Position numbers and translations under genes: made by a program. Of a stretch of DNA of 64,000 nucleotides, positions 1-64,000 are shown in pieces. How positions within the stretch are numbered: position 1 is the stretch's first letter; every line of letters begins with the position of its first letter. Location: the NCBI GenBank assembly GCA_905250025.1, contig CAJNOJ010000206.1, forward strand, positions 62,001 to 126,000. The letters are read 5' to 3'. The notes under the pieces were generated by a model. The model was not told the origin of the DNA and ran no database searches. It worked only from the letters and a program-made list of their open reading frames with translations. Origin of the DNA: Adineta ricciae. Lineage: Eukaryota; Rotifera; Eurotatoria; Adinetida; Adinetidae.

Positions 1-1
1 T

Positions 2-316
2 ATTCAAAACGCTTACGCACAAATAACAGTCACTGTGAACAAAAGTGCTGAACAGAAGAATTTAGAGTTTTTCATTGCAAATATCATTAGCTTTTTAGCG
101 GCTATTGGACTTGGAGTGAGTAAAATATGTTTTTATTCATTATTTTGTGAACTATTCTGTTCGCTCTCACAGGGTACTTTCTATATATTTCTTGTGATTT
201 CAAGCACTTTCCGTCGGCAATGTAAACGATGTTTATTTCACTTTTGTCTAAATAAAAATGCTACTGTAGCACCTATAAATAATAGTACAAGTGCTAAGCA
301 ACGTACAAAAAACTAA
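2..316 (+). CDS. C-terminal end of a rhodopsin-like GPCR (5' part outside window)
   Basis: The frame is open from the window edge to a TAA at 314-316. A 57-nt intron (116-172, GTGAGT...CACAG) has a length divisible by three, so the frame also reads through it; removing it joins a hydrophobic helix (FFIANIISFLAAIGLG) to GTFYIFLVISSTFRR, which resembles TM7 followed by helix 8 of a rhodopsin-class receptor. The tail is basic and Cys-rich, then polar with N-x-S/T sites. Only TM7 and the tail are present, so ligand class cannot be judged. The family call rests on the TM7/tail pattern and on two other GPCRs in the window. Confidence 0.5.
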   Translation: MQNAYAQITVTVNKSAEQKNLEFFIANIISFLAAIGLGVSKICFYSLFCELFCSLSQGTFYIFLVISSTFRRQCKRCLFHFCLNKNATVAPINNSTSAKQRTKN

Positions 317-789
317 CTTTGTTTGATGTAACCAATGAAATGTTTCAGTTATTCGCTTATGGGAATTTCCTCTTCTTCGTTTCCTTCCCTTTTTTGTATA
401 TAAGTATTTGCATCCTTATAAATAAATCATTAATTTCTAACTATCAAACGATATTCTTTCGATTATACAAGAATCGACCTAATGACACTAAAGAGATGTG
501 ATGGGACATGCTCAGTCCTTTATCCCTGACCAATATATCGAGTATATAACGTGTGGGACACAAGTTTTGCATTATTTTTGCTTTTGGTATTATTTGACAA
601 CGGAAAATAGTAGAAGTTTGAATTTTTTCTTGTTAGAAAAAGTGACGTTTGTAGTGCAGAAATATATAGAAAAATCTAACTGACAAAGCTTCAGGAGGAC
701 TGCAAAAGTTTCAGAACACTAGAGAGTTAAAAATGCTTCTACAACTTTTGGCATTTTTTGTACCAGAAAAAAGATAGTTTTAGTCTAAC

Positions 790-1412
790 TGTTCTTTTGG
801 ATATGGAAATGGTTCATTTTCTAATAAAATAATATATCCAGTTGGTACTCTTCCACTTTCTGTCGCTATAGGTTATATCAATAAACGACTTGATGCTACT
901 GTAGCAAATTCAGGTGAAAGTTCCATATAGCTACAATGTTTGGTTGTTCAAATTTAGTCTTTTGAAAACAAACAACTCGTTTAACTGGTAACAATTCTCG
1001 ATCACAATCATTTGTTATCGATGATTTTAACAATGATAATCATAGTGATGTTGTTGTAGCGAACACAGGCACTGATAATATTGCCGTTTTTCTTGACCGC
1101 GGCGATGGTTCATTTGCAAATCGAACAACATATTCAACTGGTTCATCTTCATCTCCGTATTCTCTCTCTGTAGAATATTTTAATAAAGATGCATATCTCG
1201 ACATAATTGTTGCTAATTATAATAATAATAAAGTTGGCGTTTTTCTAGGACGTAGTAATGGAATATTTGATATCGTTATGCTTTATTCAATGTCATATGG
1301 ATCTCATCCATCGTCACTTGTTGTTGCCGATTTTAGCCGCGATAGAAAGATGGATTTTGGTGTAATAAATAATGGTACTGACAGTTTTAGCATTTACTTA
1401 CAAACTTGCTAA
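790..1412 (+). pseudogene. Decayed FG-GAP/VCBS repeat gene
   Basis: Two blocks carry recognisable FG-GAP units. Around 790-933, in one frame, a YGNGSF...YPVGTLPLSV unit leads into VANSG. From 966 to the TAA at 1410-1412, in another frame, there are further units with DFNND, DVVVAN, LDIIVAN and ADFSRD motifs, ending in a terminal IYLQTC. The two blocks are in different frames and about half a repeat is missing between them, so I read this as a broken gene. It resembles the C-terminal end of the repeats in the gene at 3463-6732 and may be a relic of a paralogue. A 44-nt GT...AG segment (about 915-958) could be an intron but does not restore the frame. Confidence 0.7.
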
Positions 1413-1702
1413 TTGAACAACTTTTTTTTGTCTATCTTCTATTTGTTCAAAGATCTTCCGATTAAGAGCAATTTTAGTGGATGAAAATAACTCAACAAAA
1501 AAACAATAAGATATCATTTTCGACGCTAAAAAATCCGTGTCGATGAATATTTCTTTATGACGTCATAGATGACGTCAATTCATTGTTCGATGCGCAGTGC
1601 AATAAGTAAAAGAAAGAATATTATTTATAAGTAAATCATCAATAAGTGAGATGATTTCATTTGTTTTTATGTGAAAAATTGTGATATTTTCAGTTGGTAA
1701 AG

Positions 1703-2299
1703 ATGGAAATTGCGATTCTTCTGGTTTTATCTGCGATGTTGGTGCAAATGGGATCGTTGGCAACGGATGTTTCGTTTGAAAATTGTGAAAATGCATTTTT
1801 CGATATGAGTGCGAGAGCGAAAGAAACTGGTTGCTTGGAAATTGGAGAACAAGGAGCGAGATTTTGTTTTCTTGGGGAACAAGTGACGAAGAGATCTGCT
1901 CGTTCTCTCTGTTTGAACCGAAAAAAACGAAGCGAGTAAGAGAAAACTTCGAAATTATTCTTTTCAAAATATCTTCGTTGACAGTGAAAGTGAAAACACC
2001 GATTGTCAACATTCAGAAAGTCCAGATGGAACATTATGCGTCACTCCGGACTTCATCTATCAACTCGGCGAAGCTTCTGCTGAGAATTGCACAAAGATTA
2101 ACAATAACAAACAAAAATGCGTTGGACATTCGGTAATTATCACTTGCAATGATAGTATGTTCGAAAAATCTCGATATTCCTCGTCAAAATGCATCATTTC
2201 CTAGGTCAATGGACAATCACACAAGTTTGTAACAAAGGAACAAAATGTCAACAACGACCAAAGTCAAATTCGAATGCCTTCTGTGCACCGAAAAATTAG
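1703..2299 (+). CDS. Secreted cysteine-rich protein A (three exons), possible CBM19-like chitin-binding fold
   Basis: Exons 1703-1935, 1985-2154 and 2205-2299 (introns of 49 and 50 nt, GTAAGA...ACAG and GTATGT...CTAG) join in phase to give 165 residues. The first ATG is at 1703. The protein starts with a signal peptide (MEIAILLVLSAMLVQMGSLA), then a Cys-containing segment, a basic RKKRSD stretch that could be a furin-type cleavage site, and a C-terminal cysteine module with the pattern KCxGxxxxxxC-x4-QW-x5-C-x3-T-x-C. That spacing recalls CBM19-type chitin-binding modules; this is inference from pattern only. An AATAAA lies at 2333-2338. The convergent gene at 2391-3021 has identical architecture and intron phases (2 and 1), so the two are paralogues in tail-to-tail arrangement. 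Confidence 0.75.
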
Positions 2300-2390
2300 A
2301 ACAGAGGAGAACATTGATCATTTTGATTTTTAAATAAAAAGGCCTAACTAATTTATTTATTATTTGCTGAAATTTTATAGAAAAATACAT

Positions 2391-3021
2391 TTAGTTCTTC
2401 TGTTGAAGCAACGTTAATGGACTTAACAATCCACAGACGATATTTTTAATCAATCCGAAAAGCGATAAACACATAGTTCCCGACGGACACAGTTGTTCGA
2501 TGGTCCATTGACCTAAATTAAAGGAAACAGCAAAATCTCTCTCGCCCTGTTTCTCTTTGATTTGCAAAACATACCCAAACTACAAGTAATCGATGTGATC
2601 AGTCCAGCACATTTCTGTTGACCTTGATTATACGAAGTACACGGTGTGGAAGCGGCTACGCCGAGTTGATAAATGTAATCATCAGTGATACACAACGTAT
2701 TTTGAAATTTCGTCGAATAAACACAAGTGCTATTGTCGTTACTAGTGCGCGAAAAAATATCAAATGAAAGTTTGTTTTTTGAAAATTCTTCTCTTACTCG
2801 CTGCGTTTCCTTCGATTACTTCCTTGACAAAGACGAGGAATACTGGCGATAAAAGTTTGATAACCTCGATTACAATTTTCAGGCGAGTCAGGGTGAGATG
2901 CTTCACATTTATCTCTTGAAGCTTCCGCTTTCGCTGCGTACTCATCGGCACATTTTGAACCACCCGATGCGAGAGCCAGTAATTGCACAAATATTAGAAT
3001 CAAGACGATGGCGATCTTCAT
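2391..3021 (-). CDS. Secreted cysteine-rich protein B, paralogue of A
   Basis: Exons 3021-2798, 2741-2575 and 2512-2391 (introns of 56 and 62 nt) give 170 residues. ATG at 3021 begins a clear signal peptide (MKIAIVLILIFVQLLALASG). The mature part is Cys-rich, with an RRKRSD basic site at the exon 1/2 junction exactly where protein A has RKKRSD. A shared core (LC-x4-D-IYQLG...KC-G...ITC...QWTI-x2-C-x2-GT-x-C) follows. The two proteins are well diverged outside this core, so the duplication is not recent. Its 3' end is only 92 bp from that of gene A. Function is unknown; a secreted binding or defence protein is possible. Confidence 0.75.
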
Positions 3022-3462
3022 CGATGAGAAAAACGAAGTAATGTATTTGAGTAGATACTATTCTTTTTCTTCAATGTCTTATTTATAAATAAATCACCTT
3101 TGTTTTACTAGTTGCACTTTTTTCGATCTAAACAACAATCGATTGGCGTCATCAAGTATTGTATCTTTAGAACGAATTTGACGTCACCTATTTCTCATTT
3201 TCTCTATCTCTGATCAATTTTCGTGGAACAATTATGACGTTCAGATGGAGAATCATCACGAGAAATCGAACGATTCTTTGTGAACTTTGAGGGTAGAAAA
3301 TGATGTTGAAAGAGAGAAAAAATCATCCATGCGTACTATCAACAAAAGAAAATTATTTGGGCACACGTGTTTCGTACACGCAGTGTGAGAGCGTTTATTC
3401 GTCAGAAATTAACACGACGAATAAGTTTTGCTTATTCATCATTTAGAAAAGTATTCACTTCA
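3022..3462. promoter_or_regulatory. Divergent intergenic region between protein B and the ART-FG-GAP gene
   Basis: No coding signal is seen. The 441 bp separate two head-to-head genes, so they probably hold both promoters. The frame of the right-hand gene is open back to 3367 (from a GTG), but the first ATG is at 3463. No motif I would name is visible. Confidence 0.3.
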
Positions 3463-6400
3463 ATGGAAAACCATGACACTGAAAGACTAGTGGAAAGAAG
3501 AAATGGACAATCTCGTCCAGTGGAATTAGCAACGATCGAACTCAGTGATGTGAAAATCATAGTTGAAAATGTCGATGATCCATCGGACAATTCTCTAGAG
3601 AAAAATCATCGATTAGTGGAAACGAAAAGTGGAGATCCAATTTCAATGACTACAAATATCATCAACGGTCTTAAGTTAGAATTAAGTCCGGTTGTCGGAT
3701 ACGCCGCAGAACCTTTATTACCACTTTCGAAAGCATGTGCTCCACTGGATTCAATCGTCTACAATTTATCGAATCATATCAAAGTAGCATTGGATCAAAC
3801 ACCAGAAGAGCCGCCGAATGGATTAACCATCGATGAAAGTGCTGCTATTCGTCTGTATACGATGGAAGGTGAAATGCCATATCCGAGTCTCTATTGGATG
3901 CTTAATCAAGCTCTTATGGAGAATAATCGCGAGAAGCTTCGTCCTTATTTAAAATATCTCAAATTATTGTTGACTGCTCTTGTTAAATTGCCATGCAATC
4001 CACAACGGACTGTTTGGAGAGGAGTAACGAAAAATTTAAGTGCAGATTATCCTGTCGGTACTAAAGTAACATGGTGGGCATTCTCATCATGTACCAACGA
4101 AATGAGTGTACTTACCAATGACATTTATTTGGGTAGTAACGGGAAGAGAACGTTGTTCTCTGTAGAAGCGATTAATAGTCGATCAATTACTGCTCATTCG
4201 AGTTTTCCCAATGAAGATGAAATTATTCTTCTGCCTGGAACACATATGGTTGTTCAATCACAATTGAGCCCGGCAATCGATCTTCATATTATTCATTTGA
4301 AACAAATTTTACCTGACACAGTCTTGTTGGAACCACCATTTAAAGGTATTTTCCCCATTTTTTCATTATTCTATTTCAATTGAAAGTATTCGTTTATCTA
4401 GATGCTCATGTTTATCCCATAGTAAAGTAAGTTTTGGATCCTCGATGCTTTTCAACCTAAAACTTTGCCTTCTGTTTATCAGACGTGAATGGTATCGAAA
4501 GAAAAGATTTGCTATTCCAATCTTCCTAGCAGTTATTGTTACTATTATGGTGGTAATTCTTGGCTCTGTTTTAGGAACAAGATCTAACTTCAAACCAACA
4601 GGTACGAGTACAGCCTTAGTATCCTACTTCAACATCGTTTTCTTTTAGCGTATGTGTGTGATGCACCATTCAATGTTCCATTTGCAACACCGGATACTTA
4701 TAAAATTGGGCAAAGTCCAGTTTCAGCCACCCTAGATCATTTTATGGACGGACAAAACTTAGACATGATGATCGTTCAACAGCAAGCTAACGACGTTACG
4801 ATGTTAGTTAGTAACGGTGGTGGAACTTTTCACATTCCGATCTATCCAGTTGGCAGAAGTCCATACTATGTCATAACAGCTGATTTTAACCGCGATAAAA
4901 TACTTGATCTGGCGGTGACAAATTCAGGTGATGGCACTGTCAGTGTTCTGCTGGGAAACACAAACGGCACTTTCCAGAGTCAGAAAAACTATCGAGTCGG
5001 CAGTCTACCAATGTCGATGGTATCAGCTGATTTTGATAACGACACGAAATTAGATGTGGCAGTGATCAATTCTGGCGACAACACTGTTAGCGTGCTACTG
5101 GGTAATGGATACGGAACCTTTCCGATCCAGACGAAATATCCAGTCGGCAGATTACCATACTCTGTGATATCGGGTGATTTTAATAATGACAAAAAACTTG
5201 ATCTAGCAGTAGCTAACTCGGCTGATGGTACCGTTAGCGTCCTGCTGGGCAACGGATATGGAAGCTTCGAAATGAAGGGTAATTATACAGTTGGTCGAAA
5301 TCCATACTCTGTCATATCGAACGACTTTAATAATGATCGAAAGTTGGATTTAGCAGTGGTCAATTTTGGAGATAATACGGTCAGTATTCTGCTGGGAAAT
5401 GGAGACTCGACCTTTCAAACTCAAATCAATTATACAGTGGGAAGTTTGCCACAATCGTTGATATCGACCGATTTTAACAATGATACGAAACTTGACCTAG
5501 CAGTGGCAAATTCTGGCGATAACACCGTTAGTGTATTGTTGGGTAATGCGGATGGAACCTTTCAGAAGCAAGACATTTACACGTTTGGCATTTATCCGTA
5601 CTCCGTTATAGCAGCTGACTTCAACGATGATAATAAACTTGATCTCGCAGCAGCCAGCTTTGGGGACAATACAATCATTTTGCTCCTTGGCAATGGAAAT
5701 GGAACGTTCCAGAAACAAAGTAGATATACAGTGGGCAAAAGTCCCTATTCTGTTATATCGGGTGATTTTAATAATGATAAAAAACTCGATGTAGCGGTAA
5801 CCAATTCTGGTGAAGATACGGTGAGTGTGCTTCTTGGTAATGGACACGGAAGTTTCGAGACTCAGAAACATTACTCCGTTGGAAATTTACCACAGTCAGT
5901 GATATCAGCAGATTTCAACAATGATAACAGCATTGATGTCGTAGTAACGAACTATGGCGACAACACTGTGAGCATCTTGCTTGGCAATGGAAATCGAACT
6001 TTTCATGCTCAAAATATTTATAAAGTTGGCACGAGTCCATATGCTGTCGTATCACGCGATTTTAATCGTGACAGTATACTTGATCTAGCAGTAACCAATT
6101 CAGGTGATGGCACCGTTAGTATCTTGTTGGGAAACGAAAATGGAACATTTCAGATTCTGAATAATTATACTGTTGGTAGAAGTCCATATTCCATCGTAGC
6201 AGGTGATTTTAATCATGATGGAAAACTGGATTTAGCAGCAGCCAACTATCAGGACAACGCCGTCAGTGTTTTGCTGGGTTATGCGAATGGGACCTTCGGA
6301 TTACCGACGAACTACACGGTTGGCAGTCTGCCATATTCTATAATAACAGCTGATTTCAACAATGACAACAGACTGGATTTGGCAGTGGCTAATTATGGAG

Positions 6401-6732
6401 ATAATACAGTCAGTGTTTTGTTGGGCAATGGAGATGGAATCTTCCAGGCTCAGCACAACTACACAGTTGGAAGCTTACCACAGTCGCTAATATCGGTTGA
6501 TTTTAACAATGACACAAAACTCGATCTAGCCGTAGCTAACTCGGGTGATAATACCGTTAGTGTGCTGTTGGGTAATGCGGATGGAACATTTCAGGCTCAA
6601 GTCAAGGGTACGACTGGTACTGCGCCAATCTGTGTGCTCTCTGGCGATCTCAATGGTGATCAGAAACTTGATCTGATCGTTGTCAATGTTGTATCTGCTG
6701 ATGTGTCGATTTTTTTGAACAGATGCAAATAG
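3463..6732 (+). CDS. Single-pass membrane protein: ADP-ribosyltransferase domain + TM helix + 14 FG-GAP repeats
   Basis: Four exons (3463-4345, 4402-4426, 4483-4601, 4649-6732) join in phase through three short introns (56, 56 and 47 nt) into 1036 codons. Residues ~100-295 are an R-S-E class mono-ADP-ribosyltransferase: R186 in VWRGV, FSSCT at 207-211, and E251-x-E253 (EDE) followed by ILLPGT. There is no signal peptide. A basic stretch (REWYRKKR) precedes one hydrophobic helix (~312-334), so the predicted topology is N-inside: enzyme cytosolic, C-terminus extracellular. From ~350 to the end are 14 units of 49 residues with Y-x-VG-x3-P, DFNND-x2-LD (integrin-like Ca2+ loop) and VLLGNG-x-G-T-F; 14 units would suit two seven-bladed propellers. 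Units 6 and 13 are almost identical. The 25-nt second exon is the weakest part of the model. ART and FG-GAP families are known separately; their joint role here is inferred. Confidence 0.8.
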
Positions 6733-6828
6733 ATTGACCACTTTATTTTCGAACAGATGCACTAATTGTTGATTACAAGATAATAATTATATGTTTATTT
6801 TTCGTTTGATTTAAAAAAAAATAATCTC

Positions 6829-6849
6829 GAGGGTGAGGGTGTGGGTGAG
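6829..6849 (+). repeat. Interstitial telomere-like G-rich tract (copy 1)
   Basis: A short run of GAGGGT units ending in GTGTGGGTGAG lies just downstream of the ART-FG-GAP gene. It includes TGTGGG, the unit I recall for bdelloid telomeres. It is too short to be a telomere. Confidence 0.4.
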
Positions 6850-7076
6850 AATATTCGTAACAGAGAAAGCAATACTCACACTCTCAAATGAGTTAAAATA
6901 AAATAACACCGAAACACGGCTTGACGCAATGTCTTGAAATACAAATGCATTCTAATTGATAGTGTTGGTATTATAGTTCATCTATGGTCTTGGTCGAATC
7001 GTGATTAGATCAGTTAATGAAACGGAAAATGAAAAATTTGAAATAAAAGGTACAAAATCAATGATTAGTCTTATTT

Positions 7077-8696
7077 TCAAAATCGTGTGGATTTGATATG
7101 ATTTGATGATGCAATATATTTGATTGATATAATTTTATCATTATCATTAGATATGTTCTTCTCCGTTTTCATATAAGTTTGAACAGGTGATAGTTTATGA
7201 AGTATATAATATAAACCTCCACTAACAATCATACCGAGAAAAAAATTCAATTGATACATTTTAGTAATTATAGATGGAACAGATACACCGATAGCATTAA
7301 TAAAACCAAGAATATTTATTAATATTCCAGCAATGTAAGCAATATATGCTCGCCAATTAATGCCATATGTATAATAATATAGGCCACTACGTGATCCAGA
7401 AAAAAGTTCATTTGTTTCCAGATGTTCATGTCGAACAAGATAATAATCCGAGAGTATAACGCCAACAATAGCACTGACAAATGTTGAATAAGCTGATAGA
7501 TAAGAAATAAATGACGAAGAATTAGAAAGTAAATGCCATGGACAAATACAAAGACCAACAATTGAACAAATATAACCAGATCGTCTCATATTTAAATATT
7601 TTGGACAAATAGCTGTTAAATCACAACCAGCAGAAATACTATTAGCAGCAATATTAACACCTAATTGTGCTAAACAAAATGATAAGGATATTAAAAATAC
7701 ACAAATGCGTGTAATTAATGATGGAACATCATTAAGAAATGTATTTAATAAATCTAATGGATTCCATATTTCTTTTCCATAGATAACTTTTGATGATGAT
7801 CCTATAATTAAACCAATAAAACAAGTCATTGCAAATCCTACTGGAATAATAATTATTTGTGGCCAATAAGTGACTGATGGTCGAATAGCATATCTTGTAT
7901 AATCAGATATATTTACAATCACTGAAACACAACTAGATATACAACTCATAATTGCTGAAATCCATGTCCATATGCGGACACTTGATGAAACTTTTATTGA
8001 TGTCAAAGTTAATTGATGAAGGATAGGTCCTATACCATTTGATTTAATAACAACCCAAATGAAAAAAAATATACCAGCAATTGGTACAATAATAGCTTTT
8101 AATGTAAATAAATGACGCATCTTTTGTGCTGGAAACCATATTGCAATATTTGATAATGACCAAAATATAATAAACCCAATAAAATCTCGCGTATTTGTAC
8201 CTGATGAAATCGGAAATATATTTGGTAGATTGTTATATGAAGGTATGATAGCACGAATACAAATAACAACACATTGTCCGCCTATCCATGCTTGAACACC
8301 ATACCATATACAAGCAATTACTCCTCGATTAAAAACTGGCCATAAACTACCAAAAATTCCAAATGATGCCCGTCCAATAACTGGAAATGATATATGATAA
8401 ATAGCACCGATTCGACCCGAAATACAAGTAAATACGCCAATAATAAAAAAACCAAACCAAACACACATCCATGCTTCCCACCAAGATAAAACATTATCAT
8501 TTCCTATGATGGCACTAATTACCATCCATGTAGCAATATTAATTGCATCTGATAACCAAAATGCAATATAATTCCAAACACCCCAATAACGTTGTTCAGC
8601 TTCAATCACTTTCAAATCATCATTTTGAAGTATAGCTTTAATACCAGTTTGATGCCTTACTGTTGGATCTGCATAGATCCATCCAGGTTTACCCAT
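7077..8696 (-). CDS. NCS1-family nucleobase/allantoin-type transporter
   Basis: An uninterrupted 539-codon frame from ATG at 8696. The N-terminal WIYADPTVRH...EAEQRYWGVWNYIAFWLSDAINIATW pattern is typical of the purine-cytosine/uracil/allantoin permease family (NCS1), and twelve or so hydrophobic segments follow. Conserved-looking elements are GRIGAIYHISFPVIGRASFG, the FNRGVIACIWYGVQAWIGGQ helix and SVIVNISDYTRYAIRP. Length matches the family (about 500-600). It would import nucleobases, allantoin or related hydantoins with Na+ or H+ at the plasma membrane; substrate cannot be chosen from sequence. It has no introns, unlike its neighbours, and the Fur4/Dal4-like start hints at fungal ancestry, which is inference. 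It is transcribed opposite to the ART-FG-GAP gene. Confidence 0.9.
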   Translation of the reverse strand: MGKPGWIYADPTVRHQTGIKAILQNDDLKVIEAEQRYWGVWNYIAFWLSDAINIATWMVISAIIGNDNVLSWWEAWMCVWFGFFIIGVFTCISGRIGAIYHISFPVIGRASFGIFGSLWPVFNRGVIACIWYGVQAWIGGQCVVICIRAIIPSYNNLPNIFPISSGTNTRDFIGFIIFWSLSNIAIWFPAQKMRHLFTLKAIIVPIAGIFFFIWVVIKSNGIGPILHQLTLTSIKVSSSVRIWTWISAIMSCISSCVSVIVNISDYTRYAIRPSVTYWPQIIIIPVGFAMTCFIGLIIGSSSKVIYGKEIWNPLDLLNTFLNDVPSLITRICVFLISLSFCLAQLGVNIAANSISAGCDLTAICPKYLNMRRSGYICSIVGLCICPWHLLSNSSSFISYLSAYSTFVSAIVGVILSDYYLVRHEHLETNELFSGSRSGLYYYTYGINWRAYIAYIAGILINILGFINAIGVSVPSIITKMYQLNFFLGMIVSGGLYYILHKLSPVQTYMKTEKNISNDNDKIISIKYIASSNHIKSTRF

Positions 8697-9531
8697 AATA
8701 AGCAAATGAATAGATAAATTTTATATACAAACAATTGTTTTTTGTTATTTTCCTAATTTATATTTTAACCTTCGAAAAATGTAATGTTAAAGATTAAATC
8801 GAATTTATATATAATGTCAAAAGATAAAAATATTCGTCTATGTGAATAACTTCTCAATAGATCGATGCGTAGAACGGAGGAAGTGTAATATGTCATATTT
8901 TATTTTCATGAATTTCTTCTTTTTTTTCGTTAGAACACATTCGATATTTTTCTCGATTATTAGATTTTTCTGCTTTTCGGATGATGTTAAGAATATCACC
9001 TGGACGTCAATTTTCTGTTATGCAGTTGATTATCTAAATTCTTGAATAAGTCTTCTCAACTGCAGTTAGAATTAGCATACTTTTTGAATTTTTTACGAAA
9101 TGACTTATAGAATAATGAGCCAAAAAAGGACTATGACGAGATGTAAAAATAGAATCCAAGTTGTTATGGATGATTTCAGCAACAGAAAACATCTAATATG
9201 AATTGTTCGGTCGAGGATTAAGCGAGTCTGGCTCGACGAGCGTTACTTGTTATAAATGCTCTAAAAGATTTTGCTGAAAGCTGAAGAAAACGCGTATTCT
9301 CCTTTTTTCACAGGAATTTTAACAGATCTGACCAGTCTAAGTCGGAAAGTTTTGACATGGGTTGCTTCGACTGTTTGAAGTTTAGAAACGAAAAATCAGT
9401 AAGAATAAATTCGAGTGTTTGAGAAGATTGATGTGTCAATATACTATTTTGACTTTTACCCTCAACCTCAATATTTTTACAAGTCAAATTTACGTGAAAG
9501 ACATATAAAGCGAATCAAATAAAGAGAGTAA
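8697..9531. other. Intergenic, one short dispersed repeat only
   Basis: No convincing coding exon. The only structure noted is the 44-bp GTCGAGG...CGACGAGCG repeat at 9210-9253. The rest is AT-rich. Confidence 0.4.
9210..9253 (+). repeat. Short dispersed repeat S1, copy 1
   Basis: Consensus GTCGAGGGTTAAGCGAGTCT, then a few variable bases, then CTCGACGAGCGTTA. Other copies are at 20002-20050 (+) and 28225-28270 (-). The GAGTCTGGCTCGACGAGC part is partly self-complementary. Confidence 0.6.
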
Positions 9532-11146
9532 TTATTCGCGATAAGGAATCACATCGACAACTGGTTCAACTCGCCGTCGACGATGCATGATCAGATATTG
9601 TACTATTGTCATAAGGATAGGAACGATAACTTTGAATGCAATAGTCAGTCCGCCATAAAGACCAAAAATAGTGGTGATCATATATACTAGATTGACTTGC
9701 TCAATGATTACGTAAGTACACGAGGGAGCTGAACATGCCGTATAATAATTTTCATATATGATATTTGATTCCCATTGATCAATCATAAGCACATCAACAA
9801 GAGATTGAACAGTAACATTATGAGATGAGAGAGTCGGGTCGAGAGGACGAAAAGTTATATTCGAAAATTTCGTGACATTCTTTAGTCTATTAATACATGT
9901 AAGATCATAAAGACATTCAAGAGTTGATTGAAGAAGAGATTCGAGTGGATAACATCCGACAAGAAATCCAGGTATAATCCATTTATCAATGGTTGCCAGA
10001 GATGTACACGAAGCATTGATACCACATGAACAATTTTTGTTGCCATATGATCTAGGTGCCATGATTCCAAGACCATTCGTTAGTACTGATTCTATATACC
10101 AGTTAGAAGAAGTGCGAGAAACATATCCATTTCCATGAGCCACATCTCGAATGAAGTCGAGTCTACGCAAAAATGTTCGTGGTACCGATAATTGAAATTG
10201 ATCTAAAGCATTCCTCATTTGAGTATTGACAATGTTAAACGGTTCTGTTTGTTTACTAATGTACGTCTTCGAACGAAAAATAGATAAAGCGTTAGTAAAT
10301 GTATCGTTAGCTAGAGTACATAAGAAAAAAAAGCAATCGAAAGTGAGGTATGATAAAATACCAATAATCNCCTCTTGAAGAACACTCGCACCGCAACGTA
10401 AGGTTAAGGTGAAAAGGGATATCTGCATACAGGATGTTATGACCTATTATATTTATTATTTGAGATGTGGGTATTGCTGTTTGCAATGAATTGGCGTGGG
10501 TAGTCGTTAGCACTAGCTGAAGTATTTGAAGAAAATTTTTTTCTGTTGTTAATCTCAAAAATTTACTTTTCTCTTGAATGTAACTATTAAGATTGTCCTG
10601 TGTGAAAACAGACGGAGTAATAAGAGTTTCGGAGTCAAAATCATCGAGTGCATCATGAACTGATCTTTTAGCATGGAAACAAAGTGCAGCAAGTAATTGA
10701 AAATAACTACTAGCTAACACACGAAAATCAGGTTGGTATAACTTTCCAATATCGGAACTGAAAAAATGACGAATCCAATCATTAGTGACGAATACGCTCG
10801 AACACACAGGATGATAGGCGATCGCCGTTGAAGTAAAGTTACCATATGGAATCGTGATACGACTGCATGGGCATAATAGTTGCGCTAAATTTTTCTTGAG
10901 CAACGTTTGATAATTCGCTTCAGATGGATTCCTAATTATGATAGCTTCAGATTGAGTTTCTAATGAAATGAGTGCGACGAGAACAACGATGACGGCGAGC
11001 GTGAGAAGAGTCACATAGACTCGAGTGGAAATGATTGCAGTGCGTAAATGAAATTGATCTAAACGAGTTCTTTCGTCTTCAAACAAATTCAATTGTAACA
11101 CGAATGTCCGAATTCGATTAGCAATGTTGGCTAATGATTGCATCAT
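9532..11146 (-). CDS. Two-TM cysteine-rich membrane protein, frame interrupted near an ambiguous base
   Basis: Two overlapping minus-strand frames (11146 down to ~10428, then ~10428 down to 9532) make one protein of ~540 residues. The shift lies close upstream of the N at 10370. N-terminal ATG at 11146 is followed by a cytosolic segment ending RLDQFHLRTAIISTR, a TM helix (VYVTLLTLAVIVVLVALISL), and a large extracellular part with CPCS, paired Cys (CSCGINASC, CLYDLTC, CSAPSC) and many N-x-S/T sites. Near the C-terminus a second TM region (YMITTIFGLYGGLTIAFKVI onward) precedes a basic tail (HRRRRVEP). I recognise this as a common uncharacterised bdelloid family but know no function. The frame break may be a sequencing error at the N or a real mutation. 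Confidence 0.7.
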
Positions 11147-12460
11147 TGTTTTCCACAATCAGAATGAATTTCATTCAATTACGGTGAATCAAATATTCTT
11201 ACGTCTAAAATTAAGGAAATGATTTTTAAATCTTTACCTTATATTGTGTAGTATGAAAGACATGAGAATATAAACATGTAGCAACGATGTACTCAACGAT
11301 AATGTAATATCATTGTAGTCGATAGGAAATATTTTGTTTCTGTTTGATATCATTTTTAAGGTTTTACAATTGAAAAGTTATATGTACTCAAAAGTCGTCG
11401 TCAGAAAATGCGTAACATAACATTAGCTGGCAAAACTATTGCCTTTTAAACTCAAAATGAACGCAAATACGTTTTAAGCAGCTGAGGTTTACATATAACA
11501 CCGCTGTCCATCGCGGCGCATCAGCAAGTATTGTATCCCAAGCAACTGATACAAAAAATATCGTTAATTTTATGACTACAATGTTTTAGAACTAAGTCCT
11601 TGGGGTAATCGAAACTCTAAGTCACGATGCTCGGAGTTATGTAGAAGATGAAACGCAGTGTGTTTGATGAACGATATATTGCAAAACTTTACCTTTTCGT
11701 CTAATTTTCTAAAATATATAAGAAGAAAAAAATCATAAACTCGATCCAGACTTTTCATCTGGCCTAAGGAAAGAACTGTTTTTAATAGAAACTTCAAGTT
11801 TTCAATGATTTTTGCTTTACTGACGACAGCATTGCGCCGATCTGCCATTTAACGCACACTAATCTTTGACATACATCTTTATTTCAATATAATAAAAAAT
11901 ATTATTCTTCACATGCAGGTGTTAATGTACTTTTGTTAGATAAATATTCTCTTTATATTGTTTTCAAATTATTTTTTCATGATTGATCAGTATCTGGATA
12001 TATTTGTTCTCTCTCTTAACTAACAGAACTTAACTTACATCTGCTCCATTAAATCTCATAGATAACATTTTATTTCCTTTCCTTTTGATCAATAATCTAA
12101 TCCGTTTTGCTAAATAAATTTTTATACATTCTATATATTTATTTCTAATAACTTTCTCTTTTTTCGTGTTAGGCTCTTGAAAATGTTTCAAAGCTAGGTG
12201 ACAACAATTATGTTGATTGTTAAAAACAATAACAAAAACTGACTTTAGCCATGTACTTTCGTTCAACTTCTAAAACATTTCATAAGTTGCTTTTGAATTA
12301 CATACTTGGTGAAATAAAGAAAAAAGAGCTCGTTTGCCATTAGATGTTTTTCTTTGAAAAAATATATCAGTTAAATGAAACCGTATGTTTAGCAGAATTA
12401 AATCATGGGATATGAACAGATGTTAGTCCATTTTTCCCTTTTGTGAAAGAAAGCTTTCAG
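11147..12460. other. Intergenic with one doubtful small ORF
   Basis: AT-rich sequence. A 90-codon minus-strand ORF with true ATG (11848 to 11576, MADRRNAVVSKAKIIENLKF) contains a possible small intron (GTTTATG...ATTTTAG). I cannot assign it to a family or confirm it is real. Nothing else is seen. Confidence 0.25.
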
Positions 12461-13004
12461 CGCAATCCCTAGCGGGATTAAAAATGTGAAACACGATCCA
12501 GCCAGACAAACTTTGAACGCATAGAATGCTCAATTTATTTCCCAGTCTGCATTCCCATTTATCTAAACTTAAGCTGTTGAAAGCAACATATCATTATCAA
12601 TAGCGATGTCTGCTGCTTTTTAAGAAATGTTTGCTTCATCGGTCACAATATGCGATCCTTCCTATTGTGCTTCCATTAACCGATCTCGATCTGTGACGCG
12701 AACTACACGTGTCGATGTAACGAAGTTGAGAACGAACCTGTCTGTGAGACAATGATACACAGTTCATTTGCCTTTTCCTCTATAAACCTCTCTCTCTCTT
12801 CATTTTTTAGGTGTCCGCTTCTACAGATAACAGCGAATAACGGCCAAGGCCTGTCGGTAACAGTCTGTGACAGGATCTTTGGGCTTGTTTATCAGGATAT
12901 TTGACCGGTTTTTGGGGCTGTCTGTGATAGGGGTTTCAGGCCGTCTGTAACGTCTGTGGGGGGTCCAAATTTCTGCCCCTACACACTTCAACACTCTTTC
13001 AGAT

Positions 13005-13410
13005 CATGTTTCACAAAAGGGTTATAACCGCGTTAAAAGTTTGTTTGTTTGTCCAAGCCAATGAGAAATGAGGATTTCTGAAATCATCGAAACTTATCCT
13101 TATCAACCAGAGACCGACTAGCAAATAGGTAATCGAGGTCGGGGAACTCGAATCCGCTATTAGTTTTTAAGATTTCAATTAGTTAATTAGCTAATTACTA
13201 TTTAAGGAACGGAAAGTTTTTTGGTGGTCGAGTAAGGGTTGACCAAGGGTAATCGGGGTTGAGGATCCCGAATTCGATGTTAGTTTTCACAAATACTAAT
13301 TAATTAATTAATTAGCTAATGATTAGTTCTTATAGTGTCGGATAAGGGTTGACCGAAGGGTAATCGGGATCGAAGATATCGAATCTGGTGTTCATTTTTC
13401 AGCAAAAAAA
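13005..13410 (+). repeat. Dispersed repeat family R1, copy 1
   Basis: A ~400-bp non-coding unit. It begins with AAAAGGGTTATAAC and GTTTGTTTGTCCAAGCCAAT, followed by three ~110-bp subunits, each with GGTAATCG-GGTCG-GGA-CTCGAAT and then TTAGTTTTT plus an AT-rich tract with TTAATTA motifs. Homologous copies lie at ~26572-27000 (+) and ~63050-63335 (-). No ORF is conserved among the copies. Confidence 0.65.
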
Positions 13411-13771
13411 TTCCGTTCCGTTTTTTCAAATAAGGGACGTTTTGTTTTTTGCAAGGAATTTTTTAGGCGATAGTGTTTGAAGCAGCAATATGTAAAACAA
13501 AAGGAAATAGCTGATTAACGTTCGATTGTCGGATATTCATACTCATCAGCATATTGATAAAATCACAATTATATACACAGTTATATTACACAAACATCAT
13601 CTAATGCTAACCACTCAAAACAATACTTTCCCTGACAAATGTTGTTTTCGACAGTCATAGTGACAGAAGGATGGTGATTCTTCAATAGGGAATAGAACTA
13701 AGTGGTTTGATTCAGTTTCATGGGGATCTTAAGCTAGATGAAAGAATGAAAGTTGGACATGTCACGGCTTG

Positions 13772-13811
13772 CCGCTAGTGGCCAACCGGAGCGAGGCCGA
13801 CGAGCGACTAG
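13772..13811 (+). repeat. GC-rich imperfect palindrome G1, copy 1
   Basis: CGCTAGTGGCCAACCGG followed by GCGAGGCCGACGAGCGACTAG. The half-sites CTAG-T-GGCC and GGCCGACGAGCGACTAG are partly self-complementary. It stands out against the AT-rich background. Copies at 14090-14139 (+) and 62339-62388 (-). Confidence 0.55.
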
Positions 13812-14089
13812 ATGTCGATTTGAAGAGTAATATTTTAAACAACAAGTTTTAGCGACTTTCATATAGTTTTAAGATTTCTTAAACAGAATTTAATCATCGA
13901 TTCGCAAGAACATATCCGGTAACCTTTTAAGTTGTCTGGTGATGAAGAGATGAACGGAACCTTTAGTAGAGAGCGGTATACCTATGTAAAGCTCCTACAT
14001 TTTCGATTATGGATTGATTTTCGAGAGCGAACTTCTTTTCAGATAACATCTTCATCTGAATAAAGTGAAACTAGGAAAATACATGGAAA

Positions 14090-14139
14090 CGACTAGCCAT
14101 GGGCGGCCGAGCGGCGGCAGGCCGACGAACGACTAGGCG
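14090..14139 (+). repeat. GC-rich imperfect palindrome G1, copy 2
   Basis: CGACTAGCCATGGGCGGCCG at the left and GGCCGACGAACGACTAGGCG at the right. Same design as the copy at 13772, 320 bp away, and the minus-strand copy at 62339-62388. Confidence 0.6.
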
Positions 14140-14641
14140 ATTGTTGGAGTGGCTTAGAAGAGATCAAATAAATGTAAGTAAATTTATTTTTGATTATAAA
14201 TAGTGGGAAGAGAGTCAATTAATAAATGTTTAGAAACAGTGGTTCTTTGGCTTACATCTTTGGACAAATGAAGTGAAAGTAGTTTGACATGAATAAAGTA
14301 GAAAAGGATTAAAAGAAAAGAATGTGCATAAAAGTGGCTTTAATTCGAAGCAAAGTAGAGTGAGATATATGTTGGAGTTTTTATCTAAAAGTCTTCTAAT
14401 TCTTTCAGAAAAGGGCCAGCGAATCCAACAGATGAGCGCGACTTGTGCAGTAAATAGTTCAAAAGAAGTTGTAGAAACATCCGAATAATATATATCATAC
14501 GTGATACGAGTCTGTTAAAAAAGGAAAAAGCAGTTTTTTTTAAACATCGTGAGCCAGCGCCATCTTGAGGCTAAATGTTTCGAAAATGTTTGCTAAATTG
14601 ATGCTCTGACAAAAAATGTGTCCCGTATGCAGTGAAAAGTT

Positions 14642-15730
14642 TTAGCAGTGAAAAAAAACCTCAACAGTACTTGTAGCAAGATTTGCCGTAACTAGATCAG
14701 GTTTGGAATCACCGTTTACATCAATGACTGCTAATGAGATTGGAGAACTGTTAGTTACGTAGGTAATGTGAGAAGAGAATGTGCCGTTGCCTGTGTTGAG
14801 CAAAACATTAATTGTATTTGCACCAAAATTTGCCGTTATTATGTCAAGCTTGCTATCCGCATTAACATCTCTAATTACTATTGACCTTGGAGCATCGCTA
14901 GTATTGTAAGCAATTGGAGAAGCAAATGTACCGCTGCCATTATTGAAAAGAACACTAACAAACTTTCCACCAGAAGTTGCAACAACTAAATCGGGTTTGC
15001 TATCAAAATTCAAATCTGAAATGGCTGTTGCGACTGGAGGATTGCTAAATGAGTAGGCAGTATGAGTAGGAAACGTACCACTGCCTGCATTGAGAAGTAC
15101 ACTAATTGTATATTCAGCATTATTTGGGGTAACTAGATCGGGTTTTGAATCACCGTTAATATCACCAATTGCTACTGAGAATGGACCATTGCCAGTTGCG
15201 TAGGCAGTTTGAGGAGAAAATATACCACTGCCTGTATTTAGAAGAATACTAACTGTGAGATCAGCAAAATTTGTTGCAACTATGTCTGGCTTGTTATCCG
15301 AATTTACATCGCTGACCGCTACTGAGTATGGATAAAGGCCAATTGGGTAAGTAGTTTGAGAAGAGAATGTGCCGTTACCCGTATTAAAAAGAACACTAAC
15401 TGTGTTGTTACCATAATTTGCTGTAATTAGGTCCGGCCTGCCATCAAGATTTAGATCACCCACCGCTACCCATTTTGGATAATTATCAGTTGCGTAGGTG
15501 GTTTGAGATGGAAATGTACCGGCGCCTGTATTGAGAAGAACGCTAACTGAGCCAGGAGCAGTAGTGCTTGCCGTGACAACATCAGGCTTCGAATCGTTAT
15601 TCAAATCAATAACCGCTATTGACTGTGGATTAGCGCCAGTTGCGTAAACGACCGAACTCAAGTACATGTTGTTGCATCCTATGAGATACAAAGTGATAAG
15701 AACAACTGTTAAAAGTACCAGAGTCAACAT
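14642..15730 (-). CDS. Membrane-anchored FG-GAP/VCBS protein with seven repeats
   Basis: A 362-codon open frame from ATG at 15730. A hydrophobic N-terminus (LTLVLLTVVLITLYLIGC) would act as signal peptide or anchor. It is followed directly by seven units of ~48 residues with Y-A-TG-x2-P-x-S-x-A-x2-D-x-N-x-D-x-KPD, TANxG-x-N-T-VSVLLNTG-G-T-F. Seven units fit one seven-bladed beta-propeller. The D-x-N-x-D-x3-D loops should bind Ca2+. Repeats use KPD where the ART-FG-GAP gene uses KLD, and NTG-G where that gene has GNG-G, so the two are not recent copies. No intron is seen; the leader could be preceded by a further exon. The LIGC motif resembles a bacterial lipobox, but lipoprotein processing is not expected here. 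Likely role is extracellular adhesion or binding. Confidence 0.8.
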   Translation of the reverse strand: MLTLVLLTVVLITLYLIGCNNMYLSSVVYATGANPQSIAVIDLNNDSKPDVVTASTTAPGSVSVLLNTGAGTFPSQTTYATDNYPKWVAVGDLNLDGRPDLITANYGNNTVSVLFNTGNGTFSSQTTYPIGLYPYSVAVSDVNSDNKPDIVATNFADLTVSILLNTGSGIFSPQTAYATGNGPFSVAIGDINGDSKPDLVTPNNAEYTISVLLNAGSGTFPTHTAYSFSNPPVATAISDLNFDSKPDLVVATSGGKFVSVLFNNGSGTFASPIAYNTSDAPRSIVIRDVNADSKLDIITANFGANTINVLLNTGNGTFSSHITYVTNSSPISLAVIDVNGDSKPDLVTANLATSTVEVFFHC

Positions 15731-16677
15731 GTGTCATCGACGTTTACTGTGTTGTAGATTTCTCATCATTCTATGCAATAAACTTATCAAGAATATTTTT
15801 ATATTGGATTGCACTATATGCTGGCTTTATTTGAATTTTCGATATCGGACTTCTGTCATGATTATTTTTTCACTTTTGTGGGAAATGCGTAATATCCTAC
15901 AAAACTCTGATCGATTTCAGTTCTGATTTTTGTCAGTAGTAGGACTTTCTGTAATTCTGCTGATTCTCTTGACGAAGAGCGCAGTCACAAATAGTGTACT
16001 TTGAGAATTCAATTCAACTGTAGCTTAGCTTGGATCCATTTAGAGAAGACTTTCTATATACCTGGTCATTACACAGAATCTGGGAAGCATCGGCATGACG
16101 CGCTAGTTCTTTACTGATTGTATCGAAGGTAGGAGCTACCTTTTGAACGCTTCAATAGACTCGTCGATCATCTTGCAGCGATAAAGTCACAGAAGAAAGC
16201 TTGCGCATAGATTTAGTAAAAAGCTGAATCGTATAAATTGTTAATTTCTGCAAATTCGACTCTTATTCGATGCGGCGATTTATAGAAAGGGTAAACAAAG
16301 ACTACATATGCTTATATGAAGCCGCGATCCAGAAAAACACGAATAATCACAAAAACCGTAATGTCATTATAAAAAACCGCTATGCTGAGAGTAGCTGAAA
16401 CCTTACCCTAATTATCAATATTTATCAGGTGACTTTCTCGTAGATCATCTTTAAGAAGGTTGCAAGTCTACTAGGAGTCTTGATTCACAAATTTTGCAAG
16501 TTTTCTACGTCACTTAACTAAATCATTGAATTTGTTTCGAAAATGGTAAGCTCTTTCTTTATTTTACTAATCTATAGGTGACTATTTCTTTTTTTTTGCA
16601 GATGTTTTGAGATTATAGTAATAGTAACATATTTTTTCGGTGTATAAAACGTGATAATCATTTAGTCTATTACATAC
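15731..16677. other. Intergenic, nothing recognised
   Basis: No coding exon or repeat I can support. It may hold the 3' part of the PAN-like gene on the minus strand, because that gene's second exon ends at 16678 with a donor-like GTATGT. Confidence 0.3.
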
Positions 16678-17685
16678 CGGTAGTTAGTAATGAGGTCGAT
16701 GATGTTGTTGTTGTTGTTGATGTCGATGATGACGTTGATGTTGCTGTTGATGATGAGGTCGAGGTTGTTGTTGACGTTGACGTTGATGTTGATGTTGATG
16801 AAGTTGATGATGAGGTTGAGGTTGTTGTTGACGTTGACGTTGATGTTAATGTTGATGACGTTGATGTTGTTGTTGATGATGAGGTAGATGATGAGGTTGA
16901 AGTTGACGTTGACGTTGATGTTGATGTTGATGAGGTTGACGTTGATGTAGTAGTTGGCTCTTTTTTGTGAAAAATAAATTAATTAAATAAGATAAATCAA
17001 ATGATGAGTCATCCTTAGGATTCGTTCGATTCATCTATTGAAGATATTTTGAACTCTTAATGAATTATGATAGTTTCAGAAGTATTTGCCGAACTATTCT
17101 TGCCCCTTACCAGCTAAGTTTGCTCAAAGTACGAACGTAAATTATTTCTACTCAAATTGTTTAGGATCTCGAAAGGAGAGTGTGAGTATGAGAGAACACA
17201 TCGAGCTATCTCTTCATTACCAACAACATCATCCTCAGCTTTAAGATGAGAATAGATGGGATGATTTAAAACTTCTACGGATCGAAGAATGCGACAAATA
17301 AAAATAAACTGGTTCATACATTTTATGATATACGGCATCGATACTTACCAGCTGGTGTTCGCGTGCCAGAAATGACCGTCATAGTAACAGTACCTATAGT
17401 TGCTTCCAAATAATCGTTTTGATTTACATCGTTAAGAAACAATTGACAACTGGAAGTTGATTGATGAAAACTTATAGATTTGCATTGAGTCTGTCCTAAA
17501 CAATTCCTTTGACACTGAAGACTAGTGGATGTTGTAATAGTAGTAAAGGGTAAACAAGTTGTTGTAGCGCACTGAAATTGCCATCCATTCATGATAGACA
17601 TCGTAAATGATCTTGCATCTTGTGTAATTACTTGATCAAAAATAACAATCAAAAATAATAATGACACTTTAGTCAACCAAATCAT
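16678..17685 (-). CDS. PAN/Apple-like secreted protein with Ser/Thr-rich linker (partial model)
   Basis: Exon 1 runs from ATG 17685 to 17349. It encodes a signal peptide (MIWLTKVSLLFLIVIFDQVI) and a compact cysteine module (GWQFQCATTTC...LQCQRNCLGQTQCKSISFHQ...CQLF) of PAN/Apple type. It ends in phase 1 at GTAAGT. A matching exon 2 (16959-16678) starts after an AG in the right phase and stays open for 93 codons of Ser/Thr (PTTTSTSTSS and so on), ending at GTATGT. That exon is the reverse complement of the GTTGAT microsatellite, so I read the microsatellite as a mucin-like, probably O-glycosylated linker. The ~390-nt intron is long for this genome and could hide another exon. The 3' end was not found. 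Confidence 0.55.
16696..16950 (+). repeat. GTTGAT/GTTGAC microsatellite tract
   Basis: About 255 bp of degenerate GTTGAT, GTTGAC and GATGAG hexamers with GTT runs. It overlaps the Ser/Thr-rich exon on the minus strand. Confidence 0.85.
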
Positions 17686-17715
17686 ATTTAACCAGACTTC
17701 TACTAGTTGGATCAA

Positions 17716-19465
17716 ATGGGTAGTATACAGTTGAAAAGGAAAAGGAAAATGAAAGCATCTACTAATGATGGACGTCCTATTATTTCTCTCTCTCTTATTC
17801 TTTTACTTTCTATAGAATTTGTTTTTTCATTTAGTTAATATGTTGAAGGAAACTATAATCATGCATTTTCTTCCTCTTTCAGTTAATAAACAGAATGTTC
17901 TTTTAAAATTTACTGCATTTTCTTAGCAGAGTTCTGACATTATCAAACTGTGAAAATCTATGATTTTATCTCGATCAATACGTAAGTGGTAGGTGAAGTT
18001 GAACATCATGTTCACACTTGTTGCATAAACGAACAGAGAGTAAAATCATAGAAAGATATTGTGTATTTAGAAGATTGAATTGAACACAGAGAACGGAAAA
18101 GTCTGATCATTATCAATCTTTCATCTTACAAGAATATGCGTCTACTTTTCTATGACATAGTGATGAAAAATGATTTCTGCAATTATAATACTAGAATGTA
18201 TTTATCAAAATTCTGTACATAATTTACGTAGATATTCTTGAAAACTTGTATTTAATTCCAATCTACCAACTATTTATTTTTTATCCATTTTCAGAATTAA
18301 TAATGATAAATTTTAGTAAAACAACAGAAATAAAATACAATTCAGAAAAAGACACTCGTAACAATTGACGATGTTAATCGATAGAAATAAATACTTCTTA
18401 TATTTATATGGAGTGATTATCATACAATTATCGGTTGAGACTCTGTATCCAAGTTATATTTCATATAGTATGTTTGATGCATTTATTATAACACATTTTT
18501 GGTACACAATGAGACAAAGAATTTGGCACTTCTGGCTTCTACTTTTACTATTTCACATAGTAGAAAAAGTTTGTTTAGTCTTCGGAATGAAGAAAACTAT
18601 TAATCAATGAAAGATACAGAGAATGTTTTTCTTTTTCTTCATTTGTTCTACTCTTGAGAAGTATCAAATAATGTAATAACAACTACAAAATCATAAAAGA
18701 AGTATTGTCAGCATGCATGATTATTTGGAGTAGAACTAGAAAATGATTTGAAAGCGTAGATATTTGTTTCTTCAACAGATTTTTGTCCATATCGAAAGAA
18801 ACTATCGCGGTGGATAACATCTTCTCTCGGAGTTTTATTTAAAAAAAGATGCTGTTCTTATGAGGGTGTGAGGAAGTGAACTTTATTCTTATACTTTTTA
18901 GAGAATTAGATAATCATTATGAAGCATGACAATATTATCAAGTATTTCGAGAAAAGAATATGCTCAATAATACATTTATTGGGTCAATCCATGAGGACTC
19001 ATCCACCTTTTGGAAAGTTTTTTTGTCGATTTTTTCGGCTCAAATATCCGATCTCGGTTAGAAAACACTTTTGGTGAAAAAATTGGGTCCTATCTGCGAA
19101 AAACCTCGAGTTTTTCAGCGTTTTTTCATACATAGAAAAAATGGCAGAAAAACGTCTGGAACTTTATCAACAGCTCTTTTTTCGGAATTGTCCGGTTTTC
19201 ATAAATATGAAACAAGTCTAGGAACATGTTTTCTGGTAGAAATTAAACTGACCTTATTGAATTTCATATATGGTAAGTCATTTTCTATGTATATGATAAT
19301 AGCCCTATTGCATGAGTGTGAATTAGATTCAATTAATTCGAAGAGATCTTATCTTATTTTCGTTGTAGAGTTATAAAGAAATTGATGTCATTAAATTTTG
19401 TCAGAAAATTAATCCTAAGTGATGAATTCTATACGAAAGAAAGCTTGTGCAGTGATGAAGAGAGC
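17716..19465. other. Gene-poor interval
   Basis: Only doubtful short ORFs. One at 18371-18610 (+), starting MLIDRNKYFLYLYGVIIIQL, is hydrophobic and has an ATG start but no recognised family. No repeat was identified before the TCGAAA block at 19466. Confidence 0.25.
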
Positions 19466-19663
19466 GGGTATGTGTAAAAAGATCGAAAGAAAAAATTTCG
19501 AAAGAAAAACATCGAAAGGAAAACATCGAAAAATGGAATTTCGAAAAAAGTAAAGATCGAAAACCTGAAATTTCGAAATTACCTCTATTAGAAAAGGAAA
19601 AGATCGAAAAAATGTATCCCGAAAAAGAAAATCTCGAAATGGAACAAGTCCGAGAAAAGTCCC
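19466..19663 (+). repeat. Solo TCGAAA-rich arm, nearly identical to the MULE left arm
   Basis: 198 bp starting GGGTATGTGTAAAAAGATCG and ending GAGAAAAGTCCC, with about 17 TCGAAA-type motifs spaced roughly 10-14 nt apart. By eye it matches 33426-33623 at all but one position. An N follows immediately at 19664. No inverted partner or transposase is seen nearby, so it looks like a solo terminal repeat. Confidence 0.8.
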
Positions 19664-20001
19664 NTGATTAATTTGTGTCTTTGGTAACTGTAGAAATATC
19701 TTGTAGAATTCAAATTTCTTTCTATTCACTTATTGTTTGTAAATATGAGTGCAAGTTTTGTTTTTAGTTTTACTGTAAATACTATTTTTTGTTTCGCTTT
19801 CCTAGTTTGTATTCGTTCATACTCAATATTATTCACTTGTCTTTTCTTTTGTGTCGCCGATCATTATATCATCAGTGCGTCTTTATTTCAAAGAAAAACA
19901 AATAAATAAAGTTTATATAGGAAAACAACTTCTCCTTAGTGAAATAAAGATGAAATAAAGAAAAGGAAATCTCAACTAGATCATATATTGTGATATTTAC
20001 A

Positions 20002-20050
20002 GTCGAGGGTAAAGCGAGTCATCTGCGACGAGCCTTATTTATTGATCATA
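20002..20050 (+). repeat. Short dispersed repeat S1, copy 2
   Basis: Begins AGTCGAGGGTAAAGCGAGTC, then TGCGACGAGCCTTATTTATT. Same element as 9210-9253 and 28225-28270. Confidence 0.6.
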
Positions 20051-20433
20051 TGTGATATAGGTTCACGATAAGGGTTATAACACATTTTGAACACACCATA
20101 CATGCAACTAAAACCAAAAGTGTTTTCTCTCTGTCAAACGAGCCAAAATATCTCGTACTCTCATCTTTCACTACATTGAAAAAGTCATTTTAAGTCTTCG
20201 TTAGTAAGAAAATCATTAATTAGTATTTTATACTATTCTAACTTACCCGAATATAGTATTTAAAATAATACATAGATAGATCTTATCGACTACTGTCTTG
20301 ATCTAGTGTTAATCTAACTTAGTCTAATGTTCAGGCACATAAAAGTACTCATTGAATAAATTCATTAGTAAAGAAATTACTATTTAGTAGTTTTGACCAC
20401 TAAAATAGATTCGAATATAGCATCTAAGGTAGT

Positions 20434-20860
20434 CATGCGATAGAGCTTGACGAGCTCTATGAATCCTAAAAGTTTCGTCATTTGGTCCCATCTATGAGCG
20501 AATCCATACAGGTTTTAGTGAAAATTACTCGTAAAACTGATGTACTTAGTGAATTTTACTACTAGGACTTCTTTGAATTGGGTTAGAAAGGTGCTCATTC
20601 GATAGAGCTCGTCGAGATCTATCGATCCTGAAAGTTTCACTGCTTGGTCCCGTCAATAGTCGAATCCATTTAAGTTTTACTAAATTTTTGCCATTTTTTA
20701 CCTATTTTTACCAGAAGAAAAGATCTTTTGGGAAAAGTAAATACACCATTCGATAGAGCTCGTCGACTTGCATCTTGATCCGATGTTGGTCTCGTGCGGT
20801 CCCGTCGTCAGGCGAATTCATTCAGGAAATACTCGAATCCTATTCTAAGATAACCTACGT
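20434..20860 (+). repeat. Tandem repeat T1, three diverged units of ~155 bp
   Basis: Units start at about 20434, 20596 and 20747 with CATTCGATAGAGCTCGTCGA, followed by ATCCTGAAAGTTTC, TTGGTCCCGTC and GCGAATCCATTCAGG. The first ~23 bases (GATAGAGCTCGTCGAGATCT and onward) form a near-palindrome. Units are diverged, so the array is old. Confidence 0.65.
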
Positions 20861-21481
20861 TTCCGTTTGTCATTACATTTGACGTATCTTAAATGCATGA
20901 GGATGACAGTGGGTGTCACTGTCGGAGTTATGTATTTAGGGAATAGGCCAGTTGAATGAAAGAACTAAGTGAGTGTATCGCATATTATTAAGAACGGAGA
21001 TAGTTGACTGAATGAATTGAAGTTTCCAATTGAGAAAGACTGTTGTATGTCATCGTGCGCTTCAGTTTGCAATATCGTGAGGGTGTACAAGAAGGGACAG
21101 TACTTTTTGCTAACGATAGAGATTAGGGTAGTAGTGCTAACTGCAACATTTCGATAGTGGCATGTCCCTGCTATTTCTATTAGTTCTGATAGTTCAAAGC
21201 GTTTTTTGTAGAAAGATTATACGGAAAACAACATATTCAAGATTGATAAATCGGAATTATTTCGATATTCCAGAGTTATGGAACTGAGCCACGTGTCTTC
21301 TTGTTCTTTCATCGACAGTATAGTCTGTCAACATAAATTGAAAGACACTTGTCGCGAGACGCGTTGAATAGTTCATATATTAGATATTGTAACAAATATT
21401 GATAGATATATCATTATTTATTTGAGAAAATATGTCATTTTGATTGACAATCTATATTGTCACAAAAGATAGTGGAAATAT

Positions 21482-24400
21482 ATGTGTTCTTTATGCACAT
21501 TTTTACTGTCAAAATCAGTATTATTATTAAAAGGCGTTCAAAGAATGATTTCATTCGTATTGACTATGCAACTGTTTCTAACTGTTCATGGATTATTTCA
21601 TTTATATAAGACGGATATATTCAATATTTTTCAAGAAAAAGATTGTTTATATTCGTTTACAGTTGACAATAATTTCAATGAATGGCAATTAGTACCATAT
21701 TGTATCCGAAACAGTCTGATCTTCTCGGACGACAATGATGGTTTTTGTTATGGAGATCCGAATTATACATTTAAAGAGTTAAAATTAAAAGGTGTTAACA
21801 GTGATTATTTGTATAAATGGAATACACCGATTGATACAATGAATAGTTATGAAAAATATCGAAGTTTAAATGATTCATCACTTGAGACTCATCGTTATTG
21901 TAATTGTTCAGGTAATCATTCATAGAAATATGTCAATATTTTTTGTTATGAAAGATTCTATAAGTAGACAATTGGTTTGGCACTCGATGTCAATATTCAT
22001 TTAATCAGTCTATGCAAAACTTTGATGAAATTATTTCATTTCAATTCAAAGAAAAACAATCATTAAAAGAAAGATATGAAATTATCAATGATCCATCTTT
22101 GCTGACATGTTATGAAGGACTTCGTTGTCATTCAACAATTTGTCTTGATTGGCGAGAGATTTGTAATGGACTTTTTAATTGTGAAAATGGTGAAGATGAG
22201 CCTGAAGAATGTTTTTTACTTGAATTAAATGAATGTGAAAAGGATGAATATCGTTGTCGTATTGGTACGTGTATTCCAAGAACGTTTCTTGTTGATTTCA
22301 ATCCTGATTGTTCTGATTTAACCGATGAATATCTTACTTATGATGAGTATTTTCAAGATTCAGATTGTTATTTATCATCAACACTTGTCTGCGATAATCG
22401 TTTATGTAATAAGTTAAATGATTTTTCATGTGCAGATGGAGAGTGTCAAGAGATTTCAATGCAATGTAATAATGGTCGTGATCTGTTCCTTCGTCATAAT
22501 CTTTTATCATCATCTATGATGAATAACATTACTTTTCAATGTTGGTTTTTGATGCTTTGTTCATCAGGTGAAATCAATGTAAATTTAATGGGTTATAATT
22601 ATACTGATTGTCAATCTCCAGAAGATATTCCTGATAAATGGGATTATTTCGATTCTTTTCAACAAATCTGTTCCACGACATTTTGGTTCCAGGATGAAAG
22701 AAATCTTCTATATCCATTCACTCGACATCTATATCATAACAAAATATCGAATGATACAGCTTGGTGGGAGCCAACTCATATTTGTTACAATCAAAAGGAA
22801 TGTTCTAGCCTTCCCATTTCTAATTTATCATTGATTAATGATTGGTCATGTATCGATGTAGAACAAAATGGGATTCAATTTGATACATTAGAATTATATT
22901 TATTATTTTCATCCTGTTCTAAAACTCATCTATCATTGTTCAATGAAGATGATTCACTCTTTTATTGTGATGAATCGAGGAAATTCATTTCGAAATCTCG
23001 AGTATTAGATACTAAAAGCGATTGTTATTATTTTGAAGATGAAAATTTCTATTATAATTTTACTCTTATAATCCAATTGAATTTGACTGATCGTTTTCAA
23101 TGTTTATTCATTAGTCAATGGCTACCGCGTCCACTGGCTCTCGATGTTCGTTGTTTTCAAGATTTTGATAGATTAGGCCTCGGTAAATGCGATAGCAGTT
23201 CAGATATTGCATGTCTGTTTCTTCGTGATCAATACACACCGTCTATGAATTATATTTTTCGACAAAACTGTGATGGTATTATGAAATTTGATGGAGAAGA
23301 TGAAAATAATTGTGAAGAATGGCGTTCATATCGATGTGATGGTTATTGGGATATGATGAATGGAGAAGATGAATTGAATTGTACGAATACAGTTTATGGT
23401 TATATTACGCATGCAGTTTTTAAATGTCAATCAACTGAACATTATTGTTTTCATCCAAATGGTACTGTTAGTTGTTTGTCAAAAGATCGTGCTGGAGATG
23501 GATTTGTCGATTGTTTAGGAGGCACTGATGAAAGAAAAACTTTATGCCATTTTCCAGATTCAATTTTAGATTTTCAATGTTCTGATGGTAAATGCATATC
23601 AATAGATTATCTCTGTGATCAAGAAAGTGATTGTTTGGGAAACGATGACGAATTAATATGTTCATGGATATCGAATTCTACAAAAATTCCCTTTTCAATG
23701 TTTAGTTGTCAAAATTTAACGTTTATTTTGCGAGACAAAGTATGCGACAATATTATTGATTGTCAACCAAATGGTGAAGATGAATGGTTTTGCTTAATCA
23801 TATTTCTTAGACCATCTCAATTTGTACTCGAAAGACTAGAAGAATATCCCTATAGTACAACAAAATTGGTATCTTCTGATATTGACCACCATTCATCCGT
23901 ACGACAACAAAGACATATCGATACGAATTCAGGTTCAAATTCACTTGAAAAATGGTTTTGTAATCGAGGTATTATTGTCATTAAACGATCATCCGACATC
24001 GAATGTTTGTGCCCGTCAAGTTATTATGGTCGAAGATGTGAATATCAATCAGAACGTCTGTTAATTTCTATACGAATTACTACACCCGTTACTCTTCGTG
24101 GTCGTCAAAATAAACAAAATATTTTTCGTTTAATCGCTTGTTTGATATTCAATGATTCATTTGTAGATTATGAAGAAATTCTACATGTACCAATGATGAA
24201 ACAGATGTTTTATTTGAATTATCCACGACCGCCACCAAAACAACGTGGTAATTGGACGGTTCAGTTTTACGCCTATACTGTGACACGATATTCGGTCAAT
24301 TTTATATCTTCGTGGTTATTTGATGTACCATTTCCTTTTCTTCCTGTTAATCGATTAGTATTGGATCTTTTTTTGAAAGAACAAGAAACATGTTATACAC

Positions 24401-26319
24401 TTTCTTGTAAGCATGGCTCTTGTAGAAAATATCTTAATTTACCCTATCAAGAATATTGTCAATGTGAACCAAATTGGTTTGGTACTTATTGCAATGTTAG
24501 TTATCATTGTTTCTGTGCTAATGGAGGAGATTGTATCAGTAGAAACTCCATATCAATTTGTGTATGTCCTCTCGGTCGGATAGGTCGTGAATGTCATGTA
24601 TTATTTGATCCATGTAGCAATATAACATGTGAAAATGGAGCGACATGTTTGCCAATGGATGAACGCGAAACGAACAAGTTTATCTGTGCATGTCGTATTG
24701 GTTTTCGTGGATCTCGTTGTGAATTGAAAGATGCTCAGATGGACATTTATTTTTCAAAATCATTCATCTTTTATACTCGTTTATCATCGCCTGCGATTAT
24801 TGTTCATTTTCTCGAACTGCACGATCATTCTCCGGGAATTGCATTAACTCAAAATCGTGTAATACATAAACAAGTTCAACTAAACAAATTATTCCGTATT
24901 TATTATAATAATCATCAATATCTGTCATCTCTAATTCTTCTTGAAATCTTTTTTGAACCTCAAAACTTTCGTTACTATATTGCGAGTATTCTTAGCAATA
25001 ATATGACATATGTTACAACAACAATTAGCAATTCAAATCATTGTCCTCATATTGATGAAATAATTATGAATGAAACTATACGTCAAATGCCATTAGTAAA
25101 ACGAGTAAAATATTATGAATATATATGTCGAATATCTCGCAGTAGAATTTGTTTTATGGATGAAGTTCATCTTTGTTTTTGTGATAAATATGGTGATCCT
25201 GATTGTCTTGCACTTCAACGTCAATCAACAAATTGTCGAACAGATTATTGTCAAAATAATGGACAATGTATAGAAAATGAATTCAATGGAACTTGGGATT
25301 TTGGATGTGTATGTGGTCAATGTATTTACGGATCTCTATGTCATTTAACAACATCAGAATATGTATTTTCATTAGATATGATAATTGGTCAAGATATTCT
25401 TGAAAATGAATCATTGTCAATACAACCATCGTTGATTAAAGTCATTATGTCAATTCTTGTTCTTATGTTGATAATTGGATTCATTTCAAATGGTATATCA
25501 TTTATCGTATTTAAACAACCACGTGCTCAACAAACTGGTTGTGGAATCTATTTGTTTTGTCTCCCTATTATTGGTCAAATTGGATTATTATTTTTAACTG
25601 GTCGATTTTTCTATCTATTAGGAACACAAATGTCTATTGTTAATAATCGATTGGCTGCTCATTGGAGTTGTATTACACTTGAATATGTTTTGAATGTTTG
25701 TCCGATACTTTACGATTGGTTTACAACGTGCGTAGCTGTAGAGCGAAGCATTAATATCATCAAAGGAATTTCATTCAATAAATCAACTAGCGTTTGGTGG
25801 GCAAAACGTATGATTTTTTCTCTCATCATTGTCGTTTTAAGCAGTACATGGTATGAACCATTTATTCACCATTTAATTGATGATCCTCGAACGACAACTA
25901 CTCATACATGGTGTATTGTAACATTTCCCTGGTTATGGCTAAAATATTATCGATTAATAATAAATCTTATAAATCTGATTGTACCAGGTTCAATTCATTT
26001 GCTTGCTACTTTGTTTCTTCTGCATCGAACAACAAAAATAAAACAAATTTTAATAAAAGATCAACGTCAACGTCATTATTTTCGTTTATTAATAAAACAG
26101 CTTCCATTATATGGAAGTCCACTATTAGTTGTTACGCTTAGTTTTCTACGATTAATCTTTTCATTTACATTATCTTGTCTTACTTACCAATGGCAAAAAT
26201 ATCTTTATCTTACAGCTTATTTTATTTCTTTTTGTCCATTAATAATGACTTTACCAATGTTTGTTTTACCTGCGAAAATTTACAGGACAGAATTGAAAAA
26301 TTTATCTTATTTTCGTTGA
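21482..26319 (+). CDS. Adhesion-type 7TM receptor with LDL-receptor class A and EGF-like ectodomain
   Basis: Exon 1 (21482-21911) and exon 2 (21968-26319) are joined in phase 1 across a 56-nt intron, giving 1593 codons. The junction restores an EGF ending (CNCSDNWFGTRC). ATG 21482 is used for the outer limit, but ATG 21545 begins a better signal peptide (MISFVLTMQLFLTVHGLF). The ectodomain has LDLa modules near the N-terminus (C-x6-C-x4-C-x6-C-x5-C-x3-EDEPEEC) and more further on (FQCSDGKCISIDYLCDQESD, GEDEWFC), then EGF modules (CSNITCENGATC...CACRIGFRGSRCEL; CRTDYCQNNGQC). The last ~300 residues form seven hydrophobic helices, with VAVERSINI at the DRY position. Such LDLa/EGF-7TM receptors are expanded in bdelloids; ligand and G-protein coupling are unknown. 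It looks intact. Confidence 0.85.
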
Positions 26320-26571
26320 TATTCCATATCTCTTCCCAAGTCGTTGTGACTCAGTCAGTTCCGATCGAAGTCTATTGAATTCAGATCAGATTCAAACGGA
26401 TCCAATCGCTGTAATGATCGACCTGGGTTGTTGTTGCTGTTTTTCATCATAGAAGAAAAGTTTATATTTCGAGTCAAACTTGTCTTGTCAATGAAAATAG
26501 AATATATTTCCACTTAAAATCCAAGTTTTGTCTGAAAAATATTTATCTTCTCGAAGTTTCGTTTGTAATTC

Positions 26572-27000
26572 CCTTTTCTGAAAGAAAGGGTTATACAGAT
26601 GTTAAAACCTGGGTTCGAAAAGCTTGAAGTTTGTTTGTCTGATCTATTCAATCAGAAATCGGCGTTTCTTAAATCAATGAAAATTACCGATAGCAACCAT
26701 AGAAACTGAACACTAGTAAGATAATCGAGGTCGAGGAACTCGAATTTGGTATTAGCTTTTCAAAACTTTAGCTAGCTTATTACTAATTAGGGAATGAAAA
26801 CTTTTTCGGTTATGGAGTAAGAGTTGACCAAAGAGTAATCAGGGTCAATGATCTCGAATCCCAGATTAGTTTCAACTGATTACTAACTGTTAATTAACTA
26901 TCGGTTAACTAGGTATGAGTTATCAATATATATATACAGTAAGGGTTGATCGAAGCGTTATCGATATCAAAGAATACAAATTTGAGGTTAGTTTTTCCTT
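26572..27000 (+). repeat. Dispersed repeat family R1, copy 2
   Basis: Aligns along its length with 13005-13410. It has GAAAGGGTTATAC, GTTTGTTTGTCTG, then GATAATCGAGGTCGAGGAAC, GAGTAAGAGTTGACC, AGTAATCAGGGTC and AGTAAGGGTTGATCG, in the same order and spacing. Substantial divergence indicates an old copy. Confidence 0.6.
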
Positions 27001-27169
27001 ACTCACCAAGATGCATCTTATTCCCTTCTCTTTCTAAAACAGATATTTCCTGTATCTTTTCGAAAATCTTCTGTCGAAGTCGGTGAATGAAACGCCATTG
27101 TTAGACACGATTGCGCGAAGATAGTGGTTTATACCTTTGCACACAAGTATCACTCATCCGTTGAATCTT

Positions 27170-27215
27170 GAGGGTGAGGGTGAGGGTGCAGCTCAAAAGA
27201 GTAAAGTGAGGGTGC
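27170..27215 (+). repeat. Interstitial telomere-like G-rich tract (copy 2)
   Basis: Three perfect GAGGGT units (27170-27188) followed by a further GTGAGGGTGCACGGG after a short interruption. Similar tracts lie at 6829 and 29752. Confidence 0.4.
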
Positions 27216-28073
27216 ACGGGAGAGTGCGGCGCTAAGAACAGAGCGATACTGAACTTCATGAAGATCATTAATAGTTCGTAAGTTGATGAACATTATCCAG
27301 TTACTAAATATTTAATAATTCATTAGTCATTAGTATAAAATTTTAAAACTCGAATCGAGTTAACGATTTCTACACTACTCAACTAAATCCACCTGATATA
27401 CATGAATTGGAAGAAATTCATTATTTCCTATATACGTATATTCCAATAAATGAAATAAAATAGATTCATCAATGGATATCAATGCATATCTCTTCCAGGT
27501 GAAAATATGATTTATATATCAATATTTTATTATTCATATTTATCAAACATAGCATCTATGCTTTTCTGCAAGAAAAAATATTTACTGGAAAAAGATTTGT
27601 TCGTAGAGTTGAAAAATGATTGATCTACATTTGTTGAGTTTTTTCTGGTAATAAATTTTCTTTCATTCAATTTAATATTGAGAAGTTCTATATGAAAAGT
27701 CAAATGATTTATTATGACATGTTTTATTTTATATTTCAACAACGCAACTAATATAAGTGAAAAGGCAGTTGATCTGTTTCAAAACATACTTGACAACAAC
27801 AAGATTTTCTTTGAATTTCAATTTTAGCAATAATATTCGGTTGTACTTGAATAATGAGTTTTAATAGCAATAAAATAGGTGTTTGTGCTGTAAGATATTA
27901 AAGATTTTTAGAAAATCAATTAAATTCATATGATCATTTTAGACCACTTCAAATAATTCGAAACAAGACAAAGCTTTAACTATTGAATCAAGAATACTGT
28001 AAGTTATTTCTATGAAATGATTATGAAATATTGAATACAACTTGATAAATAATCAAACGTTTTTTTGTCTTAG

Positions 28074-28283
28074 ATCTGAAAGAAATCGGAAAAGTAAAAT
28101 AATTCGACTATTGTTGGCGATAATTACAAGTATTTTGTTAATGGGAGGTATTACAATTCCTTTACTTATTATTCGCAAGCTCAAATTGGACCCATCAACA
28201 CTATTACCATTGACAAATCTAACAACAATAAATAACGCTCGTCGAGGCAGACTCGCTCAACCCTCAACTGAATGCATATACTG
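28074..28283 (+). pseudogene. Orphan transmembrane exon cut by repeat S1
   Basis: After a plausible acceptor (TTTTTGTCTTAG) the frame encodes SERNRKSKIIRLLLAIITSI and continues as a hydrophobic helix, then a Pro/Thr-rich segment. This resembles the single-TM exon of the ART-FG-GAP gene (basic flank, one helix, T/P-rich start). No extracellular domain follows: the frame enters repeat S1 in reverse orientation (28225-28270) and stops at 28281-28283. I read it as a gene fragment left behind when the rest was lost. Confidence 0.4.
28225..28270 (-). repeat. Short dispersed repeat S1, copy 3
   Basis: On the minus strand: CAGTTGAGGGTTGAGCGAGT, then CTCGACGAGCGTTATTTATT. It lies inside the open frame of the orphan TM exon. 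Confidence 0.6.
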
Positions 28284-28589
28284 AATTATGCCTTCTATTG
28301 ATGTCATTACTGGTATTAATTTGAATGATAGTTTTATATACTTGTTATAGCTCTTTTTGCCTAACTTGTCATCCGATAAATTACTTTATAACAAATTCAA
28401 ATAATACACTAATTTAAGATGCAAGTGAGAACGTTTATTCTTAAAATTTTCATAATCTACTAGAGAACAGAAAGATTGCTTTATATTTGAATAAGACAAA
28501 TAAAAATGAACATAAACAGAAATTGATATCTATGAAATAGCGTGTATAATATAATCAACAAAGAAGAAAATCTGCTTTAGAGAATATTA

Positions 28590-28780
28590 AACTATAAAAT
28601 ATATTCTCTCCTAGCATGACAGCGTCCTAAGAAGTAGTATCAATTGTGAAGTAGTTAAGGACGCTAGGACGCTGCATCTTTGGAGAAAAGTTGAAAATGC
28701 TATATAAAATATATTTTCTCTTAGTATGACAGCGCCCTAGCGTCCTAAGAAATAGTATCAATTGTAGAGTTGTTAAGCAT
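28590..28780 (+). repeat. Direct repeat D1, two ~75-bp units
   Basis: Two units, near 28590-28660 and 28705-28778, share ATATAAAATATATTCTCTC, AGCATGACAGCG, CGTCCTAAGAA and TAGTATCAATTGT. The segment between them carries an inverted AGGACGCTAGGACGCTG, so the whole has hairpin character. Confidence 0.6.
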
Positions 28781-28869
28781 GCTACTACTGTGTAGAAAGT
28801 GTAGAGATAGACCAAGAACAGAAATTTGTTCCGAAATTACAAACGATTACGGATTTTTAATTTGCCTCA

Positions 28870-29012
28870 AGACCCCTTGCAAACGATGTTTTATGAAGTT
28901 TTGAGCATTTTCAAAAAAATGTTTTTATGACCTTCGACCTTTGACCCTGACACAAACACACAAACAAACAAACTATTTTTTTTCATATGACCCTCCTTTC
29001 AGTCGAGGGAAT
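28870..29012 (+). repeat. Dispersed repeat R2, copy 1
   Basis: Shares order and sequence with 51500-51645: TTTATGAAGTTTTGA, then GACCTTTGACC, GACACAAACACAC, then ATGACCCTCCTTTCAGTCGA. The end of R2 includes the GTCGAGG start of repeat S1. Confidence 0.55.
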
Positions 29013-29022
29013 TAATATCCCA

Positions 29023-29292
29023 ATGCCAAAAGGACGAAAACATTATCAGCTTAGTAATTTTTTTTATAAGCATTTGACTCAAAATAGTCGATGTATATCC
29101 ATTAAACAAAAACGTCCAGCATATGAACTTGATAATGATAATGAATTAACTGTCTCGTTTTCTCCATCAGTTTCTTTCAATTTATCAAATCAATGTCATA
29201 CAGAAACAACAAATGAAGGTGTTGAAGAATCGATGGAACTGGACAACAATTCAGCGAAGCCAATATCTAAACGCAAGCGACGTCGAACATAA
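29023..29292 (+). CDS. Hypothetical small basic-tailed protein (possibly a terminal exon)
   Basis: 89 codons from ATG 29023 (MPKGRKHYQLSNFFYK) to TAA. The middle is polar and the end is strongly basic (SKRKRRRT), consistent with nuclear localisation. The frame is also open upstream into repeat R2, where CCTTTCAG could be a splice acceptor, so this may be the last exon of a gene whose start was lost. I do not recognise the family. Confidence 0.3.
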   Translation: MPKGRKHYQLSNFFYKHLTQNSRCISIKQKRPAYELDNDNELTVSFSPSVSFNLSNQCHTETTNEGVEESMELDNNSAKPISKRKRRRT

Positions 29293-29480
29293 TTACAGCG
29301 TGGTAACTAAATAACAATGATACGTTATAATAAGATTTCTTTGAAATTTTATTTTTTTTTTAGATTGAACTTCATCGTTTTTCAACCGATTTGATGCGTT
29401 ATAGCGTTTTCCGGGAAATCCATTTTTCTTTGAAACTCCTTTATGCAGTACAGAACGGCAGAAGGATATATACGCCAGTG

Positions 29481-29752
29481 TGGTATAGGACGTATAAGGT
29501 GGTATAAGGTGGTATAGGACGTATAGGGTGGTATAGGGTGGTATAGGACGTATAGAATGCTAGAGGGTGGTATAAGGTGGTATAGGACGTATAGGGTGGT
29601 ATAGGGTGGTATAGGACGTATAGAATGCTAGAGGGTGGTATAAGGTGGTATAGGACGTATAGGATGGTATAGGACGTATAGAATGCTAGAGGGTGGTATA
29701 AGGTGGTATAGGACGTATAGGGTGGTATAGGACGTATAGAACGGTATAGGCG
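29481..29752 (+). repeat. GGTATAGGACGTATAG minisatellite
   Basis: About 270 bp of 10-11-nt subunits (GGTATAGGGT, GGTATAAGGT, GGTATAGGACGTATAG) arranged in higher-order units marked by GAATGCTAGAGG at 29555, 29623 and 29681, that is, spacings of 68 and 58 bp. It runs directly into the telomere-like tract at 29752. Confidence 0.9.
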
Positions 29753-29768
29753 GGTGAGGGTGAGGGTG
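29752..29768 (+). repeat. Interstitial telomere-like G-rich tract (copy 3)
   Basis: GGGTGAGGGTGAGGGTG abuts the minisatellite. Third such tract in the window. Confidence 0.4.
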
Positions 29769-32700
29769 ATGACAACTTTGTTTGGTAACCATTTGTCACT
29801 GCGCTCTTGAATTGTTTTGTTCGAGAAACACAATCAAGTGAAGGAAGAAGATTTGAACATTTGAGATTAGTTCTATGGTGATGTTGTGTTTCGCTTGGAT
29901 GCGGCTTACGTTCCAATGATAGATTGAATGGAGAATTGAAATAGCTACAAAAACTTGACATAGAACCAGTGGATTATAAAGATGTTGTTTTTGTTTTTGT
30001 GCTGCTTGCTCTGGATGCAATATTATATCAGCTTTTTTTACATAAGCTGTTATGAGAAGGAGCATATCGTAATTACTCTATGTGTTTTGGAGGTTCTTGC
30101 CGCATGGGCCGTTAAGACACCGTCCTTCAACTAAATGTTTATAAAAGTTGACCATTTGTTTTTAAATCGATATTTGTGGATTTTTATACGAGTAATATTA
30201 GTAGATGATTCGATCAAAGAAGTTTGGATGAACACTTCAGCATTAGCAAATTCTTGCTTCCCTACATGTATGTATGAATGAACGAATGCAGTTACTTTTG
30301 TAAAACATGCCGGATCTGTTAGGTAATAGAATAGTTCTTGATATCAGAAAACTGAGTTGCTACGAAATATTGTGCCGAAGCCAGAACTATTATCTATGAG
30401 TTTTGCATTTAAATGCTGATTGTTGTGTGAATTCAGATTAGTGCATAAAACCTACTAATAATTTCCTTCAATTGCTCATAAGTTTATCTATATTTTCCAA
30501 GGAAAACTGTATTTTGGTCAAGTGCTGTGCAATTAAGTTATCGTTTACTGCAACGCATTTAATCGCATTAAAATGAACTACATTCCAAAGGAGAAAATGA
30601 TGTACCTGTTATTTCAAAGGATCAAAATGCTTTCCACAGATGAAGTCCCCATTTCGGAGTTTGGAAATGCACAGAGCAGAATAGCTGGCAATTAACAAAA
30701 AATTTATAAGAAGCTGATGATCTTATTAGTATTTGTGTATTTTCATAAGGCCATTTTAAACTATAAGATGAGTAGATCATTTCTGATGGAGATCGAAACT
30801 ATTGTTTTAGCATTATAGGAGTCCTATTGAACTCATCTATAAAAAGAAAAAATTTAAAAAAGTTAAATTTCGTTGACAGCATTATCCTGTTACTTCTTTA
30901 TTGCTTACTTGAGATAGAAAAAGATATCCGGCTAGCATACAAGTATTAACTTCTGAGAAAATTCTCTATGATAATGAGAGAGAATGTACGCTGGTTATCA
31001 TTTACTATATGAACTCCTTTTTGATTGAAAATTCAAATATTACTTTGTGAATAATTCGTCTTTTCTCTATTTGATGTTGCTTATGTATCACATGATTTTT
31101 AAAAATACTTTGAAAATTTATGCACAATTGACTATATTGTTTAATTGCTCTCGTTATCTCAATTATTTTCTTTTGTCACGCTATGTTGTTGGATCTATTT
31201 GAGATTTTCTTAATATGTGACATGCGATTGTTCGATTTCTACAAGCTGTTTTATTCATGTTTTCTATTCGTTCAATTTCTGGTGTCGATTATTTTTTCAT
31301 TTGATCATATTAATGATGTTCTAATCTTTTCTCACAAGATTTCTATGATCAATTTTTTTTTAATAATGCTTTCTATTATAAGTCAACTAGTTTGCTTTAC
31401 ATATATTTGTGAGAGAATGAACAAAGCATAGTTTTCCCGTCTTTGTCAAATGTTGTCTATTCGTTTTCAAAATAATTTGATAACTATTTACTGTTTTGAG
31501 TGTATCATGGGTGATATTTATTTAAACGAATATCGATATTAAGTATAGGGATAATCGAAAATTAACATATGAGTCGTTTTCTGTTATTTTATGGTCGTAA
31601 TTTTTCAATAGAAATTATGATAATCTTAGTATAAATTTCACGATGATGTTTTTTTACCGATTAAATTATGTTAAATATCACATTGAAATCGTAAGAATTA
31701 AGTTATTTCTTAATATTACAAAGTCTACAAAGAAAAATCAAGAAAACATTGTCTAGAATTACAATAGTATACAATCTCATTCATTAATAAGCGCTAGCAC
31801 TAGATGTCAAAACACAGTTGCCGATGAATCCTAATGTTTATATCTATTCTTAAACATACTGACCGTTTCGATTGATATCTTCTTCTATAAATGTCAAATG
31901 ATGAAGGAATAATCTGGTTCATACTTAAGTATAAAAAATGCAAACATAATAATAACACTTCGTTTTCACTAACTGTTCGTTTTTATATTTCTTGTATTAT
32001 TATTACTGTTTTCAAATAATAATCTTATTAATTCGAATAAATTTTGACGGAAGCACCCTATTTGAGTCTTATAATCAATTCAAAAGCATGTAAAATTATC
32101 AGTAAGTACAGTTGGAACATCATTCATACTATGGCATTCTTCATTATTGAATATTCATGTCGAAGAAATAGCCAACATCATATCGTAAAAAATATCAACG
32201 AAAAAATTAAAATTAACTACGTAAATAAGATTTAGCATTCTCTTCAGTCAGCAAATAGGAGAGATTTTCTATAACGAAAAGAAAACAAAATAAATCATAA
32301 TCTCACATGTATTTTTTACAATCAAAAGATGAATCACCATTAATAAAATTTAAATTTTACACAACATCGTTTATCTTGATCGTGAGATGATAAATTTCTG
32401 CTAATTTTTTTGAATTCAATAAATGATAATGAATTTTTTCAATCAATAACTAAAATAACAGAATATGATTTGGAAAGAAGATACATTTACTTGCATTCAT
32501 TCATACACACTCGTTCAATATAAGAATTCCAAAGGTCTTTTATTACATAATATTAATTATTGCCTTTTCATCTCCACTGTTTACTTATTGAATTGTGTCG
32601 TTCTTTCTCAGCATCTTTTATTGTTTTCTTTTTTCCTCTCGTGTATTCAAAAAGAAAACAAAATATCGAATTTCTAGTTTCGTAGAATTTCATGTTAATG

Positions 32701-33425
32701 TTCTCGATTTTAATTTTTCTTCTTGTCTATTATTAGTTGAAAATGCATTAAAATGCATTAAAATGTATTAACATGTATTAAGGTACACTTAAATGGATTA
32801 AAATGCATTATTTTATATGAAAGAAAACGAATATCTCAATTAAATATACGAATAATGAAATGTGTATAGACAGAAAATTTTTCTTCCTTCTCCTATATCC
32901 CGTCAATACACATACGATAGGAATGTTCATTTTCTTTCCGTTCTGTTCGTTATATACGCGAAGCAGACGTCTATCGCGTTCAGCTATAGATGACTGTTCT
33001 GACACTATACGTGCAAAGACAGCTATTTTGAAATAACCAGCCATTAATTGCCCGATGGTTTCTACTAACACTTCTCCGCCCTGATAAATTTTTTTTTTCG
33101 AATTCTGTATTTGGCTGACCGATAAAGCTTTTTCTGTTTCTTTTTTAGATATCTAACGTCGTTAACATTACTACGCAAGCAACGTGAAATTCAAAAGTTA
33201 GGAAAATAGACAACAATTCATTAAATTATCTATTAACATTGCAAGTAAGTATGAAAATTGAATAACAATATCAAATATCTATTTTTTAGATTTTCTCTTG
33301 GGCTTAATAGTTCTACATTTATTACGGTGAATTTGCTAATTTTTTTTGCAGCACTTAATCAATTGAATCGTTATCAAAAGTAAGTATTTATTATTCGAAT
33401 ACCATGTACTAACGTTTTGAGAAAT
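29769..33425. other. Gene-poor AT-rich interval
   Basis: No gene I can support in about 3.6 kb. Short ORFs (for example 31183-31431 on plus and 32808-33071 on minus) are low-complexity or lack support. A small tandem array of AATGCATTAA-like decamers lies at 32741-32810. Confidence 0.35.
32741..32810 (+). repeat. ATGCATTAAA decamer array
   Basis: About seven units of AAATGCATTA, some with G or A substitutions (ATGTATTA, ATGGATTA). The unit is nearly palindromic. Confidence 0.7.
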
Positions 33426-33757
33426 GGGTATGTGTAAAAAGATCGAAAGAAAAAATTTCGAAAGAAAAACATCGAAATGAAAACATCGAAAAATGGAATT
33501 TCGAAAAAAGTAAAGATCGAAAACCTGAAATTTCGAAATTACCTCTATTAGAAAAGGAAAAGATCGAAAAAATGTATCCCGAAAAAGAAAATCTCGAAAT
33601 GGAACAAGTCCGAGAAAAGTCCCATAATAATTATAAAGTCATCTATTGATGCAATGAGCGGCGATTATGTACTTATATTTTTAGTTTTCATTTCAAGAGA
33701 TCATGATGAAGAAATTAAAAAAATAATGGAAGTTATGAAAATAAAGCGCAAGATCGG

Positions 33758-35355
33758 TTATTTGGTTGCTCCGATTAGTAGTGATAGTCCTTCGAGTAAT
33801 TCACTCAGATTGATTTGCCCTTCGTTAAACTGCATTTGAATAAAAGAAATTCGTTCTTGTCGAAGAAGAACTTTTTTGCATTTGTCCTTCTTTTCGCCTG
33901 TAATCATTTTTAACATTTGTTGACGTACAAGAACTTCTTCCTTCTTCAAACAATCAAACAAATGCCAGACATTCGGATTGTATTTGGATACTAATCGATT
34001 GAATCTGTGGTTCCAACCTATACGAAAAATTAAAGACAAGAACAAAGAAAAGATGAATTACCTTCGACAAAGTTATTTGTTTTCATCTCGACGTCAGAAA
34101 CATTCCATAATGTCCACTTTACTTTTGTCATCCAATACCGATCAAAATAATCAAGTAATGGTTTTAATGAACTTGGAGATTCACGTACAACTTCTTTAAA
34201 GGCAATTTCAAGTGCATCGATGGGCACAAGTGCAAGCGCCATCAGTTCACGTGAGCATGACCGTACAGATTCATCATTACGAAAATCAGCAACCAATCCA
34301 AGTTGTTGAATCTGACGATTAATTGCATTTACAAAATGAAAATTGCAGCCCACATGGCGTGTATTTGGCAACTAAAAATTATTATAATTGATTCAAAAGA
34401 AGAAATTATGCAGAGACGTACTTGGTCAGCAATTGTTTTGATAAGAGCAGCTTCGAAATCAGATGTAATTTTTTGTGGACGAAATTGAAGATTAAGTCGA
34501 CCAGCATGCTCAGTGAGAATCGCGAACAACTCTTTATATGTTGCCGCAGTTCGATTACCAAGGAGAGCCGTAACACACAGAAAACCTGTACAATTTAGTC
34601 GAACGTAAAATGGGTAAGAGAGATCAACGGTGAAATTTACTATGATCATTTTTCATTGCATGTATCGTATAAACTTGATGAAAGTGCGACGGAGACGAAT
34701 GAAATGTCCCATCCATCATAATATGGGTGGAGTTGAATAATGTTTTCAATTGATCATCTGTTGCAAATATTAGGATCCGATTAAAAACTTCTCCATCACA
34801 CTTTTGCACGCGATCAACCAATAAGTAGCGTTTACCATCGTTGGTTGTTTTGTATTGTGTTGGAATATCAAAGTTGATTGCAGTTGGCAGGTTTGGAGTT
34901 GTTAATCGACGAGCTTGGTTAAGACCAGAATCTACAAGACAAGAAGTAGTAAAATCTAGTTTGAAAGTATACTCACTAGCATTTCTCGCAGAAGAAGCCA
35001 TAGCAAGAGCTGGCTTTGAAAGATCTGCTTTCGCAAGTTCCTCGTTATAGATTTGACCAATTGCGGTTGTCTCGCTCAGGACTCGTTTTTTTATATTCAT
35101 CATTAACTGACGAACTTCAACTCGTTCAGGCACCGGCATGTGATTGTGATGATGTTTGGTGAATTTTTTAAATTCCTTATTTGGATACAGATGAACACCT
35201 GCCCCACACGATATCTCTTCGCATTTCCAATATGACACGTTTTCAGTCGATTTGTTATGTTGGTAAATGTAATCATCAATTGATAATAATTGCTTCTTCT
35301 TGTTACTTAATATAAATACTAGTTTGGGTTTTATATTTGTGTTGATTTCTTCCAT
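33758..35355 (-). CDS. FLYWCH zinc-finger / MULE transposase
   Basis: Exons 35355-34641, 34585-34422, 34371-34062 and 34017-33758 join in phase (introns of 55, 50 and 44 nt) to 482 residues. ATG 35355 lies in a good context (CCACCATGG). Residues ~5-75 form a FLYWCH-type finger: YWKCEEISC then HHHNH. The MULE catalytic core follows: IMMDGTFHSSP (first Asp), KITSDFEAAL (second acidic cluster), GCNFHFVNAINR, and the downstream NNFVEGWNHRFNRL pattern. No stop or frameshift is seen, so it may be active or recently so. It would bind its own element's ends, cut and integrate it. Domesticated FLYWCH/MULE genes exist, but the flanking inverted arms argue for a transposon here. Confidence 0.85.
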
Positions 35356-35602
35356 GGTGGTCGTGTCTTTGCGTTTAATTACACTACGGATTAAGAATGG
35401 CAATATATGTATAGGCGGTTTATGAATGGAAGAGTGATACTAGTTCATGTTAGACGGATTATATATACTAGAACGATAAACAAAGATTTTTACACAAACA
35501 GAGAATCCAGGGATAGAAACTGAACGGACGGATGAAGTAATCGAATTTTTTATTGGTGCTGACGTTTACAAAGGCTATGGTATGATGATATGATACGCTG
35601 AT

Positions 35603-35771
35603 ATTTTTCGAGGTAAAAAATTCGAAAATCTGCTTTTCGATATTTGAAATTTCGAAATATTTATTTTCTAGATTTTTATTTCTATATTTCCCTCTTTCGA
35701 AATTTCATATTTCGAGATATTTTTTTCGGGATTTTATTTTTCGAGATTTCTTTTTTCGAGATTTTTACACC
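35603..35771 (-). repeat. Right TCGAAA-rich arm of the MULE element
   Basis: On the minus strand it begins GGTGTAAAAATCTCG and continues with TCTCGAAA, CCCGAAAA and TTTCGAAA motifs with A/T-rich spacers. It is more diverged than the left arm. Confidence 0.55.
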
Positions 35772-36034
35772 AATTCAAGAGAGCTATTCATTATGAATAC
35801 TCGATATCGTCACCGCGTATGATCTTGATAAGAATTCAGTTTCTGAAGAAACATAAAAAAGAAGTTTTATTTGACTTGATCGAGACGTCAAAGTATATTG
35901 AACTGTTGAATGATCAGTTGGCTTAAGTTCATGCATACTACGAATACCTTGTATTGTACCTAAACCAAAAGCAACGTAAGAGAATAAAGTCAAAAGTCTT
36001 CTTAACTGTTGCTCGAAGTTTTTCGGTTCTAGTT

Positions 36035-38149
36035 TTATAAGTAAGTTTTCTTAATTTTTTCTACTTCATCCGAGTCAAGATAGAAGATATTAACAGGAGG
36101 ATTATCTTTGTTGGATCTTTTTGCTGTTTCAAGTTGTTGTTTTTTTGAAAACTCGTAAAAATCCTTTGAGTTTGACATGAGAATGTTCTTGGAAAGTGTA
36201 TCACGTCTGGCGGTAGACTTTAGTACTGCCCCAATTCCGTCTCCAGCACCTTTCCCATGACCCGTAGCTGTGAACGTCCAAGAAGCATCCAAACCAAAAT
36301 CGTGCTTTTGATGCAGCAGGTTCAAGATACTAGCGTTATTCTTAAAATGGGCAGATGCTTCATCACTAAACGAATGAAGAGAGATAACATAGCACGTCAA
36401 GCACATAAAAAGATAAGATTTACCTCGCATAATCGATCTTTTTTACCAACGGAAAGTTTTTCTTAATAAATTCAACGAGAATTTTTTGTGCACAGTGAAC
36501 GAATGCTGTTGAATGTTCCATATAATTGCTAAATTTATGTGTTCATCTCTAATGGTAAGATGGATTGTAAATAAGCTGGCTTGGTGCTGACTAAAGAATT
36601 CTTGTTGAACTTCACGCTGACGTATCAATGTATAATTCATTGAGAAATCTATCTGTGCCACCACAACCGAGTCGTTCGTCGACTTGCTGCGCGAGTCTTT
36701 GATGAATTCACGTTGTCCTCTGTTTATGTGTGTGTAGCGAGGATGATGGTCATCTATCTTCAATTTCCGATATGACAGATTCAACTGAGCCAAACATCTG
36801 TTGAAGGACGAACTTATTGTTAACTTTCTTTCACAGAGTCCATGAACATTCCTCATCCAGATTCACCATACTGTTACTAGTGAGAATATCTCTGATGTTC
36901 TTCGATGAACAATTCATTTGATTAATCAGATCTTTCATATTAATCTTGTTGGTTGCTGATAAAGCAGCTGTGCCAGCACATTTTCGATAGTGGTTGTTTT
37001 AAGCCTATAATGAAACTATTTAAAGTTTGAATCAACATACAAATGGCACAAACTTTCAACAACAAGTCAATATTCTCATGAGTTATACAGATACACGTAT
37101 CATGTGGTGTCGCAGTTTTTACTTCTCGTGGTCGAAGGGCATTGAAAGTTGATCGCGCAACAGGTCCAGGATGTTGTTCATTGAATATTCGATACGCGTT
37201 CAACACAGTCATTTCTAAAAATCGAACTGCTACTGATTGTCCATCGATTTTGATCGTGTCTTCGGAATTGGATAAGATTCGACTGATACCATCTTCACGA
37301 TAAAACTTGACCACTTCATCAATCGTTGAGTCAGACAAAGCACGATTAGTTCCTCGTAGACACTGTGGATAAGCGAGTATTCCACTGTTTTTTTCGAAGA
37401 ACAAGCGATCGTCGAGCCTGATTTGGTTTTGATTGAAACCTGATAAATAGAAAGAATACGGAGATATTGAACAAAAAGAGAATAGAATACGCACCATTTT
37501 GCTATTTTTTATCGACCTCAATCTTTAGGAGCAATTGTCATCAGGCGAACCCTTTCATCAGCATTACTATCAGCATATAACTTTTTTAAACCACTCAAAA
37601 GTTCGTTCGATTCTTGTATTGTTAGTTCATTAGGATTGGCATCATTCGAAAGTTGAGATTTCTCATCCAGTATATCGCATAATCGATTTAGTTTTCGATA
37701 AACTTCCTCAACTTTGGTCCGAATGGGTGCTACTACTGATCTAAATACAATCGTCATTTCAGAAAATTCGAATTGAGTTTACAAACTAACCTGTCATGAA
37801 TCGGATCTATGTTCAGTAATTTGAATACAGCTGAGAATTCTTCCATTGCTTTGCCGTTCTTATATTCGAGTTCATAGAAAACATGATCTATCTCGTCGTT
37901 CTTCGATTTGGGATCAGTTGGGCTTTCATCCATTTGTGGTGATTTATCATCATTGTCGTCGGATTTAGCTATAATACCACTATTCATATGAGAATTTTGT
38001 TTCTTTTTTTCGTTCAGTTCACTGACATCCATATCGACAGCATCATTATCATCATCATTTTTATTTTGATTGATAGGTGAACCTTCCGTCGCGAATTCTT
38101 CACCACTCGAACTTTCATTATCGTTGACTTCCATTGATTGATGATTCAT
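36035..38149 (-). pseudogene. Frameshifted transposase-like gene of a metazoan repeat family
   Basis: Segments in order on the minus strand: 38149-37791 (acidic N-terminus), 37740-~37522 (ends MTIAPKD), ~37521-~37040 (DSTIDEVVKFYREDGISRIL...CICITHENIDLLLKVC), ~36856-36443 (VVAQIDFSMNYTLIRQREVQ), and ~36410-36035 (SDEASAHFKNN...TATGHGKGAGDGIGAVLK). Splice sites fit at 37791/37740 and near 36430/36390, but at least three frameshifts are present: one by the missing base of the conserved Trp after APKD, one after ITHEN, one before MEHSTAF. The pattern matches a widespread uncharacterised metazoan transposon-type protein with D-F-x-x-NY and HGKG-x-x-DGIGG motifs. I do not know a firm superfamily name. 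Confidence 0.6.
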
Positions 38150-39374
38150 CAATTTCTTCGATTCGAATGTATGGCATCTTGGATATAATCAACAAATCCG
38201 ATTGCAAACCGCATCATAATGAGAAATCAAAAAATTTGAAAGCTGCATAGACACAGACTTGACTCCTTTTGGCATACATGTAGATTTCTCATGATTTATC
38301 GGATCTTCACAATATTTTTGCCTTGGTATCGAGATAAAATTCTGGAAAAATGAGGTACGTTCTCGAATCTTCATCACATGATAAAATCAATTCCACCGTA
38401 CAAAAATTAATCGGGATTTTGTTTGTCGAACACTATGGTTTAATGATTGTAATTATAACTTCTATTATGATAAATGTCAACCATGAGAATGTCATTTGAT
38501 ATTGATTAAAAATTTTCGATTTATTACATAGTCACAACAACCATTCATGTTTCTGGCGGTTTAATCAAAGTAATTACTGCAGGAATACCTTTCATTATTA
38601 AGATTTGTTATAAACTTATCCGATATTTTCAATACAAGAGATTTCTTAAGGATAAGGATAAGCATCCGATATTCTTGTCGTGACTGATACCCTCACTTAT
38701 CCTAAAAAATCCTGTTGTAAAAACACTTCTTGTTCATGTCGACTCATAGATAGAAATATACAAAATATTGAGAGATTGATTTAGTCTGATCCACTTGTTA
38801 CATACACTTTTCAGTAGATTTTTACTATTTTGTACTGATTTTCGAGTCATTGCGATGTTGACTACTACTTTACAATCATCAATAAAAAAGAATCCTCAGT
38901 AAAAATGACTAGACCGTATAACCCTTTACGTTTATTTTTTTTTGCACCATATCGGACAAAAAATGGAAAGAAAGGACAGAATCGTGCAGTGCAATCTAAT
39001 GAAAAAACGTGCTCGATAGTTATTTATGCATATTCATGTTATTCGTGCCTGTGTCAATTGCTTCATTCTTCTACTCACCTAAACATATACATTGCTTGAA
39101 GAAGAAACAAGTATTACCATTCAGTATACATACACAACACGGCTTTCTAACAAAATATACTAGACAATCTTCAATATCTCCCAACATTAAATACAATCGT
39201 AGGTTCACATAACGCAACACTTCAGAACTTGAAATAGATGTTTATATTATCCTGCAAACTAATTGTTGGAGTCCATGTCAAAGCAGTTTTTCCAATTGGG
39301 TTATGTATTGCCTTATAATCTGATACTAATTAAGCATTTTAGTGTCGCGCGTTTTCTTCTTATTTATTTATATC
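38150..39374. other. Intergenic, nothing recognised
   Basis: AT-rich, with no coding exon, RNA gene or repeat that I can support up to the left border of the segmental duplication at ~39375. Confidence 0.3.
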
Positions 39375-40877
39375 TACCGCTAAGATATCGAAATAGAACT
39401 CAAATCCCACAAAATCCGGATTCAATGGTGACTTCCAAAATCAAATTTCGAAAAGAAAGTTAGGCGTCGATTTCTTTTGAGCATATGAATATCAAACGTT
39501 TTTGAAAATAAGTGAAAGATTTTCTCCTGTTTCCAGATGGAGTTATTCTCAAAATAATATATGCACAAGTAAACTTTTCCTGCATAACAGCGGCCTTTTC
39601 ATATGCTCATTGCAGCGTATCATTCATTGATATTGAGTTTTTTTTTGCTTTAGATTCGAAGAAAATGGGTAATTTTTTCAGTGATCTGCTGGGTATCGAA
39701 GCGGCTAGTGATAACTTTTCCAATGCTATCGTAGCAGCGGAAGTAGATGCATCTAGACAGTTACGTTATGTCTTGCTTATGGCTCTCAAATATGTTAGGT
39801 CGTTCACGCCGATCATCGTTTTGACCATGATTTCTCTAATTCTTCTCTTACTGGTCAGTATTTTATTCACATTGAATCGATTATTTATTGATCTCGAAGT
39901 GAATCTCACGGTTCGTCGATATATCACGTATGGAATAGCAATTCTTCTATATGTCTGGTTTACCGGTGTTCAAATTGTAGCAGCAGTTAAACAGAAGAGT
40001 GCGACTTCTATTTTTATTGTCATAATGGCTTGCCTAGGACTGACGGTTATTATAGCTATTTCTATCGGGTCCATTCGTCGATCGACCAAAAATAATCAAT
40101 GGAGCTCAGATTCTGAAAAAGAACTGCTTCCGACTAAAGGCAGTACAGCGGATTATTCCCGATCAAAAACAGATTACACCAAGCTATCAGATGAGAAAAA
40201 TTGACACTTTTTTCGCAGTCGTTGAAGATCGCTCTATTTAAACTTTAATTAAATTCTATAAAATCCTAGAAGTTTTGATCTTTTTAATACACTTATCTAT
40301 AATTTTACTAAATAGAATTCATGGATTTTAATGAAGTTTCTATTTTGTTTTTTTATTTATTTTCAATCCAGCAAATAGGAACACTTTGTGTTACCATCCG
40401 TTGTGTATTCTACTGGATAAACCGTTTTGCATGCGTCGCCTTGACCATTATTTGGAATACATGGTTTCTGCCTATTCACAGCCCAATAACAAATTCCACG
40501 ACAACTTCCCGAACTAAAGAATACCTGGCGTAAATACGAATATATATTTTAGATATTGTCTATTTTATTTTTGCTTCTCGAAGTGTTTTCGACTGTTCAA
40601 TGAACAGTTGATGCTTTATGCTGATTCACCCTCATCGATGTGAGTTTTGCAAATAAAAATTGAGTCTTATATGTGATTTATCAAACAAAACATATGCGTT
40701 CTTCTTGAAGATTTTTGTAATTTTATCCATCTGGATTTAATCAGTTTCTTTATTGGCTATTGTCGATAAGAACGAGTGTTTCTGCATTAATAATCAATCT
40801 GCTACTTTTTTCCAGTTAAGGGGTGGGAATTTAACCAATATTCTGATGATTATGGCGGCAATGTATCTTCAGAGACA
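39375..40877 (+). repeat. Segmental duplication SD1, copy A (~1.5 kb)
   Basis: Starts at TACCGCT-AGATATC and ends near CTTCAGAGACAA. Direct counterpart at 60576-62043. Coding and non-coding parts are both conserved, with small indels in the 3' portion. Confidence 0.85.
39665..40204 (+). CDS. Three-TM protein with N-myristoylation motif, copy A
   Basis: 179 residues from ATG 39665. The N-terminus MGNFFS fits the N-myristoyl consensus (Gly2, Ser6). Three hydrophobic segments follow (PIIVLTMISLILLLLVSILF; YGIAILLYVWFTGVQIVAAV; IFIVIMACLGLTVIIAISI). The hydrophilic tail has two Tyr motifs (TADYS, TDYTKL). The open frame extends upstream, but a TTTGCTTTAG acceptor just before suggests a non-coding or short first exon. 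No family is recognised. The second copy at 60861-61400 differs by about nine residues. Confidence 0.7.
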   Translation: MGNFFSDLLGIEAASDNFSNAIVAAEVDASRQLRYVLLMALKYVRSFTPIIVLTMISLILLLLVSILFTLNRLFIDLEVNLTVRRYITYGIAILLYVWFTGVQIVAAVKQKSATSIFIVIMACLGLTVIIAISIGSIRRSTKNNQWSSDSEKELLPTKGSTADYSRSKTDYTKLSDEKN

Positions 40878-41075
40878 ACAGGTTATAAGAGTCTTCGTAC
40901 CCCCTCTTGACAGATTTATCCGTCAATTAGACGAAGTTTTTCTTTTATTAAGCTTAAACGACTGATTATCTTGTGACGATATGTAATACCTTTACAAGCA
41001 CGTGTATGAGTAATTCGTTATCAGAAAGATGAATTTTCATTTTCTCCTCTCTACCTAAAAGAACAGCGCAAAGAT

Positions 41076-41487
41076 ATGACAGATTTCGAACAAAAGCTAC
41101 GAACAAACATCGTACAGACAATAATCGATGAAAATCTACCGTCAGATAGTGTCATTTATTACTCAAACAATCAGGGTTGGATTAGTTCCATTAATAACAA
41201 ATGTCCTCTTCAATCGCTTGGTCCTTTTGGTAAGAAAAAAACTCAGTATTGCATAATCATTTTCTTTATCAATTTCATTTAAGTACTGAACCAGCCAATG
41301 TTTCGACCGATATTATAGCAAATATAAATATGTATAGGATAACACAGTTAGTGGAAATATCACTGAAATTTATCAAGCCGACGACGTCGATTGCATTGGT
41401 CAGCATGCTCTGATGACAGCAGTAACTCTTGAGGGTGATGCTCTTGACACTGCAAATATACTACGTAGTGCAACACACTTCTGTTGA
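41076..41487 (+). CDS. Hypothetical two-exon protein
   Basis: ATG 41076 to 41229, then 41348 to TGA 41487, joined in phase 1 over a 118-nt intron (GTAAGA...ACACAG); 97 residues. The sequence is polar and mixed (MTDFEQKLRTNIVQTIIDEN; later NITEIYQADDVDCIGQHALM). The second exon has balanced codon use and no low complexity, which supports it as coding. No family is recognised. Confidence 0.4.
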
Positions 41488-42566
41488 GTTCATCCACCCG
41501 TTGGATTTACTCAATTGCACCTGAAAACAAAGAAAATTAATAAACGAGTGGCAAGGAGTGATCCATCATGGACATTTTGTCGTTTGGTAACGCGTGACAA
41601 AAAATATCCTTTGTCCTGGTACTTTCTTTTGTAGGGAATGAAATTTCGGATCGACTGCTATGTCTAACGACATGTTTTGGAGAGATCTGACTACATCTAG
41701 AATACTCCTTAGAAATGTTATTTTATGTGAACAACTTCATATGCACCACTATTGTTGTTTTCTAATTATTTCTTCCGTCAAAATTGAATACGATCTGTGT
41801 CAAGTAGCTAGAAAATAATCAAAACTAAAATGGAACATGAATACAACTCTCAGTCGTACATATCACAGTAGTTTACGTAATCGTTCATGTCTCCAGTGGC
41901 ATATGAAATATAAATAGAAATGATTATCTTATCAAGCTGATTCTCAGAATTATGACTATTCTAGTGCACACTTCATAGATGAATGTTAGAATCAAAGTCT
42001 ACATCTGCACAAATTCCAACCTTGTTCAGAAAATATATACACGATTGAAATAATCTACAATTGTGTCAGTAACTCGCTAGTTGTGTGGCGAATATACTAA
42101 ACGAATGAAAAACGGGGGTGCTGCAGACGTGCAGAGAGCAAAAAGGGAGAGCGATTTATGGAATAATGCAGACATATGTCATAGTAACTATGGAGAATCA
42201 AGATGTAAAAAGATGAAAGTTATAAACTTATATATATAAAGGAAAGTGTGGATCTCGTAAAACTTTCAGATTTGTCTTTTCTTTTTATTAGCATTTATGA
42301 CGAATCGCTGAACGTTAAATTAGAGATTAAGTTAGTCCTTATAATCTAACTGCCTTGGGCCGTTTGTCCAGATAGTAGAAGGTGTGGGTATGGATCTAAT
42401 CAAGGTTATTTTTTTAAAATCTCTCTCCTTTGTTCTTTATCGTTATGATTGCTTTTTAATTCTTCATATATGAAGCTAATAGCCAAAGTTCAAGCGTAAC
42501 GCTGTGGCGCGTTTTTTTTCATTTATTTGAATATAGATACTGTCTGTTTTTCTTTCCGGTCGTCTA
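41488..42566. other. Intergenic, nothing recognised
   Basis: No coding exon or repeat that I can support. It ends at the TPR fragment. Confidence 0.3.
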
Positions 42567-42885
42567 TTGAGTAAATTACGCCAATATGATACTGCTGAAG
42601 AAATTTGTAAAATGGCACTTGATCATACAACAGATGAAAATACAAAGGCAACAATTTATATAGGTCTTGATAAAATCAGATACAGTCCAGGAAAATATGA
42701 AGAGGTAATCAAATTCAATGAATTACTCCTTTCCTTACTCTCTTGTGAAACAATTTTTTCCACAGATCATTCATTTCTAACAAGCATTTATCAAAATATC
42801 GGTAGTACATACCATAGGATGGACGACTATCGCAGAGCACTATTTTATCTCATACTATAAAATCAATTGAAACACTTTTGACGGA
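42567..42885 (+). pseudogene. TPR-repeat fragment
   Basis: The frame opens without an ATG and gives about two and a half tetratricopeptide/KLC-like units: LRQYDTAEEICKMALDHTTD, then IYIGLDKIRYSPGKYEEVIK, then IYQNIGSTYHRMDDYRRAL. After YRRAL the expected continuation (a YYKxIETL-like helix) is in other frames, so a frameshift follows. Such repeats are the C-terminal part of a large bdelloid ART/TPR protein family. Both ends are missing, so this is a relic. Confidence 0.65.
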
Positions 42886-43576
42886 AAGTGAAGATGGCTA
42901 TATAGAGATATAAATAATATAAGTAAACGATTTACAACACCTTATTTGATATCATTATTATTTTCTGTTCGGATAGCAGACCGATATATAAAAGTGAAAT
43001 AAACTGTGGAACGCTTTTGATCAATCCATATATCATAGTCTATAGGCACCCGACTCCTATGTAATTTGTTATAGCAGAGACGATTTTTTGTAGAAAATTG
43101 ACTGGTATTAAAATATGTGTCGATTAATAAAACACAGATTATACAAAATGACTTCAATATCTTTTTGTTGAACTATGTGTACTCATTCTCACTTCTCTCA
43201 AATGAAATATTCTAATCACGTTTCAAAAAGCTGATGCAAAGTAATTACAATATTCTAAGCTTTTACACAAAGAAACACGTTTCACGAAAATTTTCATTGG
43301 CATGTTTATGATACCCTCAAATTGTGTAGATAAAAACATAATTATGGAGTAACGTTTGTATGATTGTATCAAAAAGCACGTGTGCATACGAATCGAAGGT
43401 AAGAATATTACATATTTACCTGTTTATTCATCATTTGAGGAGAAAAAAATGAATGGAATAAGATCTATTTTTGCTCGAAATTTCAATTGGTTTTCGAGAA
43501 AAGCAAATAATAACTCGTCGTTTAGTTAGTTATTCAAGAAATTCTATTCTTTAATAAAGCTTTTGCTTCGATTTAG
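42886..43576. other. Interval that should hold the first exon(s) of the NADH dehydrogenase gene
   Basis: A short open stretch from ATG 43370 ends at a donor-like AAG|GTAAGA (43408 region), but joining it to the exon at 43577 is out of phase. No alternative first exon is convincing. Confidence 0.25.
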
Positions 43577-45484
43577 GTGGACGGTTAAAACGAAATGTAA
43601 GAAATATTATCATCGTTGGTATTATTGGTGTTGGCACATATCATGGTTATCGAAAATATCATCGTTATCAATGGAGAAATGCAGTCAATGATTTAAATGA
43701 AAATCTTGGAAGAAAACCACGATTAATTGTCTTAGGAACAGGTAAAACAAAATGAAAAATCTATTCTTATCGAAAAGATATTTGTAGGATGGGGTTCTGT
43801 ATCCCTTTTAAAACATATTGATACATCAAAATATGAAGTTATTTGTGTATCACCACGAAATTATTTTCTCATGACACCATTATTACCATCAGTTAGTGTT
43901 GGAACAATTGAAACTCGAACTGTTATCGAATCCATTCGATCATTAATTGGACCACATATTCAATTTCTCGAAGCAAATTGTTTTAATGTTGATATCAATT
44001 CCAAAACAATTTCATGTAAGACAAATAATGAATCGAATCAATCAACATTTAATCTGAATTATGATATTCTTATTGTTGGAATTGGTTCAGAAAATAATAC
44101 ATTTAATACGCCTGGTGTTGAACAATATGCACATTTTCTTAAAGAAATACCTGATGCTCGACGTATAAGAGCAAAGATTAGTGATGCTTTTGAATTTGCA
44201 ATGATACCAACACAAACAATTGAAGAAAAAAAACGTCTTTTACAATTTATTATTGTTGGTGGTGGACCAACCGGAGTGGAATTCGCTGCTGAAGTATTTA
44301 TTTTTATAGTTTATCTATCTATATTAGTTATCTTTCTTCTTTATTAGCTATCTGATTTAATTCATGAGGATTTAAAAAATTATTATCCACAACTAGTTAC
44401 CAATGATGTGAAAATTACATTAATTCAATCAACAGATCATATTCTTTCAACAATGGTTTGTTTTTTTTCTCTAAAGATTTCTTTTATCGTACGCTTTTTT
44501 CACTAAAATGTATTTTGATTAGGATAAGAAAATCAGTGAATATACGGAAAAACATTTTCATCGTGAAAATATTGAAATTTTGACAAATACTCGCGTAAAA
44601 GAAGTACGAGAACGTGAAGTTTTACTTCAATCAAAAGATTCTAATGAACAACGACAAATTCCATGTTCAGTTATTGTTTGGGCAACAGGAATTCAATCAA
44701 GACCATTAACTAATGAAATTCGACAAACAATTGGATTAAATATTCAAAATAATCGAATGGGTCTTCTAACAGATCAATATTTACGTGTGAAAGGTGTTTC
44801 AGATCAATCAATATTTGCTTTAGGTGATTGTGCAACGATTGAACAACTCAAACTTCTCGATCAAATTCAATCTTTATTTGAACAAGCGGATACAGATCAT
44901 CAGAATGGTTTAGATTTACAAGAATTTCGATCATTAGTTCAAAAGAATATCGCTCAATATCCACAAGTACACTCAATTTTAATTTTCTTATCTGATTTTT
45001 TGTTTTTTAGTTAGAAATCTTTGCAACAAGTATTGAAAAAGCATTTGCAGAAGCTGACAAAGAAAATTCGGGTTATTTAACAGTTGATACACTTCGTTTT
45101 ATCTTAGAAAAAGCTGATAAAAAGATACGTACATTACCAGCAACAGCACAAGTTGCATATCAGCAAGGTTGTTATCTCGCAAATTTATTAAATCATATCA
45201 ATGATTTCAAATCGATTCATTTTCAAGAAGGAAATTTCGAACCATTTCGTTATAAACATCGAGGTTCATTGGCATATGTTGGTGGAGATTCAGCTGTTTT
45301 AGATTTCAATCATTCGAAAACGATTTTCGAAAGATTTTCATTGAAATCATTATCTGGTCGTAGTGCGCTTTACCTATGGAAATCATTTTATTTAACTGAA
45401 ATGTTTACTGGACGTACAAAAGTTTTATTAGCTTCTGATTGGATTCGTACTCAAATTTATGGAAGAGATATTAGTCGATATTAA
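43577..45484 (+). CDS. Type II (alternative) NADH:ubiquinone oxidoreductase with EF-hand, first exon not found
   Basis: Exons 43577-43741, 43788-44293, 44348-44455, 44523-44966 and 45011-45484 join in phase; ~565 residues. An N-terminal helix (NIIIVGIIGVGTYHGY) precedes the FAD-binding Rossmann motif RLIVLGTGWGSVSLLKHID and the conserved SPRNYFLMTPLLPSVSVGTI. IIVGGGPTGVEFAAE is the NAD(P)H-binding motif. VIVWATGIQSRP and IFALGDCAT complete the flavoprotein signature. An EF-hand-like loop (DTDHQNGLDLQEF) sits near residue 430, as in plant and fungal Ca2+-linked enzymes. The C-terminal WKSFYLTEM...DWIRTQIYGRDISRY suits membrane attachment. It passes electrons from NADH to quinone at the inner mitochondrial membrane without proton pumping. 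AATAAA at 45506-45511. Confidence 0.9.
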
Positions 45485-46959
45485 ATCAATGACAAATTGT
45501 TCAGAAATAAAGTTTGAATAAAAGATAAGATTTATCAATATAGGATTCAAACTTCTAAAAACTAATCGTAACTTTATGACCTTTGATGACTCTTGCGAAA
45601 TGAAAATGACTTTGATATTTTCATTGTGTACTTTTCTTCATATTATTTTAAAAGAACTTTGAATTCATATATTTGTCAACTCATTATATTGATTATTGTA
45701 CTGAATAATAATAAAGAAACTCACATAAAGTCGTCGATAGATTAGATCAGCTCAAAATGAGTGTCATATGGAATCTATTAGGCTGGGCAAAACCGAGCTT
45801 CGACTCTCGATTCGTTTTTGGAAGTTGAAATCTGTTGCGAACAACTAAACCGTGTCTACGACAAGTAGATGAAGCGTGCTGAGAATTCTTCGGTTCGAAG
45901 CCAGCAGAATGGTTCTTCAGTCAAATCCGAATGCTTGCAGATCGGTGGCGGAAGATTGTTGAAAACAATGGACTTTGTTATGAAGAGTAGTTATTATTTC
46001 TGAATAAGTTTGTGAATGAAAATCAACTTTGTCAAAAGTGTTGCAGAACTTTTTGCCCAACCTAGTAATTGTTTGAACTGGGATTTTGGCCATTTTTGAT
46101 CATTATTAATTCAACAAGCCATCCAATACTCTTCTAAGCCGAAGTGAAATCTGGATTATGGCAGCTAGTTTCACCCCCACACTCTTCTTCAGAGTCGCAC
46201 GGAATTCATTTCGTTCGATGGGAAGATGAAACATTATGTTGGTCAAATGACTTTGCTTAGAAGCTGTTTATCCTTTCTACAATAATTTTCATCAATTTTT
46301 CGTAAAAAAGTAGTTTGAAAAGAAATATAATAATGTCGCTCCATCCAAATCACAAACAATTCCACAGCCATTATCTTAAAACTTAAATAACTTTAGCTTA
46401 AAATTTGATTTTTGCCAAAGTCTCGAAGGATGAATTGAACTGGATATTATGAAAGCATTTTCACCTTCAGAACCATTCACAAAACCCTCAATTTTAGAGC
46501 CACTGTATTCACCGAATTTGGAATCTGATTCACTTTGAGATTTCATGTTACTGAAAATTTCGTTGAGTTTATTCGCACCGTTTATTCGTAGTTTGATGTG
46601 CAAGAAATGTTAAATATAGTCAACGTTACATTGTTTTACCATTAAAATGTAAATTAAGACTTATTTCGTACAAACGCAAATTAAATCAGAACCAAAACAC
46701 ACATATGTGCTTCCCATTACCAAAGGATTAATATACTGATGAAAATGCCACAATATATTTAGAAATAGCTTCCAACAAATTGTACTTTATCAGCCTTTAC
46801 GGTAAGTTTTTCTTGATTAAATTCCAAATGAAAGGGGTTGTCTGACTTCCAGCTTTTTCATTCTAAAATTACTTTTTCTTCTTCTAATCTTTTACGTATA
46901 TAAATGAAAGAGGTAAAAGTTTGTGCGAATAAACCTTTATCTTTGTCTTAAACTTCATC
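45485..46959. other. Intergenic containing a mariner fossil
   Basis: Apart from the element at 45779-46064, I see only AT-rich sequence. A 75-codon minus-strand ORF (46603-46376) has no support. Confidence 0.4.
45779..46064 (+). mobile_element. Mariner/Tc1-type element, internally deleted
   Basis: Ends are inverted repeats: TAGGCTGGGCAAAACC at the left, and TTTTTGCCCAACCTA at the right. The interior keeps the C-terminal part of a mariner transposase: LEVEICCEQLNRVYDK-like in one frame, then AEWFFSQIRMLADRWRKIVE and NNG, ending with TAG. The N-terminal and catalytic parts are gone. At ~286 bp it is MITE-sized; a TA duplication is plausible at both ends but degraded. Confidence 0.8.
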
Positions 46960-47908
46960 ATGGCAGATCTAGCAACTATTCTTTCTATTCTTCAATTGGT
47001 TTTAATGGGTTTAGCCTTAGTTTTGACTTTGATCTATTCACTTTCAATTCTATCAAATCGTCGATTTCATCATCAAAATAATATCTTTATACTTAATATC
47101 TGTTTTGCTATAATGACAAGTGCGATTTTTTTTCTTGCATATCTTAGCATATTAAATTTCAATGTGAAGCTTTTCTATATTTCCAATATTTGCATAATTA
47201 TATACTATGCATATAGTATAGCAAGTATTCAAATACCATTTGCATTTGTGGCATTTACTGTACATCGATTTTGTTTTATATTATATCATACTCGACCTTT
47301 CTTTCGAACAAACAAATGGGTAATTATTTGTATTGGAGGACAATGGATTATTCAATTTCTTATTTCATTACCATTCATTATTAGATCACAACCAGTAAGT
47401 ACTATACGGTTCTTATTTTACTTTCTTCAAAATTTGTTTTTCTTTTCTCCAGTATTGTCTTATTCCAGTACCATTACGACTTTATTTTTTTATGATAGTA
47501 GTCATTGTACCATTATTTATGAATATTATTTTGAATGTGCGTATATTTATACATGTTCGATCATCAAGTTGTCGTGTTCGACCTGCGTGGACTGCTTCTA
47601 CAATTATCAATGTAAATAACACTCAACAACAACAACAACGAAAAGCATCAATTAGCCGCCGAGAAATATCGCTATTACGCCAAATGATTTTTATGTTTAC
47701 TATGTTTATTGGTGGTTGGACTCCAATATATTTTATGCTATATCTTAGTCAAATTATCTACATCAGTGGAATAATACAACTATTTGCTACAATATTATGC
47801 GAATTTGCTTTATTAAGTTTAATCATCAATTTATTTATTTGTAATCGTGAATTACGAGAATATTTAATGAACAAACTTCGCTTTTGTCTTATGAGGGAAT
47901 ATATTTAG
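46960..47908 (+). CDS. Rhodopsin-like 7TM receptor
   Basis: Exons 46960-47394 and 47453-47908, joined in phase 0 over a 58-nt intron; 296 residues. Seven hydrophobic segments can be counted. The TM3 end reads TVHRFCFI in the DRY position. TM6 contains FIGGWTPIYFMLY, and TM7/helix 8 has ALLSLIINLFICNRELREYL. The short size and divergent motifs are typical of lineage-expanded bdelloid GPCRs, and the ligand is unknown. The last codons (REYI and stop, 47893-47908) coincide with the outer end of a long inverted repeat, so the C-terminus was probably rewritten by an insertion or rearrangement. Confidence 0.75.
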
Positions 47909-49989
47909 ATGATGAAGCTATTCAGATCCCATCTTTTAGTGATAGACAGATCTCAATGAAGTATGAAAAAGGTCATGAGGATTCGTGCCCTCGCGCCTTT
48001 GTTCCAAAGATATTGAGTTCTCAAGATGTATACAAAAAGAGACTGAAATAAAGAATGATCGTTTTTAGAGAACAGTAGAGTTTTCAGGTGAAAACTTTTC
48101 CCCGGTCTTCTGCAGTGCTTGCATGATCCACCCTTGGTTATGAGTTGGATCATGTCTCATTAATACTACGTCTACTCAATGTTCATTGACCCATGGAACT
48201 ATCAGAATTTTCCACTTCACGTCCGATATTATTATACATCAGAAAAGTCCTCACATGGGAAAATCAGTGAAAATGATAGCTCAAAAAAAGTGATTAAAAC
48301 ATAGTGATTTTTCACACCAGCTGCATCAGATAGAAGGAGCCACATCGCATGAATCTGCGGCACATACTTTCGTGTCGAAAGAAAAACAGACTTCGATCAC
48401 AGTTTTGAAGGGTCCTGGATAGTTGTCTGTATAGCCACTGGCATACCAAGCGTACTCGATCATAGGACGAAAAACTTCGGAAGACAGTTAGTTATGAGTG
48501 AGTGACATAAGACGAACAATATCTTCCCGCTCGCTACTGTTGATGTTAACTTGATCGAGTAGCACACGATCGTACGATCGACGAGGGATCACTTTCATCT
48601 GTCTTTTAAAAAAGACATCTAATGGCTGAATTTGGTCTGTCATTTTCTTCGGTATTTCGACTCTCGTACATCCAGAAAGATGATCGTGCAAGCCCTTTCC
48701 ATGTGTTGGACCGCCCCAACAGTCCGAAATAAGTGGGAACTTTTGACGTCTTAAAAAGATGTGAACGAATATTCGCACTCATATGTTCGCTGAGCTCCTT
48801 CAAGCAAAGGTAAAGTGGTGAGAGGAGCTGACCATCAAGTGTACTTGTTGGCTGCACTGTAACTGTGAGTAGTGGTGTTTATGGAGCGAACAGTTCCAGT
48901 TGTAACTTTTCTCTCCTTTGTGGCGCAATGTTCGATTAGAGTGCAGCTCAAAATGGGTTTCACTTTGATCGGTGTTGACGCTTTCGTTGGCTTGGTATCG
49001 GGGCGAACGTTTGCGAACATCAGATATGAACTGATCGGCCGAAGTTCTGATGATCGCTCTAACTTCTGCATGATGCTTCGTCACAATCTGCAAATAACAA
49101 ATAATTTCGGTAAGTTTTTTTTCAAACGTTTTTGGCGAACTTAACGATTGACGAAAATCAAGAATTTTGGAACTCGTAAAATCTCCTTTTCTCATCTGTC
49201 CTTAGAAGAGAAGTTTCTCTCGCAGATTCATAAAACTGATCAGCAATCTCTTACCTTGGTCACCTTGCGCGAGATGACTTTGTGTTTGTTTTTAAAGGAG
49301 TGCAACCAGTAACTAGAGGCGACAAAGTTGTGTAACGATTCATCCAAAGCCTTCCTAAGAGCCCATCGACGTAGATCAATATCGTGTACTGGCAGTGCAT
49401 TCTCCCGAGCCCGTGCAAACATATCAAATACATAATCATTGATTTTTTCGAGCTTTTGTTTCTTCGTTCCGTGTCCAGTTGCTTGTTTGTATGCCACTCG
49501 TATATCGTATACAATCGAATGAAGAAAAAAAAAATGAACGTCAAATAGTTATCAAGAAGACGTGATCGCACACTATAGCAAAGGACACGAAAAAGAGGGT
49601 AACCGATAAACTATCATCATTCTTTCCAGCAATTTTTTTTTTCGTGTATAACAATATTAGATGTGAAGTGAAAAATTCTGATAGCTCCATGGGTCGATGA
49701 ACATTGAGTAGACGTGATATTAATGAGATATGATTCAACTCATAAACCAGAGTGGATTATGCAAGCACTGTAGAAGACCGGAAAAAGTTTTCATCTGAAA
49801 ACTCTACTGTTCTCTAAAAACGATCATTCTTTATTTCAGTCTCTTTTGGTATACATCTCGAGAACTGAATATCTCTGGAACAAAGGCGCGAGGGCACGAA
49901 TCCTCTTGACCTTTTTCATACTTCATTGAAGTCTGTCTATCACTAAAAGATGGGATCTGAATAGCTTCATCATCTAAATATATTCCCTC
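47893..49989 (-). mobile_element. Decayed Tc5/pogo-like element bounded by ~345-bp inverted arms
   Basis: Left arm 47893-48238 and right arm 49643-49989 are inverted copies, about 90-95% alike by eye. Between them on the minus strand are fragments of a DDE transposase. The arms share a 53-codon open frame (starting EGIYLDDEAIQIPSFSDRQ) ending in TAA. The six differences I count within that frame are all amino-acid changing, so it is probably not under selection. No clear target duplication flanks the arms. Confidence 0.6.
48360..49497 (-). pseudogene. Tc5/pogo-like (DDE_1) transposase, frameshifted
   Basis: On the minus strand: KKQKLEKINDYVFDMFARAR...VHDIDLRRWALRKALDESL (CENP-B/Tc5-type HTH, 49497-~49260). 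An intron (donor GTAAGAG, acceptor TATTTGCAG) leads into ADQFISDVRKRSPRYQANES, ..VNTDQS (first catalytic Asp), HSNRTLRHKGEK, then in another frame INTTTHSYS, TSTLDGQLLSPLYLCLKE, and in a third frame IPKKMTDQIQPLDVFFKRQM (the IQPLD motif of DDE_1). At least two frameshifts are needed, so the gene is dead. It is homologous to the transposase remnant at 54910-55980. Confidence 0.75.
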
Positions 49990-51088
49990 GTTAGTCGAAG
50001 TAATCAATTCATGTATGCAAAAGATGTACCGAAAGCGGCTAGTGGTTCTTCGGTACCTTTCTAGCGCTTTACTCATGACTAGCCGCACGTATCGTCTCGA
50101 TGTATATAGACTAGCAACTCATCTGATCAAGAAAAACTCATAATTGATCATAGTTTCCTGGCTCATGCACTTGCAGACTCATTCTCATATATAGTCCGTA
50201 AGTCTTGAACTCATTAAAATTTCAGCTATAGATTGTTATCGAAATCGCTTAGACCAATATGTAAATCGTGCAGCCTATAAATGAAGATTCTTTGATACTT
50301 CTTCGAGGGTTAGTATCGGGGGGTGTACGATTTGAATCCATGTTGTAGATGAAGACTAAACATTATCTTGAACGTCTCTTCAGAGAAAACGATTTTTTAC
50401 TTCTGAAATGTAGACGAACGTATTCTCCAAACATTCTATCAATTTTATCATCAGATATAATCCCTTCCAGTCGAGGGCACCGGTAAGAAATCAAGGCATC
50501 AACAGTACATTATCACCTCTCTACCATAGTTCTAGGGATATTGGAGGGGCTTGTGGGCTAGAATCCCTTTGTAAAATCTAAGTAATGTATCCCTCCCCAG
50601 CGCTACAACTTTCTTTCCTAAGGGATTCGGGAAAATATTTCTTTGGCCTCTGACTTTTAAAACCGAGATGTTTCTATCACCTATGGTCACTTACCTAAAG
50701 AAGCTTATTTTCATCTTTATGAGATATCGAAAAAAATCTTTTTCTGACTTTTGATCCCGAGGACGAATGCACTCTCAACCTCATCCCACTCCTCCTTATC
50801 AACATCCCTCCCAAACCGTATTTAACCCTTTGAGTCACATAGTAGCATTTTGGCTACACATGTTTTGTATTTATATTTTATCGAATACTTAATACGAATT
50901 TGCTCGTAGTTCTTTTTGAGTAAAGCTTTAAAGAATGTTCTAGAATTCGCACAGAGCATATATGAATAGAAATATTGTCGTATTGAAAAAGGTCTTGAAT
51001 GTATGCAAATGCTACTTAAATACATGTATATGTTGTGTTCAAACTAAATGTTTTACCTAAGATGTGACTTGGGCACATACTATTATAT

Positions 51089-51181
51089 GGAATTTATTGT
51101 GCTACAGTATTTGCAATTTTTTCTAATATATCCGTCATTCGATTTAGAAAAAATTGCAAATACTGTGACACAATAAATTCC
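51089..51181. repeat. Near-perfect 38-bp-stem hairpin
   Basis: The arms 51089-51126 and 51143-51181 are complementary except for about two mismatches, with a ~16-nt loop. The arm begins GGAATTTATTGTGCTACAG and continues TATTTGCAATTTTTTCTAA. It could be a small MITE (an inner CAGTATTTGC...GCAAATACTG resembles Tc1-type ends) or a microRNA-like precursor; size and mismatch pattern do not decide. Confidence 0.75.
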
Positions 51182-51499
51182 TCAATACTTATTAGCATAA
51201 AACGGAATATTCAGAATGTCTCTCTTTATGTAAAACGAACAAAGATTTGCTCAAATGTGGTTGAAAATAAATATAACAATTAAAATATATGTTCACACTA
51301 GACAATTTCAATGAATCTAAGCGAAGTGAACTGTGACCATGTCCATCACAATTCTTTATTCTATACACTCTTCACTTAGTATACACCAGTTTGATAATTT
51401 ACTTGGATGCATCTTAGTAAAAATAATTTGGGACTCAAAGGATTAACAAACTTTTGAGCGCTTTTGAGGAAAATGTTTTTCGACTCTTGACTGCCGATC

Positions 51500-51645
51500 C
51501 TCAGCTCCCTCCCAAACAATGCTTTATGAAATTTTAAGAATATCAATATACATTGATCTTTGACCTGCGACAGACACACACAAGCGAATTTCAGTGTTTT
51601 GACGACTTTTTTTGACATGACCCTCCTTACAGTCGAGGGAACAAG
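51500..51645 (+). repeat. Dispersed repeat R2, copy 2
   Basis: Matches 28870-29012 in order: TTTATGAAATTTTAAGA, GATCTTTGACCTG, GACACACACAAGC, then ATGACCCTCCTTACAGTCGA. The shared right end is the best-conserved part. Confidence 0.55.
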
Positions 51646-53193
51646 GATATATATTAAACGTGAGTTGTATACGTAGGTGTTCTATTTCTATAAGTGCTGA
51701 GTGTCTTTAGTAATTCTCCAAATATATTGTAGCAAAAGAATGATAAATGCATTTAATTGCCTTTCCATTCCAATCTATTTTCTCAACCGAAATGATGCAT
51801 TCTTTTGGGAACAAGGTGACATTTTAATTGTTTTTGCCAGAGCACTGAATGAATTTGTCAAAAAAATTATGAGAAATATCTCAAATTATGTCAAGTAGGT
51901 GAAAAAAGATAATATCTATAAGTATAATAGAAATGTCTGATGGAGATTCAATACAATGTTCTCAATATACAAACGATAAATAGAATGATACTTAGTTTGG
52001 AAATCTTTGACAAAATCGATTTAATAATTACATTCACCTATGTTGTATTTACTAAGCTCACAAATGAATGCATAATGCGTTGATTTACGCATACGAATAG
52101 TGCACGTTTAGAACATATTTTGTATGAAAACGATCATAATTTTATTGTGTTGGTCGTAACGCACTTTGAGTTATTTCTTTAAACGACGAAATGGAGACTG
52201 AAACATGTGAATCACCAATCACAGATCTTGAACATACAGCACAAAGTTATATAAATTCAAAACCAATTCTGTTTTCAAAAGAAATCTAATTGTCTGTATA
52301 TTTCTGAAGTTATATATACATTCGGCAACGGTGTTTCCTCCTACTTGTCAAAGCAAAATTTGACTTATGATTGCCATTTAAAAATCTGAAATAAAGAAAA
52401 ATATGTTTCCTCGCTGCCACTGTTTGAAAAAAATATTAAGAACTATATCGGAAGTAACGTTTAAAATAAAATACTTCATGGAATTGAAATAAACTCGATA
52501 TGTTTCTTCTAAGACAAAATAAACATCTATTAAGAAATGCAACTAACCTTTAAACCATACTAAACGATTTTTAGTTTCAAATCCGTATATACTGTGAGGC
52601 AACATATCTTGTATTTTAGCATTTTTTGACACAGAAAAATGCCTTAGCAGATTTTTATGACAGAAAACAATTGTGTTTTAAATCAAACACGTCAAGATCC
52701 AGTTAAAAAAGCTGATTGTCTGTGTATTCAATCCTTAACGTGATCGATCTATAGAAAAAATACTGATATAGTTAAGCGTGCTTTGTTTCACTAAAATATC
52801 TTTCAATGACCGCGACCGAATTGTGTATTTGCTTTGAATTCGACGTTGACAGATAATACATAATTGATCAGAAGGTACAAAAGTTTTGCGCTGATAGAGG
52901 TTTTTCATCCAATGCTGTCGAGCTATATTCTAACTCAATTAAAAGAACGCTTTGGAAATTTAGAAATAGACTAATCATATTTTTGCTAATAATCCATGAA
53001 AAGAAAAGGAGAACGCAAGAAATATGGGTAGAGATTTTGTTAAAAGTAAAAATTTTCTATTCTATCGGGAAGATAAAAATTTCTCGTTGTTCGGAAAAAC
53101 TCTCTGCTATACTTACAAGGTAAATTCTATCCTTTATCAAAATATTAACAGTGGAAATAATTTATACTCATATTCTGTTTGCATCGAGTCAAT

Positions 53194-54138
53194 ATGTTAT
53201 CATTACCAGAAATAACACTTAATCTTACTTTCGTCGGTTTCTTTACTGTTTTATTTGTTGGAACAACTGGAAATATTCTCAATCTTACCACACTATTATC
53301 GAAAGATTTTCGAAAACAATCGTGTATATTTTATCTGATTTGTTGTTCTGTATTTGATATGCTCACCGATGATGCTGCGATTATCGTTCGATTCTTGACA
53401 GAGTATTTTGGAAATAACCTGTATGTTACAAGTCATGTTGTATGCAAAATTCGTCCTTACTTCTTCTTCTGTTTACCAGCAACGGCTTCAACATGTCTTT
53501 TATTAGCGGCATTTGATCGATGTGTTTCAACATCATTACACGCTTGGTGGCGACGATTGAGTTCAATGTGGTTTGCTAAGCGTCTTTTCAGCGTACTCAT
53601 GTTATTTCTTTGGACTACAAGTATTTTTCATTTTATTGTATTTGATCTTCGAAATGGTACATGTGCACCTTTGCCTGGTCCTCTTTCGGTTGTAACTACT
53701 GCTTATAATCTCATTTTCGTGTCTATCATTCCTGATGGAGGTACGTTCATTTGTGGCATCATAACGTGGATTCATATACATCAATCGAAAAATCGTGTTG
53801 ATTTCAATATTCATGGCAACAATCAGACACCGAGTAATCGACGAACGAATCGACAGTTAGTCCTTTTAGTATTTGGACAGGCTTCTGTGTCCGTCGTAAT
53901 CGGAGCTTTACGATCTAGCGCATATGCATACAATTTGCTGACGAGCTCTGTGAAGAAGAGCATTGAACAACAACAAATTGAATATTTCATTCAGCAAAGC
54001 ACTCTTATACTTTTTTATTTCAAATTTGCTTTGGCTTTTTATATCAGCTATGGTGTGAGCGCCATGTTTCGAAAAACATTTCATAAATCGATGCAATCAC
54101 TAAAAAATCGGTACTTTCGTTTTTGTAAATGTGGTTAA
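53194..54138 (+). CDS. Rhodopsin-like 7TM receptor
   Basis: An intronless frame of 314 codons from ATG 53194. N-terminus LSLPEITLNLTFVGFFTVLF with an N-glycosylation site runs into TM1, which contains GTTGNILNLTTLL (GN motif of TM1). TM3 ends with LLAAFDRCVSTS, keeping DRC in place of DRY. A Cys in HVVCKIRPY could pair with the one in NGTCAPLPG. The third loop and tail are basic (SNRRTNRQL; KNRYFRFCKCG). AATAAA at 54220-54225. It belongs to the FMRFamide/peptide-receptor-like set common in bdelloids; the ligand cannot be predicted. Confidence 0.8.
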   Translation: MLSLPEITLNLTFVGFFTVLFVGTTGNILNLTTLLSKDFRKQSCIFYLICCSVFDMLTDDAAIIVRFLTEYFGNNLYVTSHVVCKIRPYFFFCLPATASTCLLLAAFDRCVSTSLHAWWRRLSSMWFAKRLFSVLMLFLWTTSIFHFIVFDLRNGTCAPLPGPLSVVTTAYNLIFVSIIPDGGTFICGIITWIHIHQSKNRVDFNIHGNNQTPSNRRTNRQLVLLVFGQASVSVVIGALRSSAYAYNLLTSSVKKSIEQQQIEYFIQQSTLILFYFKFALAFYISYGVSAMFRKTFHKSMQSLKNRYFRFCKCG

Positions 54139-54559
54139 ACGAAAAAATAGATATTTGTGTAAAATCATAGAACATGAACTAAATCAAAATGTAACTAGTA
54201 CCTGTGTTTTCTTGCTTTCAATAAAACGATTAAGATTCGTCAATAATTAACCCTCCGTAGATGTTGTGGGGTCCGCGTGAACCCGCACCGCACGATTTTT
54301 TCCTACTAGAACTGTATTTTATCAACTGATGCACTATTTTCAGTAACTTCATGTGTGGCTAAATAAGAGAAAAAGACTCCGCAATAATCCATCAATTCTA
54401 CAAATAAGTTTCCTTTTCTATGTTCAAAATTGTATTTCATAAATCAAATACGAATCATAAGTTTACTACTTTATCTCAAGAGATTACAAATCATGACAGT
54501 AATCGTCACTACATCACATACCGGAAAAACAGTAAATCAATCGATCCAAAAGTCCGTCT

Positions 54560-56285
54560 GACGAGGGAAGTATCCGAAGTTTTCACTTGCTTTACGGCTC
54601 ATATTTTGACCACAATTAGACCTCCAGGAGACTGGTAGAAAGTTAAAAAGATTTGGGCCCATGGTTCCGTAGTCAAAAGATATGACCACCTCACCGCTGA
54701 TACGAAACGAAATCTGTGACCAAGAACCTGAAAACTTTTTTCTGAAAATCTTTTGATTTGAATAGTAACTTTTCCGAGAATAACACCATGTAGCTCGGTG
54801 TCTATCTGCGCTCCCTTTCGTTTCTGTTGTGTAATGGTCACAAAATGAATGTGATGAATAATGCGTATATCTACTAGACTATATTTCTTCATTCACTCGC
54901 AAAAGTAAAATGATAAACGTCGTGTCTGTGACGAACATATTGGCTGATCGTATTGCGAAGAAAGATTCATGTCGTCCTTCAAGGAAAATTCATGAACAGA
55001 AACTCGCTGTGGACTTCTATGACACAATGAACGAAACGACTGGAAAACGAAAGCATACATGGAAATGTGTTCAGCATCGATTCAAACGGGTCCGTCACAT
55101 CCAATATATTGGCCGTTTTCGCGAATATTTCGAAGATCTTAGCACAAAAAAGCAAAAAATAGATAATATCGATACGTTCGTATTTCAAAGACTCGAAGCG
55201 GCTCGTGAAAACTGTCTTCCTATCCACGACATCGATCTCAAACTCTAGACTCTACAGAGAGCACAAAGACAGTCACTCCTGGAATTCGCAGCCTCTAAAC
55301 ATTGGATTAATAATTTTAAACACCGGCATGGCATTGTCTTTCGGAAAATTACGAAGTTCGTTACAAAACATGCCCTCGATGATGTTGAGGAAATTGAACA
55401 CGCAGGTGCTCGATTTCTCAAAGGAACCAAAGCTGAAATGCGGGAATGTAGGCCCACATAAATTATGAATACTGATCAAGGTGGATTGGAAAAAGAGCTG
55501 CATTCCATTCCGACATTGAGTTATCAAGGTGAAAAATGGACAGTGACCGGTGAATACTAGGACCTATTTGCTTATGTCTCAAGGAACCCGACGGACGGAT
55601 AAACGAAAGTGAGTTTGCACATATACTTTTCTGTCTTCAGTTTAAACTTTCCTAGACGTTCGCGCGAAAATGTTTCAGCTAAGAAATGTCGTCATAGAAT
55701 GTAGCAAATCTGACAAATTGACCAAGTCGCTCGTTCATTATTGGTTTCATATAGTTCTGTCTCCGAATGCATCCAAGAAGTGTCTTCATCTCTGGGACGC
55801 CTGGCCTACTCAGGATGACGTCGATATATATACCAGAAAGTGTCAGATTGCAAACGTCTCTGTATCCCATAGAAGACTACCGATCGATTTCAACCGTTCG
55901 ATGTGTTCTACAATCGGTAGTTGGCGTGAGAAGAGCTTATACTTTAACCATTTTTTTGTAGAATATCATTCTCGTCAGTGATATTTCATTCAATATCTTT
56001 CATGCATGTGAATAGCTAAAAGGTCCGAGATGAAGTATGTTAGAAAGTTTTTAGGAATTGAGGCTTGGTATTCATAAAAAAACAGACCCAGGGAGCACGG
56101 TGCCTGTTAATTATAATGGGCTACTACAGTCATTACAGAAAAATTTTTCAGGCTGTTGGTCACACCTTTTGACTACGGAACCATGGGCCCAAATCCTTTT
56201 AGCTTTTTACTAGTCTCCTGGAGGTCTGATTGTGGTCAAAATATGAGCCGTAAGGCAAGTGAACACTTCGGATACTTTCCTCGTC
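54560..56285 (+). mobile_element. Tc5/pogo-like DNA transposon with ~127-bp TIRs
   Basis: Left TIR 54560-54687 begins GACGAGGGAAGTATCCGAAG. The right TIR 56158-56285 is its inverted copy, about 90% alike by eye, ending CTTTCCTCGTC. The interior (+ strand) has a transposase remnant. Total ~1.73 kb. No clear TSD is seen (AGTCCGTCT on the left, AATAAGCTC on the right). Confidence 0.8.
54910..55980 (+). pseudogene. Tc5/pogo-like transposase remnant
   Basis: From ATG 54910: IAKKDSCRPSRKIHEQKLAV, FKRVRHIQYIGRFREYF, STKKQKIDNIDTFVFQRLEA, RENCLPIHDIDLKL and a stop. The HTH continues in other frames (LLEFAASKHWINNFKHRHGI; FVTKHALDDVEEIEHAGARF), then MNTDQGGLEKELHSI (first catalytic Asp) and YQGEKWTVTG. 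A later block (55670 on) reads NVVIECSKSDKLTKSLVHYW, KCLHLWDAWPTQDDVDIY (second Asp region). Several stops and frameshifts and a deletion make it non-functional. Homologous to the remnant at 48360-49497. Confidence 0.75.
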
Positions 56286-56720
56286 AATAAGCTCCCAACG
56301 TAGAGCTAGACCTAAAAGAGTTCCGCCTCAACACACGTCGTACATAAAGACTTCTTAATAATATGTTGCAAACTTCGTCCAATTTCAAATGATAATTTTA
56401 ATTCATTTATATAAAAAGAAACAAAGTAAAGTATCGTTTTTAAAATACTATGGATTGACTCCTATCCGTTTCTCAGAAATTCATTTTGTTACACATATTT
56501 CAGCTCCTCTAAACCTCTGAAAGAAACCAGAAAGTGAAAGTTAAGTATTTTATGAGCCGCTATACTTAGAGAATATTTGCCTGATATAGTTTTTCATATG
56601 ACGATGCCTGCGAAGATCCAACAACAGAATCGTTTCGTTTTTATCTACATATTTTTGCTAAAAATCCTTTCAAAGGTCTAATGTGTAGCAGTCGAGAAAT
56701 TACTGAATTTTTGGCTCGAT
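56286..56720 (+). repeat. Dispersed repeat R3, copy 1
   Basis: Diverged but collinear with ~62085-62670: ACATAAAGACTTCTTAATAA, TTGCAAA, TTTTAATTCATTTATAT, ATGGATTGACTCCTATCC, and further on AAGATCCAACAACAGAAT and TATCTACATAT. It begins exactly at the right TIR end of the Tc5-like element. Confidence 0.5.
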
Positions 56721-57443
56721 TAAATATTTCTAGGTAAAACGTGATCTCATTGATGCAACACATCTAATCTACCTAGTACTGACGCTGAAATTTTGGCAGT
56801 ATCATATAAAAAAAACATTATATTTCTAAAGTGTGTAGAACTTCATTATTGAGAATTATTGGAAAATTGGTATGTACTTTGACAATGTAATGAACCAAGG
56901 TGAGAATACGCAGTGGAAGAAAAGTAACATATGTTTTACCACTATAGAGTTCTACTGTATGTTGCTTGGCATATCGTCGAAATTATTGAAAGCAACAATT
57001 ACCTATAGAGATTCATATGAAAGACGATGAAATATATCAGTGTGGACTATTACGATGTTCATAAAAGGTAACACATAGCGTGCGATATGAATGCTGTTGT
57101 GCTGCCAATTGAATGATAGAAATAAAATTCAAACTATTCAAATCAAACTGAAAACATAAATTATAATTGACGCCCTGTGTTAATTAATTTGATGATCTCA
57201 TCAAAATCAGGATTTGTTTTGAGTACGTCGAATAAATATGTTTCATGCAATGTTTGTTTGTATCACATTAGTAGAAGTATTTCGCTCTTTTTCCACTATC
57301 GTATATAAAATGCACTCGTATTCTCATCGCCTGAGGAGCAATTATAAAGAGAATCTTTTCTGAGACGTATATAAGTATAAATCTATGTTTGACGATAAAT
57401 ACAAGCAATAATAGTAGAACAATTAAAAGATGATTTTTTGTCT
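56721..57443. other. Intergenic, nothing recognised
   Basis: AT-rich, with no supported exon or repeat. It forms the 3' flank of the B-box/NHL gene. Confidence 0.3.
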
Positions 57444-59788
57444 TTAATCAAAAGATATTTCAAATTTTTGAATTCGATGATTCGCATAATCTGCGACATA
57501 AAAATCTCCTTCAGAATCAAAAGATAAACCATGCGGTTGATCTAATTGATTTGACTGTTTCCCTGATCGATTATTTCCAATAACAACAGCACCTTCACGA
57601 GAACCTTCATACCAGCACATTATACGATGATTATCGGAATCTGCTATATAGATTTGACCTAAATGGTTAAGAATAATTCCTTGAGGAGATGATAGTTGAT
57701 TGAGATTTTTTCCTTGACCATTTCCACCAGCAACAATTATTCCTTCACGAGCATCTTTTCTCCATTTTATTATACGATGGTTATCACGATCTGATATGTA
57801 AATAGAATTATTTTCATCAACATATAGAAATGATGGATTATTGAGTTGATTAAGTTGACCTCCTTTTCCGTTTCCACCTGCTACTAATATTCTTTCTGTT
57901 TCATTTTCTTTCCACCGTGTTACTTCATGGTTAACATGATCAGATATATAAATATAACCATCTTTATCCATTGCTAAATGAGAACAATCAATATTTGATA
58001 GAAGAATTTCTGGATTTTTTTTCTCTCTAATTGACCAACGCATTATACGTCTATTTCCTTGGTCAGCAATAATTAAAGACATATTTTCTTGATCAATGAG
58101 AATCTCTGATGGATAATTCAATTGGAATATTTCATTTCCTTTTTCATATCCTCCTGCAATACATTCACCTTCTTGTCCATCAGATTTCCATTGAATAATA
58201 CGATGATTATTACGATCAGCTATAAAAATTCTTTTATAAGTATCGATAAAGATTCCATTTGGACAATTAAGTTGATTTAATTGTTGTCCTTTACCATTTT
58301 TTCCAATAACAGTGGTTCCTTCTTGTTTCCACTTGATTTGTGCTAGACATTACAGAATAGATTAATTGTTAGTAAAACATCAAAATGTAAATCCAACAAA
58401 AAATGTACTCTGCATGACGTTTTTCTAACTTGTTATTGCACTGTACAGATCTCATGATGTGTTCTTAGCAAACATGATGCGTTCAAAAAGTTTCCGGGCT
58501 CGTTTTACTATTATTCCTGGGCTTTTGTCTATATGCAGTAGAGACAGAGCACGATCTACGGATGTGATAATCATTGGTTAATGAAATATGCATCTACGAA
58601 TTTAACAGATTCTGCGAGGCCATCATGTTTATACTGATGAAAAATCAAAAGTCTGTCATGTGTGATGGGTATCGTCACTATAAACCACTGTTAAACATTT
58701 TTGAATGTCGGCTGGAGATTCCCTTTCCAACAACCAGAAAGTTGATCACCACACGATACGTGGGCTTTCGATTTTTCATCAGTATGAAACGAGTGGTCTA
58801 GTAAAACTCGTTAAATTCGCAGATGCGTATTTCATTAACCAGCGATTGCCATATCTATAGATCGCGCTCTGTTTCTACTGCATATAGACAAAAGCTCAGG
58901 AACAATAGTAAAACGAGTTCGGAAACTTTTTGAATGCACCATATATTATGTTTTTGATCAGATAATTCAAGATCATTATTTACATGCCAAAAGATTATCA
59001 ACTAGGATAAAAAGTTCAAAATGCCGGAAGTAGAGTGAACAATTGCCTCATCCCAGAATACGCCGCTGCAATACATTAGACATCCGTTGTTTCTAATCTC
59101 ATTTATGTTATCTTACGTCTATATGTTACGGGCATAACCAACGTTACGAAATTTTACCTGTAAAACCTTTTCCCATGCAAAGGTGATCACTGACTGATTT
59201 CATCGTTATGTAAAGAATCTGACTTCTTGTTCTTACTACCAAAATGAGTGAATCTTTTTTACACTAACCCGTTGAGATTATTGAAATTTCATTGAGAAAT
59301 GCAGATGGTAATGTGTTATGTCGAATGGAAATATTTAACGGTTGAATAAGTTGCTTTGTAAGATGTGTTAATTTATTTCTCAATTGATTTAAATCAATTT
59401 CATTAAAGTCATTATCTTGTTGAAATTGTTTAATTTGTTCAATAATTTGATAAAATTTTTTTTCAACGATTAATAATTGATCATTAGGATATTTTATTAA
59501 CATTTGTCGACATTGTTCTGCTGTTTGTTTGATTTTTCCAATAGAATTTTCTTCCCATTGATTAATTCGTTCGATTACAGAAAAGTTTTCTGGTTTGTGT
59601 CGTTCTTGTTCAATTGCTTGTTGAAATATATCACGATCAATTTTAATTTCATTTAATTCTATACGAAGTTTTTCTCGATGTTCTGTTATATGAGAAAGAC
59701 AAAAATCTTTTAGACATCCTTCACAATGATAAACAATTTTATCTTTGTGACAAATGAAACATTGGGCTTTGCTACTTGCTGTCGTCAT
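57444..59788 (-). CDS. B-box zinc finger / coiled-coil / NHL-repeat protein (TRIM-NHL-like)
   Basis: Exon 1 59788-59269 and exon 2 58342-57444, joined in phase 1 (donor GTTAGT, acceptor TGTCTAG); 472 residues. Residues ~9-42 form a B-box-like finger (CFICHKDKIVYHCEGCLKDF, then CLSHITEHREK). A helical coiled-coil follows to ~170. Exon 2 encodes about six NHL units, each with P-x-G/S-x3-D, IYIADxDNHRI and a GGNGxGxxxNQL linker, predicted to form a six-bladed propeller. No RING domain is present, so ubiquitin-ligase activity is not expected; the propeller may bind RNA or protein. The 926-nt intron is far longer than usual here because it contains a TIR element (58474-58942). Confidence 0.8.
58474..58942. 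mobile_element. MITE with ~135-bp TIRs inside the NHL gene's intron
   Basis: Left end ATGATGCGTTCAAAAAGTTT; the right end is its inverted copy, ending AAACTTTTTGAATGCACCAT. The inverted match continues through TCGTTTTACTATT, CTTTTGTCTATATGCAGTAG and GGTTAATGAAATA for ~135 bp at ~90% by eye. The ~200-bp core has no convincing transposase. The GTTCAAAAAGTTTC end recalls mariner-type MITEs. Confidence 0.8.
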
Positions 59789-60575
59789 TAAAACACAAAA
59801 CGATGCGAATATGTGTTTGTGTACATAGTAAGTATCGAAAAGAAATCAGAGAACGAAAAGAAAAATTTCGCTTTTTTATATGTAATAAATTTTTCTTGTT
59901 GTTGAAACGTGACTAGTGGAAATAATTTAACATCCATTGAAATTGTATGAAAATATTCAAATCCTCCACATTCATGTAGAATCTTATTTCTTTTCTTTTC
60001 TTTCAAAAACAATTGTTACGAGAGTAAGGGTGAGAGCGTTGGTGCCAAAGGGGAGTATAGAATCGTGTGACTGTAAGTCTAAGCGTTGTTACCGTGAACT
60101 TGGGCAACCGTGAGTGTCGGTATCGATGTGAATGTAGTTAAGTATCAGTATTAGTTCGACTCTAAGTGTAGTTGTGTACGGGAAAAGTGAGGATGTAGAA
60201 ATGAGTTTCAACAACTATGCCTATACGATACCTGTGTTTAAACTCACAACCATACGCACACACTTACATTTACCTATATATGAAGTTCATATATATGTTA
60301 ATATGTTGTCTAAGCGCGAATGTTTTGAAGTGACCCACACCTGATTGGTTTTTCTAAATAAAGTTAGTGATTATTTATNAATCCATGTTTCGGTTCCGAC
60401 GAGATCCGACGTGGGATCCGATCGGATCCGAGACCGTCGGAATCCAATGCGATTCCGTCACCAGGATTTCATCGGATCCGTCGAATTCCTGTAGGATCCG
60501 GTAAAATTCAGTATTGGATCCGATGGGATTCGATGGGATCCGGTGGGATCCGAGTATGGGATTGTTCGACCTGGG
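59789..60575. other. Intergenic: degenerate G-rich stretch and GGATCCG repeats
   Basis: 59789-60380 shows no gene. 60020-60190 is G/T-rich with loose GTGAGGGTG-like words. An N stands at 60380. The GGATCCG array follows. Confidence 0.4.
60395..60557 (+). repeat. GGATCCGAT degenerate minisatellite
   Basis: Some 13-15 copies of (T)CGGATCCG, GGATCCGAT or GGATTCGAT in ~160 bp. The core GGATCC is a palindrome. It stops ~20 bp before the left border of SD1 copy B. Confidence 0.8.
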
Positions 60576-62043
60576 TACCGCTCAGATATCAAAACGGAAC
60601 TCAATTACCCCATTTTCCGAATTCAATGGTGACCTTCAAAATCAAATTTCGAAAAAAAATTAGGCGTCGATTTTTTTGAGCATATGAGTATCAAACGTTT
60701 TTGAAAATAAGTGACAGATTTTCTCCTGTTCCAGATGACGTTATTCTCAGAATAATATATGCACAAGTAAATTTTCCCTGCATAACAGCGGCTTTTTCAA
60801 ATGCTCATTACAGCGCACCATTCATTGATATTGAGTTTTTTTGCTTTAGATTCGAAGGAAATGGGTAATTTTTTCAGTGATCTGCTGGGTATCGAAGCGG
60901 CTAGTGATAATTTTTCCAATGCTATCGTAGCAGCGGAAGTAGATGCATCTAGACAGTTACGTTATGTCTTGCTTATGGCTCTCAAATATGTTAGGTCGTT
61001 CACCCCGATCATCGTTTTGACCATGATTTCTCTAATTGTTCTCTTGCTGGCCAGTATTTTATTCACATTGAATCGATTATTTATTGATCTCGAAGTGAAT
61101 CTCACGATTCGTCGATATATCGCGTATGGAATAGCAATTCTTCTATATGTCTGGTTTACCGGTGCTCAAATTGTAGCAGCAGTTAAACAGAAGAGTGCGA
61201 CTTCTATTTTTATTGTCATAATGGCTTGCCTGGGCCTGGTGGTTATTATAGCTATTTCTATCGAGTCCATCCGTAGATCGACCAAGAATAATCAATGGAA
61301 CTCAGATTCTGAAAACGAACTGCTTCCGACTAAAGGCAGTACAGCGGATTATTCCCGATCAAAAACAGATTACACCAAACTATCAGATGAGAAAAATTGA
61401 CACTTTTCTCATAGTCGTTGAGGATCGCTCTATTTAAACTTTAATTAAATTCTATAAAATCCTAGAAGTTTCGGTATTTTGAATACGCTTGTCTATAATT
61501 TTACTAGATATAATTCATGGATTTAAATGAAGTTTCTATTTTGTTTTTTATTTACTTTCAATCCAGCAAATAGGAACACTTTGTGTTACCATCCATTGTG
61601 TATTCAACTAGATAAACCGTTTTTTATGCGTTGCATTGACCATTATTTGGAATACACGGTTTCTGCCTATTCACAGCCCAATCACCAATTCCACCACAAC
61701 TTCCTGAGCTAAAGAGTACGTAGCCTAAATACGAATGTGTTTTAGATAATTTACATTTTATTTTTGCTTCTCGAAATGTTTTCGACTGTTCATAACGTTT
61801 GATGCTTTATGCTGGTTCACCCTCATCGATGTGAGTTTTGCGAATAAAAATTGAGTCTTATATGTTCCTCTTGAAGATTTTTGTAATTTTATCCATCTGG
61901 ATTTAATCACTTTCTTTATTGGCTATTGTCGATAAGAACGAGTGTTTCTGCATTAATAATCAATCTGCTAATTTTTTCCAGTTAAGGCGTGGGAATTTAA
62001 CCAATGTTCTGATGATTATGGCCGCAATGTGTCTTCAGAGACA
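60576..62043 (+). repeat. Segmental duplication SD1, copy B (~1.5 kb)
   Basis: Direct copy of 39375-40877, 21.2 kb away, same orientation. Similarity starts at TACCGCTCAGATATC and ends near CTTCAGAGACAA, after which the two loci differ. Confidence 0.85.
60861..61400 (+). CDS. Three-TM protein with N-myristoylation motif, copy B
   Basis: 179 residues from ATG 60861, the counterpart of 39665-40204, with about nine substitutions (for example LVS to LAS, ISIGS to ISIES, SEKE to SENE) and no indel. The MGNFFS start, three hydrophobic segments and the Tyr-containing tail are all kept, and most differences are conservative, so both copies are probably functional. Function unknown. Confidence 0.7.
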   Translation: MGNFFSDLLGIEAASDNFSNAIVAAEVDASRQLRYVLLMALKYVRSFTPIIVLTMISLIVLLLASILFTLNRLFIDLEVNLTIRRYIAYGIAILLYVWFTGAQIVAAVKQKSATSIFIVIMACLGLVVIIAISIESIRRSTKNNQWNSDSENELLPTKGSTADYSRSKTDYTKLSDEKN

Positions 62044-62084
62044 AGTAACGCTCATCCTTTGGATTCGCTGGCCCTTTTGTGAAA

Positions 62085-62670
62085 CAATTATAATAGTACT
62101 CACTAAGTCTCAACGTCGATATAGATCTAACTGAGCTGCATCCCAGCACGCTTTGGACATAAAAACGTTTTAATAATTTTTTGCAAATTTTCACCGATTT
62201 AAAGTATTTTTAATTCATTTATATTAGGACAAGCAAAGTCAGAGAACGTTTAAAAGAAATTATGGATCGATTCCTCTCCAATTCTCAAAAATCCATTTAG
62301 TTACTCGTTTTTTAGCCCTCGTGAAACTCCAGAACACACGCCTAGTCGCTCGTCGGCCTCCTTCTGGTCGGCCACTCACGGCTAGTCGTATACATGCATG
62401 CTTCCAGGTTTTTATGTTTTTGATTCACTCTTTAAAAAGTCACTGATTTTGTTTCTGTGACTCTTCGAAAAACATTCGAAGTGGAGGTCAGGTGTCTTAT
62501 GATCTGCTGGACTTGAAGGATACTTGTCTAGTACAGCTTGTTAAATGTTTGTTTTACAAATTAATCTCTGTAAAGATCCAACAACAGAATTCTAGTCAAC
62601 CAGTTCGTTCTCATCTACATATATCTGTGAAAAATTCTTTCAAAAGTTCTGAGGTGTAGTTATTGACAAC
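62085..62670 (+). repeat. Dispersed repeat R3, copy 2
   Basis: Diverged copy of 56286-56720, with an insertion that includes GC-rich palindrome G1 (62339-62388). Shared words include TTTTAATTCATTTATAT, ATGGATCGATTCCTCTCC and AAGATCCAACAACAGAAT. Confidence 0.5.
62339..62388 (-). repeat. GC-rich imperfect palindrome G1, copy 3
   Basis: On the minus strand CGACTAGCCGTGAGTGGCCG, then GAGGCCGACGAGCGACTAGG. Matches 14090-14139 closely. It interrupts repeat R3. Confidence 0.6.
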
Positions 62671-64000
62671 ACAAAAACTTTGAAAGAAAATTTATATCAG
62701 ACTCTTCTGTCTCCTTCAGATGACCTGAACTACAGTTTTAATGAAGCGCTTGATGTATCTTATCTTTACAACTCGATAATTGATTTATTGACACACAAAT
62801 CACAGACAATGTTCAACTCATCTTGTGCCGTTAAGGTTTCAAAAAGCCATGCACATACGAACGTCTTGCGTCTGCCTTATAAATTTGTTTAGATATACGT
62901 TAATTACACCACTACGAAGTTAATAATTTAAAGTATCTTTTAAAAGCTATCTTCAGATTCGAGTTACTCGACACTAATAATCTTCGATCAAACCTTATAC
63001 AATAGATTTTTTTCTGAAACGTTTCTTTTCCCAGAAATGCCATTAGATACGGGATCATCCACCTCCAAAGCCGTGCGGTCAACTCGTACTCGACAATAAG
63101 CCAAGTGATTAATTATATAATTAGTTAATTAATTGACGGAAACTTTTAAAAACTAATGTCAGATTCGTGATCCTCGACCTCGATTACCCATCGATGGATC
63201 ATCTCGAAATGGCCATCATTAAGTTTTTAATAGCTTATAAAATGCTGCAATCTGATTGGCTTGGACAAACTCACAAACTTTTTTTATTTTATTGGCCGTA
63301 TTTTTTACGCTATAACCCTTTCTTTCATAAAAGGGAATAATACCAAAAGCTTTCAATGACATATTCTCATTAAAAAAAAGTTATATACTAATTTAATCTA
63401 AGATCTAAAGAAAATAACTGTTGTTCTTTTTCATCTATAAATCTAAATTTCCAAATGGCATTAATCTAAATATTTACTGACTAAAAGCTCATTGAGATTA
63501 TTAATATTAAATAAAATTATAAAATTCTTTATTATATTTCTAAAAAATGTTTAATTCAACTCTTATAATAATGAATTCTGTAACACAACAAGTGATCATT
63601 TATTTAGGTTTTTTACTTTTTTATTTTTGGTCTTATTAATAATTTTTTAACATTATTTAATTTTTTAGTCTTGAAACATTTCCACAAAATTCTTGTACAT
63701 TTTATTTATTAATAATGTCTTTTATGAATACGTTTACGGAATCCTTTGGAATGTATGGACCTCACGGCACGACTTTTCTTTTCGTTAGCATCGAAAAGAA
63801 TCCATAGCATTCACAGGATCTACTTTTCATCCTTGGCTGAAAAGAATCGTGTAGAAATGCATTAAAATGTATACTTTTTATGCATTTTTATAAAGTTCTT
63901 ATCCAAGAGGTATTAAACGAATTCGACGATGTTTCTATTTCTTAGAATGTATTTTTTCGTCTTTCATTTTTGCCAATAAAATAAAAATAAATGAATACAG
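62671..64000. other. Intergenic with R1 copy 3
   Basis: A 70-codon ORF at 62680-62892 has no support. R1 copy 3 lies at 63050-63335. 63340-64000 is AT-rich with nothing recognised. Confidence 0.35.
63050..63335 (-). repeat. Dispersed repeat family R1, copy 3
   Basis: On the minus strand: GAAAGAAAGGGTTATAGCG, AGTTTGTGAGTTTGTCCAAG, GGGTAATCGAGGTCGAGGAT, then ATTAGTTTTTAAAAG with an AT-rich TTAATTAA tract. It contains only the first of the ~110-bp subunits seen in copies 1 and 2. Confidence 0.6.

Follow-up and report, generated by a model that had tools for sequence, protein, structure and literature searches.

A predicted type II ADP-ribosyltransferase with an FG-GAP propeller ectodomain, and its relatives, in the bdelloid rotifer Adineta ricciae

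The stretch of DNA analyzed here (the window) comprises 64,000 nucleotides of the Adineta ricciae contig CAJNOJ010000206.1, from position 62,001 to 126,000. At positions 3463-6732 of the forward strand, sequences encoding an ADP-ribosyltransferase (ART) domain and an array of FG-GAP repeats follow one another, which raises the question of whether an enzyme and a propeller are joined through a membrane helix in a single protein, and of what such a protein might do.

Gene structure and purifying selection

Four predicted exons join in frame to give a product of 1036 residues, composed of an ART domain, one membrane helix, and 14 FG-GAP blades. Exon 1 (3463..4345) encodes a variable N-terminus (residues 1-69, predicted to be disordered) and the ART domain (about residues 75-294), and is followed by intron 1 (4346..4401, 56 bases, phase 1), the micro-exon 2 (4402..4426, 25 bases, encoding DAHVYPIVK), and intron 2 (4427..4482, 56 bases, phase 2), both introns being supported by the gene model, a second copy of the gene, and the paralogous loci. 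Exon 3 (4483..4601), which is supported by the gene model, the paralogous loci, and the flank charges, encodes the stem, that is, a basic flank and the membrane helix. Intron 3 (4602..4648, 47 bases, phase 1) occupies the slot preceding ectodomains that vary among the relatives, and exon 4 (4649..6732) encodes the ectodomain of the window gene, with 14 blades of about 49 amino acids each, and the stop codon. All three introns have GT...AG boundaries. The earlier note on this DNA had joined three short introns in exact phase, and the junctions that it named proved to be exact, with the layout being retained in the copy. Exons 2 and 3 together span 144 bases in phase 1-1, and thus form a symmetric cassette.

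The second copy is located 29 kb upstream, at C206:36341-39612, with every exon boundary kept. The two genes differ by 132 bases, with no indels in the exons and a 2-base indel in intron 3, where the frame is irrelevant. The dN/dS between the copies is 0.09 over all 1036 codons, with regional values of 0.088 for residues 1-65 (one of the 65 changed), 0.047 for the ART (four of 229), 0.114 for the propeller (28 of 694), and 0 for the stem (none of 48, at a dS of 0.16), which is the best-conserved part. Both copies lie inside a direct duplication of at least 9.7 kb with ~95% identity (about 589-10369 of the window versus C206:33500-43200), which could represent either a true tandem or two haplotypes joined in tandem by the assembly. 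In either case, the two copies have diverged while purifying selection acted along the full length of the fusion.

The enzyme, the stem, and the propeller

The product matches the Pfam ART profile PF01129 with 38.1 bits, above the cut-off of 22.3, and its ART domain has the predicted ADP-ribosyltransferase fold, with rat ART2.2 being the closest solved structure found. By sequence, the search of the solved structures recovered one weak match only (E 0.2). The R-S-ExE signature reported in the earlier note is intact, and consists of Arg186 (codon 4018..4020), the F-S-S-C-T motif at residues 207-211 with S209 (4081..4095), and E251-D-E253 (4213..4221). In an alignment of 34 rows (A1), R186, S209, and T211 are invariant, and F207, S208, C210, E251, and E253 are nearly so. 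The presumed target of the predicted enzyme is arginine. The genome (130.5 Mb) holds a large PF01129 family, with at least 150 matches (150 scored of 553 candidates).

The best hydropathy window of the product, at residues 312-330 (FAIPIFLAVIVTIMVVILG; 4508..4564), scores 2.91 and is flanked by net charges of +5 on the N-terminal side and +2 on the C-terminal side, which agrees with the single basic-flanked helix of the earlier note. Among 23 stems typed from 31 stem-bearing loci (the eight left out are mostly near-copies, and the C flank of L037 is unreadable), the ART-side flank is the more positive in all 23, with means of +4.7 versus +1.7. No hydrophobic N-terminal stretch is found in the product (start MENHDTERLVERRNG), as inspected without a signal-peptide program and on a model from which a 5' exon could be missing. 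The helix sits after the enzyme, unlike the N-terminal signal peptide of a vertebrate-type ecto-ART. One helix, a basic flank on its N side, and no evident signal peptide characterize a type II single-pass protein, in which the ART is very probably cytosolic, with the propeller outside the cell or in a lumen.

Conservation, selection, and structure prediction speak for this topology, also proposed in the earlier note, as do the types of ectodomain that stand in place of the propeller in the relatives. The PAN, LCCL, and laminin-G domains, for example, are extracellular, and one relative has 76 cysteines after the helix versus five up to the end of the ART. Another FG-GAP frame of the window (14645-15733, minus strand) points the same way, being located downstream of an exon with a hydrophobic leader and a PAN domain. 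On the opposite side, sequons are not enriched in the propeller of the window (13 observed versus 11.8 expected), and sequon enrichment was dropped as a test of topology that is uninformative for it. In the best 120 FG-GAP matches pooled, sequons occur at 0.93 of expectation, and they exceed expectation in several of the laminin-G and LCCL relatives.

The propeller is recognized by the Pfam profiles FG-GAP_3 (PF13517, 357.9 bits over 13 stretches) and FG-GAP (PF01839, 155.2 bits). By repeat count, blades 1-7 form the nominal propeller 1 (4696..5721, with an approximate ring closure point), and blades 8-14 the nominal propeller 2 (5722..6723). The double propeller of 14 repeats described in the earlier note was confirmed, and the integrin-like calcium loops, of the form D-x-[ND]-x-D-x-x-x-D, are present in 13 of the 14 blades, the first being degenerate. 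Among seven complete ectodomain exons (an incomplete exon on C81, with 17 matches, was left out), 14 repeats were counted in the window gene, its copy, and the genes on C255, C73, and C221, and 21 in those on C904 and C677, where the raw count of 23 includes a stretch repeated at an assembly gap. At this last locus (L061), ~74 residues of the preceding propeller sequence recur after the gap. The occurrence of repeat numbers that are multiples of seven supports two or three closed seven-bladed rings, of the FG-GAP type known from the integrin alpha chain.

The propeller has no match at E 0.01 by sequence among the solved structures. When the 1000 best chains of the Foldseek search were re-ranked by VIA-align, integrin alpha came first for the propeller model. 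The Foldseek ranking of the double-propeller model itself was topped by unrelated multi-propeller proteins, SF3B and DDB1 among them. In a sequence search with the propeller, 7988 of the 7996 scored candidates matched; the best 120 are 33-52% identical, and PF01129 occurs in none of them. Eleven of these 120 carry organism names (seven bacterial and four bdelloid), the other 109 being nameless. The FG-GAP_3 signal is also present in three of 14 control genomes, all three of them prokaryotes. A horizontal origin of the bdelloid propeller is plausible from these sequence matches, and no more than that, because repeats inflate such matches. The integrin-like character claimed in the earlier note thus holds for the predicted fold, whereas by sequence the propeller is an FG-GAP_3 array of a type common in bacteria. 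An expansion of FG-GAP in Adineta vaga is mentioned in the accessible part of PMC3846280.

Paralogs and the probable exchange of ectodomains

The fusion of an ART with FG-GAP repeats is not a one-off, with at least 28 such genes in the genome and an ectodomain that varies among the relatives. A search of the genome with the ART exon returned 137 matches, 37 of them with at least 53% identity. Thirty-five of these close paralogs were examined, leaving out C73:330618 and a broken copy on C539, which has three stops within its ART match. The layout of ART, stem, and FG-GAP is found in 28 of the 35, and all 28 have the stem and the R-S-ExE residues, identified by pattern in 27 and by eye in L059. 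The other seven include L019, with Cys-rich repeats, and L038, with laminin-G, as well as L014, L037, and L060, which are cut by assembly gaps (the row for L014 in the paralog layout table uses the ART of the overlapping L013), and L040 and L058, which have no stem and an altered ExE region. Six distant ARTs (L063-L068, 41-50% identity) have neither FG-GAP repeats nor a comparable stem.

The micro-exon is widespread in the family. In an enumeration of GT-AG introns at 30 loci, which scored candidate exons 2 and 3 against those of the window and allowed lengths and phases to vary within fixed limits, the 25-base exon 2 was recovered at 23 loci, 19 with phases 1-2-1 and four with another intron 3 donor; the remaining seven loci were misfits, two of which yielded no model. 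Fifteen short public models, taken from an ART-exon search restricted to about half to 1.75 times 294 aa and providing no estimate of frequency, stop in intron 1 or within the micro-exon. This micro-exon, where public models end early, may be one reason why the architecture went overlooked. The dN/dS of the ectodomain exceeds that of the ART in eight of nine paralog pairs, calculated over the fetched parts, with one gene in two pairs and the mosaic pair L020/L021 left out.

Residues 1-362 were compared with 5.8 billion proteins (length 0.55-1.75 times that of the query), which gave 53 matches. Organism names are attached to 46 of these, and all refer to Adineta, Rotaria, or Didymodactylos. This search, of the kind suggested in the earlier note for bdelloid proteomes, recovered seven public proteins with both PF01129 and PF13517, and three more with FG-GAP behind an ART-like part. 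The public gene model P0001 of A. steineri has a similar spliced stem. In other bdelloid relatives, a comparable stem ("WYRKKR plus helix") is followed by laminin-G, PAN, peroxidase, NHL, or LCCL domains or by repeats rich in Cys; a Kelch form among the public models (P0028) has no helix. A protein labelled Sphagnum balticum (P0227) is 61% identical to the ART of the window, and is probably rotifer DNA inside a moss assembly.

In the Cys-rich (C142) and laminin-G (C211) genes, the ectodomain begins past a phase-1 intron behind the helix, as in the window gene. These joins were read by eye; that of C142 agrees with the public model P0004, and C211 was mismodelled by the enumeration. In a quick tree of 74 ART domains, with labels set from Pfam listings and translations, long branches flagged, and P0044 dropped as too short, the ectodomain labels require 14 changes, versus a minimum of nine and a mean of 36 when shuffled. 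Given the well-supported branches, laminin-G must have been gained or lost at least twice. The stem-less bdelloid ARTs, with LRR, kinase, TPR, ADP-ribosylglycohydrolase, or Ig partners, belong to the same PF01129 family and the same animals, but differ from the window gene in the stem, and 11 of the 13 stem-less rows form a separate group (99% SH-aLRT), with L040 and L058 falling among the stem-bearing rows. In the mainly stem-less group, P0042 of A. steineri has a hydrophobic helix of its own, unlike that of the stem, with Cys-rich CTDGVKNQDE repeats and then NHL repeats behind it, and possibly represents a second, independent origin of an ART-TM-ectodomain protein. The stem-less P0043 of A. 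ricciae combines an ART with an ADP-ribosylglycohydrolase (PF03747, 208 bits), bringing writer and eraser domains together.

The inverted pair L020/L021 on C81 has a common ART-stem block of 929 bases (L021 1602-2530), with seven mismatches and introns 1 and 2 included. The block stops just behind the helix codons, and its flanks, including the N-termini, could not be aligned by blastn. Both ectodomains are FG-GAP, and are 49% identical, with a dS of 1.73 (229 codons) versus 0.12 for the ART. This combination of a shared ART-stem block with diverged ectodomains indicates that the block spreads separately from the ectodomain. The likely process is gene conversion, its breakpoint lying just past the helix. 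The ART blocks of L027, L030, L031, and L033 (on C482 and C448), of 665-752 bases, are 91-95% identical, with ectodomain regions unmatched at the cut-off, which possibly reflects further exchange of the stem.

Proposed mechanism, alternatives, and known systems

The favored reading, to which a probability of roughly 0.55 is assigned, is that of a bdelloid family of type II ARTs with propeller ectodomains, in which the binding of a ligand positions or activates the enzyme. An R-S-E-class mono-ADP-ribosyltransferase would be held in the cytosol by one helix, with a double seven-bladed propeller that is extracellular or faces the secretory lumen, and across the family, the ART-stem module would be joined, at the phase-1 intron just past the helix, to various extracellular-type binding domains. 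At the plasma membrane, the ligand of the ectodomain would most likely come from a cell surface, the matrix, or a microbe, and its binding, or the clustering of the protein, would position or activate the ART, which would then modify arginines on cytosolic targets near the membrane. This ligand-dependent ADP-ribosylation, with the ectodomain controlling the enzyme, is the preferred reading. The constant cytosolic enzyme and the varied ectodomain resemble receptor enzymes. More tentatively, the bdelloids may possess combinatorial "receptor ADP-ribosyltransferases", assembled by phase-1 exon exchange and gene conversion of the ART-stem module, in which bacterial-type propellers and lectin-like, PAN, LCCL, peroxidase, or Cys-rich ectodomains would form a broad surface-recognition repertoire signalling by cytosolic ADP-ribosylation. 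This repertoire would perhaps serve innate defense or self-recognition in animals without known sex.

The main alternative is a tether without transmembrane control, in which the ectodomain would do no more than anchor or localize the protein, by adhesion to cells, food, or matrix, with an ART that is constitutively active beneath the membrane. This is possible, if rather doubtful. A cytosolic part with no recognized regulatory domain, just the ART and the disordered N-terminus, is in keeping with a tether, as are wide differences between ectodomains behind a similar stem, although the variety of the ectodomain, and its higher dN/dS in eight of the nine pairs, fits recognition better, if not decisively. 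It is improbable that the main product is a soluble or alternatively spliced form, with the ART and the propeller in one compartment. The skipping of exons 2 and 3 would keep the frame, given the 144 bases in phase 1-1, which makes such a form conceivable, and the public models P0011, P0016, P0033, and P0038 have no stem. However, no stem residue differs from the copy, and the stem is present at all 28 FG-GAP loci; the missing stems may themselves be annotation errors, because the public models of this family can fail at the micro-exon, as do the 15 short ones.

Three other readings were rejected on the conserved layout, the flank charges, and the dN/dS of 0.09. In a reversed topology, the ART would be outside, as in the vertebrate ecto-ARTs, and the C-terminal part cytosolic. 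The vertebrate PF01129 enzymes do act extracellularly, and several relatives have more sequons in the ART half than expected, but the absence of a hydrophobic N-terminus in the predicted protein, the more basic ART-side flank in 23 of the 23 stems, and C-terminal partners that are Cys-rich or typically extracellular make this very unlikely. A decaying or non-catalytic member of a multigene family, as exemplified by the three stops in the ART on C539 and the altered ExE region of L040 and L058, is still harder to reconcile with the selection seen over the 1036 codons and with the intact catalytic residues. The least credible reading is that of two separate genes, or of chance neighbors mis-joined by the splice model. 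The fused protein of the window is absent from the 53 matches to residues 1-362 (length 0.55-1.75 times the query), and likewise from the best 120 of the 864 protein matches to the ART exon, but similar fusions are found in the public models of other species, and chance juxtaposition is excluded because the exon layout is conserved in the copy and in 28 of the 35 paralogs examined.

The preferred reading, of ligand-dependent ADP-ribosylation, can be set against known systems. The vertebrate ecto-ARTs (ART1-ART5) have their enzyme outside the cell, as secreted or lipid-anchored proteins, whereas the enzyme of the window has no evident signal peptide, precedes the helix, is predicted to be cytosolic, and is followed by a large ectodomain. 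Integrin alpha, the best structural match of the propeller model, shares the seven-bladed ring and the loops of the calcium-binding type, but has a single ring, where the bdelloid family has two or three, and none of its other domains are present here, nor does the propeller match solved chains by sequence at E 0.01. The order is also different: integrin alpha has an N-terminal propeller, legs, a C-terminal helix, and a short tail, whereas the window protein runs from ART to helix to propeller, where it ends. The bacterial FG-GAP_3/VCBS proteins have the same PF13517 repeats of ~49 aa, and differ in the absence of PF01129 from the best 120 relatives. The single-pass receptor enzymes (receptor kinases, phosphatases, guanylyl cyclases, and the plant lectin receptor kinases) have a variable ectodomain, one helix, and a constant cytosolic enzyme; the window protein differs from these in its ADP-ribosyltransferase and its type II orientation.

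The ART, the FG-GAP repeat, and type II anchoring are each known separately, and, to our knowledge, no type II receptor with an ADP-ribosyltransferase has been described. The ART-stem-ectodomain protein appears to be a receptor-like protein of a type not yet described. No description of the ART-TM-FG-GAP architecture was found among the matches listed from open-licence PMC text, in line with the earlier note, although bdelloid examples were already present in the public databases, under names such as "NAD(P)(+)--arginine ADP-ribosyltransferase" or "unnamed protein product". The accessible parts of PMC3846280, PMC12220480, PMC5916493, PMC11258130, PMC8878817, PMC10809525, PMC3482391, and PMC4245714 contain no such protein. 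As far as the available text of PMC3482391 goes, chordates and A. vaga have a cell-surface protein that contains Het-C, another toxin-type domain; the idea is parallel, but the protein is not the same.

If the preferred reading is correct, ADP-ribosylation would join phosphorylation and cyclic-nucleotide synthesis as an output coupled directly to a single-pass surface protein, with dozens of such proteins, differing in their outer parts, in a well-known animal group. It would also provide a concrete case of exon exchange that joins bacterial-type propellers to an animal enzyme. The reading of the A. vaga transcriptomes may change as well. ADP-ribosylation is reported among the enriched processes of the responding genes there (accessible parts of PMC10809525 and PMC12220480), an enrichment that PMC12220480 discusses, in the part available, in terms of PARPs, and the large PF01129 family would be another possible source.

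Other features of the window include a second FG-GAP frame of 363 aa at 14645-15733 (-), downstream of an exon at 17326-17802 (-), in which a hydrophobic leader was read by eye and a PAN domain was matched by profile (PF00024, 29.3 bits versus a cut-off of 21.4). Together, these look like a secreted PAN-linker-FG-GAP protein, an arrangement that L057 on C197 resembles by eye. Upstream of eight other FG-GAP reading frames, no ART-like frame was seen by eye in the fetched stretches. The window also contains frames for an LDL-receptor class A protein of 1451 aa at 21964-26316 (+), a FLYWCH zinc finger at 34627-35439 (-), NHL repeats at 57447-58349 (-), and, at 7080-8720 (-), an NCS1-type permease of 547 stop-free codons that matches the whole profile (PF02133, 438.9 bits).
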